A stretch of DNA of 64,000 nucleotides, taken from positions 1 to 64,000 of the forward strand of contig JAJRPM010000005.1 in the NCBI GenBank assembly GCA_024280775.1, written 5' to 3'. The position numbers were made by a program, and so were the translations under genes. This document shows, piece after piece, positions 1-64,000 of the stretch. Under the pieces are notes generated by a model, which was not told the origin of the DNA, did no database searches, and worked only from the letters and a program-made list of their open reading frames with translations. Position 1 is the stretch's first letter; every line of letters starts with the position of its first letter. Source of the stretch: Candidatus Zixiibacteriota bacterium. Its GTDB lineage: Bacteria; Zixibacteria; MSB-5A5; GN15; JACZUZ01.

Positions 1-2
1 CG

Positions 3-146
3 TCTGAAACAGCTCTACAAGAGCGCATTTCGGCTAATAACACGCACACTACTCCCGATGCATTACACACAAAGGAATCCGGAAACAATCCAGTGTACAT
101 AGCCCAGAAAATAGAACTTCTTCAACAAGCCCCTTCGCGGGTATGA
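3..146 (+). CDS. Possible C-terminal tail of an unknown protein (5' end outside the window)
   Basis: An open frame enters from the left edge and runs 47 codons to a TGA. The peptide is hydrophilic and ends with an amphipathic stretch (VYIAQKIELLQQAP). It could be the end of a real gene, since the composition is protein-like and the other forward frame stops earlier, but there is no domain to recognise. A FlgM-like helix was considered and not supported. Chance is a serious alternative. Confidence 0.25.
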   Translation, partial: SETALQERISANNTHTTPDALHTKESGNNPVYIAQKIELLQQAPSRV

Positions 147-175
147 CGGTTTTCTTTGGTGGAATGACGGTTCTT
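129..175. repeat. Short degenerate repeat near the lon 3' end
   Basis: Two near-identical units, each ATGACGGTT followed by CTTTGG, lie side by side at about 143-174. They are preceded by CCCCTTCGCGGGTATGACGG, which resembles the edge of the GTCATTCC/GGAATGACGG palindromic repeats scattered in many bacterial genomes. Only a fragment is present, so this is a weak call. Confidence 0.3.
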
Positions 176-208
176 TGGCGGGTGTTGTGGTTGTGGAGAC
201 TGCTTGGC

Positions 209-2143
209 CTATTTTCGTTTGGTGGGTTTTTTCTTTTTTGTGGTGGGGCTGGTTTTGGGTTCCAGGGCTTTTTTTATTACGTCCATTACGCTATCGCAAA
301 AGATTAGTTTTAGTTGTTTACGAACTTCGGTGGGGACGTCGCGGACGTCTTTGCGGTTTGCTTCTGGTAGGATTACGGTTTTCACTCCGGCGCGGTATGC
401 CGCCAGTAATTTTTCTTTGACACCACCTATGGGCATTGATTCGCCACGTAAAGTCAGCTCACCGGTCATTGCCAGTTGGGCTTTGACTGGTCGGTGGGTG
501 AATAGTGACGCCAAAGCTGTAGCCATTGCGATTCCAGCGGAGGGCCCGTCTTTTGGCGTGGCTCCGGCGGGGACATGGATGTGTAAATCGTGAGTCTCCC
601 AGACGTCATCGCCGATTCCCAACGCATCCGCATGCGCGCGCACGAATGACAGCGCCGCTTGCGCGGATTCCTGCATTACATCGCCAAGTTGACCGGTCAA
701 GGTGAATTTGCCTTTGCCGGGCATTGAAGTGGCTTCAACAAACAGAGTCTCACCTCCGGCGGAAGTCCAGGCCAGGCCGGTTACTACGCCGATTTGTGAA
801 GTTGTGGAAACGCATTCCTGAATTTTTCTGGGCGGCCCGAGATATTTTTCGACTAGTTTTTCATCGACTACAATTTTCTTTTTGGAGCCACCGGCAACTT
901 TGCGTGCGACTTTGCGGCAGATTGACGCTACTTCACGTTCGAGGTTTCTTAGTCCGGCTTCTAGCGTGTAGCTTTGGATAGTAAATCGCAGAGCGGCGTC
1001 TGTGAAGCGGATGTTCGCAGTTGTTAGTCCGTTTTCTTTGACTTGTTTCGGGACTATGTGGTGTTTGGCGATTACCAGTTTTTCCTGCACGGTGTAGCCG
1101 GAGAGACGAATCACTTCCATTCTGTCGCGAAGCGCCGAAGGAACAGTGTCGAGTACGTTGGCGGTGGTGATGAACATCACGCGCGATAAATCAAATGGCA
1201 CATCGAGATAGTGGTCAGTGAAAGTGTTGTTCTGCTCGGGGTCGAGGACCTCAAGCAGGGCTGAGGCCGGATCACCTCGGAAGTCTGTACCGACTTTGTC
1301 GATTTCATCGAGAATTATCAGTGGGTTGTTGGTTCCGGCTCTTTTGATTTCCTGAATGATTCTGCCGGGCATTGAGCCGATATAGGTGCGACGGTGGCCG
1401 CGGATTTCGGCTTCATCATGCATGCCGCCTAGCGAAAGGCGCGCGAACTTGCGTCCCATGGCAGTGGCGATTGAGCGCCCCAGCGATGTTTTTCCAACTC
1501 CGGGGGGGCCTACCAAACAAAGGATTGGTCCTTTCTGGTCTGGTTTGAGTTTGCGAACGGCCAGGAATTCAAGGATGCGCTCTTTGACTTTTTCTAGACC
1601 GTCATGGTCTCTGTCGAGAGTTTGCTTTGCTTTGCGTAAATCGAGTGTGTCTTTGCTGGATACCTGCCAGGGCAAATCTACCAGCCAATCTAGATAGGTT
1701 CGTGAGACAGTGTATTCGGCGGAGGAGGGATTCATGCGGCTGAATCTTTCGAGCTCTTTTTTGGCAATTTTTTGCGCCGACTCGTCCATGCCTACGGTTT
1801 CTATTTTTTTCTCCAGCTCCTCGATTTCGGCTCGTTCATCGAGGTCACCAAGTTCGCGACGTATGGCTTTGATTTGCTCGCGGAGAATGTAGTCGCGTTG
1901 AGTTTTGCCTAATTCTTCAGAGGCTTTGCTTTGGATTTTGCGCGAGAGGTCCAGGACTTCGATTTCCTTGTTGACCAAACTCAAAAGGAATTCCATGCGC
2001 GCGGTGGGGTTCACTAACTCCAGCAGGCGTTGTTTGTCCTCGACTGGAATATTCAGATTTGAACCTACCAGGTCTGCGAGTTTTGAAGGAGTTTCCTGAT
2101 TGATAGCTGAGATGTATAGCTCTTCATTTAGATATGGAGCCAA
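209..2143 (-). CDS. lon: Lon protease, ATPase and peptidase part (downstream of an in-frame TAG)
   Basis: ATP-dependent serine protease that degrades damaged and regulatory proteins in the cytoplasm. This piece holds the end of the N-domain with its coiled coil, the AAA+ module (Walker A GPPGVGKT near residue 212, Walker B ILDEID) and the peptidase domain with the catalytic serine in DGPSAGIAM and the lysine in GGVKEKLLAA. The C-terminus is a short Lys-rich tail (TKKKKPTKRK). It lies in exactly the same frame as the open frame at 2162-2656, separated only by one TAG at 2162-2164 and six further codons. The TTG at 2143 is the first possible restart, with no good ribosome site in front. Together the two pieces make a normal-length Lon, so this is one gene with a nonsense codon, not two genes. 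Confidence 0.9.
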   Translation of the reverse strand: MAPYLNEELYISAINQETPSKLADLVGSNLNIPVEDKQRLLELVNPTARMEFLLSLVNKEIEVLDLSRKIQSKASEELGKTQRDYILREQIKAIRRELGDLDERAEIEELEKKIETVGMDESAQKIAKKELERFSRMNPSSAEYTVSRTYLDWLVDLPWQVSSKDTLDLRKAKQTLDRDHDGLEKVKERILEFLAVRKLKPDQKGPILCLVGPPGVGKTSLGRSIATAMGRKFARLSLGGMHDEAEIRGHRRTYIGSMPGRIIQEIKRAGTNNPLIILDEIDKVGTDFRGDPASALLEVLDPEQNNTFTDHYLDVPFDLSRVMFITTANVLDTVPSALRDRMEVIRLSGYTVQEKLVIAKHHIVPKQVKENGLTTANIRFTDAALRFTIQSYTLEAGLRNLEREVASICRKVARKVAGGSKKKIVVDEKLVEKYLGPPRKIQECVSTTSQIGVVTGLAWTSAGGETLFVEATSMPGKGKFTLTGQLGDVMQESAQAALSFVRAHADALGIGDDVWETHDLHIHVPAGATPKDGPSAGIAMATALASLFTHRPVKAQLAMTGELTLRGESMPIGGVKEKLLAAYRAGVKTVILPEANRKDVRDVPTEVRKQLKLIFCDSVMDVIKKALEPKTSPTTKKKKPTKRK

Positions 2144-2161
2144 CTCAACTAGAATCTTGAC

Positions 2162-2656
2162 CTACTCCAACAGATTGCGTTGGAAGGCTTCGGCTCTGAC
2201 GGTGCTAGCTGAGGATTCGGGGATTTCTTCTATTACACCGGTTAGATATGGCTCAGAGTCAACGAATTCTTTGACTCTTACTCGTGCGAGCCCCTGCACC
2301 AGAAAGCGAACTGTGCCGTCGGGAAAGCGTAGCATCTTGAGGATATTCCCTGAGCAACCTACGTCGTAGATTCCGTCGGAATCGACATTGGTTGCTTCAG
2401 AATCATGCTGGAGGAAGAGACCTATGCGAGTGCCTTTCATCAGGGCGTCGTCAATCAGTTTGGATTGACGTTGCTCGGTGACTACCAGCGGGGCTACCAA
2501 ATAGGGGAAGACGATTACTCCTTTGATAGGGAGAATCGGAATCGCTTTTTTGCTGTCTTCTTCGGAGAGTGGTAGGCTGTCGATTGAATCGGTTACCGCC
2601 TGAATCATGATTTCATCAATTTCGTCAGGACTCATGTACATGCTATTTATATTCAT
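2162..2656 (-). CDS. lon: Lon protease N-terminal substrate-binding part, ended by an in-frame TAG
   Basis: The 164 residues match the start of the Lon N-domain (PILPIKGVIVFPYLVAPLVV, then the usual beta-rich LON fold). The frame ends at TAG (minus strand, 2164-2162) straight after AFQRNLLE, in the middle of the conserved linker, and carries on without a shift into VKILVELAPYLNEEL of the downstream piece. A CAG (Gln) to TAG change is the simplest explanation. ATG at 2656 follows AGAGAATT. Many neighbouring genes end in TAG, so general TAG recoding is unlikely. A base-call error, a true nonsense mutation or readthrough all remain possible. Confidence 0.85.
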   Translation of the reverse strand: MNINSMYMSPDEIDEIMIQAVTDSIDSLPLSEEDSKKAIPILPIKGVIVFPYLVAPLVVTEQRQSKLIDDALMKGTRIGLFLQHDSEATNVDSDGIYDVGCSGNILKMLRFPDGTVRFLVQGLARVRVKEFVDSEPYLTGVIEEIPESSASTVRAEAFQRNLLE

Positions 2657-2875
2657 AATTCTCTTTTAGCTTTTGGCGACCGTGTATTTTGAAAGCTGTC
2701 AATTAGGGGCTGTCGTTTCGGCCTTGTCGTTTCTGTGTTTTTGTTATCCCGCAACAGAGGCAGGGTAGCTTATACAAGGTATCGACAGGAAGGCTCAGTA
2801 ATCAATCTATTCCCCAGCCTAAACAGCGCTTATTTGTTCTGCCGGGCGGGAGCTAGATAGGGAGCGCGTCGATTG

Positions 2876-3928
2876 CTAGACGTTGAAACGGTAGTTGATT
2901 ACGTCTCCATCCTGGACGACATATTCTTTGCCCTCGAGGCGCATTTTTCCCTGTTTTTTGGCTTCAAGGTGGGTCTTGCAGGCTACATAATCTTCGTAGG
3001 CGATAACTTCGGCGCGAATGAAACCTCGCTCAATATCAGTGTGGATAACTCCGGCGGCTTTTTGGGCGACGCAACCACGTCGAATGGTCCAGGCGCGTGT
3101 TTCCATTTCGCCGGCGGTGAAATATGGGATTAGACCCAGCAGGGTGTAGGCTTTTTGGATTACTACATCTACAGCCGGGTTGAGAATGCCGAGGTCTTGC
3201 AGGAATTCGGCGCGTTCGGCGGGTTCCATTTCGGCCAGCTCCATCTCGATTTTACCGCAGATTACTGCTACTTCACAGCGATGCGGGGTTACTCTTGAAT
3301 CGAATGAACTCTCGATAGTGGTAGCGTCGGCTAGCTTTTCTTCGGCTATGTTGATGACTATTAGCAGGGGTTTGATGCTCAGGAAGGTGTAGCCGCGTAT
3401 TTCTTTTAGTTCGGCGTCATTCAAGCTCAGCTCAATTAGCGGTCGCTCTTCTTCGAGAGTTGCCAGGCATTTCTTGAGGACTTTCAGCTCCTCGGTGCGG
3501 TCTGCTGCGCCGCCCATTTTGACTACTTTTTCTAATTTTGGCACTTGGGATTCGATTTGCGCCAAGTCATTGAGAATCATCTCATCTATGGCATTTTGGA
3601 TGTCAGAGTCAGGTTCACGTGTTCCGGAGAATGAATCCACCACTAGTAGCAAGGCATCCATTTGTTTTAGTTCAGCGAGGGCTTTGGAATCCACGCCGGC
3701 TCCTTTGGCGCTGCCGCTGAACCCTCCAGCGTCTAGCAATTCGATTTCTGCATTTACTATGCGCTTTGATTCCGCTAAATCGCTGAGGACTTGCAGGCGT
3801 TCATCTGGGACCTGGATAATAGCGCGTTGCAGGCGAGTCGCTGAGGCTGGTGTTTCGGACTTTCCGCAAGCGGCGGCGAAGACCGCGCTTTTTCCTGATT
3901 GTGGTAAGCCGATAATACCGATTTTCAT
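2876..3928 (-). CDS. ychF: GTP/ATP-binding protein YchF/OLA1 family
   Basis: Obg-superfamily P-loop NTPase of the YchF/OLA1 branch, a cytosolic protein linked to ribosome and stress functions. From the chosen ATG (3928) it starts MKIGIIGLPQSGKS with the P-loop at residues 7-14. A helical coiled insert follows in the middle, and a C-terminal TGS-like domain ends QDGDVINYRFNV, typical of the family. About 350 residues is normal length. The P-loop reads GLPQSGKS where the family norm is GLPNVGKS, so this is a divergent member. A longer open frame upstream (to 3988) lacks family similarity, so I chose the inner ATG. Confidence 0.88.
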   Translation of the reverse strand: MKIGIIGLPQSGKSAVFAAACGKSETPASATRLQRAIIQVPDERLQVLSDLAESKRIVNAEIELLDAGGFSGSAKGAGVDSKALAELKQMDALLLVVDSFSGTREPDSDIQNAIDEMILNDLAQIESQVPKLEKVVKMGGAADRTEELKVLKKCLATLEEERPLIELSLNDAELKEIRGYTFLSIKPLLIVINIAEEKLADATTIESSFDSRVTPHRCEVAVICGKIEMELAEMEPAERAEFLQDLGILNPAVDVVIQKAYTLLGLIPYFTAGEMETRAWTIRRGCVAQKAAGVIHTDIERGFIRAEVIAYEDYVACKTHLEAKKQGKMRLEGKEYVVQDGDVINYRFNV

Positions 3929-4099
3929 TTTTGCGCTACTTTCTATGGTTCCAATGAGAGATTCTAAGTTAGATTGCAGGAACGGCAAGCGGTTGTTAAT
4001 CGAATCAGATTTTCTCCCCGCGAACTCTGCTCCACCTCAGGCAGTATATAGCGAATCGCTCTATAAGGGCAAGAGCCAGGGGGATTATTGGACAGGCGG

Positions 4100-5527
4100 T
4101 TATTCCCGGGATTTACGGCTTGGTATTATCTCGACGGTTCCATAGGCTCTAAGGTATTCGGCGAAAACCTTGGCGTCACCGCGCACTACTACGATTAGGT
4201 GCGAGGGGGAGAAAATTTTCTCTGATGTTTCTCGCAAGTCCGCTTGAGTTAGCAGGTTTAGTTCAGTTAGAAGGGTGTCATGGCCTTTTTTGACCTTGAT
4301 ATTGGCTTGGATTAGTTCGGCAAATCTTTCGGTTACATCTTTGGCGGTTTCAAAGCCTAGCGCATAGAATCCGCGATAGAAGTTTTTACCTTCTTCGAGC
4401 TCGCGTTTGGATACTCGTGTTTCGCTGAGCAGTTTTAGGGCGGCAACGGTTTCATGGACTGCGTCGACAACTTTGTCGCCGGTGCAGTCCATTTTAATTT
4501 CCATTAGAGTTGGCCCCGGCGCGAAATTCAGATTTGCGCTTAGATTGGAAACCAGATTTACATCACCTACGAGTCTTCTGCCGAGAAAAGACAGCTCGGG
4601 GAATCCAGCCAGCAGGTGTGCGACCATCAACTCTGAACCAAAGGCGCGTGTGTCATTAGCGCTGTCACATAGGGCGAAAAATCCTATCTTGGCTCCTTCG
4701 GCTTCAGGTGTATCAAGCAGGTAAAACTTCAGGGAATCTGTTTCGCTGGTATTTACATGAATCGGCAAATCTTTTTCGATGTGTTTGTTTTTTGGATATG
4801 GCGTGAGAGCTTCGTGAATTTTGTTGATGTACTCCTTAGCGCTTATATCTCCGGCGACAACGATTGAAATTCTATCAGGCGCATAGAAACGTTTGTAGAA
4901 TGCTTCTACGTCATTCAAGGTGATAGAGGCTATTTGCTCTGCTGAACCTAGTGGAGGATTTCCATAGGCGTCGTTGGGAAAGAAATGTCGGTAGGCAAAG
5001 TTTGATAAAGTCCTGTATCCTGCGTCATTGGCTTGATTGACAGCTGAGACGCTTCGTTGTAACTGACGTGTCAGACTTTCTTGTTCGAAACGTTGCTCCA
5101 TCAGCAGGTCGCGAATCAACCGTGTGCCTGATAGAAGTTCTTTGCGCAGTACTGACACAGAAATATCCACAACATCGCGCGTCACTTCAATTCGCATACG
5201 CACACCAATAGAATCAATGAGACGTTGAAACTCAGCGCCGCTTCGCGGGCCGGCTCCCTGACGTAACATTCCGGCAGTGACACTAGCTAATCCGGACTTT
5301 CCCTCGGGGTCATATTTTGAACCAGCGCGGATTAGTATACGGAATTCTATTAGCGGGCGTTCGGGACGCTCGACCAGATTCAATCGGATCAAATTTTGAA
5401 GTACGCGGAACTTGGTGTACGGACGAACTTTCGCAACTGATGTTGAAGAGGTGAAGAGTGCGGAAAATACTACGCCAAGTATCACTACAAGGATTAGGAC
5501 TCTTTGTTTTGCGCTGGTTTTGGTCAT
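4100..5527 (-). CDS. M16-family zinc peptidase homologue, non-catalytic type
   Basis: Secreted or periplasmic protein of the pitrilysin/M16 fold: an N-terminal hydrophobic signal (residues about 9-32) and two M16 halves, with typical phrases such as GSKYDPEGKSGLA and RISIVVAGD. At the place of the zinc motif HxxEH (about residues 81-85) it reads SVTAG, so no zinc ligands remain. That is usual for the partner (alpha-like) subunit of a two-gene M16 pair. It lies 18 bp downstream of the second M16 gene, surely in one operon. About 475 residues is normal. What is odd is that its partner also lacks the motif. Confidence 0.85.
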   Translation of the reverse strand: MTKTSAKQRVLILVVILGVVFSALFTSSTSVAKVRPYTKFRVLQNLIRLNLVERPERPLIEFRILIRAGSKYDPEGKSGLASVTAGMLRQGAGPRSGAEFQRLIDSIGVRMRIEVTRDVVDISVSVLRKELLSGTRLIRDLLMEQRFEQESLTRQLQRSVSAVNQANDAGYRTLSNFAYRHFFPNDAYGNPPLGSAEQIASITLNDVEAFYKRFYAPDRISIVVAGDISAKEYINKIHEALTPYPKNKHIEKDLPIHVNTSETDSLKFYLLDTPEAEGAKIGFFALCDSANDTRAFGSELMVAHLLAGFPELSFLGRRLVGDVNLVSNLSANLNFAPGPTLMEIKMDCTGDKVVDAVHETVAALKLLSETRVSKRELEEGKNFYRGFYALGFETAKDVTERFAELIQANIKVKKGHDTLLTELNLLTQADLRETSEKIFSPSHLIVVVRGDAKVFAEYLRAYGTVEIIPSRKSRE

Positions 5528-5545
5528 GGCTTGCTTGCGCTCTTT

Positions 5546-6925
5546 CTAGTTCTCTGAATTGACGGAGGATGCTTTGGGCTTGAGGAAAATTGACACCCGG
5601 TTCTCGGGATTTAGGTATTTTTTTGCTACCCGACTAATATCGGACAGAGAGATTTTCTCGATGCGGCCTGTTCGTTGTTCCCAATAGGAGCCATCTCCCC
5701 AAACTTGGTATGAGTGCGCTATCTTGGAGCTTCTTCCTAAGGCGCCCGACCATGAGTTGTAGAAAGCGGCTTCCATTTGGTTTTTGGCAATTTTCAAGCT
5801 TGCCTGGGTAAGATTGCCTTTAGCGACTTCTTCTATACTGATATTTAGTAAAGATTCCGTTTCTTCAAATGTTACACCGTCATTGAGGAATCCATATACA
5901 TAGATTAAACTCGGATCTGAAAACTCCGCTACCGCTCCGCCCACGGTGAAACATAGATTTGTATCACTGACTAGTTTTTGATACAAATATGAAGAGCGTC
6001 CGCCAACCAGCATGGTCGCGAGGACTTCCAGCGCCAGTCGGTCTTTGTCTTTGGCTCCGGGTGTATGAAATGACACTATGAACACCGGAACAGTTAAGTC
6101 AGCGCTTACGGTTACTCTTCGCTCGGCTGTTTGCCGGGGCTCTGACGGATAGGTGTGTTCCGGACGAGGACCAGTCGGGATATCTGAAAGAATCTCGATT
6201 AGCTCTTTGAATAGTTTTTTGTATTTGAAGTCGCCGACAATAGAGAGTGTGGCATTTGACGGCTGATAGAAGCGGCGCATGAATATGCGCACATCCTCGG
6301 GTTCGATGGACGCCAAGTCTGCGGGGGAACCGTATTCATCGGCTCTATAGGGATGCTTGGTATAGGATTGGTTTAGCGTTTCATTGGTCAACGCCGAGTA
6401 GATATTGTTTTCACGCGCGATTCTTTGCTCGCGCATCACGCTGTGCTTGGCGGCCTCTACGGTTTCGCGAGAAATCAGCGGGCTTTCCATGCGGTCGGCC
6501 TCGATTAGTAACACTTTCCGCAGGAGTTCTTTGGGGAAACGTGATGAATATGATGAATAGTCCTGCCACACCAGCGAGGATGAACTTCCTCCTGCCGGAT
6601 GCAGTAGTCTTTCTCTTTCACCTTTCCAATAGCCTAGCGAACCATTGTTCATTATCCGCTCACAGACTTTGGCCAATCCGGTTTTTCCGGGCGGGTCGTC
6701 ACGACTACCTACATCATAGAGAACAGTTATGGCTATCAACGGGTCGGACTTATCTTCGAATGCTAATACAGTGATACCGTTGGTGAGTGTTGTGTCACGA
6801 ACGCCCTTTTCTTTGGATCTAGGGCCTGCATATACAGAGGCGCTCTGCAATGTCAGGAGGGTGACAACAAGAAACATTAGTGTCACATGCCTCTTAAGTT
6901 TGGTTAATTGACTGTTGGTATTCAA
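5546..6925 (-). CDS. M16-family zinc peptidase homologue with degenerate HxxEH motif
   Basis: An exported (signal peptide about residues 10-33, ending SVYAG) M16 protein of 459 residues. It shows the usual family surroundings: LYDVGSRDDPPGKTGLA before the motif and PSNATLSIVGDF, GGRSSYLYQKL later. Where active members have HLFEH, this one has KVCER (residues 86-90), so both histidine ligands are replaced while the glutamate is kept. The third-ligand region (VMREQR, near 165) is retained. It is first in a two-gene operon with the other M16 protein. By sequence both look unable to bind zinc, pointing to a chaperone-like or scaffold role; that is inference. Confidence 0.87.
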   Translation of the reverse strand: MNTNSQLTKLKRHVTLMFLVVTLLTLQSASVYAGPRSKEKGVRDTTLTNGITVLAFEDKSDPLIAITVLYDVGSRDDPPGKTGLAKVCERIMNNGSLGYWKGERERLLHPAGGSSSSLVWQDYSSYSSRFPKELLRKVLLIEADRMESPLISRETVEAAKHSVMREQRIARENNIYSALTNETLNQSYTKHPYRADEYGSPADLASIEPEDVRIFMRRFYQPSNATLSIVGDFKYKKLFKELIEILSDIPTGPRPEHTYPSEPRQTAERRVTVSADLTVPVFIVSFHTPGAKDKDRLALEVLATMLVGGRSSYLYQKLVSDTNLCFTVGGAVAEFSDPSLIYVYGFLNDGVTFEETESLLNISIEEVAKGNLTQASLKIAKNQMEAAFYNSWSGALGRSSKIAHSYQVWGDGSYWEQRTGRIEKISLSDISRVAKKYLNPENRVSIFLKPKASSVNSEN

Positions 6926-6951
6926 ATGTGCTTTCTCACTTGTGGAATAAG

Positions 6952-9465
6952 TTATTCAATCGAAAGATCATATGGTAGTCGCATCAGGTATTTTGTATCA
7001 AATCCACTACCGACGCCAGAGCCGCTCTCAGCGGCGGAAAGCAAGTCATTTAGCGCCGCTTCGGTAGTTTCGTCTAGTTTCAAACTCTCGTTACCCAGAC
7101 CGGGAATAAACGAAATCAAACGACGCAAAGCGCGCAGAGGGGCAAACAAGGGATTGCCGCCGAATGAGAATAGGGTTTTTCGCCGGGGGTAGATTTCCAC
7201 TCGATAGTCTTCAATTCCGGCTTCGAGAGCCGTGGCGTTGACTGATTCCCATAGACCGCCAAGTTCATCCACCAAACCTACAGCTTTTGCTTCTCTGCCG
7301 GTCCATACTCTGCCTTCACCTAGTGAGTTTACAGAGTCCGGACTCAATCCTCGCTCTTTGCCGGCTATTTCGGTGAAGCGCTGATATAGCGCTCGCAAAC
7401 CGGAGCGAACTTTCTTGCGCTCCTGCTCACCGAATGGCCGGGCCAATGAATAGAAATCTGAGTTTTTGCCTTTTTTGATATACACCTTGTTCACACCGAT
7501 TTTGTGATATAGTCCGCTTAGATCAGGCTTGAGAGCGAAAATTCCTATTGAGCCTGTGATAGTTGCCGGACTTGCAAAAACCGAATTGGAGGCGGCGGAA
7601 ATATAGTATCCACCTGATGCCGCTACTCCAGACATTGAAACAGTTAACGGGCGCGCATCTTTGGCCAATTGGCTTTGCCGGTAAATCAAATCAGACGCCA
7701 GCGCTGAGCCTCCGGGGGAATTCACTCTGAGTGTGAGACCTTTCACATTCGGGTTTGAAAGCGCCTGCGCGAATCCGCGGCTCATCCCCGCGGGGGTTAT
7801 GTTTGCGCGCAGAGTCGGATCGCCACCTGTGGGACTGGCGCTGATTTCTCCTTCGGCTACAACAACAGCAATGGCTGGCTGGGTTCCCCAAGTGTCGGAG
7901 AATTCTGCTTCATGCAGGTAATCACGCAGTCCGATTACGCTGGGAGTTAGCCCTTTTAGTTTTTTGGAGATTTCGTCGGGGTAGGCTAGAATATCTACTA
8001 GTCCGATATCCAGCGCTTCTGGCGAGGTGTAGGGACCTGCATCAATTATGGTCTCGACTTTTTCTGTGGGGAAATTACGCGCTGTGGCTATGCCATCGAC
8101 TAGCTGGTCATATAGATCTCCTAACCAGCGGTTGGTCATCTCGCGGTTTTCGGGCGATGGTTCGGACTCCATCCATTGTTCGGTGGCGGTTTTGTAAGCC
8201 CCGATTTTTTCGGCTTCCATAGTGACACCGATTTTATCTAATGCTTTGGCGTAGAACGAAAGTTCGACACGCAGACCGGTTAAGGACACGTAGCTTGCCG
8301 GCGGGATTATTATTTTATCAGCTGAGCAGGCTAAGTAGTAGTTACGATTTGAGGCCGAACTGAGATAGATATACACTTTTTTGCCGGATGATTTGATAAC
8401 CTCGATTGCGGCTTTGATTTCCTGCGTTTGCGCCCAGCTTAGATTGTTGGGGCCGACTGTGAGTAGTACATCGGCAATTGATTCGTCGGCGGCGGCGCGA
8501 TAGAGAGAGGAAATGTAGTCGAAGAAAGCGAGCTTTTTTCTGCCGAATACTGTTTGCAGGGGGTTTTCCTGGATTGCGCCAGCTACTCCCACCCGGAGTG
8601 AGCGTTTCTTGCTGGTTACCGAGAGTTGTTTGTCTGCTACAGTTCCGAAGTAACCGGTAGCGCTACGGAAATTGTTATCGCTGGAGTGACGGCTCTGGCC
8701 TCCGACGAATGAGCGCTCAAAATTCACTCTTACACCCAGCTCAACAGACTTGTTCTCGTCCCAGGAGCCGTAGAGAATTATTCCGCGAGTAGGAGAGCCG
8801 CTGGCGCCTAGACGGAAAACTGCATCGCCGATATTCTGTTTGTGTGAAAGGGACATTTCGCCATTCAGGGTCAGACGGCTGTCCTTGAATGGGCGATAGG
8901 CCAGACCATAAACTTGTTCAACTGCTGATTCGATGTTTGCGATTTTGCCTTTGTTCAGATTCGACCAAGTGGCTCCCAGGGACCATGAGGGGCTTGAGCG
9001 GTAGAGGACTCCCAGATTCCAGGTGTGACGTTTGTTTAACAAAGTGGGGCCTTCTTTGACATTGCGATACGAAAGTCCGAAAGAGAAGCCACCATTTCCA
9101 CCATGCCCTATCGCAAAAATATGTTCTTTGTAGTCTTGTGCGCCGGAGATGTTGTTTAGTTTGCGATAGGAGTATCCAAAGCCACCAGTCGAGGTGGCGA
9201 AGCCCCAGTCTTTGGCTAATGATGGCTCGCGATAGTCGGCCATCAGTAGCGCGGTGGGAGTTTTGTAAACACCAAGACCTGCGGGGTTTGTCCAAATGGC
9301 TTCTGCGCCGGAGACCGAAGCGGCAAAGCGTTGGAAATGCACTCCTTCGGGGAAGAATATCCTGGGAGTTGCTAACGACAGTGACGGCGCGGAGGCTGTT
9401 ACAAGACAAGTCAAAGCCAGCGCTATGTTTCTAGTTATTTTGGTTGTTCTACTAATCTTATTCAT
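6952..9465 (-). CDS. sppA: Signal peptide peptidase SppA fused to an N-terminal outer-membrane-barrel-like domain
   Basis: From the ATG at 9465 the protein has 837 residues. A signal peptide (about 10-33) is followed by roughly 250 residues of alternating aromatic beta strands that open with NPAGLGVYKTP, the start typical of PorV/UPF0164-type outer-membrane proteins. A tandem SppA (S49) module then runs from about residue 305 to the end. Both catalytic residues of long-form SppA are visible: Lys425 in IGAYKTATEQW and Ser617 in VAASGGYYISAAS. SppA normally sits on the inner membrane and cleaves leftover signal peptides; an exported barrel fusion implies a different site of action. An upstream start (9606) would add 47 residues without signal-like character, so it was rejected. 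Confidence 0.85.
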   Translation of the reverse strand: MNKISRTTKITRNIALALTCLVTASAPSLSLATPRIFFPEGVHFQRFAASVSGAEAIWTNPAGLGVYKTPTALLMADYREPSLAKDWGFATSTGGFGYSYRKLNNISGAQDYKEHIFAIGHGGNGGFSFGLSYRNVKEGPTLLNKRHTWNLGVLYRSSPSWSLGATWSNLNKGKIANIESAVEQVYGLAYRPFKDSRLTLNGEMSLSHKQNIGDAVFRLGASGSPTRGIILYGSWDENKSVELGVRVNFERSFVGGQSRHSSDNNFRSATGYFGTVADKQLSVTSKKRSLRVGVAGAIQENPLQTVFGRKKLAFFDYISSLYRAAADESIADVLLTVGPNNLSWAQTQEIKAAIEVIKSSGKKVYIYLSSASNRNYYLACSADKIIIPPASYVSLTGLRVELSFYAKALDKIGVTMEAEKIGAYKTATEQWMESEPSPENREMTNRWLGDLYDQLVDGIATARNFPTEKVETIIDAGPYTSPEALDIGLVDILAYPDEISKKLKGLTPSVIGLRDYLHEAEFSDTWGTQPAIAVVVAEGEISASPTGGDPTLRANITPAGMSRGFAQALSNPNVKGLTLRVNSPGGSALASDLIYRQSQLAKDARPLTVSMSGVAASGGYYISAASNSVFASPATITGSIGIFALKPDLSGLYHKIGVNKVYIKKGKNSDFYSLARPFGEQERKKVRSGLRALYQRFTEIAGKERGLSPDSVNSLGEGRVWTGREAKAVGLVDELGGLWESVNATALEAGIEDYRVEIYPRRKTLFSFGGNPLFAPLRALRRLISFIPGLGNESLKLDETTEAALNDLLSAAESGSGVGSGFDTKYLMRLPYDLSIE

Positions 9466-9530
9466 GGTCAGGTTGTTCTGTTTTTCAGAAACTGGGAGTA
9501 AGTCTGAGGCGCTTGTGGTTTTGTGGCTAG

Positions 9531-10655
9531 CTATTTCTTCCCGCTTATCAGAATTGAGCCACCGTATTTGGCCCGCACTGCGACCAAGGCTTGGCCGTCC
9601 CCGCATTCTGCTTCGATTTTGTTCTCGCCCACATCAACAATTCTGTGAGGCAGGTTTTCGATGTCGATTGATTTGCCATCCTTTGTGCGTAGCGAAAATA
9701 TCGCCGATATATCGCGGGGGAACTTTAGATTGATATCCTCATAGGAATTTCGAATATCTACTCGAGTGTCTGGTTGAATACCAGTGAAGACTACATTTAT
9801 CAAACCACCGCTGTTCTCTATCCAGTTGCGGTCACCGGTTAGCTGGATATCCTCACATCTAATCTCTGCGCGCGCGGTTCTTGCTCGTAGTGGACCACGA
9901 TAACGTCGTATATCAACACGTCCGTCTTCTGTTCGCGCCCGGTTGACAGACACCTCAGTTACTTGAATGTCAGTCAATGTTATCTTGGCGTTGCTGGTTC
10001 GGACATCGAAGCCGCCAACTAGATCGATTATGCGAATGGTACTGTTATGAGACTCTACTCTGATTATCCCACGAGCGCCGCGGACATCAACTGGCTCATA
10101 GGTTTCGTTTATCAACAGATCAGCGATGGCCCCGCGGGAACTAAGCTCCAGATAGGGCGCATTGAGTTCTACTGAGGTTTCTCGCGGAACAGTTACAATC
10201 ATATCCAGACTCGGATTCTCTCCCTCGTACAGAGTCCAGACGGAGGGATCGATGCGAATCTTTAGATGGAGTCCGTCTTCGGTTTCAATCAACCGCGCTC
10301 CGCTAGTGGACATCATTTCGCCGGCTTGTTCGATATCATCGGCGCGAAAAGCGCTAGTGACATCGACTTGTACCGAGTCTACATCACTGGCTATTATGTC
10401 AATTGCTCCTGAGATAGGTAGCTTGCCTACAACAGAGACTTCAAGAACTTTCTGTGAGCTCATTTGTGAACTGACAGTTGGTAATTTGATTTGGTAGAAT
10501 CCACCACCTATTGAGCGGGGTTGGTTTTGAGCGGTGACCGAGCTGACAGATAGCAACATGTAGCTCACAGTGAGAGCCGCTACGTAAGGCCGAAAACCAG
10601 AGCTGAGTTTGTTTGCGCCTTGCTGTTTCATTGCTTTTGTCACTTGAGGATTCAT
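9531..10655 (-). CDS. Exported DUF4097-like beta-helix protein
   Basis: A 374-residue protein with an N-terminal hydrophobic segment ending SSVTAQ (about residues 24-43), so exported. The rest is repetitive beta structure with many short strands and phrases such as NSTIRIIDLVGGFDVRTSNAKI, typical of the DUF4097/adhesin-like beta-helix proteins of unknown function. It sits directly upstream of the barrel-SppA gene on the same strand with a 65 bp gap, so they may be co-transcribed. ATG 10655 is used; an inner ATG at 10631 is equally possible. Confidence 0.6.
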   Translation of the reverse strand: MNPQVTKAMKQQGANKLSSGFRPYVAALTVSYMLLSVSSVTAQNQPRSIGGGFYQIKLPTVSSQMSSQKVLEVSVVGKLPISGAIDIIASDVDSVQVDVTSAFRADDIEQAGEMMSTSGARLIETEDGLHLKIRIDPSVWTLYEGENPSLDMIVTVPRETSVELNAPYLELSSRGAIADLLINETYEPVDVRGARGIIRVESHNSTIRIIDLVGGFDVRTSNAKITLTDIQVTEVSVNRARTEDGRVDIRRYRGPLRARTARAEIRCEDIQLTGDRNWIENSGGLINVVFTGIQPDTRVDIRNSYEDINLKFPRDISAIFSLRTKDGKSIDIENLPHRIVDVGENKIEAECGDGQALVAVRAKYGGSILISGKK

Positions 10656-10801
10656 GGGGTTTTGCTAATTGACCTTGTCATTCAGCAGAGCTTCCAAACG
10701 CTCATATAAGCTATATCTGAGGGCGAAAACTACAAGAACAAACTGGATTGACGAGGGCGAATCCCGAGAGTCATTCGTTGAGTAATTCGCCAACTTTCAG
10801 C

Positions 10802-11650
10802 TTAACTTGCAGTGTCATGCAAGTACAATCGATGCATCACTATTGATCCGGCAATACCGGCATTGAGAGATTCTAGCAATGGACTGTGCTTTATGCTTAT
10901 TTTTCTATGGGCAAGTTCACGTAACTCGGCGCTGGCTCCATTGCTTTCGGCTCCCACTGCCACTGCAATCGCGCTGTTTTTGGAGCTCGCATTGGTTTCG
11001 TTGAACCAGTTTTCTTCGGGTTCACCCTCTACGTCGGTTACCAGCAGACGTAAACCGTTCTCTTCCTTTAACGAGCGCAATTGGTCGAGGTTGCAATTCA
11101 TAATCCAACAACCGAATACAGCTCCGGCTGTGGAACGCACTACTTTTGAATTGAATGGTTCAACACATTCGCCAACTAATAATATAAGATCAAATCGAAA
11201 TCCCAGCGCTGATCGTAGTAGCGCTCCTAGATTCCCGGGATCGTTGATGTCTTCCACCAAGAGGATTCTCTTGGCGCTGCTGGCTCTTTTGAGATCGAAT
11301 TCAAGGCTGGGAAGATCAAAGACTCCCACCAGTCCCTGGGGGCTTTTGGTATCCACTATACGATGGAAATCTCTTGAGGCTATTGTCTCGGTTGGAACAT
11401 TCTTTGAGCGGAAAGACTCCACTAAGGATTGCGCGCGCTCGTTGATATCCGGCGGATAGAGAAAAATCCTGCGGGGCAAGCGGTGATGCTTGAGAGCTTC
11501 TTCGAGCAAACGCACACCTTCGGCAAGGAACAATTCTTCCTGTCGGCGGCCTTTTTTGGTTTTCAGCGAAACCAATCGATTGATATCCGCCTTGGTGAGA
11601 CGAGCGGTGGAGCTGGTTTCGGTTGGTAAGTAGCGTGATTTCTTGTGCAT
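10802..11650 (-). CDS. TrmH/SpoU-family RNA 2'-O-ribose methyltransferase
   Basis: S-adenosylmethionine-dependent methylase of the SPOUT class that modifies ribose 2'-OH in rRNA or tRNA. The N-terminal part (to about residue 115) is an RNA-binding substrate domain (EELFLAEGVRLLEEAL). The SPOUT knot follows, with motif 1 NDPGNLGALLRSA, motif 2 VGAESNGAS and motif 3 SLNAGIAGSIVMHRLY. The arrangement matches the RlmB/TsnR-type 23S rRNA enzymes; the exact target nucleotide cannot be read from sequence. It is divergent from the patatin-barrel gene, with about 110 bp between. Confidence 0.88.
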   Translation of the reverse strand: MHKKSRYLPTETSSTARLTKADINRLVSLKTKKGRRQEELFLAEGVRLLEEALKHHRLPRRIFLYPPDINERAQSLVESFRSKNVPTETIASRDFHRIVDTKSPQGLVGVFDLPSLEFDLKRASSAKRILLVEDINDPGNLGALLRSALGFRFDLILLVGECVEPFNSKVVRSTAGAVFGCWIMNCNLDQLRSLKEENGLRLLVTDVEGEPEENWFNETNASSKNSAIAVAVGAESNGASAELRELAHRKISIKHSPLLESLNAGIAGSIVMHRLYLHDTAS

Positions 11651-11763
11651 TGTCTTTACTTATTGAAGGAAAAAATCTTATTGATAGTTTCAAGGCTGTC
11701 AATTGTATTTGTTTGTATTATCCTCGTATCTTGCAGTTGTTCTTATGAGAACCGGGACCATTG

Positions 11764-14475
11764 ATGAAACCTAACTCCACGACATCTCTTTCCAAGCAAC
11801 CGATTCGATACTACCTGAAAACTCTTCTTATTTGCTGTCTATTGACTGCCGGTTTCCCCGGCTTCTCTCAGGCGCAGGATACGACAAATACCAGCGCTCT
11901 GCAACGAAGCTCAGAGGCGCCGGTATACGCTCGTCGCTGGGGGAAATTGACCACCCGCGAACGTGAATCTACCGGCAAACCGCAAGTGGCTTTGGCGTTA
12001 TCCGGTGGCGGGGCCAGGGGATTGGCTCATATTGGAGTTATTCGGGCTTTTGAGGAGGCGGGTATTGAGATTGTCGCAATTGCCGGAACTTCAATGGGCG
12101 GCATTGTCGGGGGGTTATATTCTGCAGGTATCAGCACAGATGAAATTGAGGATTTGGCTCGCAAGGTAGACTTTCGGGCGTTGTTTTCCAATTCTCCGCG
12201 GCGGCAATCGCTTTTTCTAACTCAGCGCGAAAATATGGACAGGGCTTTGCTATCGATTAGGTTCGATCGAGGCAAACCAACTTTTCCCACTGGTTTCAGC
12301 TCGGCGCAACAATTGACCGAGTTGCTCTCTTTGTTGACACTCCGGCAAAACTATGCCGCAGGAGCGGATTTCACTAAGCTCTCTATTCCGTTTACTACTG
12401 TTGCAACTGATATTTCTACCGGTGAGGCTGTGGTGCTTGATAATGGTAATCTTGCCGATGCGATTCGCGCTACTATGGCGTTTCCATTGGCTATTTCACC
12501 GGTTGAAATTGATGGGCGCTTATTGATGGACGGCGGGATGGTGGAGCCGGTTCCGGTGGAGATCGCTAAGGGCCTGGTTGGTGATGCTGTTGGTATCAAG
12601 ATTGTGGCGGTTAACACGACCAAGCGACTGTTACCGAAAGGCGGTATCAAGGACCCGTTTGATATGGCGACGCAAGTGACTACTATTATGTCACTACGTG
12701 AATTGCGCGAGGAGTTGGCTCTAGCGGACTATGTAATCACTCCTAAGGTCGGCTCTGGTAATGGCGCTGACTTTGGTAACTTCAAGGATTTTGTAGACGC
12801 TGGTTATGTTGAAGCGCAAGCGACAATTGATAAGATTCGTCGTGAACACGAAGCTCAGCTTTCTACGAATGCTATTACGTTGAGTAATTTTTTGGTGACG
12901 GGAGTTACCGGCCTTGATGATGTGTTAGACTCTTTGCGTGAGACATCGGTGACATTGAAGCGCCTTGACGAGATTTTTCAGCGGCGCTGGGATGCTGGAG
13001 ATTTGGTGTGGTTGGATATTGTTAGTTCTCCACTTGAAGAAGGCGATTCACTGCAAGTGTCATATGCGCAACTGAAGATAAGCGGAGCTCTTCAGCCAGC
13101 TCTTGATGAAATTGAGGTGGAGGTTGAAAACAACTTTGGCAAACGTCAAGGCGCTGTAGAGGAAATGCTGTACCAGAACATCATGAGTCTGAAGTTCATA
13201 CAACTCGATTCTATTGCCGAGTGGGCGTCACAACTCTATCGCAATAGCGGAGCGGATCTCAGCGCTGTTCGAGTTTGTATCTATGCTCCTGAGACGAAAA
13301 CTGTGTATTTGCGGATTGATGAGGCTCGCAGTCACGAGTTGAGTATTAAGGGAGTTTCACATACCAGGCCGAGTTTTATTCGTGATAGGATTAGCAGTTT
13401 CTCTAGCGGCATTCCTTTTACGCTGGAAACTGCCAGACGCGCATATCGTGATATTTACGGTTCGGGACTTTTTGAACGTGTTTCAATTGATGTGATTCCA
13501 ACTGAAGACGGCGCGGATGTAGAAGTGCTGGTGCATGAGAAAAACACATTGCAAATGCAGTTTGGCTATCATTGGGATGATGAATATCACAGTGAAGGAT
13601 TTGTAAAAGGGCTTGAGAGCAACATCTTTGGTATAGGCTTAGAGGGGAGTCTATTGGCGCGATTTGCTGATAGACGTCAGAGGTTTAGCGCTGGATTACG
13701 CACTGATAGGATTTTTCGCACTCATGTGGCATTCAACTTGGAAGCGTTTTCAACTAAGCTGGACAGGCGATTGCTGGCGCCTAATGGAGACAAGCTTGGC
13801 TTTCGTCGTGAGTCACGACGCGGCGTTTCATTGAGAATTGGACAACAGATTTCGCGTTTTGGGATTCTTTCTGCGGCGGCGATTGTGGAGCATGTGGAAT
13901 CCACTGAACCGGGCGCAATGTTTCCGTTGAATTACAATTTGCGCAAAATACAAATTCGGTCTTTGGTTGAGGATTTTGACAGAACAAATTTTACGCAACG
14001 CGGCAGAAAGCATTTGTTGTCACTGGAGTCCGCTGGAAAGATTTTTGGCGGGGAGACTGAATACACCAAGTGGTTCAGCTCTATTGAATCATATTTCCCG
14101 CTTACTAAAAGGCTTAATTTTAATCCAAAGTTTACCGCGGCGGTGTCACGCGCAAATCTTCCGGCGCCGGAGCAGTTCTATCTCGGCGGGCTGGGTTCAT
14201 TTGAGGGGTTTCGAACGACTGAGCTTTCAGGCTCTAAGGTTTTGTTGATGAATTTGGAGCTTCGTTACAGGCTTCTGCCAAGAATATATTTGATTACTCG
14301 CTATAACAGCGGCAATACTTACGGACAGACTGAAGATTTGAATTTCGATAATTTGCGCTACGGCTGGGCGGCGGCGTTGGGGCTTGATACACCGTTCGGG
14401 CCAATAATTCTCGGCTATGGACGCGCTAGTGAGAGTCGTGATAGAGTGTATTTTAACGCGGGGTTGCAGTTCTAG
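11764..14475 (+). CDS. Patatin-like phospholipase with C-terminal outer-membrane barrel (type Vd autotransporter-like)
   Basis: An exported protein of about 900 residues. The signal peptide ends GFSQAQ near residue 40. The patatin domain (about 75-350) shows the oxyanion loop GGGARGLAHIGVI, the nucleophile GTSMGG and the dyad aspartate in LLMDGGMVEPVP, so it should be an active serine lipase or phospholipase. A helical stretch and a POTRA-like domain (about 500-600) follow, then a 16-strand Omp85/bacterial surface antigen barrel ending in a terminal aromatic strand (RVYFNAGLQF). This is the PlpD-like architecture. ATG 11764 directly follows an in-frame TTG. It is convergent with the next gene, only 25 bp apart. 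Confidence 0.9.
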   Translation: MKPNSTTSLSKQPIRYYLKTLLICCLLTAGFPGFSQAQDTTNTSALQRSSEAPVYARRWGKLTTRERESTGKPQVALALSGGGARGLAHIGVIRAFEEAGIEIVAIAGTSMGGIVGGLYSAGISTDEIEDLARKVDFRALFSNSPRRQSLFLTQRENMDRALLSIRFDRGKPTFPTGFSSAQQLTELLSLLTLRQNYAAGADFTKLSIPFTTVATDISTGEAVVLDNGNLADAIRATMAFPLAISPVEIDGRLLMDGGMVEPVPVEIAKGLVGDAVGIKIVAVNTTKRLLPKGGIKDPFDMATQVTTIMSLRELREELALADYVITPKVGSGNGADFGNFKDFVDAGYVEAQATIDKIRREHEAQLSTNAITLSNFLVTGVTGLDDVLDSLRETSVTLKRLDEIFQRRWDAGDLVWLDIVSSPLEEGDSLQVSYAQLKISGALQPALDEIEVEVENNFGKRQGAVEEMLYQNIMSLKFIQLDSIAEWASQLYRNSGADLSAVRVCIYAPETKTVYLRIDEARSHELSIKGVSHTRPSFIRDRISSFSSGIPFTLETARRAYRDIYGSGLFERVSIDVIPTEDGADVEVLVHEKNTLQMQFGYHWDDEYHSEGFVKGLESNIFGIGLEGSLLARFADRRQRFSAGLRTDRIFRTHVAFNLEAFSTKLDRRLLAPNGDKLGFRRESRRGVSLRIGQQISRFGILSAAAIVEHVESTEPGAMFPLNYNLRKIQIRSLVEDFDRTNFTQRGRKHLLSLESAGKIFGGETEYTKWFSSIESYFPLTKRLNFNPKFTAAVSRANLPAPEQFYLGGLGSFEGFRTTELSGSKVLLMNLELRYRLLPRIYLITRYNSGNTYGQTEDLNFDNLRYGWAAALGLDTPFGPIILGYGRASESRDRVYFNAGLQF

Positions 14476-14500
14476 GCAGTGTCACTACTCAACAAGTCCA

Positions 14501-15364
14501 CTAGTGATGACCGAATCCAGACTTCGGGGGTTCTTTATGGCCGAAGAGCGCCAGGCCGGTGTTTAGTCCTAGTGACACTGACCATTGTTCGGTTAATTGA
14601 TCTCCTTGAACAAATTGTCTCACCGGAATATCAACCTCAATCCATCCGTGAAGAGCGCCTTCGCCTGAGCCCGCCAGGGTCATCGACAGTCCCGGGCTGA
14701 TTGAGTAGAAGTCATCACCACTTATGGCGCTTACAGTTCCCAGCGAATCGGTCACCACATCGGGTGCGATGTGAGTCCAGCGCAAGCGAAACGAACCTCG
14801 CAATTTGTCACCTATGATTGGCCTGGTCACACCGAGGCGTGCGCTATACAGATCGCCTGCCTCACGACCGTTGGATTGTGTCAGTGTCAGTCTTGAGTAT
14901 AGTGAGACAAAGATATTGGCTCCGCCGCCTACCAGCGCGGCGAGGGTGGCGCTCATTAGCGGGTCAATAGTTCCACTGGCGAAGTCACGTTGGTTGGTTT
15001 CGGCTTTGAATGAGCCGTTGCTGGTAGGGAGTGAGGCGCCAATAGCCACTTGGAGGTTTGTCGGTTTGCCAAAGAGGCGCGGCGAGAAGAAAAATCTCGG
15101 CAGGACAGATAAATCCCCAAAAGTAGTGGACGTTCCATTCTCAGCGGCTTTCGCTCCGGTTGCTGAGCGCTCAAGACGAATCACCGGCGCTGATACAGCT
15201 ATACTGAAATTATTAGATAGACCAAAATTCAGGTTGAAGGTCGCGGTCTGCGAAGTTGTCTCAAGGTTGTTAGGGTTGGGAATCCTCTTTGAGCCGTTAC
15301 GCCTGATATCACGATTGGAATAGCGATAACTGACACCGAATTGCAAATCGCCTTTGTGAATCAC
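14501..15364 (-). CDS. Outer-membrane beta-barrel protein body (separated from its signal peptide by two TGAs)
   Basis: About 287 residues of alternating beta strands (VSYRYSN, FNLNFGLSNNFSIAVSAPVIRL, FVSLYSRLTL), a barrel of the transporter/DUF3187-like type with no named function. The only start in this stretch is a GTG at 15364 that would give a protein with no signal peptide. Reading on upstream in the same frame gives VSPNLPVGRSETT, then TGA, two codons (AL), TGA, and then a full signal peptide (see 15413-15493). So the real gene very likely spans 14501-15493 and carries two nonsense codons. The C-terminus ends oddly for a barrel (GHKEPPKSGFGHH). Confidence 0.65.
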   Translation of the reverse strand: MIHKGDLQFGVSYRYSNRDIRRNGSKRIPNPNNLETTSQTATFNLNFGLSNNFSIAVSAPVIRLERSATGAKAAENGTSTTFGDLSVLPRFFFSPRLFGKPTNLQVAIGASLPTSNGSFKAETNQRDFASGTIDPLMSATLAALVGGGANIFVSLYSRLTLTQSNGREAGDLYSARLGVTRPIIGDKLRGSFRLRWTHIAPDVVTDSLGTVSAISGDDFYSISPGLSMTLAGSGEGALHGWIEVDIPVRQFVQGDQLTEQWSVSLGLNTGLALFGHKEPPKSGFGHH

Positions 15365-15412
15365 TGTAGTTTCGGATCTGCCGACCGGCAGATTAGGAGA
15401 TACTCAGAGGGC

Positions 15413-15493
15413 TCATTGGGCGCGTAGGGCTGAAGTTGATAAGGCGCCGAAAAGAACCAGTAAGGAGAAGAAAAGAAGTCGTTGTTTGGTCAT
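15413..15493 (-). pseudogene. Signal-peptide start of the broken outer-membrane gene
   Basis: ATG at 15493 opens 26 codons forming a textbook Sec signal: Lys/Arg start, hydrophobic core LLFFSLLVLFGAL and cleavage site ALRA|Q, ended by TGA at 15415-15413. A second TGA follows at 15406-15404. The frame then continues without shift into the barrel-coding body at 14501-15364. Single-base changes (for example GGA to TGA) at both sites would restore one protein. Too short to be listed as a gene on its own, but clearly the 5' end of its downstream neighbour. Confidence 0.6.
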
Positions 15494-15652
15494 AGTTGCT
15501 CTTAGCTTTCGTGTGGACAGAGCCTGAAGCGGTTCTGCCTTTTGCATCATACAAAGAAGCCGCCCTTATAGTTGCATGTAATTCGAGGAATCTTGAAATA
15601 GCTGAACAGCATCGGCTCATGCCCGGGCTAAGATTTGTGTTTTGCGTTCAGA

Positions 15653-16987
15653 CTAGATCTTCATGCGCACGAAATAGTCTTTTAGGGCGGCTATTACTTT
15701 GGGGGAGAGTAATAGGGTTCCTACTAAGGTCGGGAAGGCCATTAGGGCGAAGGCGGTGTCCAGGATGTTTATTACGGTGTCTTGGGTCCATAGGGCTGAG
15801 AGTAGGATTGAGGCCAGGTATACGTAGATGTAGTATTGGCCGAATTTGCTGCCGAATAGGTAGCGGGAGCATTTTAGGCTGTAGTAGGAATAGGAAATCA
15901 TTGTTGAGATTGAGAACAAAGTGATGACAATTGCCAAAACTAATTTTCCGATGCCAAACATTCCTTTATCGAATGCATTGACAGTCATCACTACGCCGTC
16001 ACTACCGCCGCCGACACCGGCGCTCAGAATCACTAAGGCGGTTAAGGTGCATACTATATGGGTGTCAAGAAACGGACCGACCATCGCGACTAAGCCTTCG
16101 CGCACCGGCTCTTTGGTTTTTGCGGCGCCATGCGCCATTGGGGCGGTGCCGATTCCAGCTTCGTTTGAGAATGCGGCGCGTTTTACGCCGGTTATCAATA
16201 CGGTTTTGAAAGCCATGCCGGCGGCGCCACCTACTACTGCGTCGGTTCCGAAGGCATTAGTGAAAATTGACAAGAACAGTTGCGGGATTTCCTGGTAGTT
16301 ACCGAGAATCACTATCATCGCTGAGACGAAGTATAGAATCACCATCGCCGGAACAACTTTCGAGGTAACCTGCCCAACTCGCGCTACACCGCCGAGAATC
16401 ACTATCCCGACTATTATCATCGCGACAATGCCAGTCAACCAGGGGCTAATGCTCCAATGCGCATCAAGAAGTTTTGCAAGCTGATTGGATTGGAACATCG
16501 CCAATGAACCTATCATGCCGAAAATTGCGAACATAATCGCCAATGGCTTGAATTTCTTGCCCAACCCGACTTCGATGAAATACATCGGACCGCCCTGCTC
16601 AACTCCATGTTCGTCTTTTTTGCGATACATGGTTGCCAGAGTGCAGGTGAAAAACTTGGTGGCCATGCCCACTGCGCCGGCGACCCACATCCAGAAAACG
16701 GCGCCGGGACCGCCTAGAGTGATTGCAATCGCCACGCCGGCTATGTTGCCCATGCCGATTGTCGCTGAAAGCGCCGCGGTCAGCGCCTGAAAATGAGTAA
16801 TTTCTCCGGGGTCTTGGTCGTGGTCATATTTCCCGCGCAGGATATTGAAAGTGTGTTTGAGAGCGCGAAAAGGTGTGAATCTGCTGGCGATTAGAAAATA
16901 TAGCCCGGAGCCGATTAGTAAAAAAACTAGAGGCAACCCCCAGGCGTAGTCAACGGCGGTGGACCAAAACGAATCAAAAGCTTCCAT
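15653..16987 (-). CDS. Sodium:alanine/glycine symporter (AGCS family)
   Basis: Inner-membrane Na+- or H+-coupled amino-acid importer of the AGCS family, 444 residues with about 10-11 hydrophobic helices. Family phrases are clear: ALTAALSATIGMGNIAGVAIAI near residue 70, GGPGAVFWMWVAG, EQGGPMYFIEVGLG, and AAFSNEAGIGTAPMAHGAA near 270. The substrate is most likely alanine or glycine, but this is not decided by sequence alone. ATG 16987 has a good ribosome site (AAAAGGACATCTC). It stands alone and is divergent from the gamma-lyase-like gene across 255 bp, in which I could not fix a convincing promoter. Confidence 0.92.
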   Translation of the reverse strand: MEAFDSFWSTAVDYAWGLPLVFLLIGSGLYFLIASRFTPFRALKHTFNILRGKYDHDQDPGEITHFQALTAALSATIGMGNIAGVAIAITLGGPGAVFWMWVAGAVGMATKFFTCTLATMYRKKDEHGVEQGGPMYFIEVGLGKKFKPLAIMFAIFGMIGSLAMFQSNQLAKLLDAHWSISPWLTGIVAMIIVGIVILGGVARVGQVTSKVVPAMVILYFVSAMIVILGNYQEIPQLFLSIFTNAFGTDAVVGGAAGMAFKTVLITGVKRAAFSNEAGIGTAPMAHGAAKTKEPVREGLVAMVGPFLDTHIVCTLTALVILSAGVGGGSDGVVMTVNAFDKGMFGIGKLVLAIVITLFSISTMISYSYYSLKCSRYLFGSKFGQYYIYVYLASILLSALWTQDTVINILDTAFALMAFPTLVGTLLLSPKVIAALKDYFVRMKI

Positions 16988-17242
16988 GAGATGTCCTTTT
17001 GTAATATCCTTGTTAGAGACAAAGCGCTTATTGAGATAGAGCCTTGCCCTTGGTCCCCCACCCTATCGAAAGTCGGCGCAATATAAGGCGTTGTATCGAG
17101 CAAAACAACCGGCGGAAATCGTACGCTACGACTTTGTAAGATTGCTATAGGGTTGATTTGGCGCTAGTATGCGAGCGAGTAGTCGTCTATTTGGAATACG
17201 ACACACTTCACAGAACGACAAAGATTCTAATAAGGCAGAGCA

Positions 17243-18475
17243 ATGAAATCGATACCACTTCACTATAGCCCCGATACACACGCGGTGCATGCGGGCGAAT
17301 ATGTTAATGACACACGTGGACATGTAGGGCCAATTTATCAGACTTCAACTTTTGTGTTTTCTGATGCGGCGGAGGGGCGTGACCTTTTTGCCAATGAAAA
17401 AAGCGGTTACATTTATTCACGGTTGGGGAATCCGACTGTTGAGTTGATGGAGCGCAAAGTTGCGGCTCTTGAGGGGCGCGGTTTGATGCTCAAGGCCAAA
17501 GAGAGGGGCGAGGACATTTCGGTTTATTGCCGCGCATTTGCCTCGGGGATGTCGGCGATTTCCACTATTGTATTCACAGCGCTTTCCGCCGGAGACCATT
17601 TGCTTGCTGATACAATACTTTATGGATGCACCAATGATTTGTTCGATAATGTCCTGCCGCGATTCGGGATTCATGTGGATTTTGTGGATTGTTCGGATTT
17701 GACAGCATTGGAGAAGGCTTTCGAGGACCATCCTAATACTAAGATGGTGTTTTTGGAAACTCCGGGGAACCCTACTATGAAACTTTGTGATATCGCAGGT
17801 GTCGCAGAGCTGTGCAAAAACCGCGCGCTCTTGGTGGTAGACAATACATTTGCCACGCCGATTCTTCAGCGTCCGTTGGAGCTGGGAGCGGATATTGTCA
17901 TGCACAGCGGTACAAAGTATTTGTCCGGTCATGGTAATGTCATCAGTGGATTGGCTATTGGCACAGATGAAGAGTTTTTTGCCAGGATGCATTCAATGCA
18001 AATTGATACTGGCGGGGTGCCATCGCCCTTTGATAGCTGGTTGCTGAATACAGGTTTGAAGACACTGCCCTTGCGCATGAAACGTCATTGTGAAAACGCG
18101 ATGAAAATTGCGGATTTTCTGGATAATAGAAAAGGTATCAGTCGTGTGCTATATCCCGCCTGCAAAAGTTTTCCTCAGAAAGAACTAGCAGAGAAACAAA
18201 TGGATGGCTACGGAGGTGTGATAGCTTTTGAAGTTGAGGGCGGTTATGAGCGCGCGCAGTTGGTTCTTAACTCGACTAAGCTGTTTTGCCTTGCTGTGTC
18301 GTTGGGTTGTGTGGACTCATTGATTGAGCACCCATTCACAATGACACATGCGGTAGTGCCCGAGGAAGTTAAGGCCATGCACAATATCACACCGGGGTTA
18401 ATACGAATCGCGGTGGGTATTGAAGATGCCGCTGACCTTATTGATGATTTGGATCGGGCATTGGGGAGTAGATAG
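17243..18475 (+). CDS. Cys/Met metabolism PLP enzyme, methionine gamma-lyase-like
   Basis: Pyridoxal-phosphate enzyme of the cystathionine gamma-synthase/gamma-lyase family, 410 residues. SRLGNPTVELMERKVAALEG near residue 60, the cofactor lysine in MHSGTKYLSGHGN near 230, and VDNTFATP just before it are all present. LYGCTNDLF near residue 130 carries the cysteine found at the active site of methionine gamma-lyases, and cystathionine enzymes lack it, so a gamma-lyase or O-acetylhomoserine sulfhydrylase role is favoured. It would cleave methionine to methanethiol, ammonia and 2-oxobutyrate. A 16-residue insert (MLKAKERGEDISVY) before the ASGM loop is unusual. Monocistronic. Confidence 0.88.
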   Translation: MKSIPLHYSPDTHAVHAGEYVNDTRGHVGPIYQTSTFVFSDAAEGRDLFANEKSGYIYSRLGNPTVELMERKVAALEGRGLMLKAKERGEDISVYCRAFASGMSAISTIVFTALSAGDHLLADTILYGCTNDLFDNVLPRFGIHVDFVDCSDLTALEKAFEDHPNTKMVFLETPGNPTMKLCDIAGVAELCKNRALLVVDNTFATPILQRPLELGADIVMHSGTKYLSGHGNVISGLAIGTDEEFFARMHSMQIDTGGVPSPFDSWLLNTGLKTLPLRMKRHCENAMKIADFLDNRKGISRVLYPACKSFPQKELAEKQMDGYGGVIAFEVEGGYERAQLVLNSTKLFCLAVSLGCVDSLIEHPFTMTHAVVPEEVKAMHNITPGLIRIAVGIEDAADLIDDLDRALGSR

Positions 18476-18659
18476 AATTTCACTGGCAAATCGGGTGAAT
18501 TACATCAGGATTCGCACCTCTGTCGTCTAGTTTACATTTTTCATTCAGGTGAAACCCTTACGGGTTACGAGCGTTATAACTATTGACGATAGCTTTGGTA
18601 GGTAATTAGCCTTATCTTGAAGATATGGTAGCTATAGTGAAAGTTCCGGAGGAGCTAAA

Positions 18660-19298
18660 ATGAAGACCAGCAAGACAAATCCAAATGGAGCAGCGAAAAG
18701 GAGAACTTCGTGGTTCTCACTAATTATGATTCTAGCGCTGGCTATGAATTTCTTCACAGTGTCACAATCAGCGCAGGCTTTTGGCGGTAAGAAAAAAACT
18801 CCTGAAGAGCAAAAGCAAGAGGATATCAAGAAGGCCGCCAAAGAATATAACAAGGGGCTTAAGAAAATGGATAACGCGCGTAAGCATGCGGAGAAGTCCG
18901 ATTCTACATTCGCTTTCAATTATCGCGCTACGCAAAATGCTAAGGCTCAAAAAGACTACGAACGCGCAATAGAGAAATTCGACAAGGCTATTGCATTGAA
19001 TCCGGAAATGTATGAGGCATTTAGTGACCGGGGATTTTGCTTTCGGAAACTTGGGAAGCTTGATGAATCATTTGCTTCATACGAGCAGTGCCTAACACTA
19101 AAACCGGATTATGCTCCGGCGATTGAGTATAGAGGCGAGGGTTTTCTGGCGAAGAATATGCCTGATAGCGCTAATGCGGCGCTGGTAGAGCTTGGGCGTT
19201 TGGCGAGCCTAAGCCCGACTGACACTATGTTTGCAGTCTATCAGAGCACTCTCAAAAAGGCTATTCAGAAGTATCAACTGGAGCGTTTCAAGAGATAG
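18660..19298 (+). CDS. Exported TPR-repeat protein
   Basis: A 212-residue protein with a long N-region and hydrophobic signal core (about residues 19-41, ending SAQAFGG), then a Lys/Glu-rich helical segment and two to three tetratricopeptide repeats (for example RAIEKFDKAIALNPEMYEAF and ESFASYEQCLTLKPDYAPAI). These form a protein-binding surface; no catalytic motif is present. Very strong ribosome site GGAGGAGCTAAA in front of ATG 18660. Stand-alone gene, convergent with the unknown operon at 19320-20583. Confidence 0.75.
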   Translation: MKTSKTNPNGAAKRRTSWFSLIMILALAMNFFTVSQSAQAFGGKKKTPEEQKQEDIKKAAKEYNKGLKKMDNARKHAEKSDSTFAFNYRATQNAKAQKDYERAIEKFDKAIALNPEMYEAFSDRGFCFRKLGKLDESFASYEQCLTLKPDYAPAIEYRGEGFLAKNMPDSANAALVELGRLASLSPTDTMFAVYQSTLKKAIQKYQLERFKR

Positions 19299-19319
19299 GT
19301 TGTTTTTGCACCGAATTAG

Positions 19320-19817
19320 TTACTTTGAATCAGACTTGCGAAGTGTTTCATCTTCGCGCGCGGCCTCGCGCCAATCGTAGTTCTTTAGGTCATCGGGAGG
19401 AGATAACTTGGGAGTCGAAATACCCAGCCAGCGTTGGTACCACTTCCATTTTTTCTTTTCCGCTTTAAGAAACTTCTTGAGCTTCCTATCATAAATCTGC
19501 GCGAAAGCATCGTAGTTTTCGATTTTCAAAATTAGATACTCAACATTGGCGCGACGCTCCATGGCCTGTCGCAGTATGTCGTAGTCTTTATAGTTGAAAA
19601 TGATTTCAACCATCGGATCCAGTATAGGACTCGCAAATATCATTGCCTGTGAGGCAATGTAGTTGAACGGCCTATGGGCTTCAATTGCGAGGATTGCAAC
19701 TGGGGCCATACGCCTCTCAACGATTTTCAGCGCTAGTGTGTCTATCACGCGCTCTTCGTCTTCTGGTCGAATTTCGGCTCTATTGTCATCGGGAGTTGAC
19801 TGGGAAAACAGACTCAT
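19320..19817 (-). CDS. Conserved hypothetical protein, 165 aa (third gene of unknown operon)
   Basis: Cytosolic protein without signal or membrane helix. The core phrase RVIDTLALKIVERRMAPVAIL followed by AHRPFNYIASQAMIFASP belongs to a conserved family I have no function for. The C-terminal third is strongly charged (KKFLKAEKKKWKWYQRW). It begins MSLFS, as does the 83-residue protein two genes upstream, a coincidence or a shared localisation or assembly signal. The start ATG overlaps the stop of the upstream gene (ATGA), so translation is coupled. Confidence 0.65.
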   Translation of the reverse strand: MSLFSQSTPDDNRAEIRPEDEERVIDTLALKIVERRMAPVAILAIEAHRPFNYIASQAMIFASPILDPMVEIIFNYKDYDILRQAMERRANVEYLILKIENYDAFAQIYDRKLKKFLKAEKKKWKWYQRWLGISTPKLSPPDDLKNYDWREAAREDETLRKSDSK

Positions 19818-20302
19818 GAGTCACTCTCCTTGTCGGCGCCGATATTTGCAGGGGGGATTACATACTCTTTTATGATTTCCATTACACTCTCACGATTGCC
19901 ATCGAAGGTAATATACAGACCGCGAAAGTTCTCCAATCGTGACGGGCCAATGAATGGTGATAGCAACACGCCGTTCTTGTCTTTGTAGAATGAGCGAAAC
20001 ATTTTCCAGGGGCGAGTGAAAGTCTGGGTCGTGGACTTGACTGTCACTCCCTTGGCATCGAATGAGTAGGTGGTTGGCAAAAAGAATTTCGCCAAAGAGC
20101 CGAACATCACTACTCCCGCCAACGCTCCGAAGACAATTGATTCCATATACCAACTGCCGATGATGACACTAAGCAGGACAGCGCCAACTGCAATTGACGC
20201 CTTTACTGTCGAGCGCTTCAAGGGGTGTGACTTCCAGCTAAGAATCACTTCAAGTGACTCCTCTTGCGGTTCGGTCTCTTCTTTTGTTTCTGATTTGTTC
20301 AT
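19814..20302 (-). CDS. Two-helix membrane protein with PH-like domain (second gene of unknown operon)
   Basis: From ATG 20302 (MNKSETKEETEP) the protein has an acidic N-terminal region, two hydrophobic segments (about residues 36-53 and 55-75) and a soluble C-terminal part of short strands (YSFDAKGVTVKSTTQTFTRPW, RGLYITFDGNRE) that looks like a bacterial PH/YcxB-type domain. A TTG at 20335, overlapping the upstream stop, is an alternative start. Overlaps the downstream gene by ATGA. Function unknown; its place between two soluble partners suggests a small membrane-anchored complex. Confidence 0.65.
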   Translation of the reverse strand: MNKSETKEETEPQEESLEVILSWKSHPLKRSTVKASIAVGAVLLSVIIGSWYMESIVFGALAGVVMFGSLAKFFLPTTYSFDAKGVTVKSTTQTFTRPWKMFRSFYKDKNGVLLSPFIGPSRLENFRGLYITFDGNRESVMEIIKEYVIPPANIGADKESDS

Positions 20303-20331
20303 TTGGTTTAAAAAATCAACCTGAGTCAGTG

Positions 20332-20583
20332 TCAATCAGTCTGTTCCGGTGAGCGGTAGTTGTCTTTGCGCACGGTTTCCATCATGTCCATTAGCTCATC
20401 AGGCTCAATCAACTTCTTGTTGATTAGCAGACGCACCAGCGCTTGTTGCGCTAGATTATTGGAGAGGACTAATTCATTGAATGACACGTCGCGAGTTTCG
20501 TCACCCATGACCATTTTCAGAGCTGTTTCTGATGAATCTGTTTTCTTGGTTTTGTCGTTTTTGTTACGAGAGAAGAGTGACAT
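20332..20583 (-). CDS. Small conserved hypothetical protein, 83 aa (first gene of unknown operon)
   Basis: A charged, helical 83-residue protein (FNELVLSNNLAQQALVRLLINKKLIEPDELMDMME) without signal or metal motif. The NNLAQQALVRLLINKKLI segment predicts a single amphipathic helix-turn-helix-like bundle, perhaps an interaction module. It starts MSLFSRNKN, like the third gene of the operon. The next gene overlaps or nearly touches its stop codon. It follows larE by about 40 bp on the same strand, so the operon may extend back to 23.3 kb. Confidence 0.55.
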   Translation of the reverse strand: MSLFSRNKNDKTKKTDSSETALKMVMGDETRDVSFNELVLSNNLAQQALVRLLINKKLIEPDELMDMMETVRKDNYRSPEQTD

Positions 20584-20625
20584 ATTATTGACCTTTGCGA
20601 ATTCGATTGCGAAGCTCGGCAGAGC

Positions 20626-21501
20626 TTATTTTTTGGTGACTGCCGAGATTGGGTTCAGCGAACCGGTTCGATAACCTTCGAGGTCCAGCGCCACGAAGCG
20701 AAAGCCAGCTTCTTTGATTACACGCACCACTTCCCTGCGAGTTTCATCATTCTGAATTTTCTGCATATCTGAATCAGTCAACTCCAATCGCGCTACCTCT
20801 TTGTGATAGCGAACGCGACAACCGGAGAAACCTAATTGATGTAATGCGCTCTCTGCGCTATCTATTTGGCGGAGAATATCGGAAGTGATTGTTATGCCAT
20901 GCGGGATGCGCGAACTTAGACACGCCGAAGAGGGTTTATCGGCTACGCTCAGGTTCTGCAGGTGAGCAATGGCGCGCGCAGTTGGTTTGTCGATTCCACA
21001 GGCTAACAGGGGCGAGACGACTCCGGCGTTTTCGGCGGCCTTTCTGCCGGGGCGGTAATCGCCAAGGTCGGAAAGATTGCAACCATCGAAGATTACTTCA
21101 ATACTCTCCTGCTTTCGAATGACTTCCAGGTCAGTGTACAAAGTATCCTTGCAATGGAAGCAACGAGTGGGTGAGTTTTGTGCGTATTCAGGATTGGCTA
21201 GTTCGTCTGTTTCGATGAACCTGTGACTAGATTGCGGCAGTCCGATTGAGACTGCGAAGGCTTTGGTTGCTTCGATTTCACGTCTGGGTAGTGAGGCCGA
21301 GATTGAAGTCACAGCCAATGTTCTTTCGGAACCGAGCGCCTTGCAGGTAGCCCAAAGTACAAGCGCCGAATCCAGACCGCCACTAAAGGCTACTATTGCT
21401 GATTCATGAACGCCAATGAACTCTAATAGTTTCGAGCAGACTTGTTCGGTCTCAACATTCACCTGCGAATCAGGGGGCTGTATTTGGGTTGAGGGTGTCA
21501 A
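20626..21501 (-). CDS. larE: ATP-dependent sacrificial sulfur transferase LarE-like
   Basis: PP-loop ATP pyrophosphatase: VAFSGGLDSALVLWATCKAL near residue 38 binds ATP, CFHCKDTLYTDL and FDGCNLSDLGDYRPGRKAA are family marks, and PSSACLSSRIPHG carries the cysteine that in LarE donates its sulfur when building the nickel-pincer cofactor of lactate racemase-type enzymes. No larA, larB or larC is in the window, so the client is unknown. The start is TTG directly after the upstream TGA (TGATTG), implying coupled translation; no ATG is available for many codons. Confidence 0.85.
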   Translation of the reverse strand: MTPSTQIQPPDSQVNVETEQVCSKLLEFIGVHESAIVAFSGGLDSALVLWATCKALGSERTLAVTSISASLPRREIEATKAFAVSIGLPQSSHRFIETDELANPEYAQNSPTRCFHCKDTLYTDLEVIRKQESIEVIFDGCNLSDLGDYRPGRKAAENAGVVSPLLACGIDKPTARAIAHLQNLSVADKPSSACLSSRIPHGITITSDILRQIDSAESALHQLGFSGCRVRYHKEVARLELTDSDMQKIQNDETRREVVRVIKEAGFRFVALDLEGYRTGSLNPISAVTKK

Positions 21502-23304
21502 TCAGTTACTGCTTCGGTTTCTATGGGTTTCTGTGTCTATCATTCGCGGCGGGTTCCAGGATAGTCTCTTGGGAAGCTTGTCCACCACTGTGTACAAGGA
21601 AAGCTCACGATTGACATGATCGACGCCGAAAGCAACATCACCGGAAGCGCCTTTGTGCTCAGTCAGAGATTCCAGAAACTTTGACATATCTGACTGAGAA
21701 CGAGCACCGTTGTTGACTCCTTCGATTACCATGCGCAGAGCGTCATAGCCCAGCGCCGCGAGTCTATCTGGTGATTCGCCATAACGATTGCGGTACATTT
21801 GCGCAAACGCGCGGAACGCGGAGTTTTCTGCGTCCTGTGTGCGCCAGGAGGTGAAGATGATTCCTTTGACATTTTGCAAAGGCAAGTCCCAAATACTGGG
21901 AGTGGCTAATCCATCGGAACCGATTAGAGTTGTCTTGATATTGTGATAATTAATTTGTGGCAGTATCAGTTGTAACTGACGTACAGTAGCTCCGACAAAA
22001 ATGCAACCGATTTCAACTGGCGCCTCGTCGAAATCCAACGTGTCACCATTCTCGCCAATCAGTTCCACGTCGTCAGCATAACCACCGAGAAAACGAGTCT
22101 TGATACGCTCACCAAACTTTCCAAAATCAGTGGCGCTTGGTGGAAACACCTCGACTGCTACAATTTCTCCGCCTAGCTCCTCGAAACGTTTGGCAAAGGC
22201 CGCGGCCATTTCTTTATCGGATGCGCTATTCTGCGCGAGGGTTGCGGCGGTTGACACCGGCATTTGCAAGAAGGCGTATTCTGCCAGTCGGCGGCCTATT
22301 GTGCTTGGTGAAGGTGACATTTGAAACATTGTTTGTGATAGTCTAGCAAAATTATTCTGATTTGCCGCCGGGGCGAGCGCCGGGAGGTCGAAGCAAGCTA
22401 GTGACGCAGAGACTGCCACTGCTTCTTCCGATGTCAAGGGGCCAATGAGCGCCAGTGATTTGTCCTGTTCGGCGCGCCGGGCGATTTCTACAGCCAATGA
22501 TGGTGAGCCTTGGGTGTCTTTGAGTTCCAGATTGACAACAGACTTGGAATCCTCTCGCGAAGTGTAATTCGCCAAACGCGCTCCGCGCTCAATTCTTTTG
22601 CCATATTGTTCGAGTTTGCCACTCATCGGCAAAGCTAGTGTCACTGTTGGCAGATTTCGGTTGTTTCTGTTGTGATCAGTGAAACTGTTTCCGCTACTCT
22701 CTTTGGAGGCGGCGCCAGTTAGGGCGGCAATGAAAGAATCTTTGGAATTTGTCGCTGAAGCGCCCAGCTGTGAATACGTTTCGGAGCCGAGCTTCACGAA
22801 TGCCGAAAGCGAATCTCCTGAATTTTCGGCTAACGCTTGAATTGACTCAATCGAGAGTTTCATCAGGCGCTCATCTGATGCCAGGGCATAAGCTCTTACA
22901 TAGTCACGCGCCGCGTTGACTGCGTCAGCCTCCCTTACAGCGATATTACCAAGAAAGAACCAACGGTAGGAAGTGTACGCGCCGGACTTGTTGTGACTCT
23001 GACCGTAGCGTGATATTCCGTCAGCAAAGTCTCGTTTGGCGCTTTCGAACTGTCCAAGATGATATTTGCTACGAGCAAGATTGTAGAGCCATGAATCATG
23101 GGCTGGTGAGGCGGGAAATCTTGACGCCAAGTCTGCAAAAATCGAGGCCGCGCGATTGTAACGACCGTCATTAAGCAGGTCAATTGCGCTCTTCTCCAAT
23201 ATTGAAGCAGAGGCTTTGGTGTCACCAACTGCCAATAGAGTCGGGGCCCATGAGGTGATTCCCAGGCATAGCAGGAAAAGGAGAGATGTTACGTTGGCTT
23301 TCAC
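21502..23304 (-). CDS. TPR plus type-1 periplasmic-binding-fold protein (amino-acid-binding/LpoA-like)
   Basis: Exported protein of about 600 residues. I chose the GTG at 23304, which has GGAG eight bases ahead and gives a clean signal peptide (VKANVTSLLFLLCLGITSW); a GTG at 23352 adds 16 residues. The N-terminal half (to about 200) is TPR/YbgF-like helical repeats. The second half is a Leu/Ile/Val-type binding fold (TVTLALPMSGKLEQYGKRIERG, ALIGPLTSEEAVAVS, GYDALRMVIEG). This resembles LpoA-like or stand-alone ABC substrate-binding proteins. No permease or ATPase gene is nearby, so transport is doubtful. Upstream of and abutting larE. Confidence 0.75.
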   Translation of the reverse strand: MKANVTSLLFLLCLGITSWAPTLLAVGDTKASASILEKSAIDLLNDGRYNRAASIFADLASRFPASPAHDSWLYNLARSKYHLGQFESAKRDFADGISRYGQSHNKSGAYTSYRWFFLGNIAVREADAVNAARDYVRAYALASDERLMKLSIESIQALAENSGDSLSAFVKLGSETYSQLGASATNSKDSFIAALTGAASKESSGNSFTDHNRNNRNLPTVTLALPMSGKLEQYGKRIERGARLANYTSREDSKSVVNLELKDTQGSPSLAVEIARRAEQDKSLALIGPLTSEEAVAVSASLACFDLPALAPAANQNNFARLSQTMFQMSPSPSTIGRRLAEYAFLQMPVSTAATLAQNSASDKEMAAAFAKRFEELGGEIVAVEVFPPSATDFGKFGERIKTRFLGGYADDVELIGENGDTLDFDEAPVEIGCIFVGATVRQLQLILPQINYHNIKTTLIGSDGLATPSIWDLPLQNVKGIIFTSWRTQDAENSAFRAFAQMYRNRYGESPDRLAALGYDALRMVIEGVNNGARSQSDMSKFLESLTEHKGASGDVAFGVDHVNRELSLYTVVDKLPKRLSWNPPRMIDTETHRNRSSN

Positions 23305-23378
23305 AGCCGGCGCTCCACGTCCGGATTGCAGTAGATTCAATTGACTCCTCACAAGATATTTTGTAAGCCCATAAGCGC

Positions 23379-23894
23379 TTACAACGAGTATTTACCAAAG
23401 TCTTCGGGATTTATTTTCCGCAAACGTTCTTCCAGGGTCTCCGGGTCATTGGTCAGGTTCATCCGCTCGGCCTCTTCCTTGTTTTCTGTTCTCTCCAAGA
23501 AGAACAAATCCTCAGCCACATAAATCGACGCTCCGAATTTGAGCGCCATGGCGATTGAGTCCGAAGGACGAGCGTCAATTTGATAATAATTCTGATTCTG
23601 ATCCAGAGTAATCATAGCATAGAACGTTTGGTCACGAAGCTCGGTAATATCCACCCGCGTTACTTTGGCGTCGAAGGTGCGCAAGGTGTCACGTAGAAGG
23701 TCATGCGTCATCGGACGCGCCGAACGCAGATCCGAAAGCTCCATAGCAATAACCCAGGCTTCGGTGTGCCCAATCCAAATTGGAAGCACACGTTTGCCAT
23801 CGGCTTCTGCATCAAGCGGAGCAAGCACCACCACCGGTGATTGGGTAGCGGAATCAAGAGCCAAGCTGACTACTTTTGCCTGTATGAGTTTCAA
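23379..23894 (-). CDS. Bifunctional nuclease family protein (DUF151)
   Basis: Soluble protein of about 171 residues with the DUF151 bifunctional nuclease fold (VLPIWIGHTEAWVIAMELS near residue 40, DARPSDSIAMALKFGASIYV near 110) plus a short acidic tail containing ERLRKINPEDFGKY. The family is reported to have DNase/RNase activity; the substrate here is unknown. The start is taken as TTG 23894 (MKLIQAKVVSLAL), a few bases beyond the rplI stop; the TTG at 23918 would overlap rplI and adds nothing conserved. Last gene of the rpsF operon. Confidence 0.82.
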   Translation of the reverse strand: MKLIQAKVVSLALDSATQSPVVVLAPLDAEADGKRVLPIWIGHTEAWVIAMELSDLRSARPMTHDLLRDTLRTFDAKVTRVDITELRDQTFYAMITLDQNQNYYQIDARPSDSIAMALKFGASIYVAEDLFFLERTENKEEAERMNLTNDPETLEERLRKINPEDFGKYSL

Positions 23895-23896
23895 GG

Positions 23897-24343
23897 CTAC
23901 GATTGCTTTACCACCCAAAGTTTTACATTAGCGATAACATCGGCTTCGATTTTCACCGGAACAGTATACACACCCAGTGATTTGATATGGTCTGGCATAT
24001 CGATGTTGCGACGATCAACTGTCACACCTTCTTTGGCCATCAAGTCAGCGACATTTTGTGCGGTGATTGAACCAAACAATTTCTCGTCCTCACCAACTCT
24101 TGCTTCGGCTGTTAAAGAAAGCTTTTCAATGCGAATCTTGATTTTTTCAGAATCACGACGACGCTTCTTGTCGCGTGTGTCTTTCTGTGATTTCACTTCG
24201 TCAATTGCGCGAAGGTTTCCGCGAGTTGCGGGAATCGCAAGATTGCGCGGGATAAGGAAGTTGCGCGCATAACCGGCCTTGACCTCAACCACATCACCGG
24301 TTTTGCCCCGCCCTTCTAGTTCATCTCTCAAAATTACTTTCAT
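23897..24343 (-). CDS. rplI: 50S ribosomal protein L9
   Basis: 148 residues, the full L9 layout: N-terminal domain MKVILRDELEGRGKTGDVVEVKAGYARN with the conserved FLIPRNLA, a long connecting helix rich in Lys/Arg, and the C-terminal domain with KLFGSITAQNVADLM. Binds 23S rRNA at the base of the L1 stalk. ATG 24343 has AGAGGATTGAATT in front. It ends the rpsF-ssb-rpsR-DUF2232 block, the usual bacterial order. Confidence 0.97.
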   Translation of the reverse strand: MKVILRDELEGRGKTGDVVEVKAGYARNFLIPRNLAIPATRGNLRAIDEVKSQKDTRDKKRRRDSEKIKIRIEKLSLTAEARVGEDEKLFGSITAQNVADLMAKEGVTVDRRNIDMPDHIKSLGVYTVPVKIEADVIANVKLWVVKQS

Positions 24344-24430
24344 AATTCAATCCTCTACTATAATAATACCGTTATTCAATAGTTTTTGTCCAGCGCTTTA
24401 GTTGCTTGTGGCCGCTAAGCGCCTCTAAAG

Positions 24431-25444
24431 TCAATCTTTGGCCTGCCTGGCTTTCAAAGCGGCCAACCTGGCTCGCAAATCGAACTGTGCATCGGCTAAC
24501 CCGATAGCCGCTAGAAATATAGTGCCGGGTAAGGCGCTGATTAGCGCCAAGAAATAGAACAATCCGCGCATAAGCCAAGCTACCCGATATTTGCGAAAAA
24601 TGTATTCAATCATGGCAAATCCGGCTATGGAAAACACTAGCGCTGAAACAAAAAGCAGATTATCAGATAAACGCTTTATGTTTTCTAACTCCATGGAATC
24701 ACTAATAAGCCTTCCAGCGGCGAAGACGAACAATAGCGCCAAAGTGTATTGCGGGAGCCGCCATTGGGTTAGTGTCAACCAGCGGAAGTTTCGACTTGTC
24801 GCTAGTTCGACTGACTTGCCACCAGTTAGCATACGCTCGAGTGTTGGCGCCAAATACCAAGCCAACACTATAGGCAACAATGCCTGAGTTGCTATCAACG
24901 CTGGAGTGAGCCAACGCAGAGTATCAAGCAGTTGACCAATGACCGCCGCATTCAATGCCGGGTCGGATTCGGTAAGCGCCTTGAACTCATCAAAGATACC
25001 AGTTATGGCTTCGCCACCCAATGAATAGACAACGGCGACTGTAGCCAGAGCCACGAGCGACATCAGCAAAAACGCAGAACGCATGCTACTAAACATCCGG
25101 AATCCAATCGCCAAAGCCAAAGTCGGCCCCAGTGACAACGCGAGCAACGCGATGTTGAATTCCGGCGGAGTTGCGCCTATGCGGATGATAGACCCTAAAC
25201 CGATTGCAAAAGCGCTGGCAATAAACGCCAGTGTCATTCTTCCGCGCGCGGCCAGACTCAAAAGAGCGTATAGCGATAGAATACCTGCCATTACATTCAG
25301 AATCGGCAAGGACAGGAACACCGGGTGGAGCAGGATAAACGCTAGTTCCATCCAATCTCTGCCAGTGAAACCTCTCGTTTGCGCTATATGCGCTTCGGGA
25401 GAGGCCGCTTGCGGTTCTGTCTTTGTGTTGTCTGCGTCAATCAT
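24431..25444 (-). CDS. DUF2232 multi-pass membrane protein
   Basis: About 337 residues with eight or so hydrophobic helices (for example LAFILLHPVFLSLPILNVMAGIL and AFLLMSLVALATVAVVYSLGG), matching the DUF2232/YybS-like membrane proteins often found between rpsR and rplI. Function is unknown; the fold resembles ECF-type S-component membrane proteins. I use ATG 25444 (MIDADNTKTEPQ); a GTG at 25462 is possible. The C-terminal helix is basic (RARLAALKARQAKD). Confidence 0.8.
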   Translation of the reverse strand: MIDADNTKTEPQAASPEAHIAQTRGFTGRDWMELAFILLHPVFLSLPILNVMAGILSLYALLSLAARGRMTLAFIASAFAIGLGSIIRIGATPPEFNIALLALSLGPTLALAIGFRMFSSMRSAFLLMSLVALATVAVVYSLGGEAITGIFDEFKALTESDPALNAAVIGQLLDTLRWLTPALIATQALLPIVLAWYLAPTLERMLTGGKSVELATSRNFRWLTLTQWRLPQYTLALLFVFAAGRLISDSMELENIKRLSDNLLFVSALVFSIAGFAMIEYIFRKYRVAWLMRGLFYFLALISALPGTIFLAAIGLADAQFDLRARLAALKARQAKD

Positions 25445-25480
25445 TTCTACTGTATAAGTCACTCAGCAAATGCCGCCCGG

Positions 25481-25714
25481 TTACTTGTAAATCTCATTAG
25501 TGTAAGGCAGGATGGCCATTAGTCTTGCGCGTTTGATCGCTGTGGCAATCATGCGCTGATGCATAGCTGTGGTTCCTGAGATACGTCTCGGGACAATTTT
25601 ACCGCGCTCGTTAATGAAACGTCGTAAAAATCTCTCGTCTTTGTAATCAACATAGTTGATTTTGTATTCGCAGAGCAAACATCCGCGTCTGCGACCTCTA
25701 GTGAATTCAGCCAT
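25481..25714 (-). CDS. rpsR: 30S ribosomal protein S18
   Basis: 77 residues from ATG 25714 ([18 protein letters not shown]), chosen over an ATG six codons upstream because AAAGGA sits at the right distance before it. Conserved S18 phrases: [29 protein letters not shown] and [20 protein letters not shown]. The CxxC in GCLLCEYK is the zinc-type variant (C+) found in many phyla. S18 pairs with S6 in the 30S platform. Confidence 0.97.
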
Positions 25715-25789
25715 ATGTGACTGTCCTTTCATTCTGTGAATTTATCATTGTGTTCATCTTTTCGATTTTGTTACGCCCTGAAAATGTGT

Positions 25790-26845
25790 TCAGTCTTCCA
25801 ACAGAAATGGATCAAACGAATCCTTTGATTCCACCAACTCGAAAGGTGAATCCGAACTTGGCTTGGGCTCATTTGATTTCTTACTGTCTTTGACTTTCGC
25901 ACTGTCTTTGACTCTCGCGCTGTCTTTGGTCTTGCCAGCTACTTTGCCGGCGTTATCCTTGGCAGTGTTATTCTTGACGGCGCTATCTCTGCCGACGTTA
26001 TCTTTGTCGGCTTTTCGGGGACGTCTTTCTGTTCTTCTTGAGCCGGACGGTCTCCTGCTTTTGGAGGCCGGCTTGCTCTCTTCGACTGCTGCAACCTCTT
26101 TGACAGGTGACTCTGAACTAGTTGAGACTTTCTCCGTCTCTGCGGAGACTGGGCGTTTTCTTACGCTTCGTCTGCGACGAGGTTTGGGTTTGTCTCCAGC
26201 TTTAGTCTCGGAGTTTGAAACAACTATTGAATCAGCGTTTGAATCATTCCCTACTTCGGAACTGGATTCAGCAACAACCACTGGACGTTTTCGCTTGCTT
26301 CGAGTTGGCTTTGGCTTCTCGGTGGCGCTGTGCTTTGTAGTTTGTGATGGCTCAACTTTCCTGGTTGTCGTCGGTTTGGGTGCAGTCTTCTCTGCAGTTT
26401 TCTCTGCAGTTTTCTCAGCGACAGTGTCACTCTGAGAGTCGCCTGCGCTATCAGCGACTTGCGTCGAACTTTGTTCCAAGAAATCTCTTTCGAGAAATCT
26501 TAAAGCTCCATCACTATCAACTAGCTGAATACGCTCGGCATGGACTTCAAGTCGTGACACTGAGCCATGCGCCGGAGGCGATGACAATCGTCCTTCGACA
26601 ATTACTTCAGCGCCGGTGGATAACATACTATCGCAACTGACAGCCAATTGGCCCACGATAAAGACAGAAACTCTAATCGTGGAGAGCCTCTGGCGGGTTG
26701 AGTCATCCGAGAGAGTTGGCAATGAAACTGTCAGCGGCAATTTCAAGGTCGCCACACCGGACTTGTTGGTCCGCAGGGCGAGCTTACGCGCAACAGTTCC
26801 GCTGATAACCACCCGGTTAAGAAAAGGAAATCTACGTTCGCTCAT
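25790..26845 (-). CDS. ssb: Single-stranded DNA-binding protein with a very long basic tail
   Basis: The first 120 residues form the SSB OB-fold (NRVVISGTVARKLALRTNKSG, VFIVGQLA, GAEVIVEGRLSS). Normal bacterial SSB has 150-180 residues; here a low-complexity linker of about 215 residues follows, rich in Lys, Arg, Ser and Glu with internal repeats (EKTAEKTAEKTA, KDSARVKDSAKVKDS, several RRR/KRKRP blocks). The end DSFDPFLLED is a plausible stand-in for the acidic, hydrophobic-tipped DDDIPF tail that recruits repair proteins. It lies between rpsF and rpsR, the standard place for ssb. Confidence 0.87.
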   Translation of the reverse strand: MSERRFPFLNRVVISGTVARKLALRTNKSGVATLKLPLTVSLPTLSDDSTRQRLSTIRVSVFIVGQLAVSCDSMLSTGAEVIVEGRLSSPPAHGSVSRLEVHAERIQLVDSDGALRFLERDFLEQSSTQVADSAGDSQSDTVAEKTAEKTAEKTAPKPTTTRKVEPSQTTKHSATEKPKPTRSKRKRPVVVAESSSEVGNDSNADSIVVSNSETKAGDKPKPRRRRSVRKRPVSAETEKVSTSSESPVKEVAAVEESKPASKSRRPSGSRRTERRPRKADKDNVGRDSAVKNNTAKDNAGKVAGKTKDSARVKDSAKVKDSKKSNEPKPSSDSPFELVESKDSFDPFLLED

Positions 26846-26954
26846 CTAGTAGCCATGTTCTAAAGACATCTCTTGAGAATAACAACTGACCCGTAGCAAC
26901 AGGCTCGTAACAACAGACAGCCATTCGAGTCAGAAAAGTTTCTCACGGAAATCC

Positions 26955-27584
26955 TCAAAGCGCCTCTTCTTCGGTGATGGCGGAAGACGGAGCGTCCGCC
27001 ACAGGTGTATCTTCGGCTTTTGGCTCAGCGGTGGGAGCTACAGCGGCAGGTGTAGCCTCTGCTTTTGACTCTACCTTGGCTTCCGGTGAAGTGGCAGGTT
27101 TTGCCTCTACTTTTGACTCTACTTTGGCTTCTGGTGAAGCGGCAGGTTTTGCCTCTACTTTTGACTCTACCTTGGCGGCAGGTGTAGCGCTAGCTGTCGC
27201 GGGTCTACGCCCATCGCCTGAATCGCGATTACCTGCCGGACGACGATCATCAGAATCGGCGCCCATCATTACGTCAGTGATAGACTTCCTGAATGGATCG
27301 CCATCATAGCGAATAGTCAAATCTCGCAGATAGTTGTCACCAAGTTTGAAATGTCGGTCGAGTTTCGGCAGGACGCTGGCATCACAATCGTGAATCAAAC
27401 TTACGTAATATCCGTGAGTTTGACGATCGATTTGATAGGCCAGGCGACGTGAGCCGATACGGCGTTCGCGAAGAACCTCACCTTCGTTAGAGGTGATGAT
27501 TTCGGTGATGGCGTTGACACTCGCGTTGATGTTGTCGTCGCCGATTTGGGGATTAACGATGAATGTCGTGTCGTAACGACTCAT
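26955..27584 (-). CDS. rpsF: 30S ribosomal protein S6 with repeat-bearing C-terminal extension
   Basis: Residues 1-97 are a standard S6 (MSRYDTTFIVNPQIGDD, RRLAYQIDRQTHGYY, HFKLGDNYLRDLTIRYDGD). A roughly 110-residue Ala/Lys/Glu/Pro tail follows, including three 16-residue repeats (AKVESKVEAKPAASPE type) encoded by a 48-bp tandem repeat. S6 tails are often acidic and short; this length is unusual. Strong ribosome site GGGAGGATCCACGT before ATG 27584. First gene of the block to 23.4 kb. Confidence 0.95.
   Translation of the reverse strand: MSRYDTTFIVNPQIGDDNINASVNAITEIITSNEGEVLRERRIGSRRLAYQIDRQTHGYYVSLIHDCDASVLPKLDRHFKLGDNYLRDLTIRYDGDPFRKSITDVMMGADSDDRRPAGNRDSGDGRRPATASATPAAKVESKVEAKPAASPEAKVESKVEAKPATSPEAKVESKAEATPAAVAPTAEPKAEDTPVADAPSSAITEEEAL
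27046..27189. repeat. 48-bp tandem repeat, three units, inside rpsF
   Basis: Units begin at 27046, 27094 and 27142, each starting GCAGGT and carrying CCTCTNCTTTTGACTCTAC. They are in frame with rpsF and encode a 16-residue Lys/Glu/Ala/Pro repeat. The units differ at several bases, so the array is not brand-new, but length change between strains is likely. Confidence 0.9.
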
Positions 27585-27619
27585 ACGTGGATCCTCCCTT
27601 TGGACTTTAAGAAGTTGAT

Positions 27620-27643
27620 GTTGCGCTTTTTGTGGTGCGCAAC
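27620..27643 (-). promoter_or_regulatory. Hairpin in the rpsF leader (candidate S6:S18 control element)
   Basis: GTTGCGC and GCGCAAC form a perfect 7-bp stem around a 10-base loop, about 36 bases before the rpsF start on the minus strand. A second stem lies further up at 27663-27700 (TAGCGG/CCGCTA and ATTTAGT/ACTAAAT), overlapping the pth stop. Many bacteria regulate rpsF-rpsR through a leader bound by S6:S18. The place fits, but I could not confirm the conserved CCG bulge of that motif. Confidence 0.4.
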
Positions 27644-27697
27644 GAGTTACGGCCCCGTTCTGTAGCGGTTGATTTAGTTTAGACTAAATTGTAGCCG

Positions 27698-28393
27698 CTA
27701 GTCGGATCCCGGGGCAGGGTCGGCGGAAGTATTGTACTTTTCTGCGGCAATATCAAGTAGATTTGCAGAGGTATTTGAGAGAATAAAGTCGCAGGCGTCA
27801 GCCGCGCGGTTTAATGCGGTCTCTTTGATAACCTGTTCGGATTCAGTGAATTGGCCTAGTACGAACTCGATGATGTCATGCTTGGGCGGTTTCGGGCCAA
27901 TTCCTACCCTTAGACGTGGGAATTCATCGGTTTCCAGCTCGGAAATTATTGATTTCAGGCCGTTATGGCCTCCATCGGAGCCGCTTTTTCGTAGTCTGAG
28001 CCTGCCCAGGGGCAAATGGAAGTCATCGACTACCACTATAAGCTGTTGTGGCGTAACATTAAACAAGTCTAGGGCCTGCCTTGCGGCAATTCCAGAACGA
28101 TTCATCAGAGTTGTGGGCTTAATCAGAACACCTCGAAAGGAATCGGCCGGGTTTGAGGCCTTAGAATCGCCCAAATCGGATGGTTTTGCTATAAAGATAT
28201 TCCTGAACCACCCCAAAAGACCCGAATTGTTGGCAGATTTATCGGAGGCTTGGTAGAAATCACCTTTTCCGGGGATGAACTTGAAATTGTGCCTGTCCGC
28301 CAGCGAATCGACTACATCGAAACCGATATTGTGGCGAGAGGATTCATATTGGCGTCCAACATTCCCCAGGCCGATTATCACGTAGCTTATCAT
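27698..28393 (-). CDS. pth: Peptidyl-tRNA hydrolase with internal insertion
   Basis: Frees peptides from stalled peptidyl-tRNA. Core motifs are intact: IIGLGNVGRQYESSRHNIGF with the catalytic histidine and preceding asparagine-type residues, KPTTLMNRSG, VVVDDFHLPLGRLRLRKSGS, GGHNGLKSI and PRLRVGIG. At 231 residues it is about 35 longer than usual because of a low-complexity insert (about residues 49-85, including GLLGWFRNIFIAKPSDLGDS) before the KPTTLMN strand, plus a short C-terminal tail. Lies upstream of rpsF on the same strand. Confidence 0.93.
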   Translation of the reverse strand: MISYVIIGLGNVGRQYESSRHNIGFDVVDSLADRHNFKFIPGKGDFYQASDKSANNSGLLGWFRNIFIAKPSDLGDSKASNPADSFRGVLIKPTTLMNRSGIAARQALDLFNVTPQQLIVVVDDFHLPLGRLRLRKSGSDGGHNGLKSIISELETDEFPRLRVGIGPKPPKHDIIEFVLGQFTESEQVIKETALNRAADACDFILSNTSANLLDIAAEKYNTSADPAPGSD

Positions 28394-28425
28394 GTTGGGA
28401 GGAATCCAGGGTTTGGATCAAGGTC

Positions 28426-29112
28426 TCAGGCGTCGAATTTATAGCCGACACCGCGAATGCTTTTGATAATCTCGGGTTTGGCCGGGTCTTTTTCGAATAC
28501 TTTGCGCAGGCGCAGGATGAAATTGTCTACGGTTCGAGTTGAGGGAAATGCATTGTATCCCCAAACTCCGTCGAGCAATGAATCACGGCTGACTGATTGT
28601 CCGCGTCGCTCGTAGAGATATTTCACCACTTGCGCTTCTTTGCGAGAAAGAGTCACAGCTCCTCCGGGACCTGAGGCTTCGAAGGTTTGCATATTCAACA
28701 TGCAATCACCGAAGCGAATGATGTCACTTTTTTCTTCATCGGCTCCTTGCCAGCTTATTCTGCGAAACACTGATGAAATCCGGTGGAGCAGTTCTTCGAG
28801 ATTAAAAGGCTTGGTGATGTAGTCATCACCTCCGACAGAAAGTCCCTGCACTTTGTCTTTGTCACCATCGCGCGCGGTCAGAAAAATCACGGGGATGTGT
28901 GAGGTCTTGCGAATTTCTCTGCAAAGCGAAATCCCGTCCATGCCGGGCAACATGATATCAAGTATGGCCAGGTCGAATTCGATTTGACCGAAGAGCTCCA
29001 TAGCGCTGATTCCATCACTGGCAATCACCACTTCATAGCCTTCAGCTGAGAGATTCATCTCCAAACCTGACGCCAAATTCGGCTCATCTTCTACTACTAG
29101 AATACGTCTCAC
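28426..29112 (-). CDS. OmpR-family DNA-binding response regulator
   Basis: Receiver domain (residues 1-115): acidic pocket EDE at 8-10, phospho-acceptor Asp in LAILDIMLPGMDG near 52, Lys in YITKPFNLEEL. The winged-helix DNA-binding domain (about 130-228) has LSRKEAQVVKYLYERRGQSVSRDSLL and TVDNFILRLRKVFE, ending IRGVGYKFDA. The start is GTG (MRRILVVEDE). Partner of the kinase 53 bp upstream. With copA before both genes on the same strand, a metal-responsive system is a reasonable inference. Confidence 0.93.
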   Translation of the reverse strand: MRRILVVEDEPNLASGLEMNLSAEGYEVVIASDGISAMELFGQIEFDLAILDIMLPGMDGISLCREIRKTSHIPVIFLTARDGDKDKVQGLSVGGDDYITKPFNLEELLHRISSVFRRISWQGADEEKSDIIRFGDCMLNMQTFEASGPGGAVTLSRKEAQVVKYLYERRGQSVSRDSLLDGVWGYNAFPSTRTVDNFILRLRKVFEKDPAKPEIIKSIRGVGYKFDA

Positions 29113-29165
29113 TGTCTAGTTATTCTCATTTTGATTCTATGCATGATAAATCTCATTGCTTACTA

Positions 29166-30533
29166 TTATTTTAGGTTGAGTGTAAATGTAACAGTCGTTC
29201 CTGCCCCCAACCCCTCTGATTCAATAGCTACACTACCAGCGCTGGATTCGATTATTCTTTTGGCTAAATATAGTCCCAGCCCGGTTCCCTGACGTGTGCG
29301 AGTTAGTTCATTCCCTACTCTGTAGAAACGTTCAAATACTCGACTGCGCTCTGACTTTTCCAATCCTATGCCGAAGTCTTTAATTGACAGGGTGGCGTTT
29401 TCTTTATCGCCTGCAAGTGTGGCTTCGATTCTTATCTCAGAATCCGAAAACTTTATAGCGTTGTCAACAGCAATGTCAATACACCGGGTCAAATCACCGT
29501 TTGAGATTCGTGTGATAAGCTCAGAACTACTTTCTGGCAAGTTAAGTGTCACCTTAATCTTTCGTCCTTCAAATTCTTCTTTTCGCAAGGAAAAATAGTC
29601 CCGGGTGAATTGTATCAGCGCAACAGTCTCAGCTTCGGCCTTAGACTTGCCTGAACTTCGACCGGCTTCAAGCAGGTCATCAATTAAGTATCCCAGGCGA
29701 TCTAAATCAGAGTCTATCATTTTCATGGCTTTAATACGATTAGGTTCGGAGAGTTTTCCGCGTTGCAAGCCTTCTATGCTCAACTTTAGTGACGCAAGGG
29801 GCGAGCGGAGTTCGTGCGTTACGGCCATTAAGAAATTCTCCTGCATCCTGCGCGATTCCTCTGAGCGTGAAAGCGCGCGAAAAATCAAAGCCAACCCAAC
29901 CAATGTCAGGATAATAAAGAAGCCGCCCTCAGAAAAGAGCATGATTCGTGAGTTACGCATTTGATCCTGATAGGCCTTTACCTGTTCGTGATGCGGCTGG
30001 AAGTTTTTGCCGCCGATTGGATGAAAGAATGCCGAGTCCTGCGGTGGAGGGATGAATTCCAGTCGTGGCTGATAGGCGTCGGCTAATTCGCTGGCAATGC
30101 TATAATCAATCGCTACCGCTATGATTGTTCCCTCTTTGGATAAACGCACACCGGCGTCAACTGCATGAGTTTTATTGAATCTCTCGGAATCATACTCCAG
30201 CAAAGTATCATGTTGGCCATTGGTGATTATCAATCGTGAGACAAAGCGGTTCGCCTCAACTGCATTAGTTAGGCTGTCGATGGCGCTATTATCGAGGTTT
30301 TCGGCGTTGATTAACATCAGGTCACGCGCTGATTGATATTCCTCGTACAGCGCTGAGGCCAACTCGATTTTTCTTGATTGCACATAGGAAAGATAGTCAT
30401 TGTAACGCTGGTCAATCAATCTGAAATGGAACACTATCCACCACAGCAACTGCGCCACAAAGACCACTGCTAGCACAATGAAAATAATCAGCGACTGCTT
30501 GTTTACATTTTTTATTCTTGATCTCTTGAACAT
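29166..30533 (-). CDS. Membrane sensor histidine kinase
   Basis: 455 residues: TM1 about 14-38, a periplasmic sensor of about 155 residues, TM2 about 197-220, then directly the kinase core without a clear HAMP. H-box HELRSPLASLKLSIEGL, N-box VDNAIKFSD, G-boxes KDFGIGLE and GTGLGLYLAKRI are complete. The sensor part contains a His-rich stretch near TM2 (FFHPIGGKNFQPHHEQ) that could bind metal, which fits its position just after the copper-type ATPase gene (61 bp). Phosphorylates the downstream response regulator. Confidence 0.92.
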   Translation of the reverse strand: MFKRSRIKNVNKQSLIIFIVLAVVFVAQLLWWIVFHFRLIDQRYNDYLSYVQSRKIELASALYEEYQSARDLMLINAENLDNSAIDSLTNAVEANRFVSRLIITNGQHDTLLEYDSERFNKTHAVDAGVRLSKEGTIIAVAIDYSIASELADAYQPRLEFIPPPQDSAFFHPIGGKNFQPHHEQVKAYQDQMRNSRIMLFSEGGFFIILTLVGLALIFRALSRSEESRRMQENFLMAVTHELRSPLASLKLSIEGLQRGKLSEPNRIKAMKMIDSDLDRLGYLIDDLLEAGRSSGKSKAEAETVALIQFTRDYFSLRKEEFEGRKIKVTLNLPESSSELITRISNGDLTRCIDIAVDNAIKFSDSEIRIEATLAGDKENATLSIKDFGIGLEKSERSRVFERFYRVGNELTRTRQGTGLGLYLAKRIIESSAGSVAIESEGLGAGTTVTFTLNLK

Positions 30534-30594
30534 TTTGAATTTCTCAATCGAGACGAGCTGTGATTACATTATAGAAGAGGAAAGCAAGTTACTA

Positions 30595-32889
30595 CTATAT
30601 CGCAACTTCTTCCTCAAACTCTGAATCCTTATCTCTGATTACATTCAGCCAGGTTAGGCGCACAGAGTTGCTAACAACCAAGACAGAGGAAAACGCCATC
30701 GCCAAAGCTCCCAGCTCCGGGGATAGTTTCCAGCCAACTGAATGATAGAACACACCTGCGGCAATTGGTATTGCCAGCGCATTGTATACCAATGCCCAGA
30801 AAAGATTCTGTTTGATTACTCTAAATGTCTGACGAGACAGGTCTCTTGCCGCCAGCAAATAGCGCAGGTTTGATTTCATCAGGATAATATCCGCCGCTTG
30901 CTTGGCTACATCTGTGCCACCGCCAATCGCCACACCAATTTCCGCCTCGGCGAGCGCCGGAGCGTCATTGATACCATCACCGACCATCGTCACATGATAG
31001 CCAACTTTGCGCAAGGCGCGCACCAACTCGCTCTTTTGTTCGGGACGAATCTCTGATTCTACGTGGTCAATCCCCAGCGCGTCGGCTATGGTCTTGGCAG
31101 AGCGACGATTATCACCGGTGAACATGAATACTTTCAGGCCCTCATCTTTTAGACGTTTAATCACCTCGGGGGCTTCGCGTTTGAATTTGTCCATCAAGGC
31201 AATCATACCTAAAGCCTGTCCATCGAGAGCCACATAGATAATAGTGCGGCCCCGGTCCATTTCAGATTCGGCGGCGGTCTTTAGCTCTTCTATGTCAATT
31301 TGCTGATTGCGCATTGCTTTACCACTGCCTACCAGAACTTCTTTGAGATCAAGCTTGCCCCGCACGCCAAAACCGCTTAGCGCCTCGATATCACTTGCAT
31401 CCTTGAAAGAAATCTTACGCTGACGCACCTCGCGCATGATACTTCCGCCAATCGGATGCTCACTGCCGTTTTCCACTGAGGCACAAACTTTCAGTATTTG
31501 TTCTTCATTGGTTTCGCCGATTGTTTTGATGAGAACTACTTCGGGATGACCGTAGGTTAGTGTTCCGGTTTTGTCGAAGACAATGGCATCGGATTTGATA
31601 AAACGTTCCAGCGCCTCGCCGCCTTTGAAGAGTATTCCCTGACGCGCCGCCGCGCCTGTGCCAGCGAGAACGGCGGTGGGTGTGGCAAGTCCCAAGGCGC
31701 AGGGACAGGCAATAATCAGCACCGCGATTGGCGCCGAATACATCAGCAATGTGCGTGAGTCACCCTCGCCGAAGAAAAACCAGGCCATGAACGTCACTAA
31801 TGAAATCAACAGCGCAATAGGCGCGAACACCCCGGCTATTCTGTCAGCAATACGTTGAATTGGCGCTTTGGAATCCTGCGCATCTGAGACGAGCCGGATT
31901 ATGCTATTGAGGTAGCTATCCTCACCGGCTTGTGTGACACGCATCTCGAAAGCTTTGGCGGTATTGACTGAGCCTCCGATTACTTTTGAGCCGACTGACT
32001 TATCAACTGGAATAGATTCGCCGGTTAGCATCGACTCATCAACCGAGGGTTCGCCCTTTGTGATTTCTCCATCGGCTGAAATACGTTCGCCGGGACGAAC
32101 CAACAGAACCATCCCCGGCTGGGCTGAGGCGCTGTCTATTTCCACCTGCACGCCATTTATAACCGCAGTCGCTTTTTGCGGCCGAAGATCCATCAGACCA
32201 ACAATAGCCTCTTTGGCATTTCCTCCGGCCCGAGATTCCAGAAATCGTCCCAAAAGCACCAACATGATAATGACACCTACCGCTTCAAAGTACAGGTGAT
32301 TCGACAACGGCTGCCATCCGGTGAAATAGGCGGTTAGGTTGTAGGCGCTGAAGGCGTACGCCGCCCCGACACCGAGCGCGATTAGTGAGTTCATATTCGC
32401 CGCTCGATTTCGCAACTGCTTGAAAGCGTCAATAAATATCCCGCGCCCAGATACAAATACTGTTACAGTAGCAAGCGCTGCGACAACCAGAACTGCGGTG
32501 AGTTTCCCGGGGCTTACTGTTGAGCCGAAGCCATCGGATTGTAGCATGTGCGCGCCGCTGAGCATATTGATTACAAACAGCGGAACCGCCATCATAGCTG
32601 AGACCAAGAAATCTCGCTTGGCCTGTTTGGTTTCCTGACGATAGTTGAGAATGTCATCGGCTTTTCGCGCTTTAGCGGTGAAACCGAGTTTCTCGACTTC
32701 TTTGGATACTGTCGAGTCATCAGTTATCGGCGCCCGGTACTCAATTGAAGCCGAGCCCATGGCGAAATTGACTCGCACAGAATCTACTCCTTCAACTTTC
32801 GCAAGCCCCTTTTCGATGGTTATCGCACAGGCGGCGCAATGCATCCCGCCTATGGTGAAGGTGGTATGTGTGGACTCTACGTTGCTCAT
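30595..32889 (-). CDS. copA: Copper-type P1B ATPase
   Basis: Inner-membrane heavy-metal export pump, 764 residues. One N-terminal HMA domain with [16 protein letters not shown] (metal-binding CxxC near 18-21), eight hydrophobic helices, the ion-path CPC in [17 protein letters not shown], phosphorylation site DKTGTLTYG, the SEHPIG nucleotide-site His and hinge [19 protein letters not shown] plus the helix 7-8 residues ([22 protein letters not shown]) are those of Cu(I) pumps. ATG 32889. Heads the copA-kinase-regulator run. Confidence 0.93.
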
Positions 32890-32943
32890 ATTCTATTATT
32901 TTCTTGAAGCGTTTTTCAGTTTAATAGTTACCTGAAGAGAGAG

Positions 32944-32989
32944 TCTCTCCGATCGATGCCTAACATAGGAGAGAACAATGCATTAGGCA
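32944..32989. promoter_or_regulatory. Overlapping inverted repeats in the copA/tdh divergent region
   Basis: TCTCTCC (32944-32950) pairs with GGAGAGA (32968-32974), and TGCCTAA (32957-32963), inside that loop, pairs perfectly with TTAGGCA (32983-32989). The two stems are interleaved, so they can form a pseudoknot or two exclusive structures. The site is about 55-100 bp before copA and 230-280 bp before the tdh-like gene. It may be a regulator site or a folded leader; nothing else could be named in the 332-bp gap. Confidence 0.4.
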
Positions 32990-33221
32990 ATTCTGAGGCT
33001 CAGGGAGAGTTTGGCCCAGCCAACGGCAACCGGAAGAGAGACGCCCCATAACGGATTATGGTCCAAGGTGTTGCACAAACATGGCGATTCCAGATACTTT
33101 CAAACAATCGTAGTATTCTCTTGGATTATACATTCTTGGGTTTCGACGCGAAAGATATTACATTGGGTTACTACGACACCGGTTTGTGAAATTGTGTCGT
33201 TGATAAAAGGAATATAGAACT

Positions 33222-34202
33222 ATGCGTAGTATTTCAATAACCGGGGCTACCGGACAAATCGGCACGGAACTAACGATGGCTTTGCGAGAGCGATATGGGG
33301 ACGACAATGTAATTGCATCGGGGCTCAAAAATATTCCCGATGCTGTTCTTCGAAGTGTCGGGCATTTTCACTTTATTGATTGCACTCAGAGAGATCAAAT
33401 CGAGAAAGTAGTTAAGAAGCACAAGGTTGATACCATATTCCATCTGGCGGCTTTGCTTTCTGCGGTTGCCGAGGACAAGCCGACTCTCGCTTGGGAAGTT
33501 AATGTCGGCGGGCTCTATAATGTGCTGGAGGTTGCGCGTGAATACGGATGCGCAGTATTCACTCCCAGTTCAATCGGCGCTTTTGGGCCATCAACACCGG
33601 CGGAAATGACCCCGCAGGATACAATACAGCGTCCTACTTCTATGTATGGTGTCACTAAGGTTAGCGGTGAGTTGCTTTGTGATTATTATCATGCGCGGTT
33701 TGGAGTTGACACCCGAGGAGTGCGTTATCCGGGAATCATTTCCTACAAAGCGCCACCGGGTGGCGGCACAACTGACTACGCTATAGAGATTTTCACTTCA
33801 GCGCTGGCACACAAGAAATATACATGTTACTTGAAGGCAGACACTATGTTGGATATGATGTATATGCCCGATGCGCTCAAAGCGGCGATTGATCTCATGG
33901 AAGCTGACGCAAATCGGTTGAGTCATCGTAATGCATTCAACGTTACCGCTATGAGTGTCACACCGGAAATACTTGCCGCAGAAATTCGCAAGCACATCCC
34001 CGAATTTGAAATCACCTATGAGATTGACCCGGTGCGTCAGGCTATTGCAGATTCATGGCCGGACAAGCTTGATGACACTTGCGCGCGCAAGGAATGGAAT
34101 TGGGCGCCTGATTATGACCTTAACTCAATGACTGCCGATATGCTCAGGAACTTATCAGATAACGCCGGGCAAGGCAGAACATCGGATGCTTGCCTTACTT
34201 AA
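33222..34202 (+). CDS. SDR-type L-threonine 3-dehydrogenase
   Basis: NAD-dependent oxidoreductase of the extended SDR (epimerase-like) family, 326 residues. The Rossmann motif TGATGQIGTELT is at residues 7-18, SSIGAFGP carries the catalytic Ser/Thr region near 115, and MYGVTKVSGELL the Tyr-Lys pair near 142. RYPGIISYKAPPGGGTTDYA matches epimerase-like threonine dehydrogenases. It oxidises threonine to 2-amino-3-oxobutyrate, which the next gene (Kbl) cleaves. Good ribosome site AAAAGGAATATAGAACT. It ends 51 bp before kbl, so one operon. Confidence 0.9.
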   Translation: MRSISITGATGQIGTELTMALRERYGDDNVIASGLKNIPDAVLRSVGHFHFIDCTQRDQIEKVVKKHKVDTIFHLAALLSAVAEDKPTLAWEVNVGGLYNVLEVAREYGCAVFTPSSIGAFGPSTPAEMTPQDTIQRPTSMYGVTKVSGELLCDYYHARFGVDTRGVRYPGIISYKAPPGGGTTDYAIEIFTSALAHKKYTCYLKADTMLDMMYMPDALKAAIDLMEADANRLSHRNAFNVTAMSVTPEILAAEIRKHIPEFEITYEIDPVRQAIADSWPDKLDDTCARKEWNWAPDYDLNSMTADMLRNLSDNAGQGRTSDACLT

Positions 34203-34253
34203 GAAACCTACGAATCAATCAGTCCGGATTGTCCGTCACAAGGAATTGCACAA

Positions 34254-35510
34254 ATGTCAACTACAGAGACACAGTCAGCCACAATAGAGAAACTTAACAG
34301 CGCATTGCAAATTGAACTGGATGAGTTGCAGAGCGCCGGAACTTCGAAAGGGGCCGAGAAAGTAATAACCAAGGTTATTCCGGCAACTGACACCAAGGGA
34401 CCGCGTTTTTTGCTTGAGGGTTACGGCCAGCAAGAATTTCTCAAGATGAATTCTAATTCCTATCTCGGTATGTCATTGAACAAGGAGGTGATTGCCGCAG
34501 AGGAGAAAGCCGGCGCGGAATTCGGCGCCGGTCCCGGAGCAGTGCGTTTTATCAGCGGCAGTTACAAAGCGCATATTGATCTAGAAAACAAACTCGCGGA
34601 TTTTCATGGCCGTCCAGCGGGAATGATTTTTAGCTCGGCATACACAACAGTTATGGGTGTGCTGGCGCCACTGACTACCAAAGAAACTACAGTCATTAGT
34701 GACGAGCTGAATCACAATTGTATTATCAACGCAATGCGCCTGTCACGACCTAAGGCTAAAACGATTTACAAGCATTTGGATATGGTAGAGCTTGAACAGC
34801 GCCTCAAAGATACTATCGGAACCTGCAAACGAGTTTTGGTAGTGACAGACGGGATATTCAGCATGCGCGGCGACTATGCTCCGCTGGATGAATTCGCGGA
34901 ACTTTGTCGGAAGTATTCAGGTGAGTTTGAAGATGGTGTGATTAGTGTTGTTGATGACTCGCATGGAGTTGGCGCTTTCGGTAAGACCGGGCGCGGTACT
35001 GAGGAATACACAAACGCGCAGGGGATTGATATTCTAGTAGCGACCTTGGGTAAGGCTCTCGGTGTCAACGGCGGCTATGTTGTCTCCAGCGAAACAGTCA
35101 TCGGCTATTTGCGCGAAAAAGCTCCGATGTATATTTATTCGAATCCGATTACTGTTTCAGAGGCCAGCGCGGCGCATAAGTCGCTGGAGATTCTCGATAG
35201 CCCCGAGGGTATTAGATTACTTGAAAGGCTACTTGCCCTGACCAAGCGCTTTGAGCAGGGTTTGATTTCGTTGGGCTATGAGGTGATTGAAAGTGAGCAT
35301 CCGGTTGTGCCGCTGATGGTTCGGGATACTGAGCGCACTGCTAAGTTAGTCGAGTTTCTGGTGGAGAACGGCGTACTGGGAACTGGTTTGAATTTCCCGG
35401 TTGTACCTCAAGGTGATGAAGAGATTCGATTCCAGGTTTCCGCGGAGCATACTGAGTTTGATATTGATTATGCGTTAGACGTGTTGAAGCAATTCCGGGA
35501 TTTGGGGTAG
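34254..35510 (+). CDS. kbl: Glycine C-acetyltransferase (2-amino-3-ketobutyrate CoA ligase)
   Basis: PLP enzyme of the alpha-oxoamine synthase family, 418 residues. It splits 2-amino-3-oxobutyrate with CoA into glycine and acetyl-CoA. Conserved: NSNSYLGMSLNKEV near residue 63, GAGPGAVRFISGSYKAHIDLE, VVDDSHGVGAFGKTGRGTEE, and the PLP lysine in DILVATLGKALGVNGGY. A Gly/Thr N-terminal extension is slightly longer than average. With the upstream dehydrogenase it makes the complete two-step threonine-to-glycine route. Serine palmitoyltransferase-type activity is a family alternative but is made unlikely by the neighbour. Confidence 0.92.
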   Translation: MSTTETQSATIEKLNSALQIELDELQSAGTSKGAEKVITKVIPATDTKGPRFLLEGYGQQEFLKMNSNSYLGMSLNKEVIAAEEKAGAEFGAGPGAVRFISGSYKAHIDLENKLADFHGRPAGMIFSSAYTTVMGVLAPLTTKETTVISDELNHNCIINAMRLSRPKAKTIYKHLDMVELEQRLKDTIGTCKRVLVVTDGIFSMRGDYAPLDEFAELCRKYSGEFEDGVISVVDDSHGVGAFGKTGRGTEEYTNAQGIDILVATLGKALGVNGGYVVSSETVIGYLREKAPMYIYSNPITVSEASAAHKSLEILDSPEGIRLLERLLALTKRFEQGLISLGYEVIESEHPVVPLMVRDTERTAKLVEFLVENGVLGTGLNFPVVPQGDEEIRFQVSAEHTEFDIDYALDVLKQFRDLG

Positions 35511-35570
35511 ACCCACAGCTTAACCAGAACCGTGAGTCAGTAATTCACCTACAAGTAGTCTGCCGAACTG

Positions 35571-35662
35571 CGTCATTGCGAGGAGCGAAGGACGTGGCAA
35601 TCCAGTGGCGCGAGATAGTCTCTTTGAATCAACGGGATTGCCGCGCTTCGCTCGCAATGACT
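35571..35662. repeat. Dispersed palindromic (REP-like) repeat
   Basis: A long imperfect inverted repeat: CGTCATTGCGAGGAGCGAAG plus GGCAATCC on the left arm and GGATTGCC plus GCTTCGCTCGCAATGAC on the right, about 30 bases between. This is the widely dispersed CGTCATTGCGAGGAGCGAAG-type element seen in many bacterial genomes, probably moved in trans. It stands between kbl and the ars operon. Only one copy was found in the window. Confidence 0.8.
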
Positions 35663-35710
35663 GTTATTGCCGGTTCGCTTATTTCCTTAAGAATTGTGTT
35701 AGCCCCGCCC

Positions 35711-35739
35711 TTGACAAATAGCTTGGGCCCGTATATATT
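35711..35739 (+). promoter_or_regulatory. Sigma-70-type promoter of the ars operon
   Basis: TTGACA (35711-35716), a spacer of 17, and TATATT (35734-35739). The start point would fall about 35746-35747, that is on the ATG of arsR (35747), so the message appears leaderless. Confidence 0.8.
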
Positions 35740-35758
35740 TCGTCATATGGCGAATTAT
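35735..35758 (+). promoter_or_regulatory. arsO: Probable ArsR operator overlapping the -10 and start codon
   Basis: ATATTTCGTCA and TGGCGAATTAT form an 11-bp inverted repeat (9 of 11 positions match) around a TA centre. It covers the -10 box, the start point and the first codons of arsR, the classic place for ArsR/SmtB self-repression. Its link to ArsR is inferred from position. Confidence 0.6.
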
Positions 35759-36142
35759 AGAAATAAGGGAGCAGTTGCGTACTACCTGCTGGCGTTGAAG
35801 GCGCTCTCGGATGAAAACCGTTTGCGGGCGTTGGTTGCTTTGCGTTCACGCGAGCTTTGCCAGTGTCAAGTTGTTGAATTACTTGAACTTGCTCCCTCTA
35901 CTGTCTCGAAACATCTCTCGATTCTCAAGCAAGCGGGCTTGATAGAATCCCGAAAAGTTGGTAGATGGATATATTTTCGCTCTGCAGAAACTGAGCCGGG
36001 TACATTTGAGAATCAACTGGCCGAGCTGGTCGCTACCAGCGCTAAGAAAACAGAACTTATCAAAACTGACCGTAAACGAATCAAAGAGATTCTTTGTATC
36101 GATCCTGAATGTCTATGTGAATCACAAAGGGTTGCGCGATGA
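35747..36142 (+). CDS. arsR: ArsR-family arsenic-type transcriptional repressor
   Basis: 131 residues from ATG 35747; a longer frame upstream runs through the REP-like repeat and is not credible. Winged helix-turn-helix: ALSDENRLRALVALRSRELCQCQVVELLELAPSTV contains ELCQCQ, the Cys-x-Cys inducer site of ArsR proteins, in front of the recognition helix STVSKHLSILKQAGLI. The end has more cysteines (CIDPECLCES) that may complete a three-Cys As(III) site. It overlaps arsC by ATGA. Represses its own operon and is released by As(III). Confidence 0.92.
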   Translation: MANYRNKGAVAYYLLALKALSDENRLRALVALRSRELCQCQVVELLELAPSTVSKHLSILKQAGLIESRKVGRWIYFRSAETEPGTFENQLAELVATSAKKTELIKTDRKRIKEILCIDPECLCESQRVAR

Positions 36143-36597
36143 GTGACAAAGTGAAAATTCTATTTCTGTGCACCGGAAATTCCTGCCGCTCGCAAATGGC
36201 CGAAGGCTGGGGAAAGTTTCTCATAGGAGATTATTCTGATTCCTACTCCGCAGGAATTGAGACTCACGGACTCAATCCCAGCGCAGTCAAAGTGATGGCC
36301 GAATCCGGAGTGGATATTTCAAAACACAAATCGAAATTACTCTCTGATTTGGAAGGAATAGATTTTGACTACGTTATCACCGTATGTGACAATGCGCATG
36401 AAAGCTGTCCGATATTCCCGGGTCCTACGACTGTTTTTCATATTAGCTTCGACGACCCACCGCGCTTAGCTATCGATGCAGAATCCGCGGAAGAGGCTTT
36501 GAGTCATTATCGCAGAGTGCGCGACGAAATCCGCGCGATGGTGGAATCTCTGCCGAAATCCATTGTCGAAGAAGGTCAGCAGACTTCGCATGAATAG
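36139..36597 (+). CDS. arsC: Arsenate reductase, LMW-phosphatase (thioredoxin-coupled) type
   Basis: 152 residues. P-loop [14 protein letters not shown] (residues 10-23) with nucleophile Cys10 and the second redox cysteine Cys15. The redox helix is at [13 protein letters not shown], whose two cysteines (spacing 7) relay the disulfide as in S. aureus Ars[11 protein letters not shown] supplies the general-acid Asp. Reduces As(V) to As(III) for the next gene to export. Start overlaps arsR; end overlaps acr3. Confidence 0.95.
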
Positions 36598-37699
36598 AGC
36601 AACTCAATCCGCCAAGAGCATCTGCCCAAGTGAGGGAGGCCAGGAGAAGCGCCTCTCCTTCCTGGATAGTTACCTGACACTTTGGATTTTTCTAGTTATG
36701 GGCGCTGGCGTCTTAACCGGTTACCTGTATCCGCAGGTGGCTACGTTTTGGAATTCGATGAGTGTTGGCGCTACCAATGTGCCGATTGCCATTGGGTTGA
36801 TTGTTATGATGTATCCGCCGCTGGCGAAGGTGCGCTATGAAAAAATGGGTGAGGTATTTCGTAACTACAAGATTCTAGTATTGAGTTTGGTTCAAAACTG
36901 GGTAATCGGCCCGATGCTGATGTTTGCGTTGGCGATTATATTCCTTAGCGGACAGCCGGAGTTTATGGTTGGGTTGATAATGATTGGGTTGGCTCGTTGT
37001 ATTGCTATGGTGATTGTGTGGAATGATCTTGCTGGCGGCGACCCGGAGTATGCGGCAGGGCTAGTTGCATTTAATTCAGTTTTTCAGGTGTTGTTCTACT
37101 CTTTGTTCGCCTGGATATTTATTACCAAACTACCGCCGCTCTTCGGACTCTCTGGCGCGATAGTAGATATTTCAATTGCTCAAATTGCTGAGAGTGTTTT
37201 GATATATCTAGGCGTCCCATTCGTTGCGGGAATCCTCACTAGAATTATTCTGGTACGTAAGAAGGGTGAGGATTGGTATCAGAATCAGTTCATACCCAAA
37301 ATCAGTCCTCTGACTTTAGTTGCGTTGCTCTTTACAATTCTGGTGATGTTCTCTTTGAAGGGCGAGTATATTGTCAAGATCCCGCTGGATGTCGCAAGGA
37401 TTGCTCTGCCATTGACGATTTACTTTGTGGTGATGTTCTTGGTGAGTTTCTTTTTGAGCAAGCGCTTCGGGGCAGATTACAAGCAATCGATTACCTTGAG
37501 CTTTACCGCCGCATCGAACAATTTTGAACTAGCCATAGCAGTGGCTATTGCAGTTTTCGGGATCAATTCTGCGGTGGCATTCACCGCAGTAATTGGTCCG
37601 CTAGTTGAAGTTCCGGTTCTATTGGCGCTGGTAAAAGTAGCGTTGTACTTTCGACAACGCTACTTTACCGGCGACGGAGCTATTTCTGTTCTTCCATAG
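36590..37699 (+). CDS. acr3: Arsenite efflux transporter Acr3
   Basis: Ten-helix inner-membrane arsenite exporter of the BART superfamily, 369 residues from ATG 36590, which overlaps the arsC stop. Conserved cysteine in [20 protein letters not shown] (helix 4), core [20 protein letters not shown]-like segment near 310, and [13 protein letters not shown] at the end. ArsB is a different family and is excluded. The 3' end runs tail-to-tail into the di-iron protein gene (20-bp overlap) and holds a strong hairpin. Confidence 0.93.
37630..37669. terminator. Strong hairpin within the acr3 3' end
   Basis: GGTAAAAGTAGCGTTGT and ACAACGCTACTTTACC pair over 16 bp with a single bulged A and a 7-base loop. 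It lies inside the last codons of acr3, about 30 bp before both stop codons of a convergent gene pair. There is no U-run, so it may be a two-way pause or RNA-end stabiliser more than a classic terminator. A stem this good in a coding region is unlikely by chance. Confidence 0.55.
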
Positions 37700-38390
37700 C
37701 TTTGGCGCGCGGGAACAGGATATTATTCTCAGCGCTTACATGCTGGTGGGTATTGTCACATAGTTCTTTCAGACCTTGTAACAGCGCGCGATGTTTGTTA
37801 CAACATTCATCAGTAATTGCAAAACCATCGGTGAGCTGGCCGAATTTCTCCATAGCGACGCCTGCATTTTCATGCTCGGCTTCCATAACGCTAATCTTCA
37901 TGGCAATTGGTCCCGGCGATCCTACTGTGACACCGGTTTCATCCATCTGCCGAATCTCTGGAAAGAGCATTTGCTCCTCTTTCATCATATGTAGCTGAAG
38001 CTCCTCAGCGAATCCCTGATGAACTCGCGCCAGATCAATCAGACGATTGTCACGTTCTCCGTGTCGCTCGGCTACTCTATCGGCCAGAGCCTGAATTCTG
38101 GGTAGCTCGCGTTTTAGATAGTCGTGATGCTCTTTGAGGATGTGGGTGATTAGTTCCGAGAGTGACATACCGGCTAGTTGGTCTAGTTCTTTGCCTGCGG
38201 GACGTGAATCCTCGGCGGCGATGTTCTCAAGTGTCTCATCGACGCTTAAGCCTTTTTTGTCACATACAGCCGCAAGTGACTTTCCGCCGCCGCAACAATA
38301 GTCAATTCCAAGCTCCTCAAAAACACGTGACCGTGACGGACGTTCTGCTACTATTTCGGCGATGGTCGTTTCGGGTTGAATTGCTGACAT
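37680..38390 (-). CDS. Iron-sulfur cluster repair di-iron protein (RIC/ScdA/YtfE)
   Basis: 236 residues from ATG 38390 ([10 protein letters not shown]), preceded by GGAGATTGATT. The N-terminal ScdA_N domain has the CCGGG motif ([20 protein letters not shown] near 25-45). The C-terminal hemerythrin-like domain holds the di-iron His/Glu ligands ([54 protein letters not shown]). Repairs Fe-S clusters after nitric oxide or peroxide damage. Upstream (about 38466) TTGATCACAGACTAAT is at most an FNR/NnrR half-site. Overlaps acr3 by 20 bp tail-to-tail. Confidence 0.92.
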
Positions 38391-38447
38391 AATCAATCTC
38401 CATTCATAATTGCGACCAATTTGTTTCCGGCCGCTTTTTCGTTCCAC

Positions 38448-39009
38448 TGTTTATACATTTATTATTGATCACAGACTAATTCTATCCAATCTGCGACTGC
38501 CCTGTAGAGAAAAAGCCTTAGGACGGGCAAAAGTCAAGCATTATTTCGGACTTTTTTGTCCTAATTGATTCCGCCAGCGCATATATCATACAACATGCTG
38601 CCTTACAATATGTTACCGCTCAGGAAACCTGAGACAGTATCGGGAGATTTTGTCCTGAATCGAGTATCGTATTGCGGTTTTCGCTTCACAGAAACAAAGA
38701 CTCGACACAACATGCCAGAGAGGCCAGCAAGGATTAAGATTCGGAGAAATGTGAATCTGCTTCCGGGAAATTATTGATTGACGTGAGGCGTTGATTGCGG
38801 TATGTCTTTGATAACGCTCGCGCCTACGTCGGCGTATTGAATAACATCCTAGAACACCATCTCCAATTACACCGGCGTTTGCGTCGCGTTGATACCTTTG
38901 CATGTTAAAACTGCGGAGGTTGTGGGCTTTAATGGGAACTGAAATGTTGTAAGTGAGTTTAACGAAATAGGAGACTGTATTATTAGTTTCATAGATTTTG
39001 GAGGGGATT
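38448..39009. other. Long intergenic region, no supported gene
   Basis: About 560 bp between the RIC gene start and the thioredoxin-fold gene. Two short open frames (38565-38777 plus, 38613-38903 minus) overlap each other, lack ribosome sites and look like noise. An imperfect inverted repeat is present: TTAGGAC...AAAGTC at 38518-38535 and GGACTTTTTTGTCCTAA at 38548-38564. It could be a regulator site or an RNA stem facing the RIC gene. No tRNA or known riboswitch was recognised. Confidence 0.4.
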
Positions 39010-39321
39010 ATGATTAGAAGAATTCAAATCCTGGGGACAAAAAACTCAAACGCCAAAGAAATAGCGCATCGTGTTGAAATCGCCGCTGAGCAATTGGGTT
39101 TGGAGTATGACATTGAACATGTCACTGATGTCCAGCGAATTTTGTGTTTCGGGCCGCGTCTGACTCCGGCTTTGTGTGTCGATGGTGACATTCGCACCGC
39201 TGGGGAAACTCCTACTGTGAAGGAATTGGTGGGAATATTAGATGCGCCGATACAGCATCGTGTGTTGTCGACACCTAACAGGGTCAAAGCTGAAGCCGAG
39301 GGCGCTAAGTCAACTGCCTAA
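39010..39321 (+). CDS. Small thioredoxin-fold protein lacking the CxxC
   Basis: 103 residues from ATG 39010 (MIRRIQILGTKNSNAKEI), with GGAGGGGATT directly upstream. The fold matches the small redox-active disulfide proteins (thioredoxin_3 type: RIQILGT, then helix AEQLGLEYDIEHVTDVQRI, cis-Pro in RLTPALCVDGDI, and GETPTVKELVGIL). But where the family has CPKC it reads KNSN, so no disulfide pair. Two other cysteines remain (ILCFGP, ALCVDG). Between Fe-S repair and peroxiredoxin genes a stress role is plausible; catalysis is not. Confidence 0.7.
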   Translation: MIRRIQILGTKNSNAKEIAHRVEIAAEQLGLEYDIEHVTDVQRILCFGPRLTPALCVDGDIRTAGETPTVKELVGILDAPIQHRVLSTPNRVKAEAEGAKSTA

Positions 39322-39383
39322 CCTGCTTACACTTTTTGGTTTTTCATCGCGCTTCATTCTTCTCTACAAAAACACACACCAAC

Positions 39384-39430
39384 AAAAAAACCGGGCTTTT
39401 TGGCTCCAGATACCTGAAGTAAAAGCCCGG
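39384..39430 (-). terminator. Rho-independent terminator of the peroxiredoxin gene
   Basis: On the minus strand CCGGGCTTTT...AAAAGCCCGG forms a 10-bp stem with a 20-base loop, followed by TTTTTTT. It begins about 35 bp beyond the peroxiredoxin stop. On the plus strand the same stem lacks a U-run. Confidence 0.9.
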
Positions 39431-39464
39431 CTAGTATACTCGTGACGCTGATGATGTATTCTAT

Positions 39465-40058
39465 TTAGGCCTGCGTGGCAAGGTAAGATGCAACTCCATC
39501 GGCTGAGGCTTTCATTGCGTCCTCGCCCTCTTTCCAATCAGCGGGACAAACTTCACCACCGTTTTTATCTACAAAACGTAGCGCATCTAAAGTTCTCAGG
39601 GCTTCAGTGACGCTTCTTCCGAGAGGAAGGTCATTCACCAACTGATGACGAACTATACCTTCTTTGTCTATTAGGAATAGTCCCCGGAATGCGACTGAAG
39701 CGCCTTCGAAGAACACGCCATAGTCTTTTGAAATACTATGCGACAAATCAGAAACCATCGGGTATTGGATTTGGCCAATTCCACCTTGATCCAGCGGAGT
39801 GTTTTTCCAGGCGAGATGGGTGAATTGTGAATCGACGGAAACCGAAACGACTTCGCAGTCGCGTTTCTTGAACTCATCGAGTTTCTTATCGAATGCCACA
39901 ATCTCGGTCGGGCAGACGAAGGTGAAATCCAGGGGATAGAAAAACAGGATGACGTATTTTCCTTTTAGCTCGGACAAAGTGAATTCGACAATCTCATTGT
40001 CAGGGTTAACTGTCTTGGCGGTAAAATCCGGGGCTTCTTTTCCTACAAGTGCGCTCAT
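39465..40058 (-). CDS. Typical 2-Cys peroxiredoxin (AhpC/Prx1)
   Basis: 197 residues. The peroxidatic cysteine is in FYPLDFTFVCPTEIVAFD near 51, and the resolving cysteine in GGEVCPADWKEG near 171. Reduces H2O2 and organic peroxides. GGIGQIQYPMVSDLSHSISKDYGV carries the GG-G loop of robust Prx1 types (no full YF motif at the end, which reads SYLATQA). ATG 40058 has GGAGTTCAGAAT. Monocistronic with its own terminator; about 200 bp downstream of mocA on the same strand. Confidence 0.94.
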   Translation of the reverse strand: MSALVGKEAPDFTAKTVNPDNEIVEFTLSELKGKYVILFFYPLDFTFVCPTEIVAFDKKLDEFKKRDCEVVSVSVDSQFTHLAWKNTPLDQGGIGQIQYPMVSDLSHSISKDYGVFFEGASVAFRGLFLIDKEGIVRHQLVNDLPLGRSVTEALRTLDALRFVDKNGGEVCPADWKEGEDAMKASADGVASYLATQA

Positions 40059-40199
40059 ATTCTGAACTCCATACGTTTATATTGTTATTGCTATATCATC
40101 TCACGTCCGGCGCGATAGGCGACGTAGCGTCTTGAGGCGAAAATGCGTTATGTCTCGGAATTCTGCAAGACCCGCAGGTGATATTTATTAGGATGTGAT

Positions 40200-40258
40200 A
40201 GATTCTGGTTGGGGGTTTTTGCGAATCAAGCGCAGTATCCGCTTGTGAGACAGAATCT
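40200..40258. other. Nested stem-loop between mocA and peroxiredoxin genes
   Basis: Outer stem AGATTCTG (40200-40207) with CAGAATCT (40251-40258), 8 perfect bp; inner stem CAAGCG (40227-40232) with CGCTTG (40240-40245) around a 7-base loop. It lies just past the mocA stop. No U-run follows on either strand, so it is not a standard terminator. Possibly an mRNA 3'-end structure or small RNA. Confidence 0.35.
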
Positions 40259-40262
40259 TGGC

Positions 40263-40907
40263 TCAGGCAAGGAGACTGTCAATATCTGAGGGGATATCGA
40301 TATCAATCTCGCCGTCCTGAAATTCAACCGATGAAACCAAGCTCTGATTCTTTTCTTGATACTTCAGAATCAGCGATTTAGCGCCTGAATCTCCGCGTAG
40401 CTGAATAATCTCAGGGAAGAGCCTGCGACTAAAGAGCGCTGGTGTACCGAGGCATTTGGCATAGGAGGAGGCCACGATCAAGGCTTCACCAGATCGGAAT
40501 TCAACTATCAAGTCCGTGATTAGTTGCACAGAGAGGCGAGGTTGATCACACATTAGAAATAGGGCCGAGTCAAAGTTGCCATCCTCCGGCCCGTCTAAAG
40601 CCGTCAGTCCGGTTCTGATTGAGGCGCTGATTCCATCGCGCCAGTTGTTGTTCATAACAACTTGAACCCGATAGGGAGCCAGAATCTTCCGGCAGTCGGG
40701 CGCATTGGCGCCCAGGACAACGATGACTTTATCAACAGGCGAATCCAAAACTGTAGTGACAGCTCGTTCGAGCAATGTTTGTCCTGCAAGCCTGAGAGTT
40801 TGTTTGGGGAGTCCGAAACGTTTTGACTCACCGGCGGCCAGAATTATTGCGGCGGTTTTTTCTGAGTTGTTTTTTGCGCAGGTCATGGTGTAATTGGGCG
40901 CCACCAC
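40263..40907 (-). CDS. MocA-like molybdenum cofactor cytidylyltransferase (NTP transferase)
   Basis: Cytosolic nucleotidyltransferase of the MobA/MocA family, 214 residues: nucleotide-binding AAIILAAGESKRFGLPKQTL near 20, LVERAV-type helix, VVLGANAPDCRKIL, and metal-binding FLMCDQPRLS near 118. MocA adds CMP to molybdopterin for xanthine-dehydrogenase-type enzymes, which fits its position two bases after xdhC and in line with a molybdenum hydroxylase. The start is GTG 40907 or ATG 40886. It ends the aromatic cluster run. Confidence 0.87.
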   Translation of the reverse strand: MVAPNYTMTCAKNNSEKTAAIILAAGESKRFGLPKQTLRLAGQTLLERAVTTVLDSPVDKVIVVLGANAPDCRKILAPYRVQVVMNNNWRDGISASIRTGLTALDGPEDGNFDSALFLMCDQPRLSVQLITDLIVEFRSGEALIVASSYAKCLGTPALFSRRLFPEIIQLRGDSGAKSLILKYQEKNQSLVSSVEFQDGEIDIDIPSDIDSLLA

Positions 40908-40909
40908 AT

Positions 40910-41944
40910 CTAGGAAGTGTGTGTGAGTTCTCTTGCATCCTGTAGGATATAAGTGACTGAGCTCTCTCGCAAAGATTGTCCACTGCTTTTGTTGGAAGAA
41001 GAGATTATTTCAGCGACTATCGAAAGCGCTATTTCCTGTGCTGTTTCAGAGCCAATGTCTAATCCCACTGGCGCATGTAGTTTGTTCCAGTGTTGGTCGG
41101 ACCATTCAGGATGATTGTGTTTCAGGTCATTAACTATTCGTGTAATTCTTGAGCGTGATCCAAGCACACCGACATAAGATATGGATGAAGAAAGCAACTC
41201 CTGCAGGAGTTTGGTTTCGAGGTCGTCATTGTGAGTGAGAAGGACGGCCATGTCACTGCCAACAGTGACGGCTCTCACACAGTCAAGCGCTTCTGTTGAA
41301 CTTATCAATGTCACTCGCCATTGAAGAAACTCTGCTAATGTTTGGAGCGCTGTTGCGATTTCTCCAGCTCCGAATATCTCTAGTGATTTCTGCGGGCTAT
41401 GAATAGTGATTAGCGACTCGCCAGCGGTGTCATCTCTCTCCAATAAGTCATCTCTGTCTCGGTCACAAACGGTATCAAATACCAGCTTGTCATTGACATA
41501 GACTGCTCTTTGCGGTGGAGACGGTGAAAGCTCTTGTTCTTTGCGCCAGCGAATTACACTTTTGCAATTGATATTCTGCTTGAGAGCTTTACGTAAATGG
41601 AATAAGTGTGATGTCTCACGTCTATCAGGCAGGCGCTCCAATAGCACACTCACACTTCCACCGCAACCAAGTCCCAGGCCGAGGATATTATCGGCAACTT
41701 CTTCGGCGCAATAGTGAATCATTTTCGACCCGCCATCCGCAAAGAGCGATGTTGCATGTGAACGGATATCATCCTCCAAACATCCGGCGCTAATGCTTCC
41801 GTAGGTGGCTCCGTCCTCGGCTAGAGCTAGGAGCGCTCCGGGACGGTATACATGTGAGCCGTCGACTGAGAACAAGGTAGCCAAAACGAATGTACGCTCC
41901 GGCTTGCCTAAGTAGCATTCTAGAATGTCATGTAAGTTACGCAT
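40910..41944 (-). CDS. XdhC/CoxI-family molybdenum cofactor insertion factor
   Basis: 344 residues. Two-part layout: XdhC_CoxI N-terminal domain (FVLATLFSVDGSHVYRPGALLALAEDG with the GSxxRxxG-like signature, ISAGCLEDDI, GLGLGCGGSVSVLLE) and an XdhC Rossmann domain (SLEIFGAGEIATALQTLAE, VLLTHNDDLETKLL, YVGVLGSRSRITRI). It helps sulfurate and insert Moco into its partner enzyme. Overlaps the large-subunit gene by 8 bp, so translation is coupled and the partner is clearly the hydroxylase next door. Confidence 0.92.
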   Translation of the reverse strand: MRNLHDILECYLGKPERTFVLATLFSVDGSHVYRPGALLALAEDGATYGSISAGCLEDDIRSHATSLFADGGSKMIHYCAEEVADNILGLGLGCGGSVSVLLERLPDRRETSHLFHLRKALKQNINCKSVIRWRKEQELSPSPPQRAVYVNDKLVFDTVCDRDRDDLLERDDTAGESLITIHSPQKSLEIFGAGEIATALQTLAEFLQWRVTLISSTEALDCVRAVTVGSDMAVLLTHNDDLETKLLQELLSSSISYVGVLGSRSRITRIVNDLKHNHPEWSDQHWNKLHAPVGLDIGSETAQEIALSIVAEIISSSNKSSGQSLRESSVTYILQDARELTHTS

Positions 41945-44666
41945 GACTCTTGCGACCGGCCTTGATCGCCTGCAAGACTTTTTCGGCGGTAATCGGTAGT
42001 GACATTATCCGTGCGCCCACTGCGTCATCAATTGCGTTTGCAATAGCTCCCATCACCGGAAGTATGCTACCTTCGCCGACTTCTTTGGCGCCGAATGGGC
42101 CATTGGGGTCTACAACATCGACGGTGGTTGAATGAATACGGGGAATATCCGCTATAGTCGGCAGTATGTAGTCATGGAAATTGGGATTCTTGAGATAGCC
42201 ATCTTTTTGCTCCACGCTTTCCATCAATGTTTCGCCGACACCCATCACTATTGAGCCTTCGACCTGGCCGTGAAAAGTTATAGGGTTAATCACCGTACCA
42301 GAATCATGCGCGGCATAGACATCATCTACTGTCACTACTCCGGTTTCGGTGTCAACTGTCACTTCGGCTACCATCGCGCAGAAACTATACGCCGGTGAGG
42401 TACCGACGGCGGCGCCTTTGTATGAACCGCCTAGTTTTGGCGGGTTGTAGATTCCCACTCCGATTAGTGGTCCTTTGGCGCGGAAATATTTTAGTGTCAG
42501 TTCTGCAAATGACATTTCGGTTTTGCCATCTGTTACAGTATTGCGCTTGAACTGCAACTCTGTCATATCACCTGCGACTTTGGATTTCCAGAATTCGGTC
42601 AGGATTTTCTTGATGCTGTTTCCGGCGTCTATCACTGCGTTTCCGGCCATGAAGGTTACTCGTGATGAGTAGGAGCCTAAGTCTGTGGGGGTGATTGCAG
42701 AGTCCGAAGAAAATATCGTCACGCGGTCATAGTCAATTCCCAAAGCTTCGGCGGCGATTTGTGAGAGCACAGTATCTGAGCCTTGGCCAATTTCTGAGGC
42801 GCCGGTGTGCAGGAATACACGTTCGCCGTCTTCGGCTACACGAATGTTACAAGCTGAATGCGGGAAGTCACCACGGATAATCGGGTATCCGGCGCCGGAG
42901 ACGAAACTTCCGAGGCCGACACCAATTCCTTTGCCGAACGGTAGCTTGCTATGTTTCTTTTCATAGTCAGACATTTCGACGGCTTTGTCGAGACACTCTT
43001 CGAGTCCGCAACTAGTGACTTGCAGATCATTGACTGTTTTGTAGTTCTCGTAAACGAGATTTCGTCTACGTAATTCAATCGGCGATATACCAAGGTCTTT
43101 GGCGGCCATATCCAAATGCGATTCAAGCGCGAAACGCGGTTGGGGTGTGCCATTGCCGCGCATTGCTCCGCATGCTGGCAGGTTTGTGCAGATTCTTTGC
43201 GCATCGAATCGGAAATTTGGCAGACGGTATAGTATTGGTAACAAATTGCCGGAGTAGTATGAGGTGATTATTCCGTAGCTGGTGTAGGCGCCTCCGTCTA
43301 GTGTCACTTCCTCATGGGTTGCCAGTAGTGATCCATCTTTATCGAATGCGGATTTCAGACGGACTGTTTGCGCATGTCTGCCGCGTCCGTGTTGGAACAC
43401 TTGTTTTCTATCGAAGGTCATCATCACTGGGCGTTTTAGTTTTCGAGCGGCGATGACGCTTAGGAATTCCAACTTGGTGGTTTCGGCTTTGCCACCAAAT
43501 CCTCCGCCTAGCGCTGGGCGTATTACTCTTAACTTACTTTGGGGAATATCCAATACGCGGGCTAGTTGCACTTGCACTAAATGCGGATTCTGATTTGCGG
43601 TCCAGACATTTATCAGGTCGCCTTCTTCCATCGCCAAAGCGGCGTGTGGTTCCAGGAAAGCCTGATGAATTTTTTGTCCTTGAAAAGTATCTTCGCGCAC
43701 ATAGTCGGCGCTCTTGAAGGCGGCTTCCACATCACCGAAGTTTTGATGAATATCGGTGTTTACATTGCCTTTGAAAGTTTCATGCAATTGCGGAGCGGAA
43801 CTCTTTTTTGCATCTTCAGCTTTGAACACACCTTCTAGTGGCTCGTATTCGACTTTCACATTCTCTGCTAAAAGCTCTGCTACTCTTCTGTCAGTTGCGC
43901 AAATAGCCGCAACCGGTTCGCCCACATGTCGCACTATCTCTTTCGGCAGAATCGTTTCGTCATATCTGGCGGGTGTGACACCATATTTTACCTGGGAGAC
44001 ATCAGCGGCTGTTAAGACTAGTAACACACGTTTGTCTTTCAGAGCTTCGCTTGTATCAATGCTTTTGATACGCGCATAGGGATATGGACTTTTGACTAGC
44101 GCGCCATAGATCATGCCGGGGAAATAGTAATCATCGGTGAATCGCGCTTTGCCGGTTAGTTTATCGAGTATGTCTTTGCGCATCACAGGCTGGCCAACTA
44201 CGTCATGGCGCTTACTGCCTGTGGACTCAGGAGCTTCATCTTTCAAAGCCGCGAGCATGCGCACATAGCCGGTGCAACGACAAATATGTCCCGATAGTGT
44301 CTCTTCAATTTGCTCATCCGATGGGGAAGGTTCTTTCTCTATCAGGGCCGCGGAGCTAACGACCGCACCTGAAGCGCAAAAACCGCATTGGAAGGCGCCG
44401 TGTTTGGCGAAGCGCTCAATTACCGGACTTTTGATTCCTTCGACTGTGGTAATCTCCGCGCCATCACTTTCGACTGCTAGCATCAGACAGCTATTCACCG
44501 GTTCGCCATTTAGCAAGACAGTGCAGGCGCCGCAATCGCCAGTGTCACATCCTCGTTTGGATCCGCTGAGATGTATTCTATCGCGCAACATATCAAGTAG
44601 GGTTTCGTTGACATCCACTACCAGATTGCGTTCTTCGTTGTTTATAGTGACATGAATCTCAGGCAT
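41937..44666 (-). CDS. Molybdenum hydroxylase, fused 2Fe-2S and Moco subunits (4-hydroxybenzoyl-CoA reductase-like)
   Basis: 909 residues from ATG 44666, with AAAGGAGG ahead. Residues 1-155 are the small subunit: plant-type 2Fe-2S CDTGDCGACTVLLNG plus the CGFC...CRCTGY cluster. Residues 160-909 are the Moco subunit: ALGGGFGGKAE, the AMRGNG loop, and the catalytic Glu in GPFGAKEVGEGS. In most relatives these are separate genes. Xanthine dehydrogenase, CO-dehydrogenase-like and 4-hydroxybenzoyl-CoA reductase (Hcr) share this layout. Hcr is favoured only because the cluster makes benzoyl-CoA reductase; removing the para-hydroxyl would feed it. The substrate cannot be read from sequence. Confidence 0.88.
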   Translation of the reverse strand: MPEIHVTINNEERNLVVDVNETLLDMLRDRIHLSGSKRGCDTGDCGACTVLLNGEPVNSCLMLAVESDGAEITTVEGIKSPVIERFAKHGAFQCGFCASGAVVSSAALIEKEPSPSDEQIEETLSGHICRCTGYVRMLAALKDEAPESTGSKRHDVVGQPVMRKDILDKLTGKARFTDDYYFPGMIYGALVKSPYPYARIKSIDTSEALKDKRVLLVLTAADVSQVKYGVTPARYDETILPKEIVRHVGEPVAAICATDRRVAELLAENVKVEYEPLEGVFKAEDAKKSSAPQLHETFKGNVNTDIHQNFGDVEAAFKSADYVREDTFQGQKIHQAFLEPHAALAMEEGDLINVWTANQNPHLVQVQLARVLDIPQSKLRVIRPALGGGFGGKAETTKLEFLSVIAARKLKRPVMMTFDRKQVFQHGRGRHAQTVRLKSAFDKDGSLLATHEEVTLDGGAYTSYGIITSYYSGNLLPILYRLPNFRFDAQRICTNLPACGAMRGNGTPQPRFALESHLDMAAKDLGISPIELRRRNLVYENYKTVNDLQVTSCGLEECLDKAVEMSDYEKKHSKLPFGKGIGVGLGSFVSGAGYPIIRGDFPHSACNIRVAEDGERVFLHTGASEIGQGSDTVLSQIAAEALGIDYDRVTIFSSDSAITPTDLGSYSSRVTFMAGNAVIDAGNSIKKILTEFWKSKVAGDMTELQFKRNTVTDGKTEMSFAELTLKYFRAKGPLIGVGIYNPPKLGGSYKGAAVGTSPAYSFCAMVAEVTVDTETGVVTVDDVYAAHDSGTVINPITFHGQVEGSIVMGVGETLMESVEQKDGYLKNPNFHDYILPTIADIPRIHSTTVDVVDPNGPFGAKEVGEGSILPVMGAIANAIDDAVGARIMSLPITAEKVLQAIKAGRKSHA

Positions 44667-45528
44667 CGGCGCCTCCTTTGAGTCGCGCAAATGCTGTCTC
44701 ACAAGCACGGATGACACCTACCTGAGCTAGTTCCATTCGATATTCAGCGCTGGCGCGAATATCTGAAATCGGCGCTAGTTGTTTTAGCGCTAATTGGGCT
44801 ACGCGTCCCCAAAGTTCAGCATTGGCTACTTCGCCACTGGCTTGCAGTGTATCAGTGTCCATTAGTATCGGGGTTGGTGAGGCGGCGGTGACGGCTACTT
44901 TCAATGATGACACATTATCGCCGTCTAACTCCAAAGCGCAGGCGACACCTACTATGGCTATGTTCACCACTTTGCGCGGGCCGAATTTGATATAGGATGT
45001 GCCTTTGTTGTTAGCGCGACAGCTAACGCGCAGTAACAATTCATCGGAGTTTAGTTGCGTTTGCCGAGGGCCGGTGAAGAAATCCACTAGCGGCACGCTA
45101 CGTTCTCCGGTTGAACTGGCGATAGTCACTTGTGCGTCATTGACCATCAGGATAGGCGGAATATCAGCGCAGGCGGCGGCTGTACATAGATTGCCTCCGA
45201 CTGTGGCGCGATTGCGAATTGGCGGGCTGGCCATGTTGCGAACCATATCGGCAAACCCGGGGTTCATTTTGCTGAGCTTTGACTTTTCTATTTGTGAGAC
45301 TGTGACACTCGCGCCGAGAGTGCATTTGTCGCCTTCAATTGTAAGAGCCTTGAGCTCATCAAGGTGACGTAGTGACACTAAGCCCGGAGGCGCGGCGCGG
45401 CCTTCTTTCATCATCACTACCAAGTCGGTGCCACCGGCGAGCGGCGTGGCTCCTTTGGTATTTTCAAGGGCCTTTAGCGCTTCGGCGATAGTCGCCGGGG
45501 ATGTGTATTCTAGTGGGGGGATATACAT
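44659..45528 (-). CDS. FAD-binding (medium) subunit of the molybdenum hydroxylase
   Basis: 289 residues of the CoxM/XdhB/HcrB fold: PLAGGTDLVVMMKEG near 32 and NRATVGGNLCTAAACADIPPIL near 107 bind FAD, YIKFGPRKVVNIAIVGVA follows. True 4-hydroxybenzoyl-CoA reductases carry an extra Cys-rich insert with a 4Fe-4S cluster in this subunit; I see no such insert here, so electrons would run the usual FAD to 2Fe-2S to Mo path. Overlaps the large subunit start by 8 bp; 12 bp after the dehydrogenase gene. Confidence 0.9.
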   Translation of the reverse strand: MYIPPLEYTSPATIAEALKALENTKGATPLAGGTDLVVMMKEGRAAPPGLVSLRHLDELKALTIEGDKCTLGASVTVSQIEKSKLSKMNPGFADMVRNMASPPIRNRATVGGNLCTAAACADIPPILMVNDAQVTIASSTGERSVPLVDFFTGPRQTQLNSDELLLRVSCRANNKGTSYIKFGPRKVVNIAIVGVACALELDGDNVSSLKVAVTAASPTPILMDTDTLQASGEVANAELWGRVAQLALKQLAPISDIRASAEYRMELAQVGVIRACETAFARLKGGADA

Positions 45529-45540
45529 ATTGGGTTACGA

Positions 45541-46578
45541 TTACATTTCTATGATTGAACGCAGACCTTTACCAGCGCGTAGTAAATCGAATGCGTCATT
45601 GATGTTCTCAAGTGCAAAACGCGCTGTCACTAGTTCTTTGATCTTGATTTTGCCAAGTCGGCATAGTTCTATGAGTTTGGGATAGTCAACCGGACGACAT
45701 CCGAGTGATCCAACTATTTCCATTTCGCGATACATGATGCGTCCGGCGTTCAGCGCTATATCTTTGCTTGTGAATCCTAGCACGACGAGTCTTCCACCAG
45801 TGCGTAGCGCTTTGAATGCTGTCTCGATGGTCACCGGATTTCCGATTGCCTCAATCGCTACATCAGCGCCGCCACCGGTTAATTTACGCACAGTCTTGGG
45901 CCAGTTCTCATCCTCTTGCGCATTGATAGTGACATTGGCGCCAAAATCTTTGGCCCATTGGAGTTTCTCATTGGAGATATCTACCGCGATAACCGAGCCA
46001 CCTACTGCGTTTGCCACTTGCACAACATTGATACCAACACCGCCACAGCCCAGCACAACTACTGTATCGCCGGGGCTTACATTCGCGCGGTTCTTGACTG
46101 CATGAAACGGTGTCGAAACCGCATCGGCGATAATTGAACCTTCATTAAGAGGGATTTCATCGGGCAAATGGAAAGTGTCCTTTGCAGGGGAAACCAAGTA
46201 TTCGGCATAGGCGCCGTCGACATTGTTACCAAACATGATATTGTTCTCGCAGATATTTTCGCGTCCGGTGCGACAGGCTTCACAGGCTCCGCAAGTTAGG
46301 ACTGCAGGTAGCAACACTCTGTCGCCTTCGGCGAAACCTTTTGCGTCCTTTCCAATTCCAGCGACTGTACCTGAAGGTTCGTGACCCAGAATCAGCGGAG
46401 GCTTTTTGAAAGTCGGGACTCCGTGATCTATATAGTGCATGTCGGTGTGACAGACACCGCAAGCGGCTACTTTGATTAACAATTCACCTTGACCGGGTTC
46501 CGGACGAGGGACTTCTTCAACTACTAATGGCTGATTGGGCCCGTGAAACACTGCGGCCTTCATGGTATTCTTTGACAT
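45541..46578 (-). CDS. had: Zinc alcohol dehydrogenase, 6-hydroxycyclohex-1-ene-1-carbonyl-CoA dehydrogenase-like
   Basis: 345 residues of the medium-chain dehydrogenase family. Catalytic zinc: CGVCHTD, GHEPSG and a later Cys; structural zinc: [18 protein letters not shown] site [15 protein letters not shown]. The phrases [19 protein letters not shown] and [12 protein letters not shown] resemble the Had enzyme that oxidises the 6-hydroxy ring acyl-CoA to the 6-oxo form in the benzoyl-CoA pathway. Position in the cluster supports this. A general alcohol dehydrogenase is the alternative. ATG 46578 is chosen for the GAGG in front. Confidence 0.8.
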
Positions 46579-46639
46579 CACATCCTCAACTGCATTATTA
46601 CTGTAGATATTTTATGTAAATTGTTAGGCGAAATTATCG

Positions 46640-46939
46640 TTAATCAGATTTGGCTCTGGTGAAAATCATCATTGTTTCGTCTGCCTCATTGTCGAAACAT
46701 AGTGTGCATCCATCGCAATTCATTTCTTTCAATGGCACAGTCTTTACTTCCAATCCTAAGAAACAATATGTTTCAAGCGCCTCTTTCAATCTGTCACCAG
46801 AGCAGGAAAACTGTTGTTTCCAACCTTCTCCTTCGGGTGTGTCGGTGGGGCAGGATTTAGCGGCGCTTGTTGGAACATCAGGTTTATTCCCTTTGCCGAT
46901 ACTATCACTGGCTGAATGTTCATCATCTGCGGAAAACAT
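46640..46939 (-). CDS. Small cysteine-rich protein with CxxCxxC in the benzoyl-CoA reductase operon
   Basis: 99 residues, unrecognised. The first 45 are disordered and polar. The conserved-looking half reads LKEALETYCFLGLEV and then MNCDGCTLCFDNEADE with a C-x2-C-x2-C motif, lacking the fourth Cys-Pro of a ferredoxin. Two further cysteines lie upstream (SCPTD, FSCSG). It may bind an Fe-S cluster or metal and could carry electrons or aid assembly of the reductase, whose genes start 5 bp upstream. ATG follows AAGAGAT. Not a named family I know. Confidence 0.65.
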   Translation of the reverse strand: MFSADDEHSASDSIGKGNKPDVPTSAAKSCPTDTPEGEGWKQQFSCSGDRLKEALETYCFLGLEVKTVPLKEMNCDGCTLCFDNEADETMMIFTRAKSD

Positions 46940-46944
46940 ATCTC

Positions 46945-47769
46945 TTATCCGGCGCTGGCTTCCAACGCTTGCTCTTCGGCTAGTTTTTTTAGACGACGTT
47001 GCCCCAGTATTGCGGCGCCGAAAGCTGTCACAAATTGAACGATGTCATCCGCCGGGACATTGACTTTCACATCCACCTGATCTCCAATAGACTTGGCCAT
47101 TGCCTCAAACCGCAGGATTCCGCCGATTAGAGTGAATTCAGGTTCTGCTTTGATTCGACGTAATAGCTGCAAACAGCGTTCGACTAGTGAGGTGATAGCG
47201 CCGAGCATGATATCCGCCGGTGGTGTTCCCAGAGAGAGATGGTTTATCACTTCGGATTCCGCGAAGACAGCGCATACTCCGGAAATTGGCACTGGCTCAC
47301 GTGATGTCGAAAGCAGAGGCCCGATTTCTTCGGTTTCAAAACCCATGTAGCGAGCGGTTTTCTCTAAGAAGGCTCCGGTTCCCGCGGCGCATTTGTCATT
47401 CATACGAAACGAAGATACTTTCGAGTTCTCATCGACACGACTGGCTTTCATTGTCTGGCCGCCAACATCCAGGACACTACGAGTGTTGGGAAATAAATAG
47501 CCCGCGCCGCGTGCGCTGGCTGTCAGGTCTGTTACATGCACATCTTTGAAAGTTACCTGATGTCGCCCGATGCCTGTTGCTATTATGTAGTTAATATCTT
47601 CACGGTTCAACCCGGCTTTCTTAATGCAACTCTCAAGGGTTGCAGTGGCTACTTGTAATAATTTGAATCCGGTAGGGCGTAGTTCCCGGGCTAAGATTTC
47701 TCCCTGGTCGTTTACAATAACAACTTTGGTATAAGTTGACCCTACATCTATTCCGGCTGTGATACTCAT
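46945..47769 (-). CDS. Benzoyl-CoA reductase ATPase subunit (BcrA/BcrD, BzdP/BzdQ type)
   Basis: 274 residues of the BadF/BadG/HgdC ASKHA ATPase family. DVGSTYTKVVIVNDQGEI is the first phosphate loop, SVLDVGGQTMKA the second. [21 protein letters not shown] and VCAVFAESEVINHL give one Cys each for the 4Fe-4S cluster held between the two ATPase subunits. ATP hydrolysis here powers low-potential electron transfer into the aromatic ring. Both ATPases of this operon are about 270 residues, the short (Bzd-like) arrangement. Which is P and which is Q I cannot assign. Confidence 0.88.
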   Translation of the reverse strand: MSITAGIDVGSTYTKVVIVNDQGEILARELRPTGFKLLQVATATLESCIKKAGLNREDINYIIATGIGRHQVTFKDVHVTDLTASARGAGYLFPNTRSVLDVGGQTMKASRVDENSKVSSFRMNDKCAAGTGAFLEKTARYMGFETEEIGPLLSTSREPVPISGVCAVFAESEVINHLSLGTPPADIMLGAITSLVERCLQLLRRIKAEPEFTLIGGILRFEAMAKSIGDQVDVKVNVPADDIVQFVTAFGAAILGQRRLKKLAEEQALEASAG

Positions 47770-47789
47770 TATCTGACTCTCACTTCCTG

Positions 47790-48605
47790 TTATTTCTCTA
47801 CTGATTCTTGTGGACTGCGACGGCTTTCGAAGATATGGTCCATCGCAAAAAGCGCCGCGCCAAGCGCTCCCATGTAGTGAGAGTCGTTGCTGACATTGAC
47901 CTTCAATTCCAATCTATCCTCGAGCGCCTGCACCATGCCAATATTTTTTGTCACACCACCGGTGAATGTCACTTCTTCTTCGATTCCAACTCGGCGAAGC
48001 AAAGCCGCGGAGCGAGTAGCCATCGACTGATGCACACCCCAAAGTATGTCTTCGATTTTCTTACCCTTTCCTAACCAGGAAAGCACTTCGGATTCAGCGA
48101 AGACAGTACAGGTTGTGCTGATTCGAATTGCATGCTGATGTTTCAGCGCGGTAGGTCCAAGCTCCTCCAGCGGAATATCCAGCGCGGCGGCGGCGGCGCC
48201 TAAAAATCTGCCAGTGCCAGCGGCGCACTTGTCATTCATGCAAAAATCAAGAATCTCACCGGTTGGACTCACGCGAATCGCTTTAGTGTCCTGTCCGCCC
48301 ATATCGACTACTGTGCGAGTCTTCGGAAACATTTTGACAGCGCCTCGTCCATGGCAACTGATTTCTGTTACTTGCGCATTGCCGAATGTCACACGATAGC
48401 GCCCGTAGCCTGTTCCTATGACATACTCAATTTCCTGTTCACCAATGCCGGCGTCTTCGCGCGCCATGTTGAACGAGTTTTGCGCCGCCATCACTACGTT
48501 GGCTCCGGTGTCAATTAAGGCCCGGCTGACAATGGCGCCGTCTTCGTCGATGATAACAGCTTTGGTTTGTGTCGAGCCGACATCGACTCCCGCTGAATAT
48601 GCCAT
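47790..48605 (-). CDS. Benzoyl-CoA reductase ATPase subunit, second copy
   Basis: 271 residues, same family as the next gene: [55 protein letters not shown] with the cluster cysteine, [15 protein letters not shown] with the second. Two different activase-type ATPases side by side is the mark of class I benzoyl-CoA reductase; simple 2-hydroxyacyl-CoA dehydratases have one homodimeric activase. GGAGTAAGC precedes ATG 48605. 20 bp to its sister, 25 bp from the upstream catalytic-subunit gene. Confidence 0.88.
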
Positions 48606-48630
48606 GCTTACTCCTCTTTAATCCTTGCTA

Positions 48631-49977
48631 CTAAACTGTTTCCTTGTGCCGTCTGCGTGAAGCCAGTCCTTCGAAAAATGCGTCGATACGATTTTTCATC
48701 TGCGCTTCTGAAACTACTCGCCTATCCATCATATCTGATTCAAGAAACAGTGTTGCGATATCGTGTTTATCGGTTAAGTAGCGCCGTCCGTCAGCAAGAC
48801 CTGTTGATACGGTGCGGCAACTTTTGATTGGATGATAGATGACACCATCAACCGAAAAATCTTTCATCATGTTTTCCACTGCGCGTTCCTGATGAAACAT
48901 GCTGTCCATTGCGTCACGCACGCTCAACAGTGTTCCTTCAGCCAAGCTGGCAATTGGGTTTTTCAGGTCATACTCAAAACCGCAGTTAGCGCCACCTGAG
49001 GCGAACCATAGGTAGGTGGAGTGAATGAAAGTCCCGCCCCATTCGCTGAACATTTCGTTAAAGCGTCGGAAAATCGGGTAACAAGGGACACCGACGAATA
49101 CGAGTCGGTATTTCTCTTCGGTAATCGCTCCGATTCCATGCTTGGCTTTGTATTCCATTTCCTCAACCAACTCTTTGAAATATCGTCCTCCAGCTTCCTC
49201 CCCCCGGAAACCGTTGGCTACGCCAAGGTAGATTGTGCCGTCGGTTAGGGCGTTGAATAGTGACGGTCTGTTTTGGTTGAGTTCGAGAATGCGTTTCCAA
49301 CTGACACTGATGTCATTGGCGTGGCCCATAATTTCACGTAGTTTGTCTATGTCGAATTTCTTGCCGGTTACCTTTTCGCATAGTTTTATCAATTCATGAA
49401 TCTGCGCTTCTACATAGCGGCGGTCATTTTCGAAATGCCGCTCACCGGGGGCGCTGTTGTCATGGACATCACGTGAGCCGGGTACATCAATTGTGAAAAC
49501 CGGGATTTTGTACATCCGCTCCCAAATTTCGGCCCATTTGATGTAGGTGTTACAAGCATTGGTATATACCGCCAGTGAGGGTTTCGGAATTTTTCCCATC
49601 GGATGATCACCACCGCGAAGTTGCACCGCTACGTCGGCTTTTACATAGCCGCAAATATCTGGGGAGTAGCCATAATCTTCGGCTTCACTTAGGAATTCAT
49701 GTGACACTCGACGCACTGCGGTTTGCAGTGAGTTTATTTCGGGAAACACCACCGGCAAATCGAAAGTTTTGAGTATCTCATTGAAGCTACCCATCACAAA
49801 CACATAGGCCGATTGTCCACCGGTTTCGGCGGTGTGGTTTAGCTCTTCGAACCAATCCCGAAACAGCTGTGCGCCATCACGATTGCCGCGGCCTACTAGA
49901 GTGTCATGCAGGTCGTCAGTTTGGGCTTTGACTCGATTATTCTCAGCGCTTCCGTTGCTTTGATTTTTTTCTGCCAT
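48631..49977 (-). CDS. bcrB: Benzoyl-CoA reductase catalytic subunit B (BzdO/BcrB type)
   Basis: 448 residues of the 2-hydroxyacyl-CoA dehydratase family (HgdB/BcrB/C). Cluster cysteines are visible in YTNACNTYIKWAEIWERMYKIPVF, ASGGANCGFEYDL and HPIKSCRTVSTGLADGRRY. It holds a 4Fe-4S cluster and the ring-binding pocket with its partner subunit and receives electrons from the ATPase pair. Dehydratases such as 2-hydroxyglutaryl-CoA dehydratase share the fold; the pairing with two ATPases and with Dch/Oah/Had genes makes benzoyl-CoA (or a close analogue) the best substrate. TAAAGGAACAA before the ATG. Confidence 0.86.
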   Translation of the reverse strand: MAEKNQSNGSAENNRVKAQTDDLHDTLVGRGNRDGAQLFRDWFEELNHTAETGGQSAYVFVMGSFNEILKTFDLPVVFPEINSLQTAVRRVSHEFLSEAEDYGYSPDICGYVKADVAVQLRGGDHPMGKIPKPSLAVYTNACNTYIKWAEIWERMYKIPVFTIDVPGSRDVHDNSAPGERHFENDRRYVEAQIHELIKLCEKVTGKKFDIDKLREIMGHANDISVSWKRILELNQNRPSLFNALTDGTIYLGVANGFRGEEAGGRYFKELVEEMEYKAKHGIGAITEEKYRLVFVGVPCYPIFRRFNEMFSEWGGTFIHSTYLWFASGGANCGFEYDLKNPIASLAEGTLLSVRDAMDSMFHQERAVENMMKDFSVDGVIYHPIKSCRTVSTGLADGRRYLTDKHDIATLFLESDMMDRRVVSEAQMKNRIDAFFEGLASRRRHKETV

Positions 49978-50007
49978 TGTAAATTGTTCCTTTAGTCTAT
50001 ACTGGAA

Positions 50008-51204
50008 TTAGGCGAACAGGATATTTTCCAGGAAGGTCTCAACCTGCAGACCAATACCTTCAAAGGACGTCATGTTTTCTTCAAATTCACTCACAAAATA
50101 TGGAATCCCTGCTTCGTCCAGCGCATAGGTGTAAGCCACTTGCTCTTCGAGCCCCGGCTCACACATTTTTGCCGCGGCTACAATCACCGCCTCGGCGCGT
50201 GATTTGCGCACACGTGTGAGTAACATCTCTTCTTTGAGTTTGCGATTGTCATGCTGTACCGGACTGTAGGAAGAGCGCTCTATATATGACTCTGCTAGAT
50301 TGTAGATTGGATTACCGGTATTTGGCACATCATCGGTTATCCATCGCAGACCGATTAAGAAATCATCATCAACTACATAGCATGACTGCCCCAACATCCG
50401 CACCATATCCAGCGGCGGTTGCTCGCAAAAAGCGCCTTCGAACACTACGCGGATTCTGTCCTGTTGTCGTTCACTACGTTCTTTGATTAGTGGAAGCGCC
50501 CAGCGTAGCAATTCATTGTGCTCTTCGCGCGGAATTATTCCAGATAGCGCTACTAATGCGTAGGCGTCCTCAGCGGAAATCAACCAGGGAGTTTCACGCT
50601 TGATGTCATAGAGGTCGCGCATCAACTCACGGTTTTCATTGAATACATTTATGCTATTGGTTATATCAGCGTCAGTAACTTTGCTTCCGGTTACCGCGGT
50701 GATTGTTTCGAGCAGGCGTGAGTATTCATCTTTGAGATACTCCACACTGTGACTTGAATTAGGATTCTGCGGCAAGTAGAGAATCTGGCAGGGATAGTCA
50801 TGATTCCTGCCCCAAATAGCCGCTAAGTTACGCGCGGCGTCGCAGATTGGGTGTGACACAAACATATCCAAAGTAATATTCTTGCTTAGTGACACTTCGA
50901 GCGTGGTTTTAATTATCGAGCAGAGATAGGAGCCGAAGTGAGAATCTGCATGTGTCGAATCAAGTTGTGTACCCCGCATCTTTACCGGCAGCGCTCCTGC
51001 GGCGTGGGCCAGCTCTTCGGGAAAATACACTTGGAAATGCCCGATTACTTTGCCGCCGTTTTCTCGCCAGCGCGCAACAGTTGGGAAGCTCGTGTCTTCC
51101 AGCAAATCTCTGCAGGCGCAAAGCGCATCTTTCAGGTCTTTGTTGCGCCATTCAGGAAAGACATTTGTGCTATTGTCTGCGCTATTGAATGTGTTGTTGG
51201 TCAT
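50008..51204 (-). CDS. bcrC: Benzoyl-CoA reductase catalytic subunit C (BzdN/BcrC type)
   Basis: From ATG 51204 (MTNNTFNSADNS) 398 residues, same fold as the neighbouring subunit. FVSHPICDAARNLAAIWGRN, ILYLPQNPNSSHSVEYL, DLYDIKRETPWLISAEDAY and a late Cys (AAKMCEPGLEEQVAYTYALDEAGIPYFVSEFEEN) match BcrC/BzdN. VKMRGTQLDSTHADSHFGSYLCSIIKTTLE near residue 80 supplies another cluster Cys. The frame stays open upstream to 51324, but that part overlaps the TetR gene and is not family-like. First structural gene after the regulator (22 bp). Confidence 0.87.
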   Translation of the reverse strand: MTNNTFNSADNSTNVFPEWRNKDLKDALCACRDLLEDTSFPTVARWRENGGKVIGHFQVYFPEELAHAAGALPVKMRGTQLDSTHADSHFGSYLCSIIKTTLEVSLSKNITLDMFVSHPICDAARNLAAIWGRNHDYPCQILYLPQNPNSSHSVEYLKDEYSRLLETITAVTGSKVTDADITNSINVFNENRELMRDLYDIKRETPWLISAEDAYALVALSGIIPREEHNELLRWALPLIKERSERQQDRIRVVFEGAFCEQPPLDMVRMLGQSCYVVDDDFLIGLRWITDDVPNTGNPIYNLAESYIERSSYSPVQHDNRKLKEEMLLTRVRKSRAEAVIVAAAKMCEPGLEEQVAYTYALDEAGIPYFVSEFEENMTSFEGIGLQVETFLENILFA

Positions 51205-51226
51205 TCTGCTGTTCGTCCTTGTTGGT

Positions 51227-51874
51227 CTAGTTTGATATTTGTGTCGCGCCGGTAATCCCGCGCAAATACAAATCAACGAGACGCTCAATAACATTCTGCG
51301 AATCATTTCTCTCGGAGGGGTCATACCACATGTTGACCCAATTCAGAGATCCGAATAGAAACAATGTGTTCAAACTTGTTGTGTGTTCGTCGGATTTCCC
51401 GAACCTGGCAAGGGCTGAGCGTACCAAATCATAGTATTCTCTGCGCAGGCTAAGGACTCGCTGGTAATAGTCACCACTTAGAGAGTCAAGCTCATGAAAA
51501 CAGACTTTTAGTTCCTGCGGATGGTTAAGAAAATAGCCGAGATGATTCTCCACCACTAAACGCAAACCAGTTTCAGGGTTTGTCACCCCTGCGAGTTTTT
51601 CTTGTAGCATCGCTATCAGAGCGGTAAAAGTATTGCGCTGAATCGCAAAGAGCATCTCGTCTTTGCTTTTGAAATAGTAGTAGATGCCCGAAAGGCCGAC
51701 TCCGCCTCGCGCGGCAACTTCGCGCACTGAGGCTCCCTGGAATCCGCGCTCGGCTATTACTTCTGCGGCGGAGCTTAGAATATCAGTCAATTTCTTTTGG
51801 AATTTTGGCCCTTGTGTCGCGCCGGAGTCCTGCCGGGCGGCGTCGGTCGGTATGTGCTTGTCGGGGTGTGCCAT
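51227..51874 (-). CDS. TetR-family transcriptional regulator of the aromatic operon
   Basis: 215 residues from ATG 51874, with AGGGA in front; a TTG 11 codons upstream was rejected. The N-terminal helix-turn-helix reads LSSAAEVIAERGFQGASVREVAARGGVGLSGIYYYFKSKDEML (TetR signature YYYFKSKDE near 80). The C-terminal domain has TetR_C-like helices (LGYFLNHPQELKVCFHELDS, FLFGSLNWVNMWYDPSER), the FadR/PaaR-like class that often senses acyl-CoA. It leads the reductase operon and has a palindrome at its own promoter, so self-repression released by an aromatic acyl-CoA is a fair hypothesis. Confidence 0.88.
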   Translation of the reverse strand: MAHPDKHIPTDAARQDSGATQGPKFQKKLTDILSSAAEVIAERGFQGASVREVAARGGVGLSGIYYYFKSKDEMLFAIQRNTFTALIAMLQEKLAGVTNPETGLRLVVENHLGYFLNHPQELKVCFHELDSLSGDYYQRVLSLRREYYDLVRSALARFGKSDEHTTSLNTLFLFGSLNWVNMWYDPSERNDSQNVIERLVDLYLRGITGATQISN

Positions 51875-51909
51875 TGTGTCCCTAGGAACGTTATTGATAA
51901 ATAACAAAT

Positions 51910-51921
51910 CGAACGTTCGTT
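51910..51921 (-). promoter_or_regulatory. Probable TetR operator
   Basis: GAACGAACGTTC on the minus strand (arms GAACG and CGTTC around AA; overlapping the perfect 10-base palindrome CGAACGTTCG at 51910-51919). It lies between the -10 box and the regulator start, right at the expected start of transcription. The form is typical for TetR-family sites. Confidence 0.65.
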
Positions 51922-51924
51922 CTA

Positions 51925-51953
51925 ATTATACAGATTATGGACCCCAGCGTAAA
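51925..51953 (-). promoter_or_regulatory. Promoter of the TetR-benzoyl-CoA reductase operon
   Basis: On the minus strand: -35 TTTACG (51953-51948), spacer 17, perfect -10 TATAAT (51930-51925) with the extended TG just ahead (TGTATAAT). The operator follows immediately. Confidence 0.65.
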
Positions 51954-52115
51954 GGATAAATTGACCGTTAAATTAACTATACCTCTACGATCAACTACTA
52001 GTTATGCACAATCATCAGTTGAAACATCGCTAAGTCACACCCGGACAGCTTAGTGGATTATAGCGGCCCATCAACTCGGGTACGAGTAATTATTTTTCCA
52101 AGAATCCAACCACAG

Positions 52116-52901
52116 TTAGCTATTTGACCATTTTGCGGCGCGTTTTTCCATGAAAGCGGTTAAGCCTTCATGCGCGTCAGCGGTGGTCATTAGCTCCTTT
52201 AGGTAGATGTCTTCGACATCGCCCAGCGCTTCGGTAAAAGAACGATTCAGACCTGTTCGAATCGCCTTTTTGGTCAGACGTAGAACGACTCCTGAATTTG
52301 CTGTCAGGGCGCTGATGAATTCGGCGCTCTTTGCTTGGAATTCATCCACCGGATAGACTTGATTGATGACACCCTGCTTGAGAAGCTCCTCGGCTTTCCA
52401 GCTATCTCCGGTTAGTAGAAACTCGTAGGCTTTCGCGGCGGTCATGGTTTGCGGCATACGCAAGGCGGCAATCGGCGGAAAGACACCGACTTTTATTTCC
52501 GGTTGACCAAATTTTGCGCGCTCGGAGGCAAGTATCATATCGCAAAACATCGCCACCTCACAACCGCCGCCAAGCGCTGAGCCATGAACCAAAGCAATAG
52601 TCGGCGCTTCGAACTTATCCAGCAATCTGAACATGCGATGAAATGTCTCAATCATTTTCCCGGCGAGCTCGTCGGTATGCTCGGCGACATCCACTCCGGC
52701 AGAAAACACTTTTCCTTTGGCGCGAATCACCAGCGCTTTTAGATCACGACCTGCGTTCAACGATTCGAGCGCCGAATTGATTTCCTCCATCATTGCGATA
52801 TTGAGCACATTATACTCCGGTCTCGCTAGAGTCAGCTCTGCAACTCCGTCTTGCACGGATGTCTTTATGCTTTGATATTCTGTTTGTGTTGCAACACTCA
52901 T
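52116..52901 (-). CDS. dch: Cyclohexa-1,5-diene-1-carbonyl-CoA hydratase-like enoyl-CoA hydratase
   Basis: Crotonase-fold enzyme, 261 residues, the usual Dch length. Oxyanion-hole motifs: AKGKVFSAGVDVAEHT near 62 and HGSALGGGCEVAMFCDMILASE near 108. The GxxxxxxGVD and CEVAMFCDM wording matches Dch, which adds water to the diene made by benzoyl-CoA reductase, giving 6-hydroxycyclohex-1-ene-1-carbonyl-CoA. GGAGCATAGAAT precedes the ATG. It lies between the SDR and the regulator on the same strand. A generic enoyl-CoA hydratase is the alternative. Confidence 0.82.
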   Translation of the reverse strand: MSVATQTEYQSIKTSVQDGVAELTLARPEYNVLNIAMMEEINSALESLNAGRDLKALVIRAKGKVFSAGVDVAEHTDELAGKMIETFHRMFRLLDKFEAPTIALVHGSALGGGCEVAMFCDMILASERAKFGQPEIKVGVFPPIAALRMPQTMTAAKAYEFLLTGDSWKAEELLKQGVINQVYPVDEFQAKSAEFISALTANSGVVLRLTKKAIRTGLNRSFTEALGDVEDIYLKELMTTADAHEGLTAFMEKRAAKWSNS

Positions 52902-52941
52902 ATTCTATGCTCCTGTGCCATTAGCTCGACACACATTCTCA

Positions 52942-53691
52942 CTACATGTATTGTCCGCCGTCGACTTTGATTACTTCACCAGTGATATGCCGGGCTTGCT
53001 CGCTACATAGGAACAACACAACCTCCGCGACATCTTTCGGCTCTCCGAGTCGACCGAGCGCTGTTTCATCAAGCGCCTTTTGGCGAATCTCCTCGGGTAA
53101 GTTGGCCATCATATCAGTGAGAATCATCCCCGGGGCAACAACGTTGACATTGATATTACTAGCGCCTAATTCACGGGCTACCGATTTAGTCAGACCTATT
53201 ATGCCGGCTTTCGAGGCCGCGTAATTTGCCTGGCCGAATTTGCCGCGCAGACCGTTTATTGAGGAGATATTGACAATCTTGCCGGATTTTTGTTTTCGCA
53301 TTGAAGGCGAGACTGCGTTGATTAGGTTGAAACAGCCTTTTAGGTTTACTGCAATTACATCATCCCAGGCGGATTCACTCATTTTCCAAATTACACCATC
53401 GCTAGTGACACCGGCGCAGTTGACGAGAATGTCAATGTGATTGAACTTCTCCAACGCTTGTGAAATCATTTCAGAGACGGCGGAGTGTGAGGAAACATCA
53501 CACTCTATCGCCAGCGCTTTGGATCCGAGCTTTTCAATTGCAGTGACAATCTCGCCGGCCTCGGCGGGTTTGTACAAATGATTGACAATTACACTAGCGC
53601 CGCTTTTGGCAAGCGCCAAGGCAACGGCGGCGCCGATTCCAGTGGCGCCACCGGTCACCAAGGCTACTTTATCTTGAAGAATCCTCGCCAA
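52942..53691 (-). CDS. Short-chain dehydrogenase (FabG/PhaB-like), probable 3-hydroxyacyl-CoA dehydrogenase of the pathway
   Basis: 249 residues of classical SDR: cofactor motif TGGATGIGAAVALA (residues 14-27), NCAG at 88-91, ISSINGLRG with the catalytic Ser, YAASKAG with Tyr/Lys near 155, and GMILTDM. FabG- and acetoacetyl-CoA reductase-like proteins look the same; set between Oah and Dch it could oxidise 3-hydroxypimeloyl-CoA after ring opening. TTG start 53691, three bases after the oah stop (TAGGAATTG), so coupled. Confidence 0.82.
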   Translation of the reverse strand: MARILQDKVALVTGGATGIGAAVALALAKSGASVIVNHLYKPAEAGEIVTAIEKLGSKALAIECDVSSHSAVSEMISQALEKFNHIDILVNCAGVTSDGVIWKMSESAWDDVIAVNLKGCFNLINAVSPSMRKQKSGKIVNISSINGLRGKFGQANYAASKAGIIGLTKSVARELGASNINVNVVAPGMILTDMMANLPEEIRQKALDETALGRLGEPKDVAEVVLFLCSEQARHITGEVIKVDGGQYM

Positions 53692-53694
53692 TTC

Positions 53695-54705
53695 CTAGGC
53701 GCCCTTCAATGCAGAGCCACACATGCCGCAGAATTGATGTACACTCGGAAGCTGTGTCACACCGCATGACGGACAGGTGTGCTTGTAGACACCATACTTG
53801 GATTCCGAAGAACCACCCTCAGCAGCGACCTTACGTAAGCCCATGTAATCGGCTTTGCGCTTTTCTACAAACGCCTGCATGCCTTCATTGGGTTCCCAGT
53901 CATTGAAATGCAGGGCCAACCAGTCACGCGCATGACCGATAGTTGCGAACCAGATTTGCTCTTTGAGGTGATTGACCTGAGTTTTGGTGTAGCGCATGCA
54001 TTCGGGGAATTTGTTCAGCATCTTTTCAGCCATGATGTTGCAGGCTTCATCGAGTTTTTCGCGCGGAACTACCTGATTGACCAATCCCCATTCGAGGGCT
54101 TTGTCGGCTCTAATTTTTTCATTGAGGAATAATATCTCACGCGCGCGACGGTCACCGACGAATATCGGTAGCCACTGCGTGGCTCCGCCACAGGCAACCG
54201 AACCGACGTTGGTTCCTATTTGGCCAATGTAGGTGTCGTCAGCCATGATGGACAGGTCGCAGGCCATGTGGGATTCATTTCCGCCACCGACCGCCATGCC
54301 ATTGAGGCGGCAAATTATCGGCTTGCCGCATTTGAGCATCGCTTCGATGTATCCAGCGAAATAGCCCATATATTTGTAATAATCGCGTGGTTTCTGAGTG
54401 TAATACTCGGCGTATTCTTTGACATCCCCGCCGGTGCAAAAGGCTTTCTCGCCAGCGCCGGTGAAAATTATCACTCCGACACTGTCATCCCAGGTTGCAT
54501 CGGTGAAAGCGGTCATTAGTTCACGCAGGCAGGGGGTATTGTAAGCGTTGTATGAATGCTCGCGATTGATAGTGATGCGCGCAATCCAGTCTTTCTTCTC
54601 ATAGAGTATTTCTTTGAATCCATACTCCGCTGCGCTTTTCGGCTCAAACAAATTCTCCATAGTCCCCTCAACATCCAACTTTTTCTCGAGTGTCTCAATA
54701 GCCAT
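53695..54705 (-). CDS. oah: 6-oxocyclohex-1-ene-1-carbonyl-CoA hydrolase-like enzyme with zinc-ribbon tail
   Basis: Crotonase-fold ring-opening hydrolase, 336 residues. Residues 1-285 match Oah/BamA wording: FTGAGEKAFCTGGDVKEYAEYY, NGMAVGGGNESHMACDLSI, GSVACGGATQWLP. Two oddities: the insert present in the second half of Thauera/Azoarcus-type Oah, as I recall it, is absent, and the C-terminus adds YKHTCPSCGVTQ...FCGMCGSALKG, a four-Cys zinc ribbon. It converts 6-oxocyclohex-1-ene-1-carbonyl-CoA to 3-hydroxypimeloyl-CoA. AGGAG precedes ATG 54705. First gene of the dch-side operon. A MenB-like or other crotonase is possible. Confidence 0.75.
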   Translation of the reverse strand: MAIETLEKKLDVEGTMENLFEPKSAAEYGFKEILYEKKDWIARITINREHSYNAYNTPCLRELMTAFTDATWDDSVGVIIFTGAGEKAFCTGGDVKEYAEYYTQKPRDYYKYMGYFAGYIEAMLKCGKPIICRLNGMAVGGGNESHMACDLSIMADDTYIGQIGTNVGSVACGGATQWLPIFVGDRRAREILFLNEKIRADKALEWGLVNQVVPREKLDEACNIMAEKMLNKFPECMRYTKTQVNHLKEQIWFATIGHARDWLALHFNDWEPNEGMQAFVEKRKADYMGLRKVAAEGGSSESKYGVYKHTCPSCGVTQLPSVHQFCGMCGSALKGA

Positions 54706-54755
54706 ACCAAACTCCTATTGTTTTACAATTATCAACACCGCTATGCGTTTGGGTA

Positions 54756-54779
54756 GTCAATTCTAATTCCCGAATTGAC
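54756..54779. promoter_or_regulatory. Perfect dyad upstream of oah
   Basis: GTCAATTC and GAATTGAC, 8-bp perfect arms with an 8-base spacer (TAATTCCC), about 50-75 bp before the oah start. Likely a protein-binding site; it differs from the TetR palindrome at 51.9 kb, so a second regulator, perhaps the nearby AraC protein, may act here. The remaining 300 bp up to the AraC gene has no gene. Confidence 0.5.
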
Positions 54780-54999
54780 GCTTCCATTATCCAGTTTACG
54801 GAAAAGTGACCTGATAATCCACTATTAGTTTGGTGAGAAGTAAAAACCTGCATTGCGTGGCTATATAACTTATTGGGATAACACATCTTATCGTCCTGCA
54901 CCCATGTGCTTTCGGTTTATCGATATGGGCGTAACACACTTCGGTCCTCCGAGATTCCAGAGCTATTCCCAACTCGCTATTCTAATGGACGACAAACAT

Positions 55000-55027
55000 C
55001 AAGCAAGATAGTATCTTGTATTGCTTG
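55000..55027. promoter_or_regulatory. Nested palindrome upstream of the AraC gene
   Basis: CAAGATA-G-TATCTTG (55004-55018) is a perfect odd palindrome, and CAAGCAA (55000-55006) also matches TTGCTTG (55021-55027). It is about 55 bp before the AraC start. It may be a regulator site or an RNA hairpin. Confidence 0.45.
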
Positions 55028-55082
55028 CCATTTTGGCCAAGTCCGCTTCTCTCTAATAGCCAAATCATAAGGAAAAGTAGGT

Positions 55083-55913
55083 ATGCTCATAGAATCACAT
55101 GTCCCCTCTCATCCTCTAAATGGGTTCATAGAAGTAATCATCTATTTCAAGGGTTACACGCCGGAGCATTCCCTGGAAAAAGTTGTACCAGATGGAAGCT
55201 CTTATCTGCTGATTGAACTTGACGGGATGCCGCGACATACGTTTGACACTGTCACAGGTGAAAAAAAAGGTGAATTTACAAAAGCCTGGATTTCGGGTAT
55301 GCATACAGACTATCTCACAATTTCCGCTTTACCTGATTCAGAAATGCTGGCGGTAAAATTCAAACCTTATGGAGCATTTCCTTTTTTGAAGTCTCCAATT
55401 TCAGAATTCAATAATCTTGTAATAGGAGCAGAGGGAGCGCTGGGAGAAAGTGTTTTCGAATTCCGAAGCAGTCTTATGAAGACGCCTACTTATGAAGGCA
55501 AGATGTCATTATGTGAGGAATGGTTGCTCGCTAGATTTGACGAAGAAAACTCTCCGGATGATTTCGTAGTTTCTGCATGTAATACGATGCAACAAGATTC
55601 TAAGTTAGAATTTAATTCCATCGCGGAGATGATTTCTAAGGCGGGCATATCCAAGAAACATTTCATAAATCAATTCAAGAAATACGTTGGCTTAACTCCT
55701 AAACAATTGCAGAGAGTTTTTCGCTTTAATGATATCCTTCAATGTATTTCAAAAGAGGATAATATAGGTTGGACCCAAATCGCTTTGAGTTGCGGCTATT
55801 ATGATCAAGCGCATTTCATAAAGGAGTTCAAGAGTTTCTGCGGTATCAACCCTTCAAAGTTTATCAGCGACTACAAAACTACAGAGCGCATGAACTTCTT
55901 CCCGCTGGACTAG
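55083..55913 (+). CDS. AraC-family transcriptional regulator
   Basis: 276 residues. The N-terminal half (HPLNGFIEVIIYFKGYTPEHSLEKVVPDGSSYLLI) is the small sensor domain of the DUF6597 type. The C-terminal pair of helix-turn-helix units is at about 175-262 (FNSIAEMISKAGISKKHFINQFKKYVGLTPKQLQRVF, then WTQIALSCGYYDQAHFIKEFKSFCGINPSKF). AAGGAAAAGTAGGT precedes ATG. The gene is visibly AT-richer than its neighbours and uses more A-ending codons, as does the next gene, so recent acquisition is possible. It points away from oah. Confidence 0.9.
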   Translation: MLIESHVPSHPLNGFIEVIIYFKGYTPEHSLEKVVPDGSSYLLIELDGMPRHTFDTVTGEKKGEFTKAWISGMHTDYLTISALPDSEMLAVKFKPYGAFPFLKSPISEFNNLVIGAEGALGESVFEFRSSLMKTPTYEGKMSLCEEWLLARFDEENSPDDFVVSACNTMQQDSKLEFNSIAEMISKAGISKKHFINQFKKYVGLTPKQLQRVFRFNDILQCISKEDNIGWTQIALSCGYYDQAHFIKEFKSFCGINPSKFISDYKTTERMNFFPLD

Positions 55914-56022
55914 AGAGGTTACTTTTTTACAATACCGTAGCGCCACCTACTTGTTTCTTGTTGCTTGGAAAGTGAACTGAAGGCTTGGAACAGACAATTG
56001 AATTTGAAAGAGGATTACTTGC

Positions 56023-56556
56023 ATGGAAAAAGGGTTGCTGGAGAAAACGGGAAAGACGTTGCAGCAGTGGGTTAAGATAGTTAAGAAATCCAAGATTGAA
56101 AAACATGGCGAGATAATAAAGTTTCTAAAAACAGAACACGGATTTACTCACGGCTTCGCCAACTTTGTAGCTATGACAGCACGAGAGGCGGGGGCCAACT
56201 TCTTTGATCCCGCTGAGTTGGTCGACGCGCAATATAGCAAGGGCAAAGAGGAGCTAAGACCGATTTATGATCTGCTGGTTCGCAAGATCAAGAAGCTAGG
56301 GGATGGAATAGAGGTTGTCCCGAAAAAATCCAGTGTGAGTATTAAGACGAAAAAACAGTTCGCTTTGATACAACCAAGCGCTAAGACTCGAATTGACCTG
56401 GGATTGAAACTCAGAGACAAACCAACAGGCAAACGTCTCCAAAACTCCGGTCCATTTGGAGCAATGTGCACGCATCGTGTTGAGATATTTGAAAAATCAG
56501 ATATTGATAATGAACTGCTGGACTGGTTGAAAGAAGCCTATGAGAAGTCTTTTTGA
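56023..56556 (+). CDS. DUF4287 plus DUF5655 domain protein
   Basis: 177 residues. Residues 1-60 (MEKGLLEKTGKTLQQWVKIVKKS, HGFTHGFANFVAMTARE) are the DUF4287 helical domain. The rest (KGKEELRPIYDLLVRKIKKLG, VSIKTKKQFALIQPSAKTRIDLGLKL) is DUF5655, a putative transport or binding domain. Function unknown; often found as a small stand-alone soluble protein. Lys-rich and AT-leaning like the AraC gene. GAAAGAGGATTACTTGC precedes ATG. Confidence 0.8.
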   Translation: MEKGLLEKTGKTLQQWVKIVKKSKIEKHGEIIKFLKTEHGFTHGFANFVAMTAREAGANFFDPAELVDAQYSKGKEELRPIYDLLVRKIKKLGDGIEVVPKKSSVSIKTKKQFALIQPSAKTRIDLGLKLRDKPTGKRLQNSGPFGAMCTHRVEIFEKSDIDNELLDWLKEAYEKSF

Positions 56557-56684
56557 TATTGGATTCCAGTGCAGACCAAACATGATACTTGCCCTTTCGT
56601 AGCCCTGTTTGCTCTGCAGGTCAGTATGTCTATATTGCCTGCGTGATGTATTTGTCGAACGAATATCAATGAAAGGGATTTCAC

Positions 56685-58238
56685 ATGTTAAAGCTAATCC
56701 GTAGCGCTTTGGTTTTGTTTGCTTTGGTGATGTTGTCTGGCGCAAGCGCCTTTGGTCAGCATATGGCAGAGTCTGCTGACAAAGACAAAGGCGAGAAGTC
56801 AGATGAGAAGAAGGGTGAGGTTAAGGAGGTTATCTCTGAGACCACTCATAGTATTCTTATTGACGGTCAAAAAGTTTCCTACAAAGTAGTCGCCGGGACT
56901 ATGCCCTTGACCGAGGACTCCGAAGACGCTAAGGCCGGGATTTTCTATATTGCTTACACTCGTATCGGCGCTAGTGACGCACAGAAGAATCCGGCGAAAC
57001 GTCCAGTTACCTTTTCATTCAACGGCGGGCCCGGCTCATCATCGGTTTGGTTGCATCTGGGTTTGCTGGGGCCGCGTCGGGTGAAGATGGATTCACTGGG
57101 CAATGCATTCGCGCCGCCTTATGAATTGGTCGACAACGAATTCTCCTTGCTTGATAAAACCGATTTGGTGTTTATTGATCCGGTTAGCACAGGTTTCAGT
57201 CGCGCGGCCGATGGTGAGGATGCAAATCAGTTTCACGGGGTGCGTGAGGACATCAAGTCGGTGGGTGAGTTCATTCGTTTGTACACTACCAAGAACGAAC
57301 GCTGGGCCTCGCCGAAGTTTTTGATTGGAGAAAGTTATGGCACCACACGCGCGGCGGGACTCTCGGGTTATTTGCAAAACAAACACGGGCTTTATTTGAA
57401 TGGAATCATGTTGGTTTCCTCGATTCTAAATTTTGAAACCGCGCGCTTCACAACCGGCAATGATTTGCCGTATGTTCTATTCCTGCCTTCATATACCGCA
57501 ACAGCCTGGTATCACAAACGTTTGCCATCAGATTTGCAAAAGGATTTGCAAGTAGCGCTTAGAGAATCCGAGAAGTTCGCTATGGGTGACTATGCCAGCG
57601 CTTTGATGGAGGGCGATAATATCTCAGATATTAAGCGCGAAGCAGTTACTCGTGAGTTGGCGCGTTTGACTGGACTATCAGAAAAATATGTTTCGCAAAC
57701 TAATATGCGGATTTTGATTCATCGCTTTACCAAAGAGCTACTGCGTGATGAGCGCCGCACTGTCGGCAGACTTGACAGTCGTTTTGTGGGGATTGACTCG
57801 GATGCCGCTGGTGAATATACAGATTATGATCCTAGCTATTCTAATATACTAGGCGCTTACGGAGCGACGATGAATGACTATTTGCGTCGTGAGTTGGATT
57901 TTGAGAGTGATTTGCCCTATGAGATTCTTACTGGTAATGTGCATCCCTGGAATTATGGCGAATACAAAAACCGGTTCGTGAATGTAGGCGAGACATTACG
58001 CCAAGCAATGACTAAGAATCCATACTTAAAAGTTTTTGTCGCTAATGGGTACTATGATCTTGCAACCCCTTACTTGGCAACCGAATACACTTTCAGTCAT
58101 CTGGGCTTGGACCCTTCTTTGCAGGAAAATGTGAGTATGGCTTACTACGAGGCTGGGCATATGATGTATATCAAAGTCAACGAGTTAGCGCAGTTGAAGA
58201 GTGATTTGGTGAAGTTTATGGACGGGGCGATGCGTTGA
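56685..58238 (+). CDS. Exported S10-family serine carboxypeptidase
   Basis: 517 residues. The signal peptide (residues 1-24, ending SAFGQ) is followed by an acidic-lysine stretch and the S10 alpha/beta hydrolase domain: FSFNGGPGSSSVWLHLGLLGPRRV (oxyanion loop), nucleophile in IGESYGTTRAAGLSGYL near 225, Asp in NGYYDLATPY near 445 and His in YEAGHMMYI near 500. Cuts residues from C-termini of peptides in the periplasm or outside. AAAGGGATTTCAC before ATG. Family length normal; bacterial members are often of unknown substrate. Confidence 0.9.
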   Translation: MLKLIRSALVLFALVMLSGASAFGQHMAESADKDKGEKSDEKKGEVKEVISETTHSILIDGQKVSYKVVAGTMPLTEDSEDAKAGIFYIAYTRIGASDAQKNPAKRPVTFSFNGGPGSSSVWLHLGLLGPRRVKMDSLGNAFAPPYELVDNEFSLLDKTDLVFIDPVSTGFSRAADGEDANQFHGVREDIKSVGEFIRLYTTKNERWASPKFLIGESYGTTRAAGLSGYLQNKHGLYLNGIMLVSSILNFETARFTTGNDLPYVLFLPSYTATAWYHKRLPSDLQKDLQVALRESEKFAMGDYASALMEGDNISDIKREAVTRELARLTGLSEKYVSQTNMRILIHRFTKELLRDERRTVGRLDSRFVGIDSDAAGEYTDYDPSYSNILGAYGATMNDYLRRELDFESDLPYEILTGNVHPWNYGEYKNRFVNVGETLRQAMTKNPYLKVFVANGYYDLATPYLATEYTFSHLGLDPSLQENVSMAYYEAGHMMYIKVNELAQLKSDLVKFMDGAMR

Positions 58239-58339
58239 GCTAGACTGTTACAAAAGAATTAGCTTGACGAATTAGTTCGCAGGATATACTTTACCAGCAG
58301 AGAAGAGTAGCGCTAACCTTATATTGGAAGGTTGTCTTG

Positions 58340-59779
58340 ATGGCGAATTCGTACCGAATTTCTAAACGTGGCTTGTGGATTTCGGCCTTGGCGTTGTGTT
58401 TTGTTTTGCACCCGCTTTTTTGGGCGCACGGCTCGAGTGTGCCGTCTTTCAGCTATGCTGAAAACGCAGGAGATTGGCTTGGCGAAAATATCGCCAATGC
58501 AGGAGATGTAAATAACGATGGTATCGATGACCTAATTGTGGGAGCTCGAAAGCACCTGGGCACAAATGGACTCGCTACCGTATTATCGGGAGCTGACGGT
58601 ACTGTTCTGTATCGCTATGAGGGATTCTCCGGAGCTAACCTTGGCTCCTCAGTTGACGGTATTGGCGATATCAACAATGACGGGTTTGACGATTTCGCTA
58701 TAGGTGAGTTCAGTATGCCTCATGGGAAAATCTATGTTCGCTCCGGAATTGACGGGACTGTTTTGTTGACTATTGAAGGCGGTAATTATGGCACGATGGG
58801 AAACTCAGTAGCCGGAATTGGTGATGTCAACGATGATACTGTTCCTGACATTGGAATTGGAGTTAACGGTGTGGTTCGAGTCCATTCGGGAGTTGACGGA
58901 GCGCTACTATACACTCTGTATGCTGATGTAAGTGGATGGACGGGGTTTGGTGATAATTTGGACGGCGCTGGTGACGTGAACGCAGACGGCTATGACGACA
59001 TTATCGTTGGCGCCATGTATCAAAGCGAAAGCGCGGAGTGCTTCGCGAGTGGAAAGGCATACGTTTTTTCGGGCGCTGACGGAAGCCTTCTTTATTGTTA
59101 TCCAGGGGAGAGCTGTTACCGGTACCTTGGGATTGCAGTTAGCGGTGTCGGTGATGTCAATTCAGACGGGCACGGAGATTTTGCGGTGAATGGACAGAGC
59201 AGGGGCAAAGTTTACTCAGGGATTGATGGCCAGGTATTGTATGGTCTCATGCAACAGGGGAACAGTCTTTGGCCTTCGCTCGGCACAATAGCGGACATTG
59301 ATGGTGACGGTGTTTCTGATATACTCGCCGCGACACACCACGGACGATATATTATTTATTCCGGGGCTACAGGACTTCGAGCGGCTTGGTCAGGACTGTC
59401 CAATCCTTTGCTGGATGGAGTGAATGGTGGTCGATTGGTTGGAACAGGAGATTTCAACGGTGACGGAATCTCAGATATTGCATTTGCGGATTACCTCGAC
59501 AATGCCGCCGGAGATTCTGCCGGTGTAGTTTACGGCCTTTCTATTACCCCCGGTGTAGATTGTTGCTTCACACGTGGTGATTTTCTCGCTGATGGTTTTG
59601 TCAATATTGCAGATGTAACAGCCGCTGTCGCTAGAATATTTTCAGGTGGAAGCGCTACGGCTTGCCCTGACGACGCTGACGCTAATGCTGATGGCGCTTT
59701 CAATATTGGCGATGTTACATATCTTGTCGGACATATTTTCGGAACGAATCCACGACTGCCCTGTGTCGCGGGACAATAG
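58340..59779 (+). CDS. Secreted FG-GAP/integrin-like repeat protein with dockerin-like C-terminus
   Basis: 479 residues from ATG 58340, with GGAAGG ahead. The signal peptide ends near residue 32 (FWAHGSS). Six to seven FG-GAP repeats with Ca-binding loops (AGDVNNDGIDDLIVGA, GDINNDGFDDFAIGE, GDVNADGYDDIIVGA, GDFNGDGISDIAFA) predict a seven-bladed propeller. The tail has two EF-hand-like units (GDFLADGFVNIADVTAAVARIF and DANADGAFNIGDVTYLVGHIF) flanked by Cys, a dockerin-I-like module typical of surface proteins in FCB-type candidate phyla. Role: probably adhesion or surface display. Confidence 0.85.
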   Translation: MANSYRISKRGLWISALALCFVLHPLFWAHGSSVPSFSYAENAGDWLGENIANAGDVNNDGIDDLIVGARKHLGTNGLATVLSGADGTVLYRYEGFSGANLGSSVDGIGDINNDGFDDFAIGEFSMPHGKIYVRSGIDGTVLLTIEGGNYGTMGNSVAGIGDVNDDTVPDIGIGVNGVVRVHSGVDGALLYTLYADVSGWTGFGDNLDGAGDVNADGYDDIIVGAMYQSESAECFASGKAYVFSGADGSLLYCYPGESCYRYLGIAVSGVGDVNSDGHGDFAVNGQSRGKVYSGIDGQVLYGLMQQGNSLWPSLGTIADIDGDGVSDILAATHHGRYIIYSGATGLRAAWSGLSNPLLDGVNGGRLVGTGDFNGDGISDIAFADYLDNAAGDSAGVVYGLSITPGVDCCFTRGDFLADGFVNIADVTAAVARIFSGGSATACPDDADANADGAFNIGDVTYLVGHIFGTNPRLPCVAGQ

Positions 59780-59800
59780 GACAATTACAATCCCTTGGGG

Positions 59801-61822
59801 TCAACCAGCCAACTCGGCGAAGACTTGTTTTTCGTAGCGTTTGATTGCCGGGACTATTCCGCCTGCGGCGGTTAGCGCCGTCACTATGGCGCTGGGGGAT
59901 TCTGCGGTGAAGGTTTTGCCGGAGGCGATGTGTAGAATTTCGCCACTGGTGGGGTTTACGGAAAGCTCATCGTTTTCGGAGACTAACTTGAAGAATTCAT
60001 TGTCTGTCACTAGTAAGTAGGGTAGCGCTTCGTTTACCAGATTGCGTTTGTGGATAAAGGCATAGCCTTTGGCGATAACTAGTTTCACTCCGGCGCCTTT
60101 TAGGGCCCATACTGCATGCTCACGGGAAGAGCCACTTCCCCATGCTTCACCGGCTACAACAATTGTTTGACCGTCACTAACCCGCTCGATAAACTCCGGA
60201 CGCACATAGTGGAAACACTTTGCGCCTATTTCATCAATATCCGAGAGATGGCAAAACTCTCCAGGGATGATTGCGTCTGTATCTATGTGATCACCGAAGA
60301 CCTGCGCGCGTCCGAGTATTCTCTCTGTTACTTTCGGCGCTTCACTGGTGGCGGCTTTGGATGCTTCGACGCTATCCGATGCGCTATCTATTACATCTAC
60401 TTCCGGTTCAGTGTATGTGACAGTGACATCCGGAGTAATTCTAACCAAATCTGAACGACCAAGAATTTTCATGTAGCGCTGTTGGTCGATGCGCGTAAGT
60501 AGCGGTCTTGGGTCGCGCAGGGTCAAATCCGGCGCGCTGGCGGCGACTGTTGCCGCTGAGGCTAACCATGCGAGCGAGCCTTCACCCATGCGGTTTTGAT
60601 AATTTCTATTTTGGGATGATAGCCACAACTCGCCGCTACCTGCCTGCTCGGAGGCGATTCCCAAACACAGATGACAACCGGGAGGGGCAATTCTGAAACC
60701 GGCTTTTTCATAGACCGCTAATAGGCCGGAGTCTCTGAGATTTGCTTCGATATTCAAATCACCTGGAGCAACTAATCGATTGCGCGTTTCTTTGACATTG
60801 ATTCCATCGGCGAGCGCCTGCTCTAGAATCATACCACCGAGAACCAACTCCTCTTCGGTTGTGGTGCAAGCGCCGATGAAACATCCGTCAAGAGTTGTGC
60901 CGAGAACCTCAGTGACATCCACTGTATTATCCGGTGAAAACGGCTTAGCTATTTGCGGCGCGAGATTGTTCAAGTCTATTTCAAAGCGCTCAACATATTC
61001 AGCGTCACTATCCGCTTGAAAATATTTCCCGCCAGTGTTGTAACTATCACGGTGTTCAACCCAGGCACGCACTATTTCATCGGGCGCGAATATGCCATTG
61101 AGTCCGCCTAGCTCGGCGGTCATGTTGGCTATGGTAAAACGCATATCGGTGGAGAACTCACTAACAGCAGGGCCGATATATTCCACCGAGCGCTCCATCG
61201 CGGCGGTGTTGCGCTTTAGTATTCCAAGTGTCTTGAGGATTACATCCTTGCCGCCAATACCAAACGGCAGAGCGCCGTTGAAGATGACTGCGATTGCTGA
61301 GGGAACTTCAATCCAGCTTTCACCTAGTGTCATAGCTACTGTGATATCAGCGCCACCTAGTCCGATTGAAAATGCGCCTAGTCCGCCATGTGATGATGTG
61401 TGTGAGTCAGCGCCGAGTACAATTTCGCCGGGCTGAATTAGGTCACGATAGAATTTGGTGTGCAGAATCGTTTCATTTGAGTCATAGAAATGTTTCAACT
61501 GCGCTTCGGAGGCGAAGGCTTTTGATAGTTGTATTAGTCGTTTTGTGCGCGGGTCGTTGGCAATAGTTATCGGGTCAACGGTGTGGTCTATTGCCAGATA
61601 GAAGCGCTCCGGGTCATGAATTGGAGGTCGGCCGAGTTTCTCATAGGTCTGGTTCATTCCATTCCAGGCCAACTCTGAGGCGATAGTCCAGTCAACTTTG
61701 ATACGGATTATATCCCCGGGTTTGACATATGGTCGTTTCAATCCGATTGCGTGATCAGCGAGAATTTTCTCAGTGAGTGTCATCGGTCTGCGCACGGTGT
61801 TTTGTTTGGATGTCTGATTCAT
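59801..61822 (-). CDS. Aconitase-family hydro-lyase with fused large and swivel domains (LeuCD/homoaconitase-like)
   Basis: 673 residues from ATG 61822 (an in-frame TTG at 61840 is possible). The large domain (to about 420) has GADSHTSSHGGLGAFSIGLG and 4Fe-4S cysteines in FIGACTTTEEEL and APPGCHLCLG. A linker of some 70 residues, Ser/Glu-rich, leads to the swivel domain (about 505-673) with FGDHIDTDAIIPGEF and GSGSSREHAVWALKGAGV. In LeuC/LeuD these are two genes. It could act on isopropylmalate, homocitrate, citrate or methylcitrate-type substrates. It sits 20 bases after the synthase gene, so the two form one pathway step pair. Confidence 0.85.
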   Translation of the reverse strand: MNQTSKQNTVRRPMTLTEKILADHAIGLKRPYVKPGDIIRIKVDWTIASELAWNGMNQTYEKLGRPPIHDPERFYLAIDHTVDPITIANDPRTKRLIQLSKAFASEAQLKHFYDSNETILHTKFYRDLIQPGEIVLGADSHTSSHGGLGAFSIGLGGADITVAMTLGESWIEVPSAIAVIFNGALPFGIGGKDVILKTLGILKRNTAAMERSVEYIGPAVSEFSTDMRFTIANMTAELGGLNGIFAPDEIVRAWVEHRDSYNTGGKYFQADSDAEYVERFEIDLNNLAPQIAKPFSPDNTVDVTEVLGTTLDGCFIGACTTTEEELVLGGMILEQALADGINVKETRNRLVAPGDLNIEANLRDSGLLAVYEKAGFRIAPPGCHLCLGIASEQAGSGELWLSSQNRNYQNRMGEGSLAWLASAATVAASAPDLTLRDPRPLLTRIDQQRYMKILGRSDLVRITPDVTVTYTEPEVDVIDSASDSVEASKAATSEAPKVTERILGRAQVFGDHIDTDAIIPGEFCHLSDIDEIGAKCFHYVRPEFIERVSDGQTIVVAGEAWGSGSSREHAVWALKGAGVKLVIAKGYAFIHKRNLVNEALPYLLVTDNEFFKLVSENDELSVNPTSGEILHIASGKTFTAESPSAIVTALTAAGGIVPAIKRYEKQVFAELAG

Positions 61823-61841
61823 GTGAGTTTTTTGGCGCAAC

Positions 61842-63149
61842 CTAGGAGCTTAGCGCTTCGGATTTACACTTTTCTATTATTTCAAGAATTTCTTCATTGT
61901 TCAAGTTCTCCTGACGTGACTTGGCTATTGAAAAAATTTCCTCGGCGATTTTCTCCAGCTCTTCTTCTGAGCCTTCGATTTCGTGTTTGCGTAGCCAGTA
62001 TTTCACATTGGAAAGACCTGACATAAAGCCAATCTCAATGACTTGCTCTTTGCCAAAATCTCCAGCTGGAACACCTGAGTAGACTCTATCAGCAAGCCAG
62101 TGATCGCCTTTTTTCTCGGCCTTGATTATCGCCGCGGCATGCACACCAGTTGCAGTACGGAAGGCGTCAGCGCCCATCACCGGGTAATTATTCGGTAGAG
62201 GTCCGTGGCAGTGAACACGCACCAATTCGCAATACTCGGCGAGAGCTGTTAGGTCACGACTGATTACGCCGTTGAGTTTTAAGTTCACCAAAATCTGGTC
62301 TAGTGACGCATTGCCAACACGTTCTCCAATTCCGAGGATTGTTCCATGAACCCGGTCGACGCCGGCATAGATTGCCGCCAGGGAATTGGAAACACCCAGT
62401 CCGCGGTCATTGTGGCCGTGCCAGTCAATTTTGATGTCGGCGCCGGTTTCGGCAATTACTTCATTGGCAAATTTCAACAAACTGCGCACTCCGGCAGGAG
62501 TCACATAGCCGCAGGTGTCACAAATGCAAATTCTTTCGGCGCCATTCTCTATGGCCGCGGTGTAAAGAGCGCGTATGTCAGCAGGTGTAGCGCGAGTCGT
62601 GTCCTCGGTGACATACATCACCGGCAGACCATTGTCGACTGCTAACTTCACTGCCGCAACTGACTTCTTGATAATATCCGCGACAGTCCAACCCTCGGCA
62701 TACTGACGAATCGGCGAGGAGCCAATAAACGCCGCGGCGGCTACCGGCATGCCGACCTTCTGTGAGATTTCAATCAGCGGCTTGATATCAGCGGGATGAG
62801 TGCGCACCGCGCAATAGGCTTTGATTTTGAAATTGTTGTCTTTGATTTCCTGCGCCAGTCGAGTGATGTCCTTAACTGCGCGCGGCCCGGAGCCGGGTAA
62901 ACCCAAATCGACACAATCGATACCCAGCTCTTCCATCAAGTGTAACATCTTGAGTTTCTGCTCTATTGATGGGTCCTTGATTGAGGGCGACTGCAATCCA
63001 TCGCGCAGGGTTTCATCGACGAAATGTATATCTGGATGTTCTGCAGATCGGGTCTCGTCCTCTGATTGGTTCCAATCATGAATCAAGCTGGCAATATCGG
63101 GATGACCTGTAGGGTCTGAATTCTGTTCCATAGCTAGTATTTCCTCCAT
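61842..63149 (-). CDS. HOA-synthase family: isopropylmalate/homocitrate/Re-citrate synthase-like
   Basis: About 435 residues (ATG 63149 with GGAG five bases ahead; ATG 63131 and TTG 63191 are alternatives). DRE-TIM barrel: HFVDETLRDGLQSPS binds the metal with HWHGHNDRGLGVSNSLAA, and VHGTILGIGERVGNASLDQI is the family signature. The end (AGDFGKEQVIEIGFMSGLSNVKYWL, then helices) has no LeuA-type allosteric domain. So feedback-regulated leucine synthesis is less likely than a homocitrate-, citramalate- or Re-citrate-type reaction, but this cannot be settled here. Operon with the aconitase-family gene. Confidence 0.82.
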   Translation of the reverse strand: MEEILAMEQNSDPTGHPDIASLIHDWNQSEDETRSAEHPDIHFVDETLRDGLQSPSIKDPSIEQKLKMLHLMEELGIDCVDLGLPGSGPRAVKDITRLAQEIKDNNFKIKAYCAVRTHPADIKPLIEISQKVGMPVAAAAFIGSSPIRQYAEGWTVADIIKKSVAAVKLAVDNGLPVMYVTEDTTRATPADIRALYTAAIENGAERICICDTCGYVTPAGVRSLLKFANEVIAETGADIKIDWHGHNDRGLGVSNSLAAIYAGVDRVHGTILGIGERVGNASLDQILVNLKLNGVISRDLTALAEYCELVRVHCHGPLPNNYPVMGADAFRTATGVHAAAIIKAEKKGDHWLADRVYSGVPAGDFGKEQVIEIGFMSGLSNVKYWLRKHEIEGSEEELEKIAEEIFSIAKSRQENLNNEEILEIIEKCKSEALSS

Positions 63150-63266
63150 CGCGGCTCCGCTGATGCGCTCAACGTCCGCTACGTCATTCAATTAACCGGA
63201 TTTCTCCGGGAGAGGCAACAAAAGAGGGGAGGAATTATTGAGCAGGGAGTCAAAGATGCGAGAGGC

Positions 63267-63303
63267 AAAAAAACCGAACTAGGCGAAAATTTGCCGCAAT
63301 TCG
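63267..63303 (-). terminator. Possible Rho-independent terminator overlapping the dus stop
   Basis: On the minus strand CGAA...GGC-loop-GCC...TTCG, interrupted by a small internal loop, is followed by GTTTTTTT (63273-63267). The stem is weak and overlaps the last codons of dus. Confidence 0.35.
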
Positions 63304-64000
63304 TCGAGGTTAACCGAATCATGTAGGGGTGGAGGGTTAAAAACGAATGGCGTTTCGAGATACTCCTTAACTGCCTCATGCGCCTCATCAGCGCTGGAGC
63401 ACAGGGTGAGCTTGATTCGCATTTCCTTGGCTTTGGGCATTCCGCTGACGTAGGCGTGGAAATGCGACCGCATCACTAGAAAATGTTTGCGTGTATCCGC
63501 GAAGAAATGCTCGAAAACGTATGCATGCTCCAACATTACGTGCAGACGCTCTGTGACTGTTAGTTCTTCACGACAAACATCGGGGTTGAAAAACCAAGGG
63601 TTTCCGAAAATGGCCCGACCGCACATTATGCCATCGACTCCGGTTTCTTCGGCTAGCTGATTTGCCTGTTGTAACGATTCAACATCGCCATTGCCATAGA
63701 GCAATGTCTCTGTTCCTTTGAATTGCTCGACGACATGATGAACCTTGTCCCAATGCGCCGGGACTTTGGACATCTCTTTGCGAGTTCGCAGGTGCAAAGT
63801 GATAACTTGCAAGTCTGTTTCCAGCAGGTGTTCGACCCATTCTTCCATGGTAATATCAGTGAACCCGATTCTAGTTTTCACTGAGACAGGCAAGTCACCT
63901 GCGCCTTCTTTGACAGCGGCTATACATTCTTTCGCCAGAGCCGGGTTGTTTATCATTCCAGCGCCCGCTCCGGTTTTGCAGACGTTTTTTTCGGGGCACC
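63279..64000 (-). CDS. dus: tRNA-dihydrouridine synthase (5' end beyond the window)
   Basis: The frame is open to the right edge, so the N-terminal part, with most of the FMN barrel start, is missing. At the edge the sequence reads CPEKNVCKTGAGAGMINNP, the conserved GCP...KxGAGA region with the catalytic cysteine. It goes on to LPVSVKTRIGF, VITLHLRTRKEMSKVPAHW, LYGNGDVES and GVDGIMCGRAIFGNPWFF (FMN phosphate site) and ends with a helical RNA-binding domain. Reduces uridine in tRNA using FMN and NADPH. Subtype (DusA/B/C) undecided, DusB-like wording. Confidence 0.92.
   Translation of the reverse strand, partial: CPEKNVCKTGAGAGMINNPALAKECIAAVKEGAGDLPVSVKTRIGFTDITMEEWVEHLLETDLQVITLHLRTRKEMSKVPAHWDKVHHVVEQFKGTETLLYGNGDVESLQQANQLAEETGVDGIMCGRAIFGNPWFFNPDVCREELTVTERLHVMLEHAYVFEHFFADTRKHFLVMRSHFHAYVSGMPKAKEMRIKLTLCSSADEAHEAVKEYLETPFVFNPPPLHDSVNLDELRQIFA

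Follow-up and report, generated by a model that had tools for sequence, protein, structure and literature searches.

The locus and its conserved surroundings

The window, a stretch of 64,000 nucleotides from a Zixibacteria genome analysed here as a whole, carries an uninterrupted frame that joins a signal peptide and a predicted outer-membrane barrel to a tandem S49 protease of the SppA type (Table 1). The gene belongs to a cassette whose order is conserved across the phylum, a divergent patatin-Omp85 gene being followed by SpoU, DUF4097, the barrel or barrel-SppA gene, M16a and M16b. In the window 65 nt separate the end of the DUF4097 gene from the ATG of the fusion, M16a begins 26 nt past the fusion stop and M16b a further 18 nt past M16a; a scan for promoters and terminators gave signal near chance level. 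The most constant neighbour of the barrel gene, fused or not, is the upstream DUF4097 gene. The large family f4 and some others have no M16 pair downstream, and the f16 locus is without SpoU and patatin-Omp85. Since neither M16 protein of the window has the HxxEH zinc motif (KVCER and SVTAG stand in its place), both are probably non-catalytic to judge from their sequences, M16a being a pseudo-peptidase here; M16a has an intact motif in f2 and in most of the deeper families. The patatin-Omp85 neighbour, kept across most of the phylum, itself joins a phospholipase-type domain to an outer-membrane barrel.

Table 1. Features at the fusion locus (positions in the window) and, in the last row, at the split locus of two related genomes (positions in loci L180 and L181)
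Feature	Position	Strand	Basis
Barrel-SppA fusion gene	6952..9465	(-)	837 aa, uninterrupted frame; TIGR00705 above cut-off; fused homologues
Signal peptide, residues 1 to ~32	9370..9465	(-)	read from sequence and alignment
Predicted 14-stranded PorV-like outer-membrane barrel, residues 71-276	8638..9255	(-)	AF2, Foldseek, alternation test
First S49 unit, with Lys425	7954..8394	(-)	PF01343 (Peptidase_S49)
Lys425 codon (= E. coli Lys209), invariant	8191..8193	(-)	alignment
Second S49 unit, with Ser617	7216..7662	(-)	PF01343 (Peptidase_S49)
Ser617 codon (= E. coli Ser409), invariant	7615..7617	(-)	alignment
DUF4097-like envelope protein, directly upstream of fusion	9531..10655	(-)	sub-cut-off Pfam match, synteny
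M16a, M16-family protein downstream of fusion	5546..6925	(-)	HxxEH replaced by KVCER; synteny
M16b, M16-family protein	4100..5527	(-)	synteny; without HxxEH in any member seen
SpoU-family rRNA methyltransferase, conserved neighbour	10802..11650	(-)	synteny
Patatin-Omp85 protein, divergent conserved neighbour	11761..14475	(+)	synteny
f18 split junction	L180 ~5902-5960; L181 ~5892-5955	(-)	T9 run, genomes G124, G125

The protease module

The complete tandem S49 unit with Lys425 and Ser617 that the earlier note had read from the sequence is borne out by the model TIGR00705 (SppA_67K), which matches residues 308-767 at 318.9 bits against a cut-off of 311.45 and spans both S49 units, by the two PF01343 units themselves, and by alignment with E. 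coli SppA (3bez). In that alignment residue 425 (K, in the context KIGAYKTATE) and residue 617 (S, in SGVAASGGYY) fall on the Lys and Ser of the E. coli enzyme, which are its Lys209/Ser409 dyad, with a numbering offset of +25. The dyad is invariant wherever both residues are present, namely in 90 type-1 fusions, in 12 fusions of a distant second type described below and in two frame-split copies. Because no complete copy has lost it, the protein is likely to be an active protease, as far as sequence can tell.

With the 67K type of SppA, or protease IV, of E. coli (3bez, 3bf0) the protein has the tandem S49 arrangement, the dyad and the fold in common (Foldseek E 8e-43, 30% identity). The N-terminal inner-membrane TM helix of that enzyme, however, gives way here to a signal peptide and a barrel of ~250 residues, and with this anchor missing the fusion protein is a variant of the 67K type rather than a canonical member. 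The short single-domain SppA known from B. subtilis (3rst, 4kwb) likewise has the S49 catalytic unit, but differs in having only one such unit, in being TM-anchored and in being without a barrel; a copy of this short form, with an N-terminal TM helix, is encoded separately in the window's genome.

A predicted outer-membrane barrel ahead of the protease

The signal peptide has a basic start and a hydrophobic core and is probably cut near LSLA-TP; neither the sequence nor the alignment has a conserved lipobox Cys in this region. A conserved W-x-NPAGL (residues 58-64) precedes the predicted barrel strands. Residues ~34-285 reach no Pfam family above its cut-off, the best being a sub-threshold match to Porin_4 (19.8 bits against 27), and the N-domain found no match in a sequence search of the PDB. 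At the level of structure, AF2 predicts 14 strands in the whole protein (pLDDT 83.6, pTM 0.81, from a shallow alignment of 35 rows) and again in the N-domain alone (pLDDT 83.4, pTM 0.80, from a shallow alignment of 11 rows). The strands run from residue 71 to 276 and are short, at 8-11 residues, with a pLDDT of about 90 for the barrel.

When the predicted N-domain was compared with known structures by Foldseek, the best 50 matches were all outer-membrane barrels except for one mitochondrial porin and one designed variant. By query-normalised TM score PorV was clearly the best (0.68 for 6h3i_F and 0.67 for 8gl6_F, the others lying at about 0.35-0.57), while the lowest E-value belonged to OmpG; with the full-length model as query, PorV was the first match outside S49. 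FadL and OmpG, both 14-stranded outer-membrane barrels among the top fold matches, score lower than PorV (0.41-0.55) and have no protease domain. PorV and the N-domain also have an NPAGL-like start in common. The N-domain is nonetheless only 8-9% identical to PorV, about 100 residues smaller and fused to a protease; PorV-family models (NF033709/T9SS PorV) are absent from the NCBIfam matches to the fusion protein at E<=1, and the fusion locus is absent among the PorV_fam matches listed for the window's genome. The N-domain is PorV-like at the level of the fold, but lies outside the PorV family by sequence.

The hydrophobicity of the barrel strands alternates from residue to residue, with a mean difference of 2.10 against 1.27 in shuffled strands (p 0.0004), and the strands of the S49 module, put to the same test, show no alternation (p 0.37). 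A signal peptide, a closed even-stranded barrel and alternating hydrophobicity are the marks of an outer-membrane barrel, and their presence here, at the level of prediction, points to an outer-membrane location. The PorV-like barrel proposed in the earlier note from the letters alone has in this way held up in its fold, AF2 predicting 14 strands, Foldseek returning closed outer-membrane barrels as matches and neither pointing to a soluble beta domain. A related alternative is that the N-domain forms a periplasmic beta structure or an oligomerisation anchor instead of a membrane barrel. The failure to reach any curated barrel family above cut-off and the shallow AF2 alignments, both of which also count against an outer-membrane reading as such, would suit this alternative, as would the shortness of the strands; it is nevertheless judged very improbable, given that the leading fold matches are outer-membrane barrels, that the hydrophobicity alternates and that the start is of the NPAGL type seen in PorV/FadL proteins.

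Distribution across Zixibacteria and other phyla

A profile of the N-domain matches 123 of 133 Zixibacteria genomes, most of them assembled from metagenomes, and the matches are mostly fusions of ~800 aa. Two of the 123 have the distant type 2 only and the remaining 121 have type 1, in 92 of which the frame reaches 500 aa or more; the other 29 type-1 genomes have a barrel standing alone, a broken frame or a contig edge. A relative from the same genus has the identical architecture at 72% identity, and conservation of the architecture within the genus and across the phylum is far above chance. Outside the phylum, named genomes were searched with the full-length alignment as query, since the N-domain profile offered no sufficiently conserved stretch. 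Judged by match extents, about half of the 59 genomes sampled from the Caldithrix phylum (Calditrichota) have a full-length relative, as do many of the 78 sampled from a Myxococcota phylum. They were also found in WOR-3 and one further bacterium, whereas most SppA matches in Bacteroidota and others are 560-630 aa long and without the N-domain.

The wider search for the architecture that the earlier note had proposed so finds it in Zixibacteria, Calditrichota, WOR-3 and Myxococcota, and a fusion confined to this one assembly is not what the genomes contain. A chance gene fusion or frame artefact, to which the split and standalone versions at the same locus might seem to lend colour, was rejected and is given next to no credence, the homologues being fused in most families of the phylum, in many assemblies and on branches that lie deep in the tree. 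The spread across phyla, the conserved cassette and the standalone barrels go beyond what the first reading of the sequence had held.

Barrels without a protease

In a tree of the barrel (127 rows) the fused form is the widespread state and the standalone form needs four changes, all on well-supported branches; the lineages with standalone barrels number at least four (family f3, G002, G079 with G080, and G112 with G114). The simplest reading of these sequences is that the fusion came first and that the SppA module was then lost repeatedly. Four lineages retain the barrel on its own, without SppA, so it has a role beyond that of an anchor. Three of the four lineages that lost the module hold, elsewhere in the genome, a second and distant barrel-SppA (type 2) that groups with a Caldithrix protein, and none was found in any genome with the native fusion, which suggests horizontal replacement. 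Where the native protease is gone, a barrel-borne protease tends to be present; the direction is consistent, but with four independent events the association is not significant (sign test p 0.25). The type-2 loci (L052-L058, L187, L282-L285) are confined to genomes without the native SppA module.

In both genomes of family f18 (G124 and G125, from different genera) barrel and SppA are split between two frames, which meet at nine consecutive T. No start codon precedes the conserved S49 part in the SppA frame, the dyad is intact, and one added U or a -1 shift would rejoin the frames. The split may be a programmed slippage that yields barrel-only and barrel-SppA products, or a shared decay of the homopolymer. 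Poly-A runs as a general slippage signal at the barrel-SppA junction were considered separately and rejected, a Lys-rich linker being the explanation: the 88 fused genes have 16 long A/T runs, of which 8 lie at the junction, and shuffling of synonymous codons gives a mean of 5.45, with at least 8 in 27 of 200 shuffles.

A probable outer-membrane form of SppA

SppA is known as an enzyme of the inner membrane or the thylakoid. For the fusion protein, the reading preferred here, and held to be probable, is an outer-membrane-anchored SppA that faces the periplasm, removes peptides or proteins at that membrane and is additional to the inner-membrane enzyme. That grade belongs to the whole statement, confidence being higher for the architecture and lower for the substrate. 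The signal peptide would export the protein, and the N-domain would form a 14-stranded PorV-like barrel in the outer membrane. In an even-stranded barrel both termini lie on the periplasmic side, and the tandem S49 protease should therefore be suspended from the inner face of the membrane, with the Ser/Lys dyad assembled, probably in an oligomer, as in E. coli SppA. There it would cut extended peptides or unfolded or misfolded proteins, as a guess at the substrate, working together with the inner-membrane SppA and not in its place, beside the DUF4097 and M16 partners. The outgroup fusion genomes that were tested also hold a non-barrel SppA, as the window's genome does. The substrates suggested in the earlier note (leftover or lipoprotein signal peptides, surface proteins, the protein itself) would be candidates at most, and leftover signal peptides are the least likely of them, since their release takes place in the inner membrane, which has another SppA. 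Against the outer-membrane reading stand the state of the M16 partners, degenerate in the window and absent downstream in f4, and the standalone barrels with their apparent role beyond anchoring.

The same fold matches could be taken to mean that the barrel admits external peptides and that SppA and M16 digest them for nutrition. The matches to OmpG, FadL and general porins would fit such uptake, as would the HxxEH kept by M16a in many families, but several families, that of the window among them, have lost M16 or have a degenerate form of it, barrels of the PorV and FadL type are either plugged or do not serve as general pores, and SppA prefers signal-peptide-like substrates; uptake is regarded as distinctly unlikely.

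The most interesting rival, although still an unlikely one, is attachment to type 9 secretion (T9SS), in which the PorV-like barrel would dock on SprA and SppA would trim or clear periplasmic parts of cargo or jammed substrates. Beyond the rank of PorV as best structural match, it can point to SprA in 130 of 133 Zixibacteria genomes, to 47 matches to the T9SS C-terminal signal and 13 to the PorV family in the window's genome, and to a sprA gene that closely precedes the cassette in family f16 and in genome G113 (f15). The loci with upstream sprA are L195, L199, L102 and G113:C350, and in f16 an aminopeptidase-like gene lies between sprA and the cassette. In the window's genome, however, sprA is on another contig, and in most families it is unlinked; the N-domain fails the PorV-family models, many other PorV paralogues are present, and Myxococcota, in which T9SS is not known, also carry the fusion. 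In Flavobacterium columnare, deletion of sppA abolishes gliding and increases outer-membrane vesicles, which its authors read as an effect on Sec clearance; the lost trait is itself linked to T9SS, so the mutant gives an indirect hint in favour of the rival (PMC13236525). A more specific version, rated lower still, makes the barrel a dedicated docking subunit of an SprA-type apparatus, with barrel-SppA as a translocon-attached protease for T9SS substrates and the barrel-only form, which several lineages keep and which slippage at the f18 T9 run possibly yields as well, as a non-proteolytic version of the same part.

If the preferred outer-membrane reading is right, a ClpP-fold, ATP-independent protease acts at the outer membrane in a widespread form, which would explain the two or more SppA genes per genome and open a phylum-wide envelope cassette to testing. 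A description of a barrel-SppA fusion was not found among the open-access papers searched, which leave out most subscription journals and all bioRxiv preprints. Since the family models cover no more than the C-terminal two thirds of the protein, database entries probably read plain 'SppA'. The evidence as a whole suggests that this well-known protease family has an outer-membrane branch that has drawn little notice. As to the remainder of the window's genome, contigs C4, C10, C17 and others carry T9SS-like equipment including SprA, and some of the PorV-family domains belong to frames 600-970 aa long, which suggests that further barrel fusions exist.

Follow-up and report, generated by a model that had tools for sequence, protein, structure and literature searches.

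A predicted MBR-type aryl-CoA reductase array in a Zixibacteria genome and its relatives across bacterial phyla

Does a bacterium of the candidate phylum Zixibacteria carry genes for the reduction and opening of aromatic rings, and if so, which type of ring reductase do they encode? The question is raised by a stretch of 64,000 nucleotides (hereafter the window), in which an earlier note had described a complete class I benzoyl-CoA reductase and ring-opening gene set. An ORF check of the window found intact minus-strand open reading frames at the coordinates first given, and the two activase ATPases, the two HGD-D subunits and the hydratase, SDR, Oah-like and Had-like genes named in that description all lie in a single minus-strand array. 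The array spans approximately 40263-54705, wider than the 46640-54705 of the first description, with the extension below 46640 comprising the Had-like gene, a Mo-hydroxylase medium chain, a fused gamma-alpha chain, and XdhC-like and MocA-like genes. Pfam domains in the array include BcrAD_BadFG (twice), HGD-D (twice), ECH_1 (twice), a short-chain dehydrogenase and a zinc alcohol dehydrogenase. Another genome from this genus shows an identical gene order and synteny on one flank, with protein identities of 52-96% (96% for the Oah-like protein, 52% for each of the XdhC-like and MocA-like proteins). The arrangement of the array is not due to chance. We consider it probable that these genes specify an ATP-dependent aryl-CoA reductase of class I, MBR type (subunits N, O, Q and P), together with downstream ring-opening enzymes.

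Type of the reductase

The large subunits N (ORF 50008-51324, with the start most likely at 51204, hence 50008-51204) and O (48631-49977) carry HGD-D domains (211.8 and 208.9 bits, Pfam), and the two predicted electron-activating ATPases Q (47790-48605) and P (46945-47769) carry BcrAD_BadFG domains (215.9 and 182.6 bits). All four matched the chains of the 3-methylbenzoyl-CoA reductase MbdNOQP best: N scored 542.6 bits to MbdN versus 119 to HadC and 90 to BzdN, O 551 bits to MbdO versus 122 to HadB and 87 to BzdO, Q 405 bits to MbdQ versus 224 to the activase of 2-hydroxyacyl-CoA dehydratase (HAD), and P 299 bits to MbdP versus 204 to MbdQ and 176 to the HAD activase. In trees, N grouped with MbdN (support 100/99) and O with MbdO (100/97), each apart from the BCR, BZD and HAD sequences; MbdN is nested inside the clade, and the place of MbdO within its clade is not fixed. 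The Fe-S cluster-ligand cysteines are kept in N (C135, C161 and C388, besides a conserved C300, in the numbering of the 438-aa ORF) and in O (C109, C142 and C387), and each ATPase holds both cysteine motifs (NDKCAAGTG, as read in Q, and C.VFAESEV). Judged by its sequences, the reductase is of the MBR type (MbdNOQP), class I, with N and O inside the MBR clade.

The expected combination of ring-opening genes with a class I enzyme of the benzoyl-CoA reductase kind is borne out by the MBR matches, the trees and the gene set, and the tree check that had been proposed placed both large subunits outside the 2-hydroxyacyl-CoA dehydratase clades and inside that of MBR. The description of the short ATPases as Bzd-like had to be given up: by bit scores they are MbdQ and MbdP homologues, and the trees put N and O into the MBR clade. 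A BZD-type reading was rejected on the BzdO and BzdN scores given above, compared with 543-551 bits for the MBR chains, and the NCBIfam bzd models reached 84-192 bits on the array against cut-offs of 380-454. The curated bcrABCD cut-offs of the Thauera BCR type were also missed throughout (207 of 487 bits for TIGR02260, 264 of 421 for TIGR02263, and 217 of 578 and 156 of 313 for the remaining two).

Ring-opening and accessory genes

The Oah-like ring hydrolase (53695-54705), which we call variant B (Oah-B), ends in a C-terminal CxxC..CxxC zinc ribbon that is present in 12/12 variant-B members. TIGR03200 is its best model (207.7 bits, under the cut-off of 464; the badI model gives 176 bits), and in a tree built without BadI it falls in a sister clade of canonical Oah (97/95), separate from MenB, whose SFDGGYG motif it lacks. 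The Had-like zinc alcohol dehydrogenase (45541-46581), also a variant B, has TIGR03201 as its best model (258.5 bits, under the cut-off of 338.65; next model 224) and matches variant-B Had of Chloroflexota, Gemmatimonadota and Acidobacteriota at 54-64%. The window carries a variant set, pairing a zinc-ribbon Oah of the sister clade with a variant Had. For the crotonase-family hydratase (52116-52901), TIGR03189 scores 169.0 bits (cut-off 292.5) versus 169.6 for a generic hydratase model, and the top PDB matches are generic EchA8; in a tree with two generic hydratases it clusters with the Dch-like proteins of other loci (100/99). Its putative assignment as Dch is supported by context and by this clustering. 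The FabG-like SDR (52942-53691; TIGR01830, 299.6 bits, above the cut-off of 297.8) is probably a 3-hydroxyacyl-CoA dehydrogenase of the lower pathway, and SDR genes recur near N in other loci.

A TetR-family regulator (51227-51907; TetR_N and TetR_C_24) adjoins N, as do TetR genes in approximately 25 other loci. MbdR, the regulator of the mbd cluster, is also of the TetR family (PMC4424350); its operator ATACN10GTAT was absent, and a palindrome upstream of the Oah gene was set aside, the sister species not retaining it. Behind P lies a conserved protein of approximately 100 aa with a CxxC motif (46640-46939), present in 58/81 loci and mostly immediately behind P, which had no match in Pfam, NCBIfam or PHROG. 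Its invariant residues are G39, W40, Y58, G62, C78 and C81, and its predicted fold (core helix and strands at pLDDT 90-95, whole model 72) had no significant match in the PDB. Tentatively, this companion may be an unrecognised partner of the MBR (a fifth component, or a factor for cluster assembly or protection) that, with the zinc-ribbon Oah, helps an oxygen-sensitive class I reductase to work, and to be passed on, in oxygen-respiring bacteria from over ten phyla.

At the lower end of the array, the fused 2Fe-2S and Mo subunit (41937-44717) resembles the alpha chain of 4-hydroxybenzoyl-CoA reductase (HBCR; TIGR03194, 853.5 bits, under the cut-off of 994.55, next family 535.5; PDB 1rm6, 518 bits versus 321 for the next). 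The FAD chain (44659-45528; 289 aa) is best matched by XdhB-type models, aligns to HcrB at a 40-residue offset, and lacks the HcrB 4Fe-4S insert, which is present in loci L056, L057, L087 and L089; on this absence, a true HBCR identity was rejected for the Mo enzyme of the window. In Acidimicrobiia, an MBR-type reductase is co-located with an HBCR that carries the insert. By sequence reading and operon position, the last two genes are probably an XdhC-like Mo-cofactor sulfuration or insertion factor (40910-41944) and a MocA-like molybdenum cofactor cytidylyltransferase (40263-40907).

Host genome and spread of the clade

The host genome is 97.5% complete in 17 contigs, and an RpoB tree is compatible with the FCB-like host proposed earlier (nearest by path Eisenbacteria, then KSB1), with the deep forks not settled. 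Dockerin-like repeats may hint at Zixibacteria. Genes for KorAB and a YfhL-type dicluster ferredoxin, which are common genes, are present and unlinked to the array. A search of this genome found no benzoate-CoA ligase above the cut-off (best 209.6 of 375 bits, acetyl-CoA-synthetase-like; the ligases found are acetyl-, acetoacetyl- and FadD-type only) and no class III CoA-transferase (CaiB/BaiF). The suggested genome-wide search turned up KorAB and ferredoxin and no benzoate-CoA ligase, and the set described as complete is so in part: it holds the reductase and the ring-opening genes, with Oah, Had and Dch under their cut-offs and this ligase and CoA-transferase missing. The claim of aromatic degradation in a new lineage is weakened on two counts: a same-order relative (G038) carries a Thauera-type BCR with B and C over the curated cut-offs, and class I bcr genes, annotated bcrABCD, were described with ring-opening genes in Krumholzibacteriota of the FCB superphylum in 2024 (PMC10936416). 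Our literature search found no paper with Zixibacteria and benzoyl-CoA together in title or abstract.

Relatives sharing 70-80% identity come from 12 phyla ranked by NCBI and from KSB1, the carriers including MAGs of Planctomycetota, Actinomycetota, Gemmatimonadota, Acidobacteriota, Chloroflexota, KSB1 and marine Pseudomonadota. The gene order N-O-Q-P is found in 60/81 loci, and N/O is the sole HGD-D pair in 14/20 genomes checked, as it is in the genome of the window. In three loci (L066, L089 and L105), N/O stands beside Oah of 575-586 bits (cut-off 464) and Had of 456-510 bits (cut-off 339); with such curated-grade neighbours, the clade evidently feeds a predicted benzoyl-CoA ring-opening route. 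O is 70-80% identical between phyla in which RpoB is 49-63% identical, and this better conservation of O implies lateral transfer of the module between phyla. The bacteria that carry it mostly respire oxygen (heme-copper oxidase in 27/28 carrier genomes). No relative above 30% identity was found in plasmid records.

Characterised reductases of the MBR type are niche enzymes for methyl- or halobenzoate in a few denitrifying Proteobacteria; Mbr of Thauera chlorobenzoica is a 3-methylbenzoyl-CoA reductase like MbdNOQP. A branch formerly characterised only as a 3-methylbenzoate enzyme turns out, by sequence, to extend across more than ten bacterial phyla, a breadth we did not find in the literature, where the reports found concern single lineages or single sites (most subscription journals lay outside the search). 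Mbd and Mbr would then represent a single branch of a module that is widely shared and moves laterally, and ring reduction a widespread potential of facultatively oxygen-respiring environmental bacteria. Marker models based on bcr and bzd score this module under their cut-offs, and the new Oah form and the CxxC companion offer concrete targets for biochemistry and improved survey markers.

Proposed working and known systems

Family membership, cysteines, operon and clade come from sequence; we infer the substrate, the order of steps and the electron donor. Reduced ferredoxin, probably made by the genome's separate KorAB-ferredoxin locus, would pass electrons to the Q/P pair, where ATP hydrolysis would lower their potential before they are handed to the Fe-S subunits N/O, which would convert benzoyl-CoA to a cyclic dienoyl-CoA. 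Hydration, oxidation and ring opening would follow through the Dch-like hydratase, the Had-like dehydrogenase and the zinc-ribbon Oah, and the SDR may act in subsequent beta-oxidation.

The reductase might instead prefer a substituted aryl-CoA (3-methyl-, halo- or hydroxybenzoyl-CoA), with Oah-B and Had-B taking the substituted ring products. We regard this as possible but rather unlikely: the closest characterised enzyme is indeed a 3-methylbenzoyl-CoA reductase, MbdN nests within the clade, and Oah-B and Had-B are unlike the canonical enzymes, yet many genomes couple this clade to Oah and Had of the canonical form, it is also coupled to HBCR, whose product is benzoyl-CoA, and Mbd is one branch of it. 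A Rhodopseudomonas-type route through cyclohexene-, 2-hydroxy- and 2-oxocyclohexanecarboxyl-CoA, in which the hydratase, SDR and Oah-like protein act as BadK, BadH and BadI, is improbable. It would account for the adjacency of hydratase, SDR and MenB/BadI/Oah-superfamily genes, and the badI model comes within sight of the Oah model (176 versus 208 bits); the Oah model nevertheless scores highest, the tree without BadI makes Oah-B sister to canonical Oah, the MenB-type active-site motif is missing, and the array holds a Had-like gene.

Far less credible still is a 2-hydroxyacyl-CoA dehydratase with its activator in place of an aryl-CoA reductase. The superfamily, with its HGD-D and BcrAD domains, is shared, but this reading was rejected on HadBC-like scores of 119-122 bits versus 543-551 for MBR and on C300 of N, common to MBR and BCR and missing in HAD; two distinct ATPases and the adjoining ring-opening genes also speak against it. 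Mis-binning of a contig foreign to the host is similarly remote: the O of the window is sister to a Planctomycetota sequence in the O tree, and a genome in 17 contigs may be a metagenome bin, but in the separate same-genus genome the array sits within a 350-kb contig and one flank is conserved, and the GC content of the array (0.49) is near that of its flanks.

An MBR-type reductase remains the preferred reading, and MbdNOQP of Aromatoleum/Azoarcus sp. CIB (PDB 9g87/9gai) the closest known system, alike in its four subunits with two short distinct ATPases, in full-length sequence match (O at 55% identity) with cysteines kept, and in the TetR regulator of the cluster. The window differs in its N-O-Q-P order and in an array that holds neither a 3-methylbenzoate ligase nor a transporter; its Oah and Had are variants, a CxxC companion and an HBCR-like Mo enzyme lie alongside, and the host belongs to another phylum. 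Thauera BCR (BcrCBAD) shares the superfamily, the two-ATPase architecture and the inferred chemistry, but forms a separate clade in the trees, and the A-type subunit of the window is short rather than long. The BZD type (BzdNOPQ) likewise combines two short ATPases with an HGD-D pair, at 87-90 bits to BzdO and BzdN. Compared with HcrABC, the alpha part of the window reaches 853 bits with the HBCR model, ahead of 535 for the next family, and misses the cut-off of 994, gamma and alpha are fused, and beta is without the 4Fe-4S insert. The Krumholzibacteriota pathway (PMC10936416) likewise joins class I genes, annotated as bcrABCD, with ring-opening genes in an FCB lineage.

Typing of the reductase

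The four subunits of the reductase each scored highly against 3-methylbenzoyl-CoA reductase (MBR) in a comparison with PDB chains (N with MbdN, 542.6 bits; O with MbdO, 551; Q with MbdQ, 405; P with MbdP, 299), a result that we regard, as far as sequence comparison goes, as decisive for the MBR type. The HGD-D-type subunits N and O reached 87-90 bits with BzdN/BzdO and grouped in the MBR clade, overturning the Bzd-like typing of an earlier note, and the window's proteins scored under the cut-off with every NCBIfam equivalog model of a BCR or BZD subunit. An identity as 2-hydroxyacyl-CoA dehydratase (HAD) was rejected, at 119-122 bits for N/O and with cysteine C300 of N, common to MBR and BCR, absent from HAD and BZD. 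The universal cysteines are C109/C142/C387 in O and C135/C161/C388 in N, and each ATPase, Q and P, keeps two cysteine motifs.

In trees, O grouped with MbdO (100/97*) and N with MbdN (100/99*), separate from the Thauera-type BCR, BZD and HAD references; because references were few and the HAD and BZD branches very long, we limit our claim to the MBR grouping. The subunit tree proposed in the earlier note, run for N and O, places them with Mbd.

The gene array and its host

The genes named previously are intact minus-strand ORFs at the positions given for them, with the expected Pfam domains, and the array exceeds the extent first described (46640-54705), comprising 14 minus-strand genes from an Oah-like (54705) to a MocA-like gene (40263), with gaps mostly of 2-60 bases. 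All 14 recur in identical order on a 350-kb contig of a same-genus genome (G001; identities: Oah 96%, Had 93%, Q 92%, P 91%, O 88%, N 85%), and synteny extends along the flank at 33-40 kb, the opposite flank being different. Given this shared array and flank, and an array GC (0.49) near that of the flanks (0.48-0.49), mis-binning of the contig is unlikely.

Upstream of the Oah-like gene, positions 54756-54779 hold a perfect 8-bp inverted repeat, GTCAATTC-N8-GAATTGAC, which is not intact in G001; an adjoining block of ~50 bases is strongly conserved there. Elsewhere in the window, an exported repeat-rich protein (58337-59779) ends in dockerin-like repeats, a type which we take to be associated with Zixibacteria, and Lon protease is divided between neighbouring ORFs at 209-2143 and 2162-2656, perhaps by a frameshift.

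Directly after P in most loci lies a ~100-residue protein with invariant GW and CxxC (46640-46939 in the window), found in 58 of 81 loci (the window and 57 others) from at least 10 phyla. It had no match in Pfam, NCBIfam or PHROGs; its structure model confidently predicts a helix-strand core, for which no fold match was found.

The earlier note had named ferredoxin, KorAB and benzoate-CoA ligase as genes to seek in the host. KorAB and a YfhL-type dicluster ferredoxin share one locus; neither benzoate-CoA ligase nor class III CoA-transferase was found in the 3.17-Mb, 97.5% complete genome, whose ligases are acetyl-, acetoacetyl- and FadD-type only, plus one weak PaaK-like protein. The host encodes an aa3-type cytochrome c oxidase scoring over its cut-off, and 27/28 other carriers have a heme-copper oxidase over cut-off (counted among carriers only). 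This agrees with the description of class I BCR in facultative anaerobes (PMC10936416).

Spread across phyla and downstream gene sets

One scan of GTDB genome contigs gave at least 80 loci at 70-80% identity, with at least 425 relatives confirmed. Among the matches listed, loci occur in at least 12 NCBI-ranked phyla, plus at least six KSB1 loci; distinct loci number 20 in Planctomycetota, 13 in Actinomycetota, 9 in Gemmatimonadota, 7 in Acidobacteriota, 6 in Chloroflexota and 5 in Pseudomonadota, with single loci in the remaining phyla. The order N-O-Q-P is unbroken in 60 of 81 loci (window and G001 included). Relative to the window, O is 70-80% identical between phyla where RpoB is only 49-63% identical (within the genus, 88% and 93%), which points to lateral transfer of the reductase between phyla. 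Loci alone in their phylum may be mis-binned contigs, as is probably the case for an Armatimonadota-labelled one (L086), judging from the near-identity of its O to that of an Acidimicrobiia locus (L089) in the tree. In the tree of N, MbdN is nested inside the clade, next to Calditrichota and KSB1 (96/76, within a 100/100* set); in that of O, MbdO has no firm placement within it.

The same reductase clade is accompanied by two different downstream sets. Set A occurs in Actinomycetota, KSB1, Calditrichota, Bdellovibrionota and Pseudomonadota (the last with Oah only); the members tested have canonical Oah and Had, which score 517-664 bits (cut-off 464) and 432-510 bits (cut-off 339), respectively. 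N/O are the sole HGD-D pair in 14 of 20 genomes examined, including three with adjoining set A (L066, L089, L105), and the locus as found in Acidimicrobiia also carries 4-hydroxybenzoyl-CoA reductase (HBCR), with a 4Fe-4S insert in its beta chain and chains under curated cut-offs; these genomes point to benzoyl-CoA as the clade's most likely substrate.

Set B is carried by the window, Chloroflexota, Gemmatimonadota and one Acidobacteriota locus. Its Oah has a C-terminal zinc ribbon in 12/12 members, forms a sister clade to canonical Oah (97/95*) separate from MenB in a tree without BadI, and shows GSVACGGATQWLP at the position of MenB GSFDGGYG; its Had is 54-64% like the window's. The window's Dch-like gene groups in a tree with those of other loci, and model scores do not separate it from generic hydratases. 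Of the complete pathway claimed earlier, the reductase and ring-opening-type genes stand, but Dch is indistinct by score and Oah and Had are of variant B.

In nine Planctomycetota loci (L039, L041-L043, L053, L055, L060, L064, L095), a block upstream of N encodes a thiolase and two fused proteins, one of ~1150 aa that is CoA-ligase-like and one of ~824 aa that is hydroxyacyl-CoA dehydrogenase/crotonase-like. A second HGD-D subunit and activase often accompany this block, which looks like a linked alternative pathway. In Blastocatellia (L088, L092, L094, L112), next to the reductase lies a gene for a decarboxylase-like amidohydrolase, a hint that the feed may be of hydroxybenzoate type.

Comparison with known systems

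Our literature search found no account of the MBR-type clade being a module shared by multiple phyla, of the variant Oah/Had set, or of the companion protein. A TetR gene adjoining N recurs across loci; MbdR, of the mbd cluster, is of the TetR type as well (PMC4424350). Published class I BCR pathways include those of Krumholzibacteriota, a lineage of the FCB group (PMC10936416), and of deep-sea MAGs from several phyla (PMC6472368); one paper mentions bcrBC in UBA5794 Actinobacteria (PMC12008989). Two same-order relatives (L027 in G038, L028 in G048) carry a distinct bcrCBAD cluster of the Thauera type, in which BcrA is long; BcrB and BcrC of G038 score above their NCBIfam cut-offs. One order thus holds two types of reductase. 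Given the published pathways and the Thauera-type BCR of a same-order relative, an FCB-like lineage with aromatic degradation is in itself no novelty, which weakens the new-lineage proposal of the earlier note.
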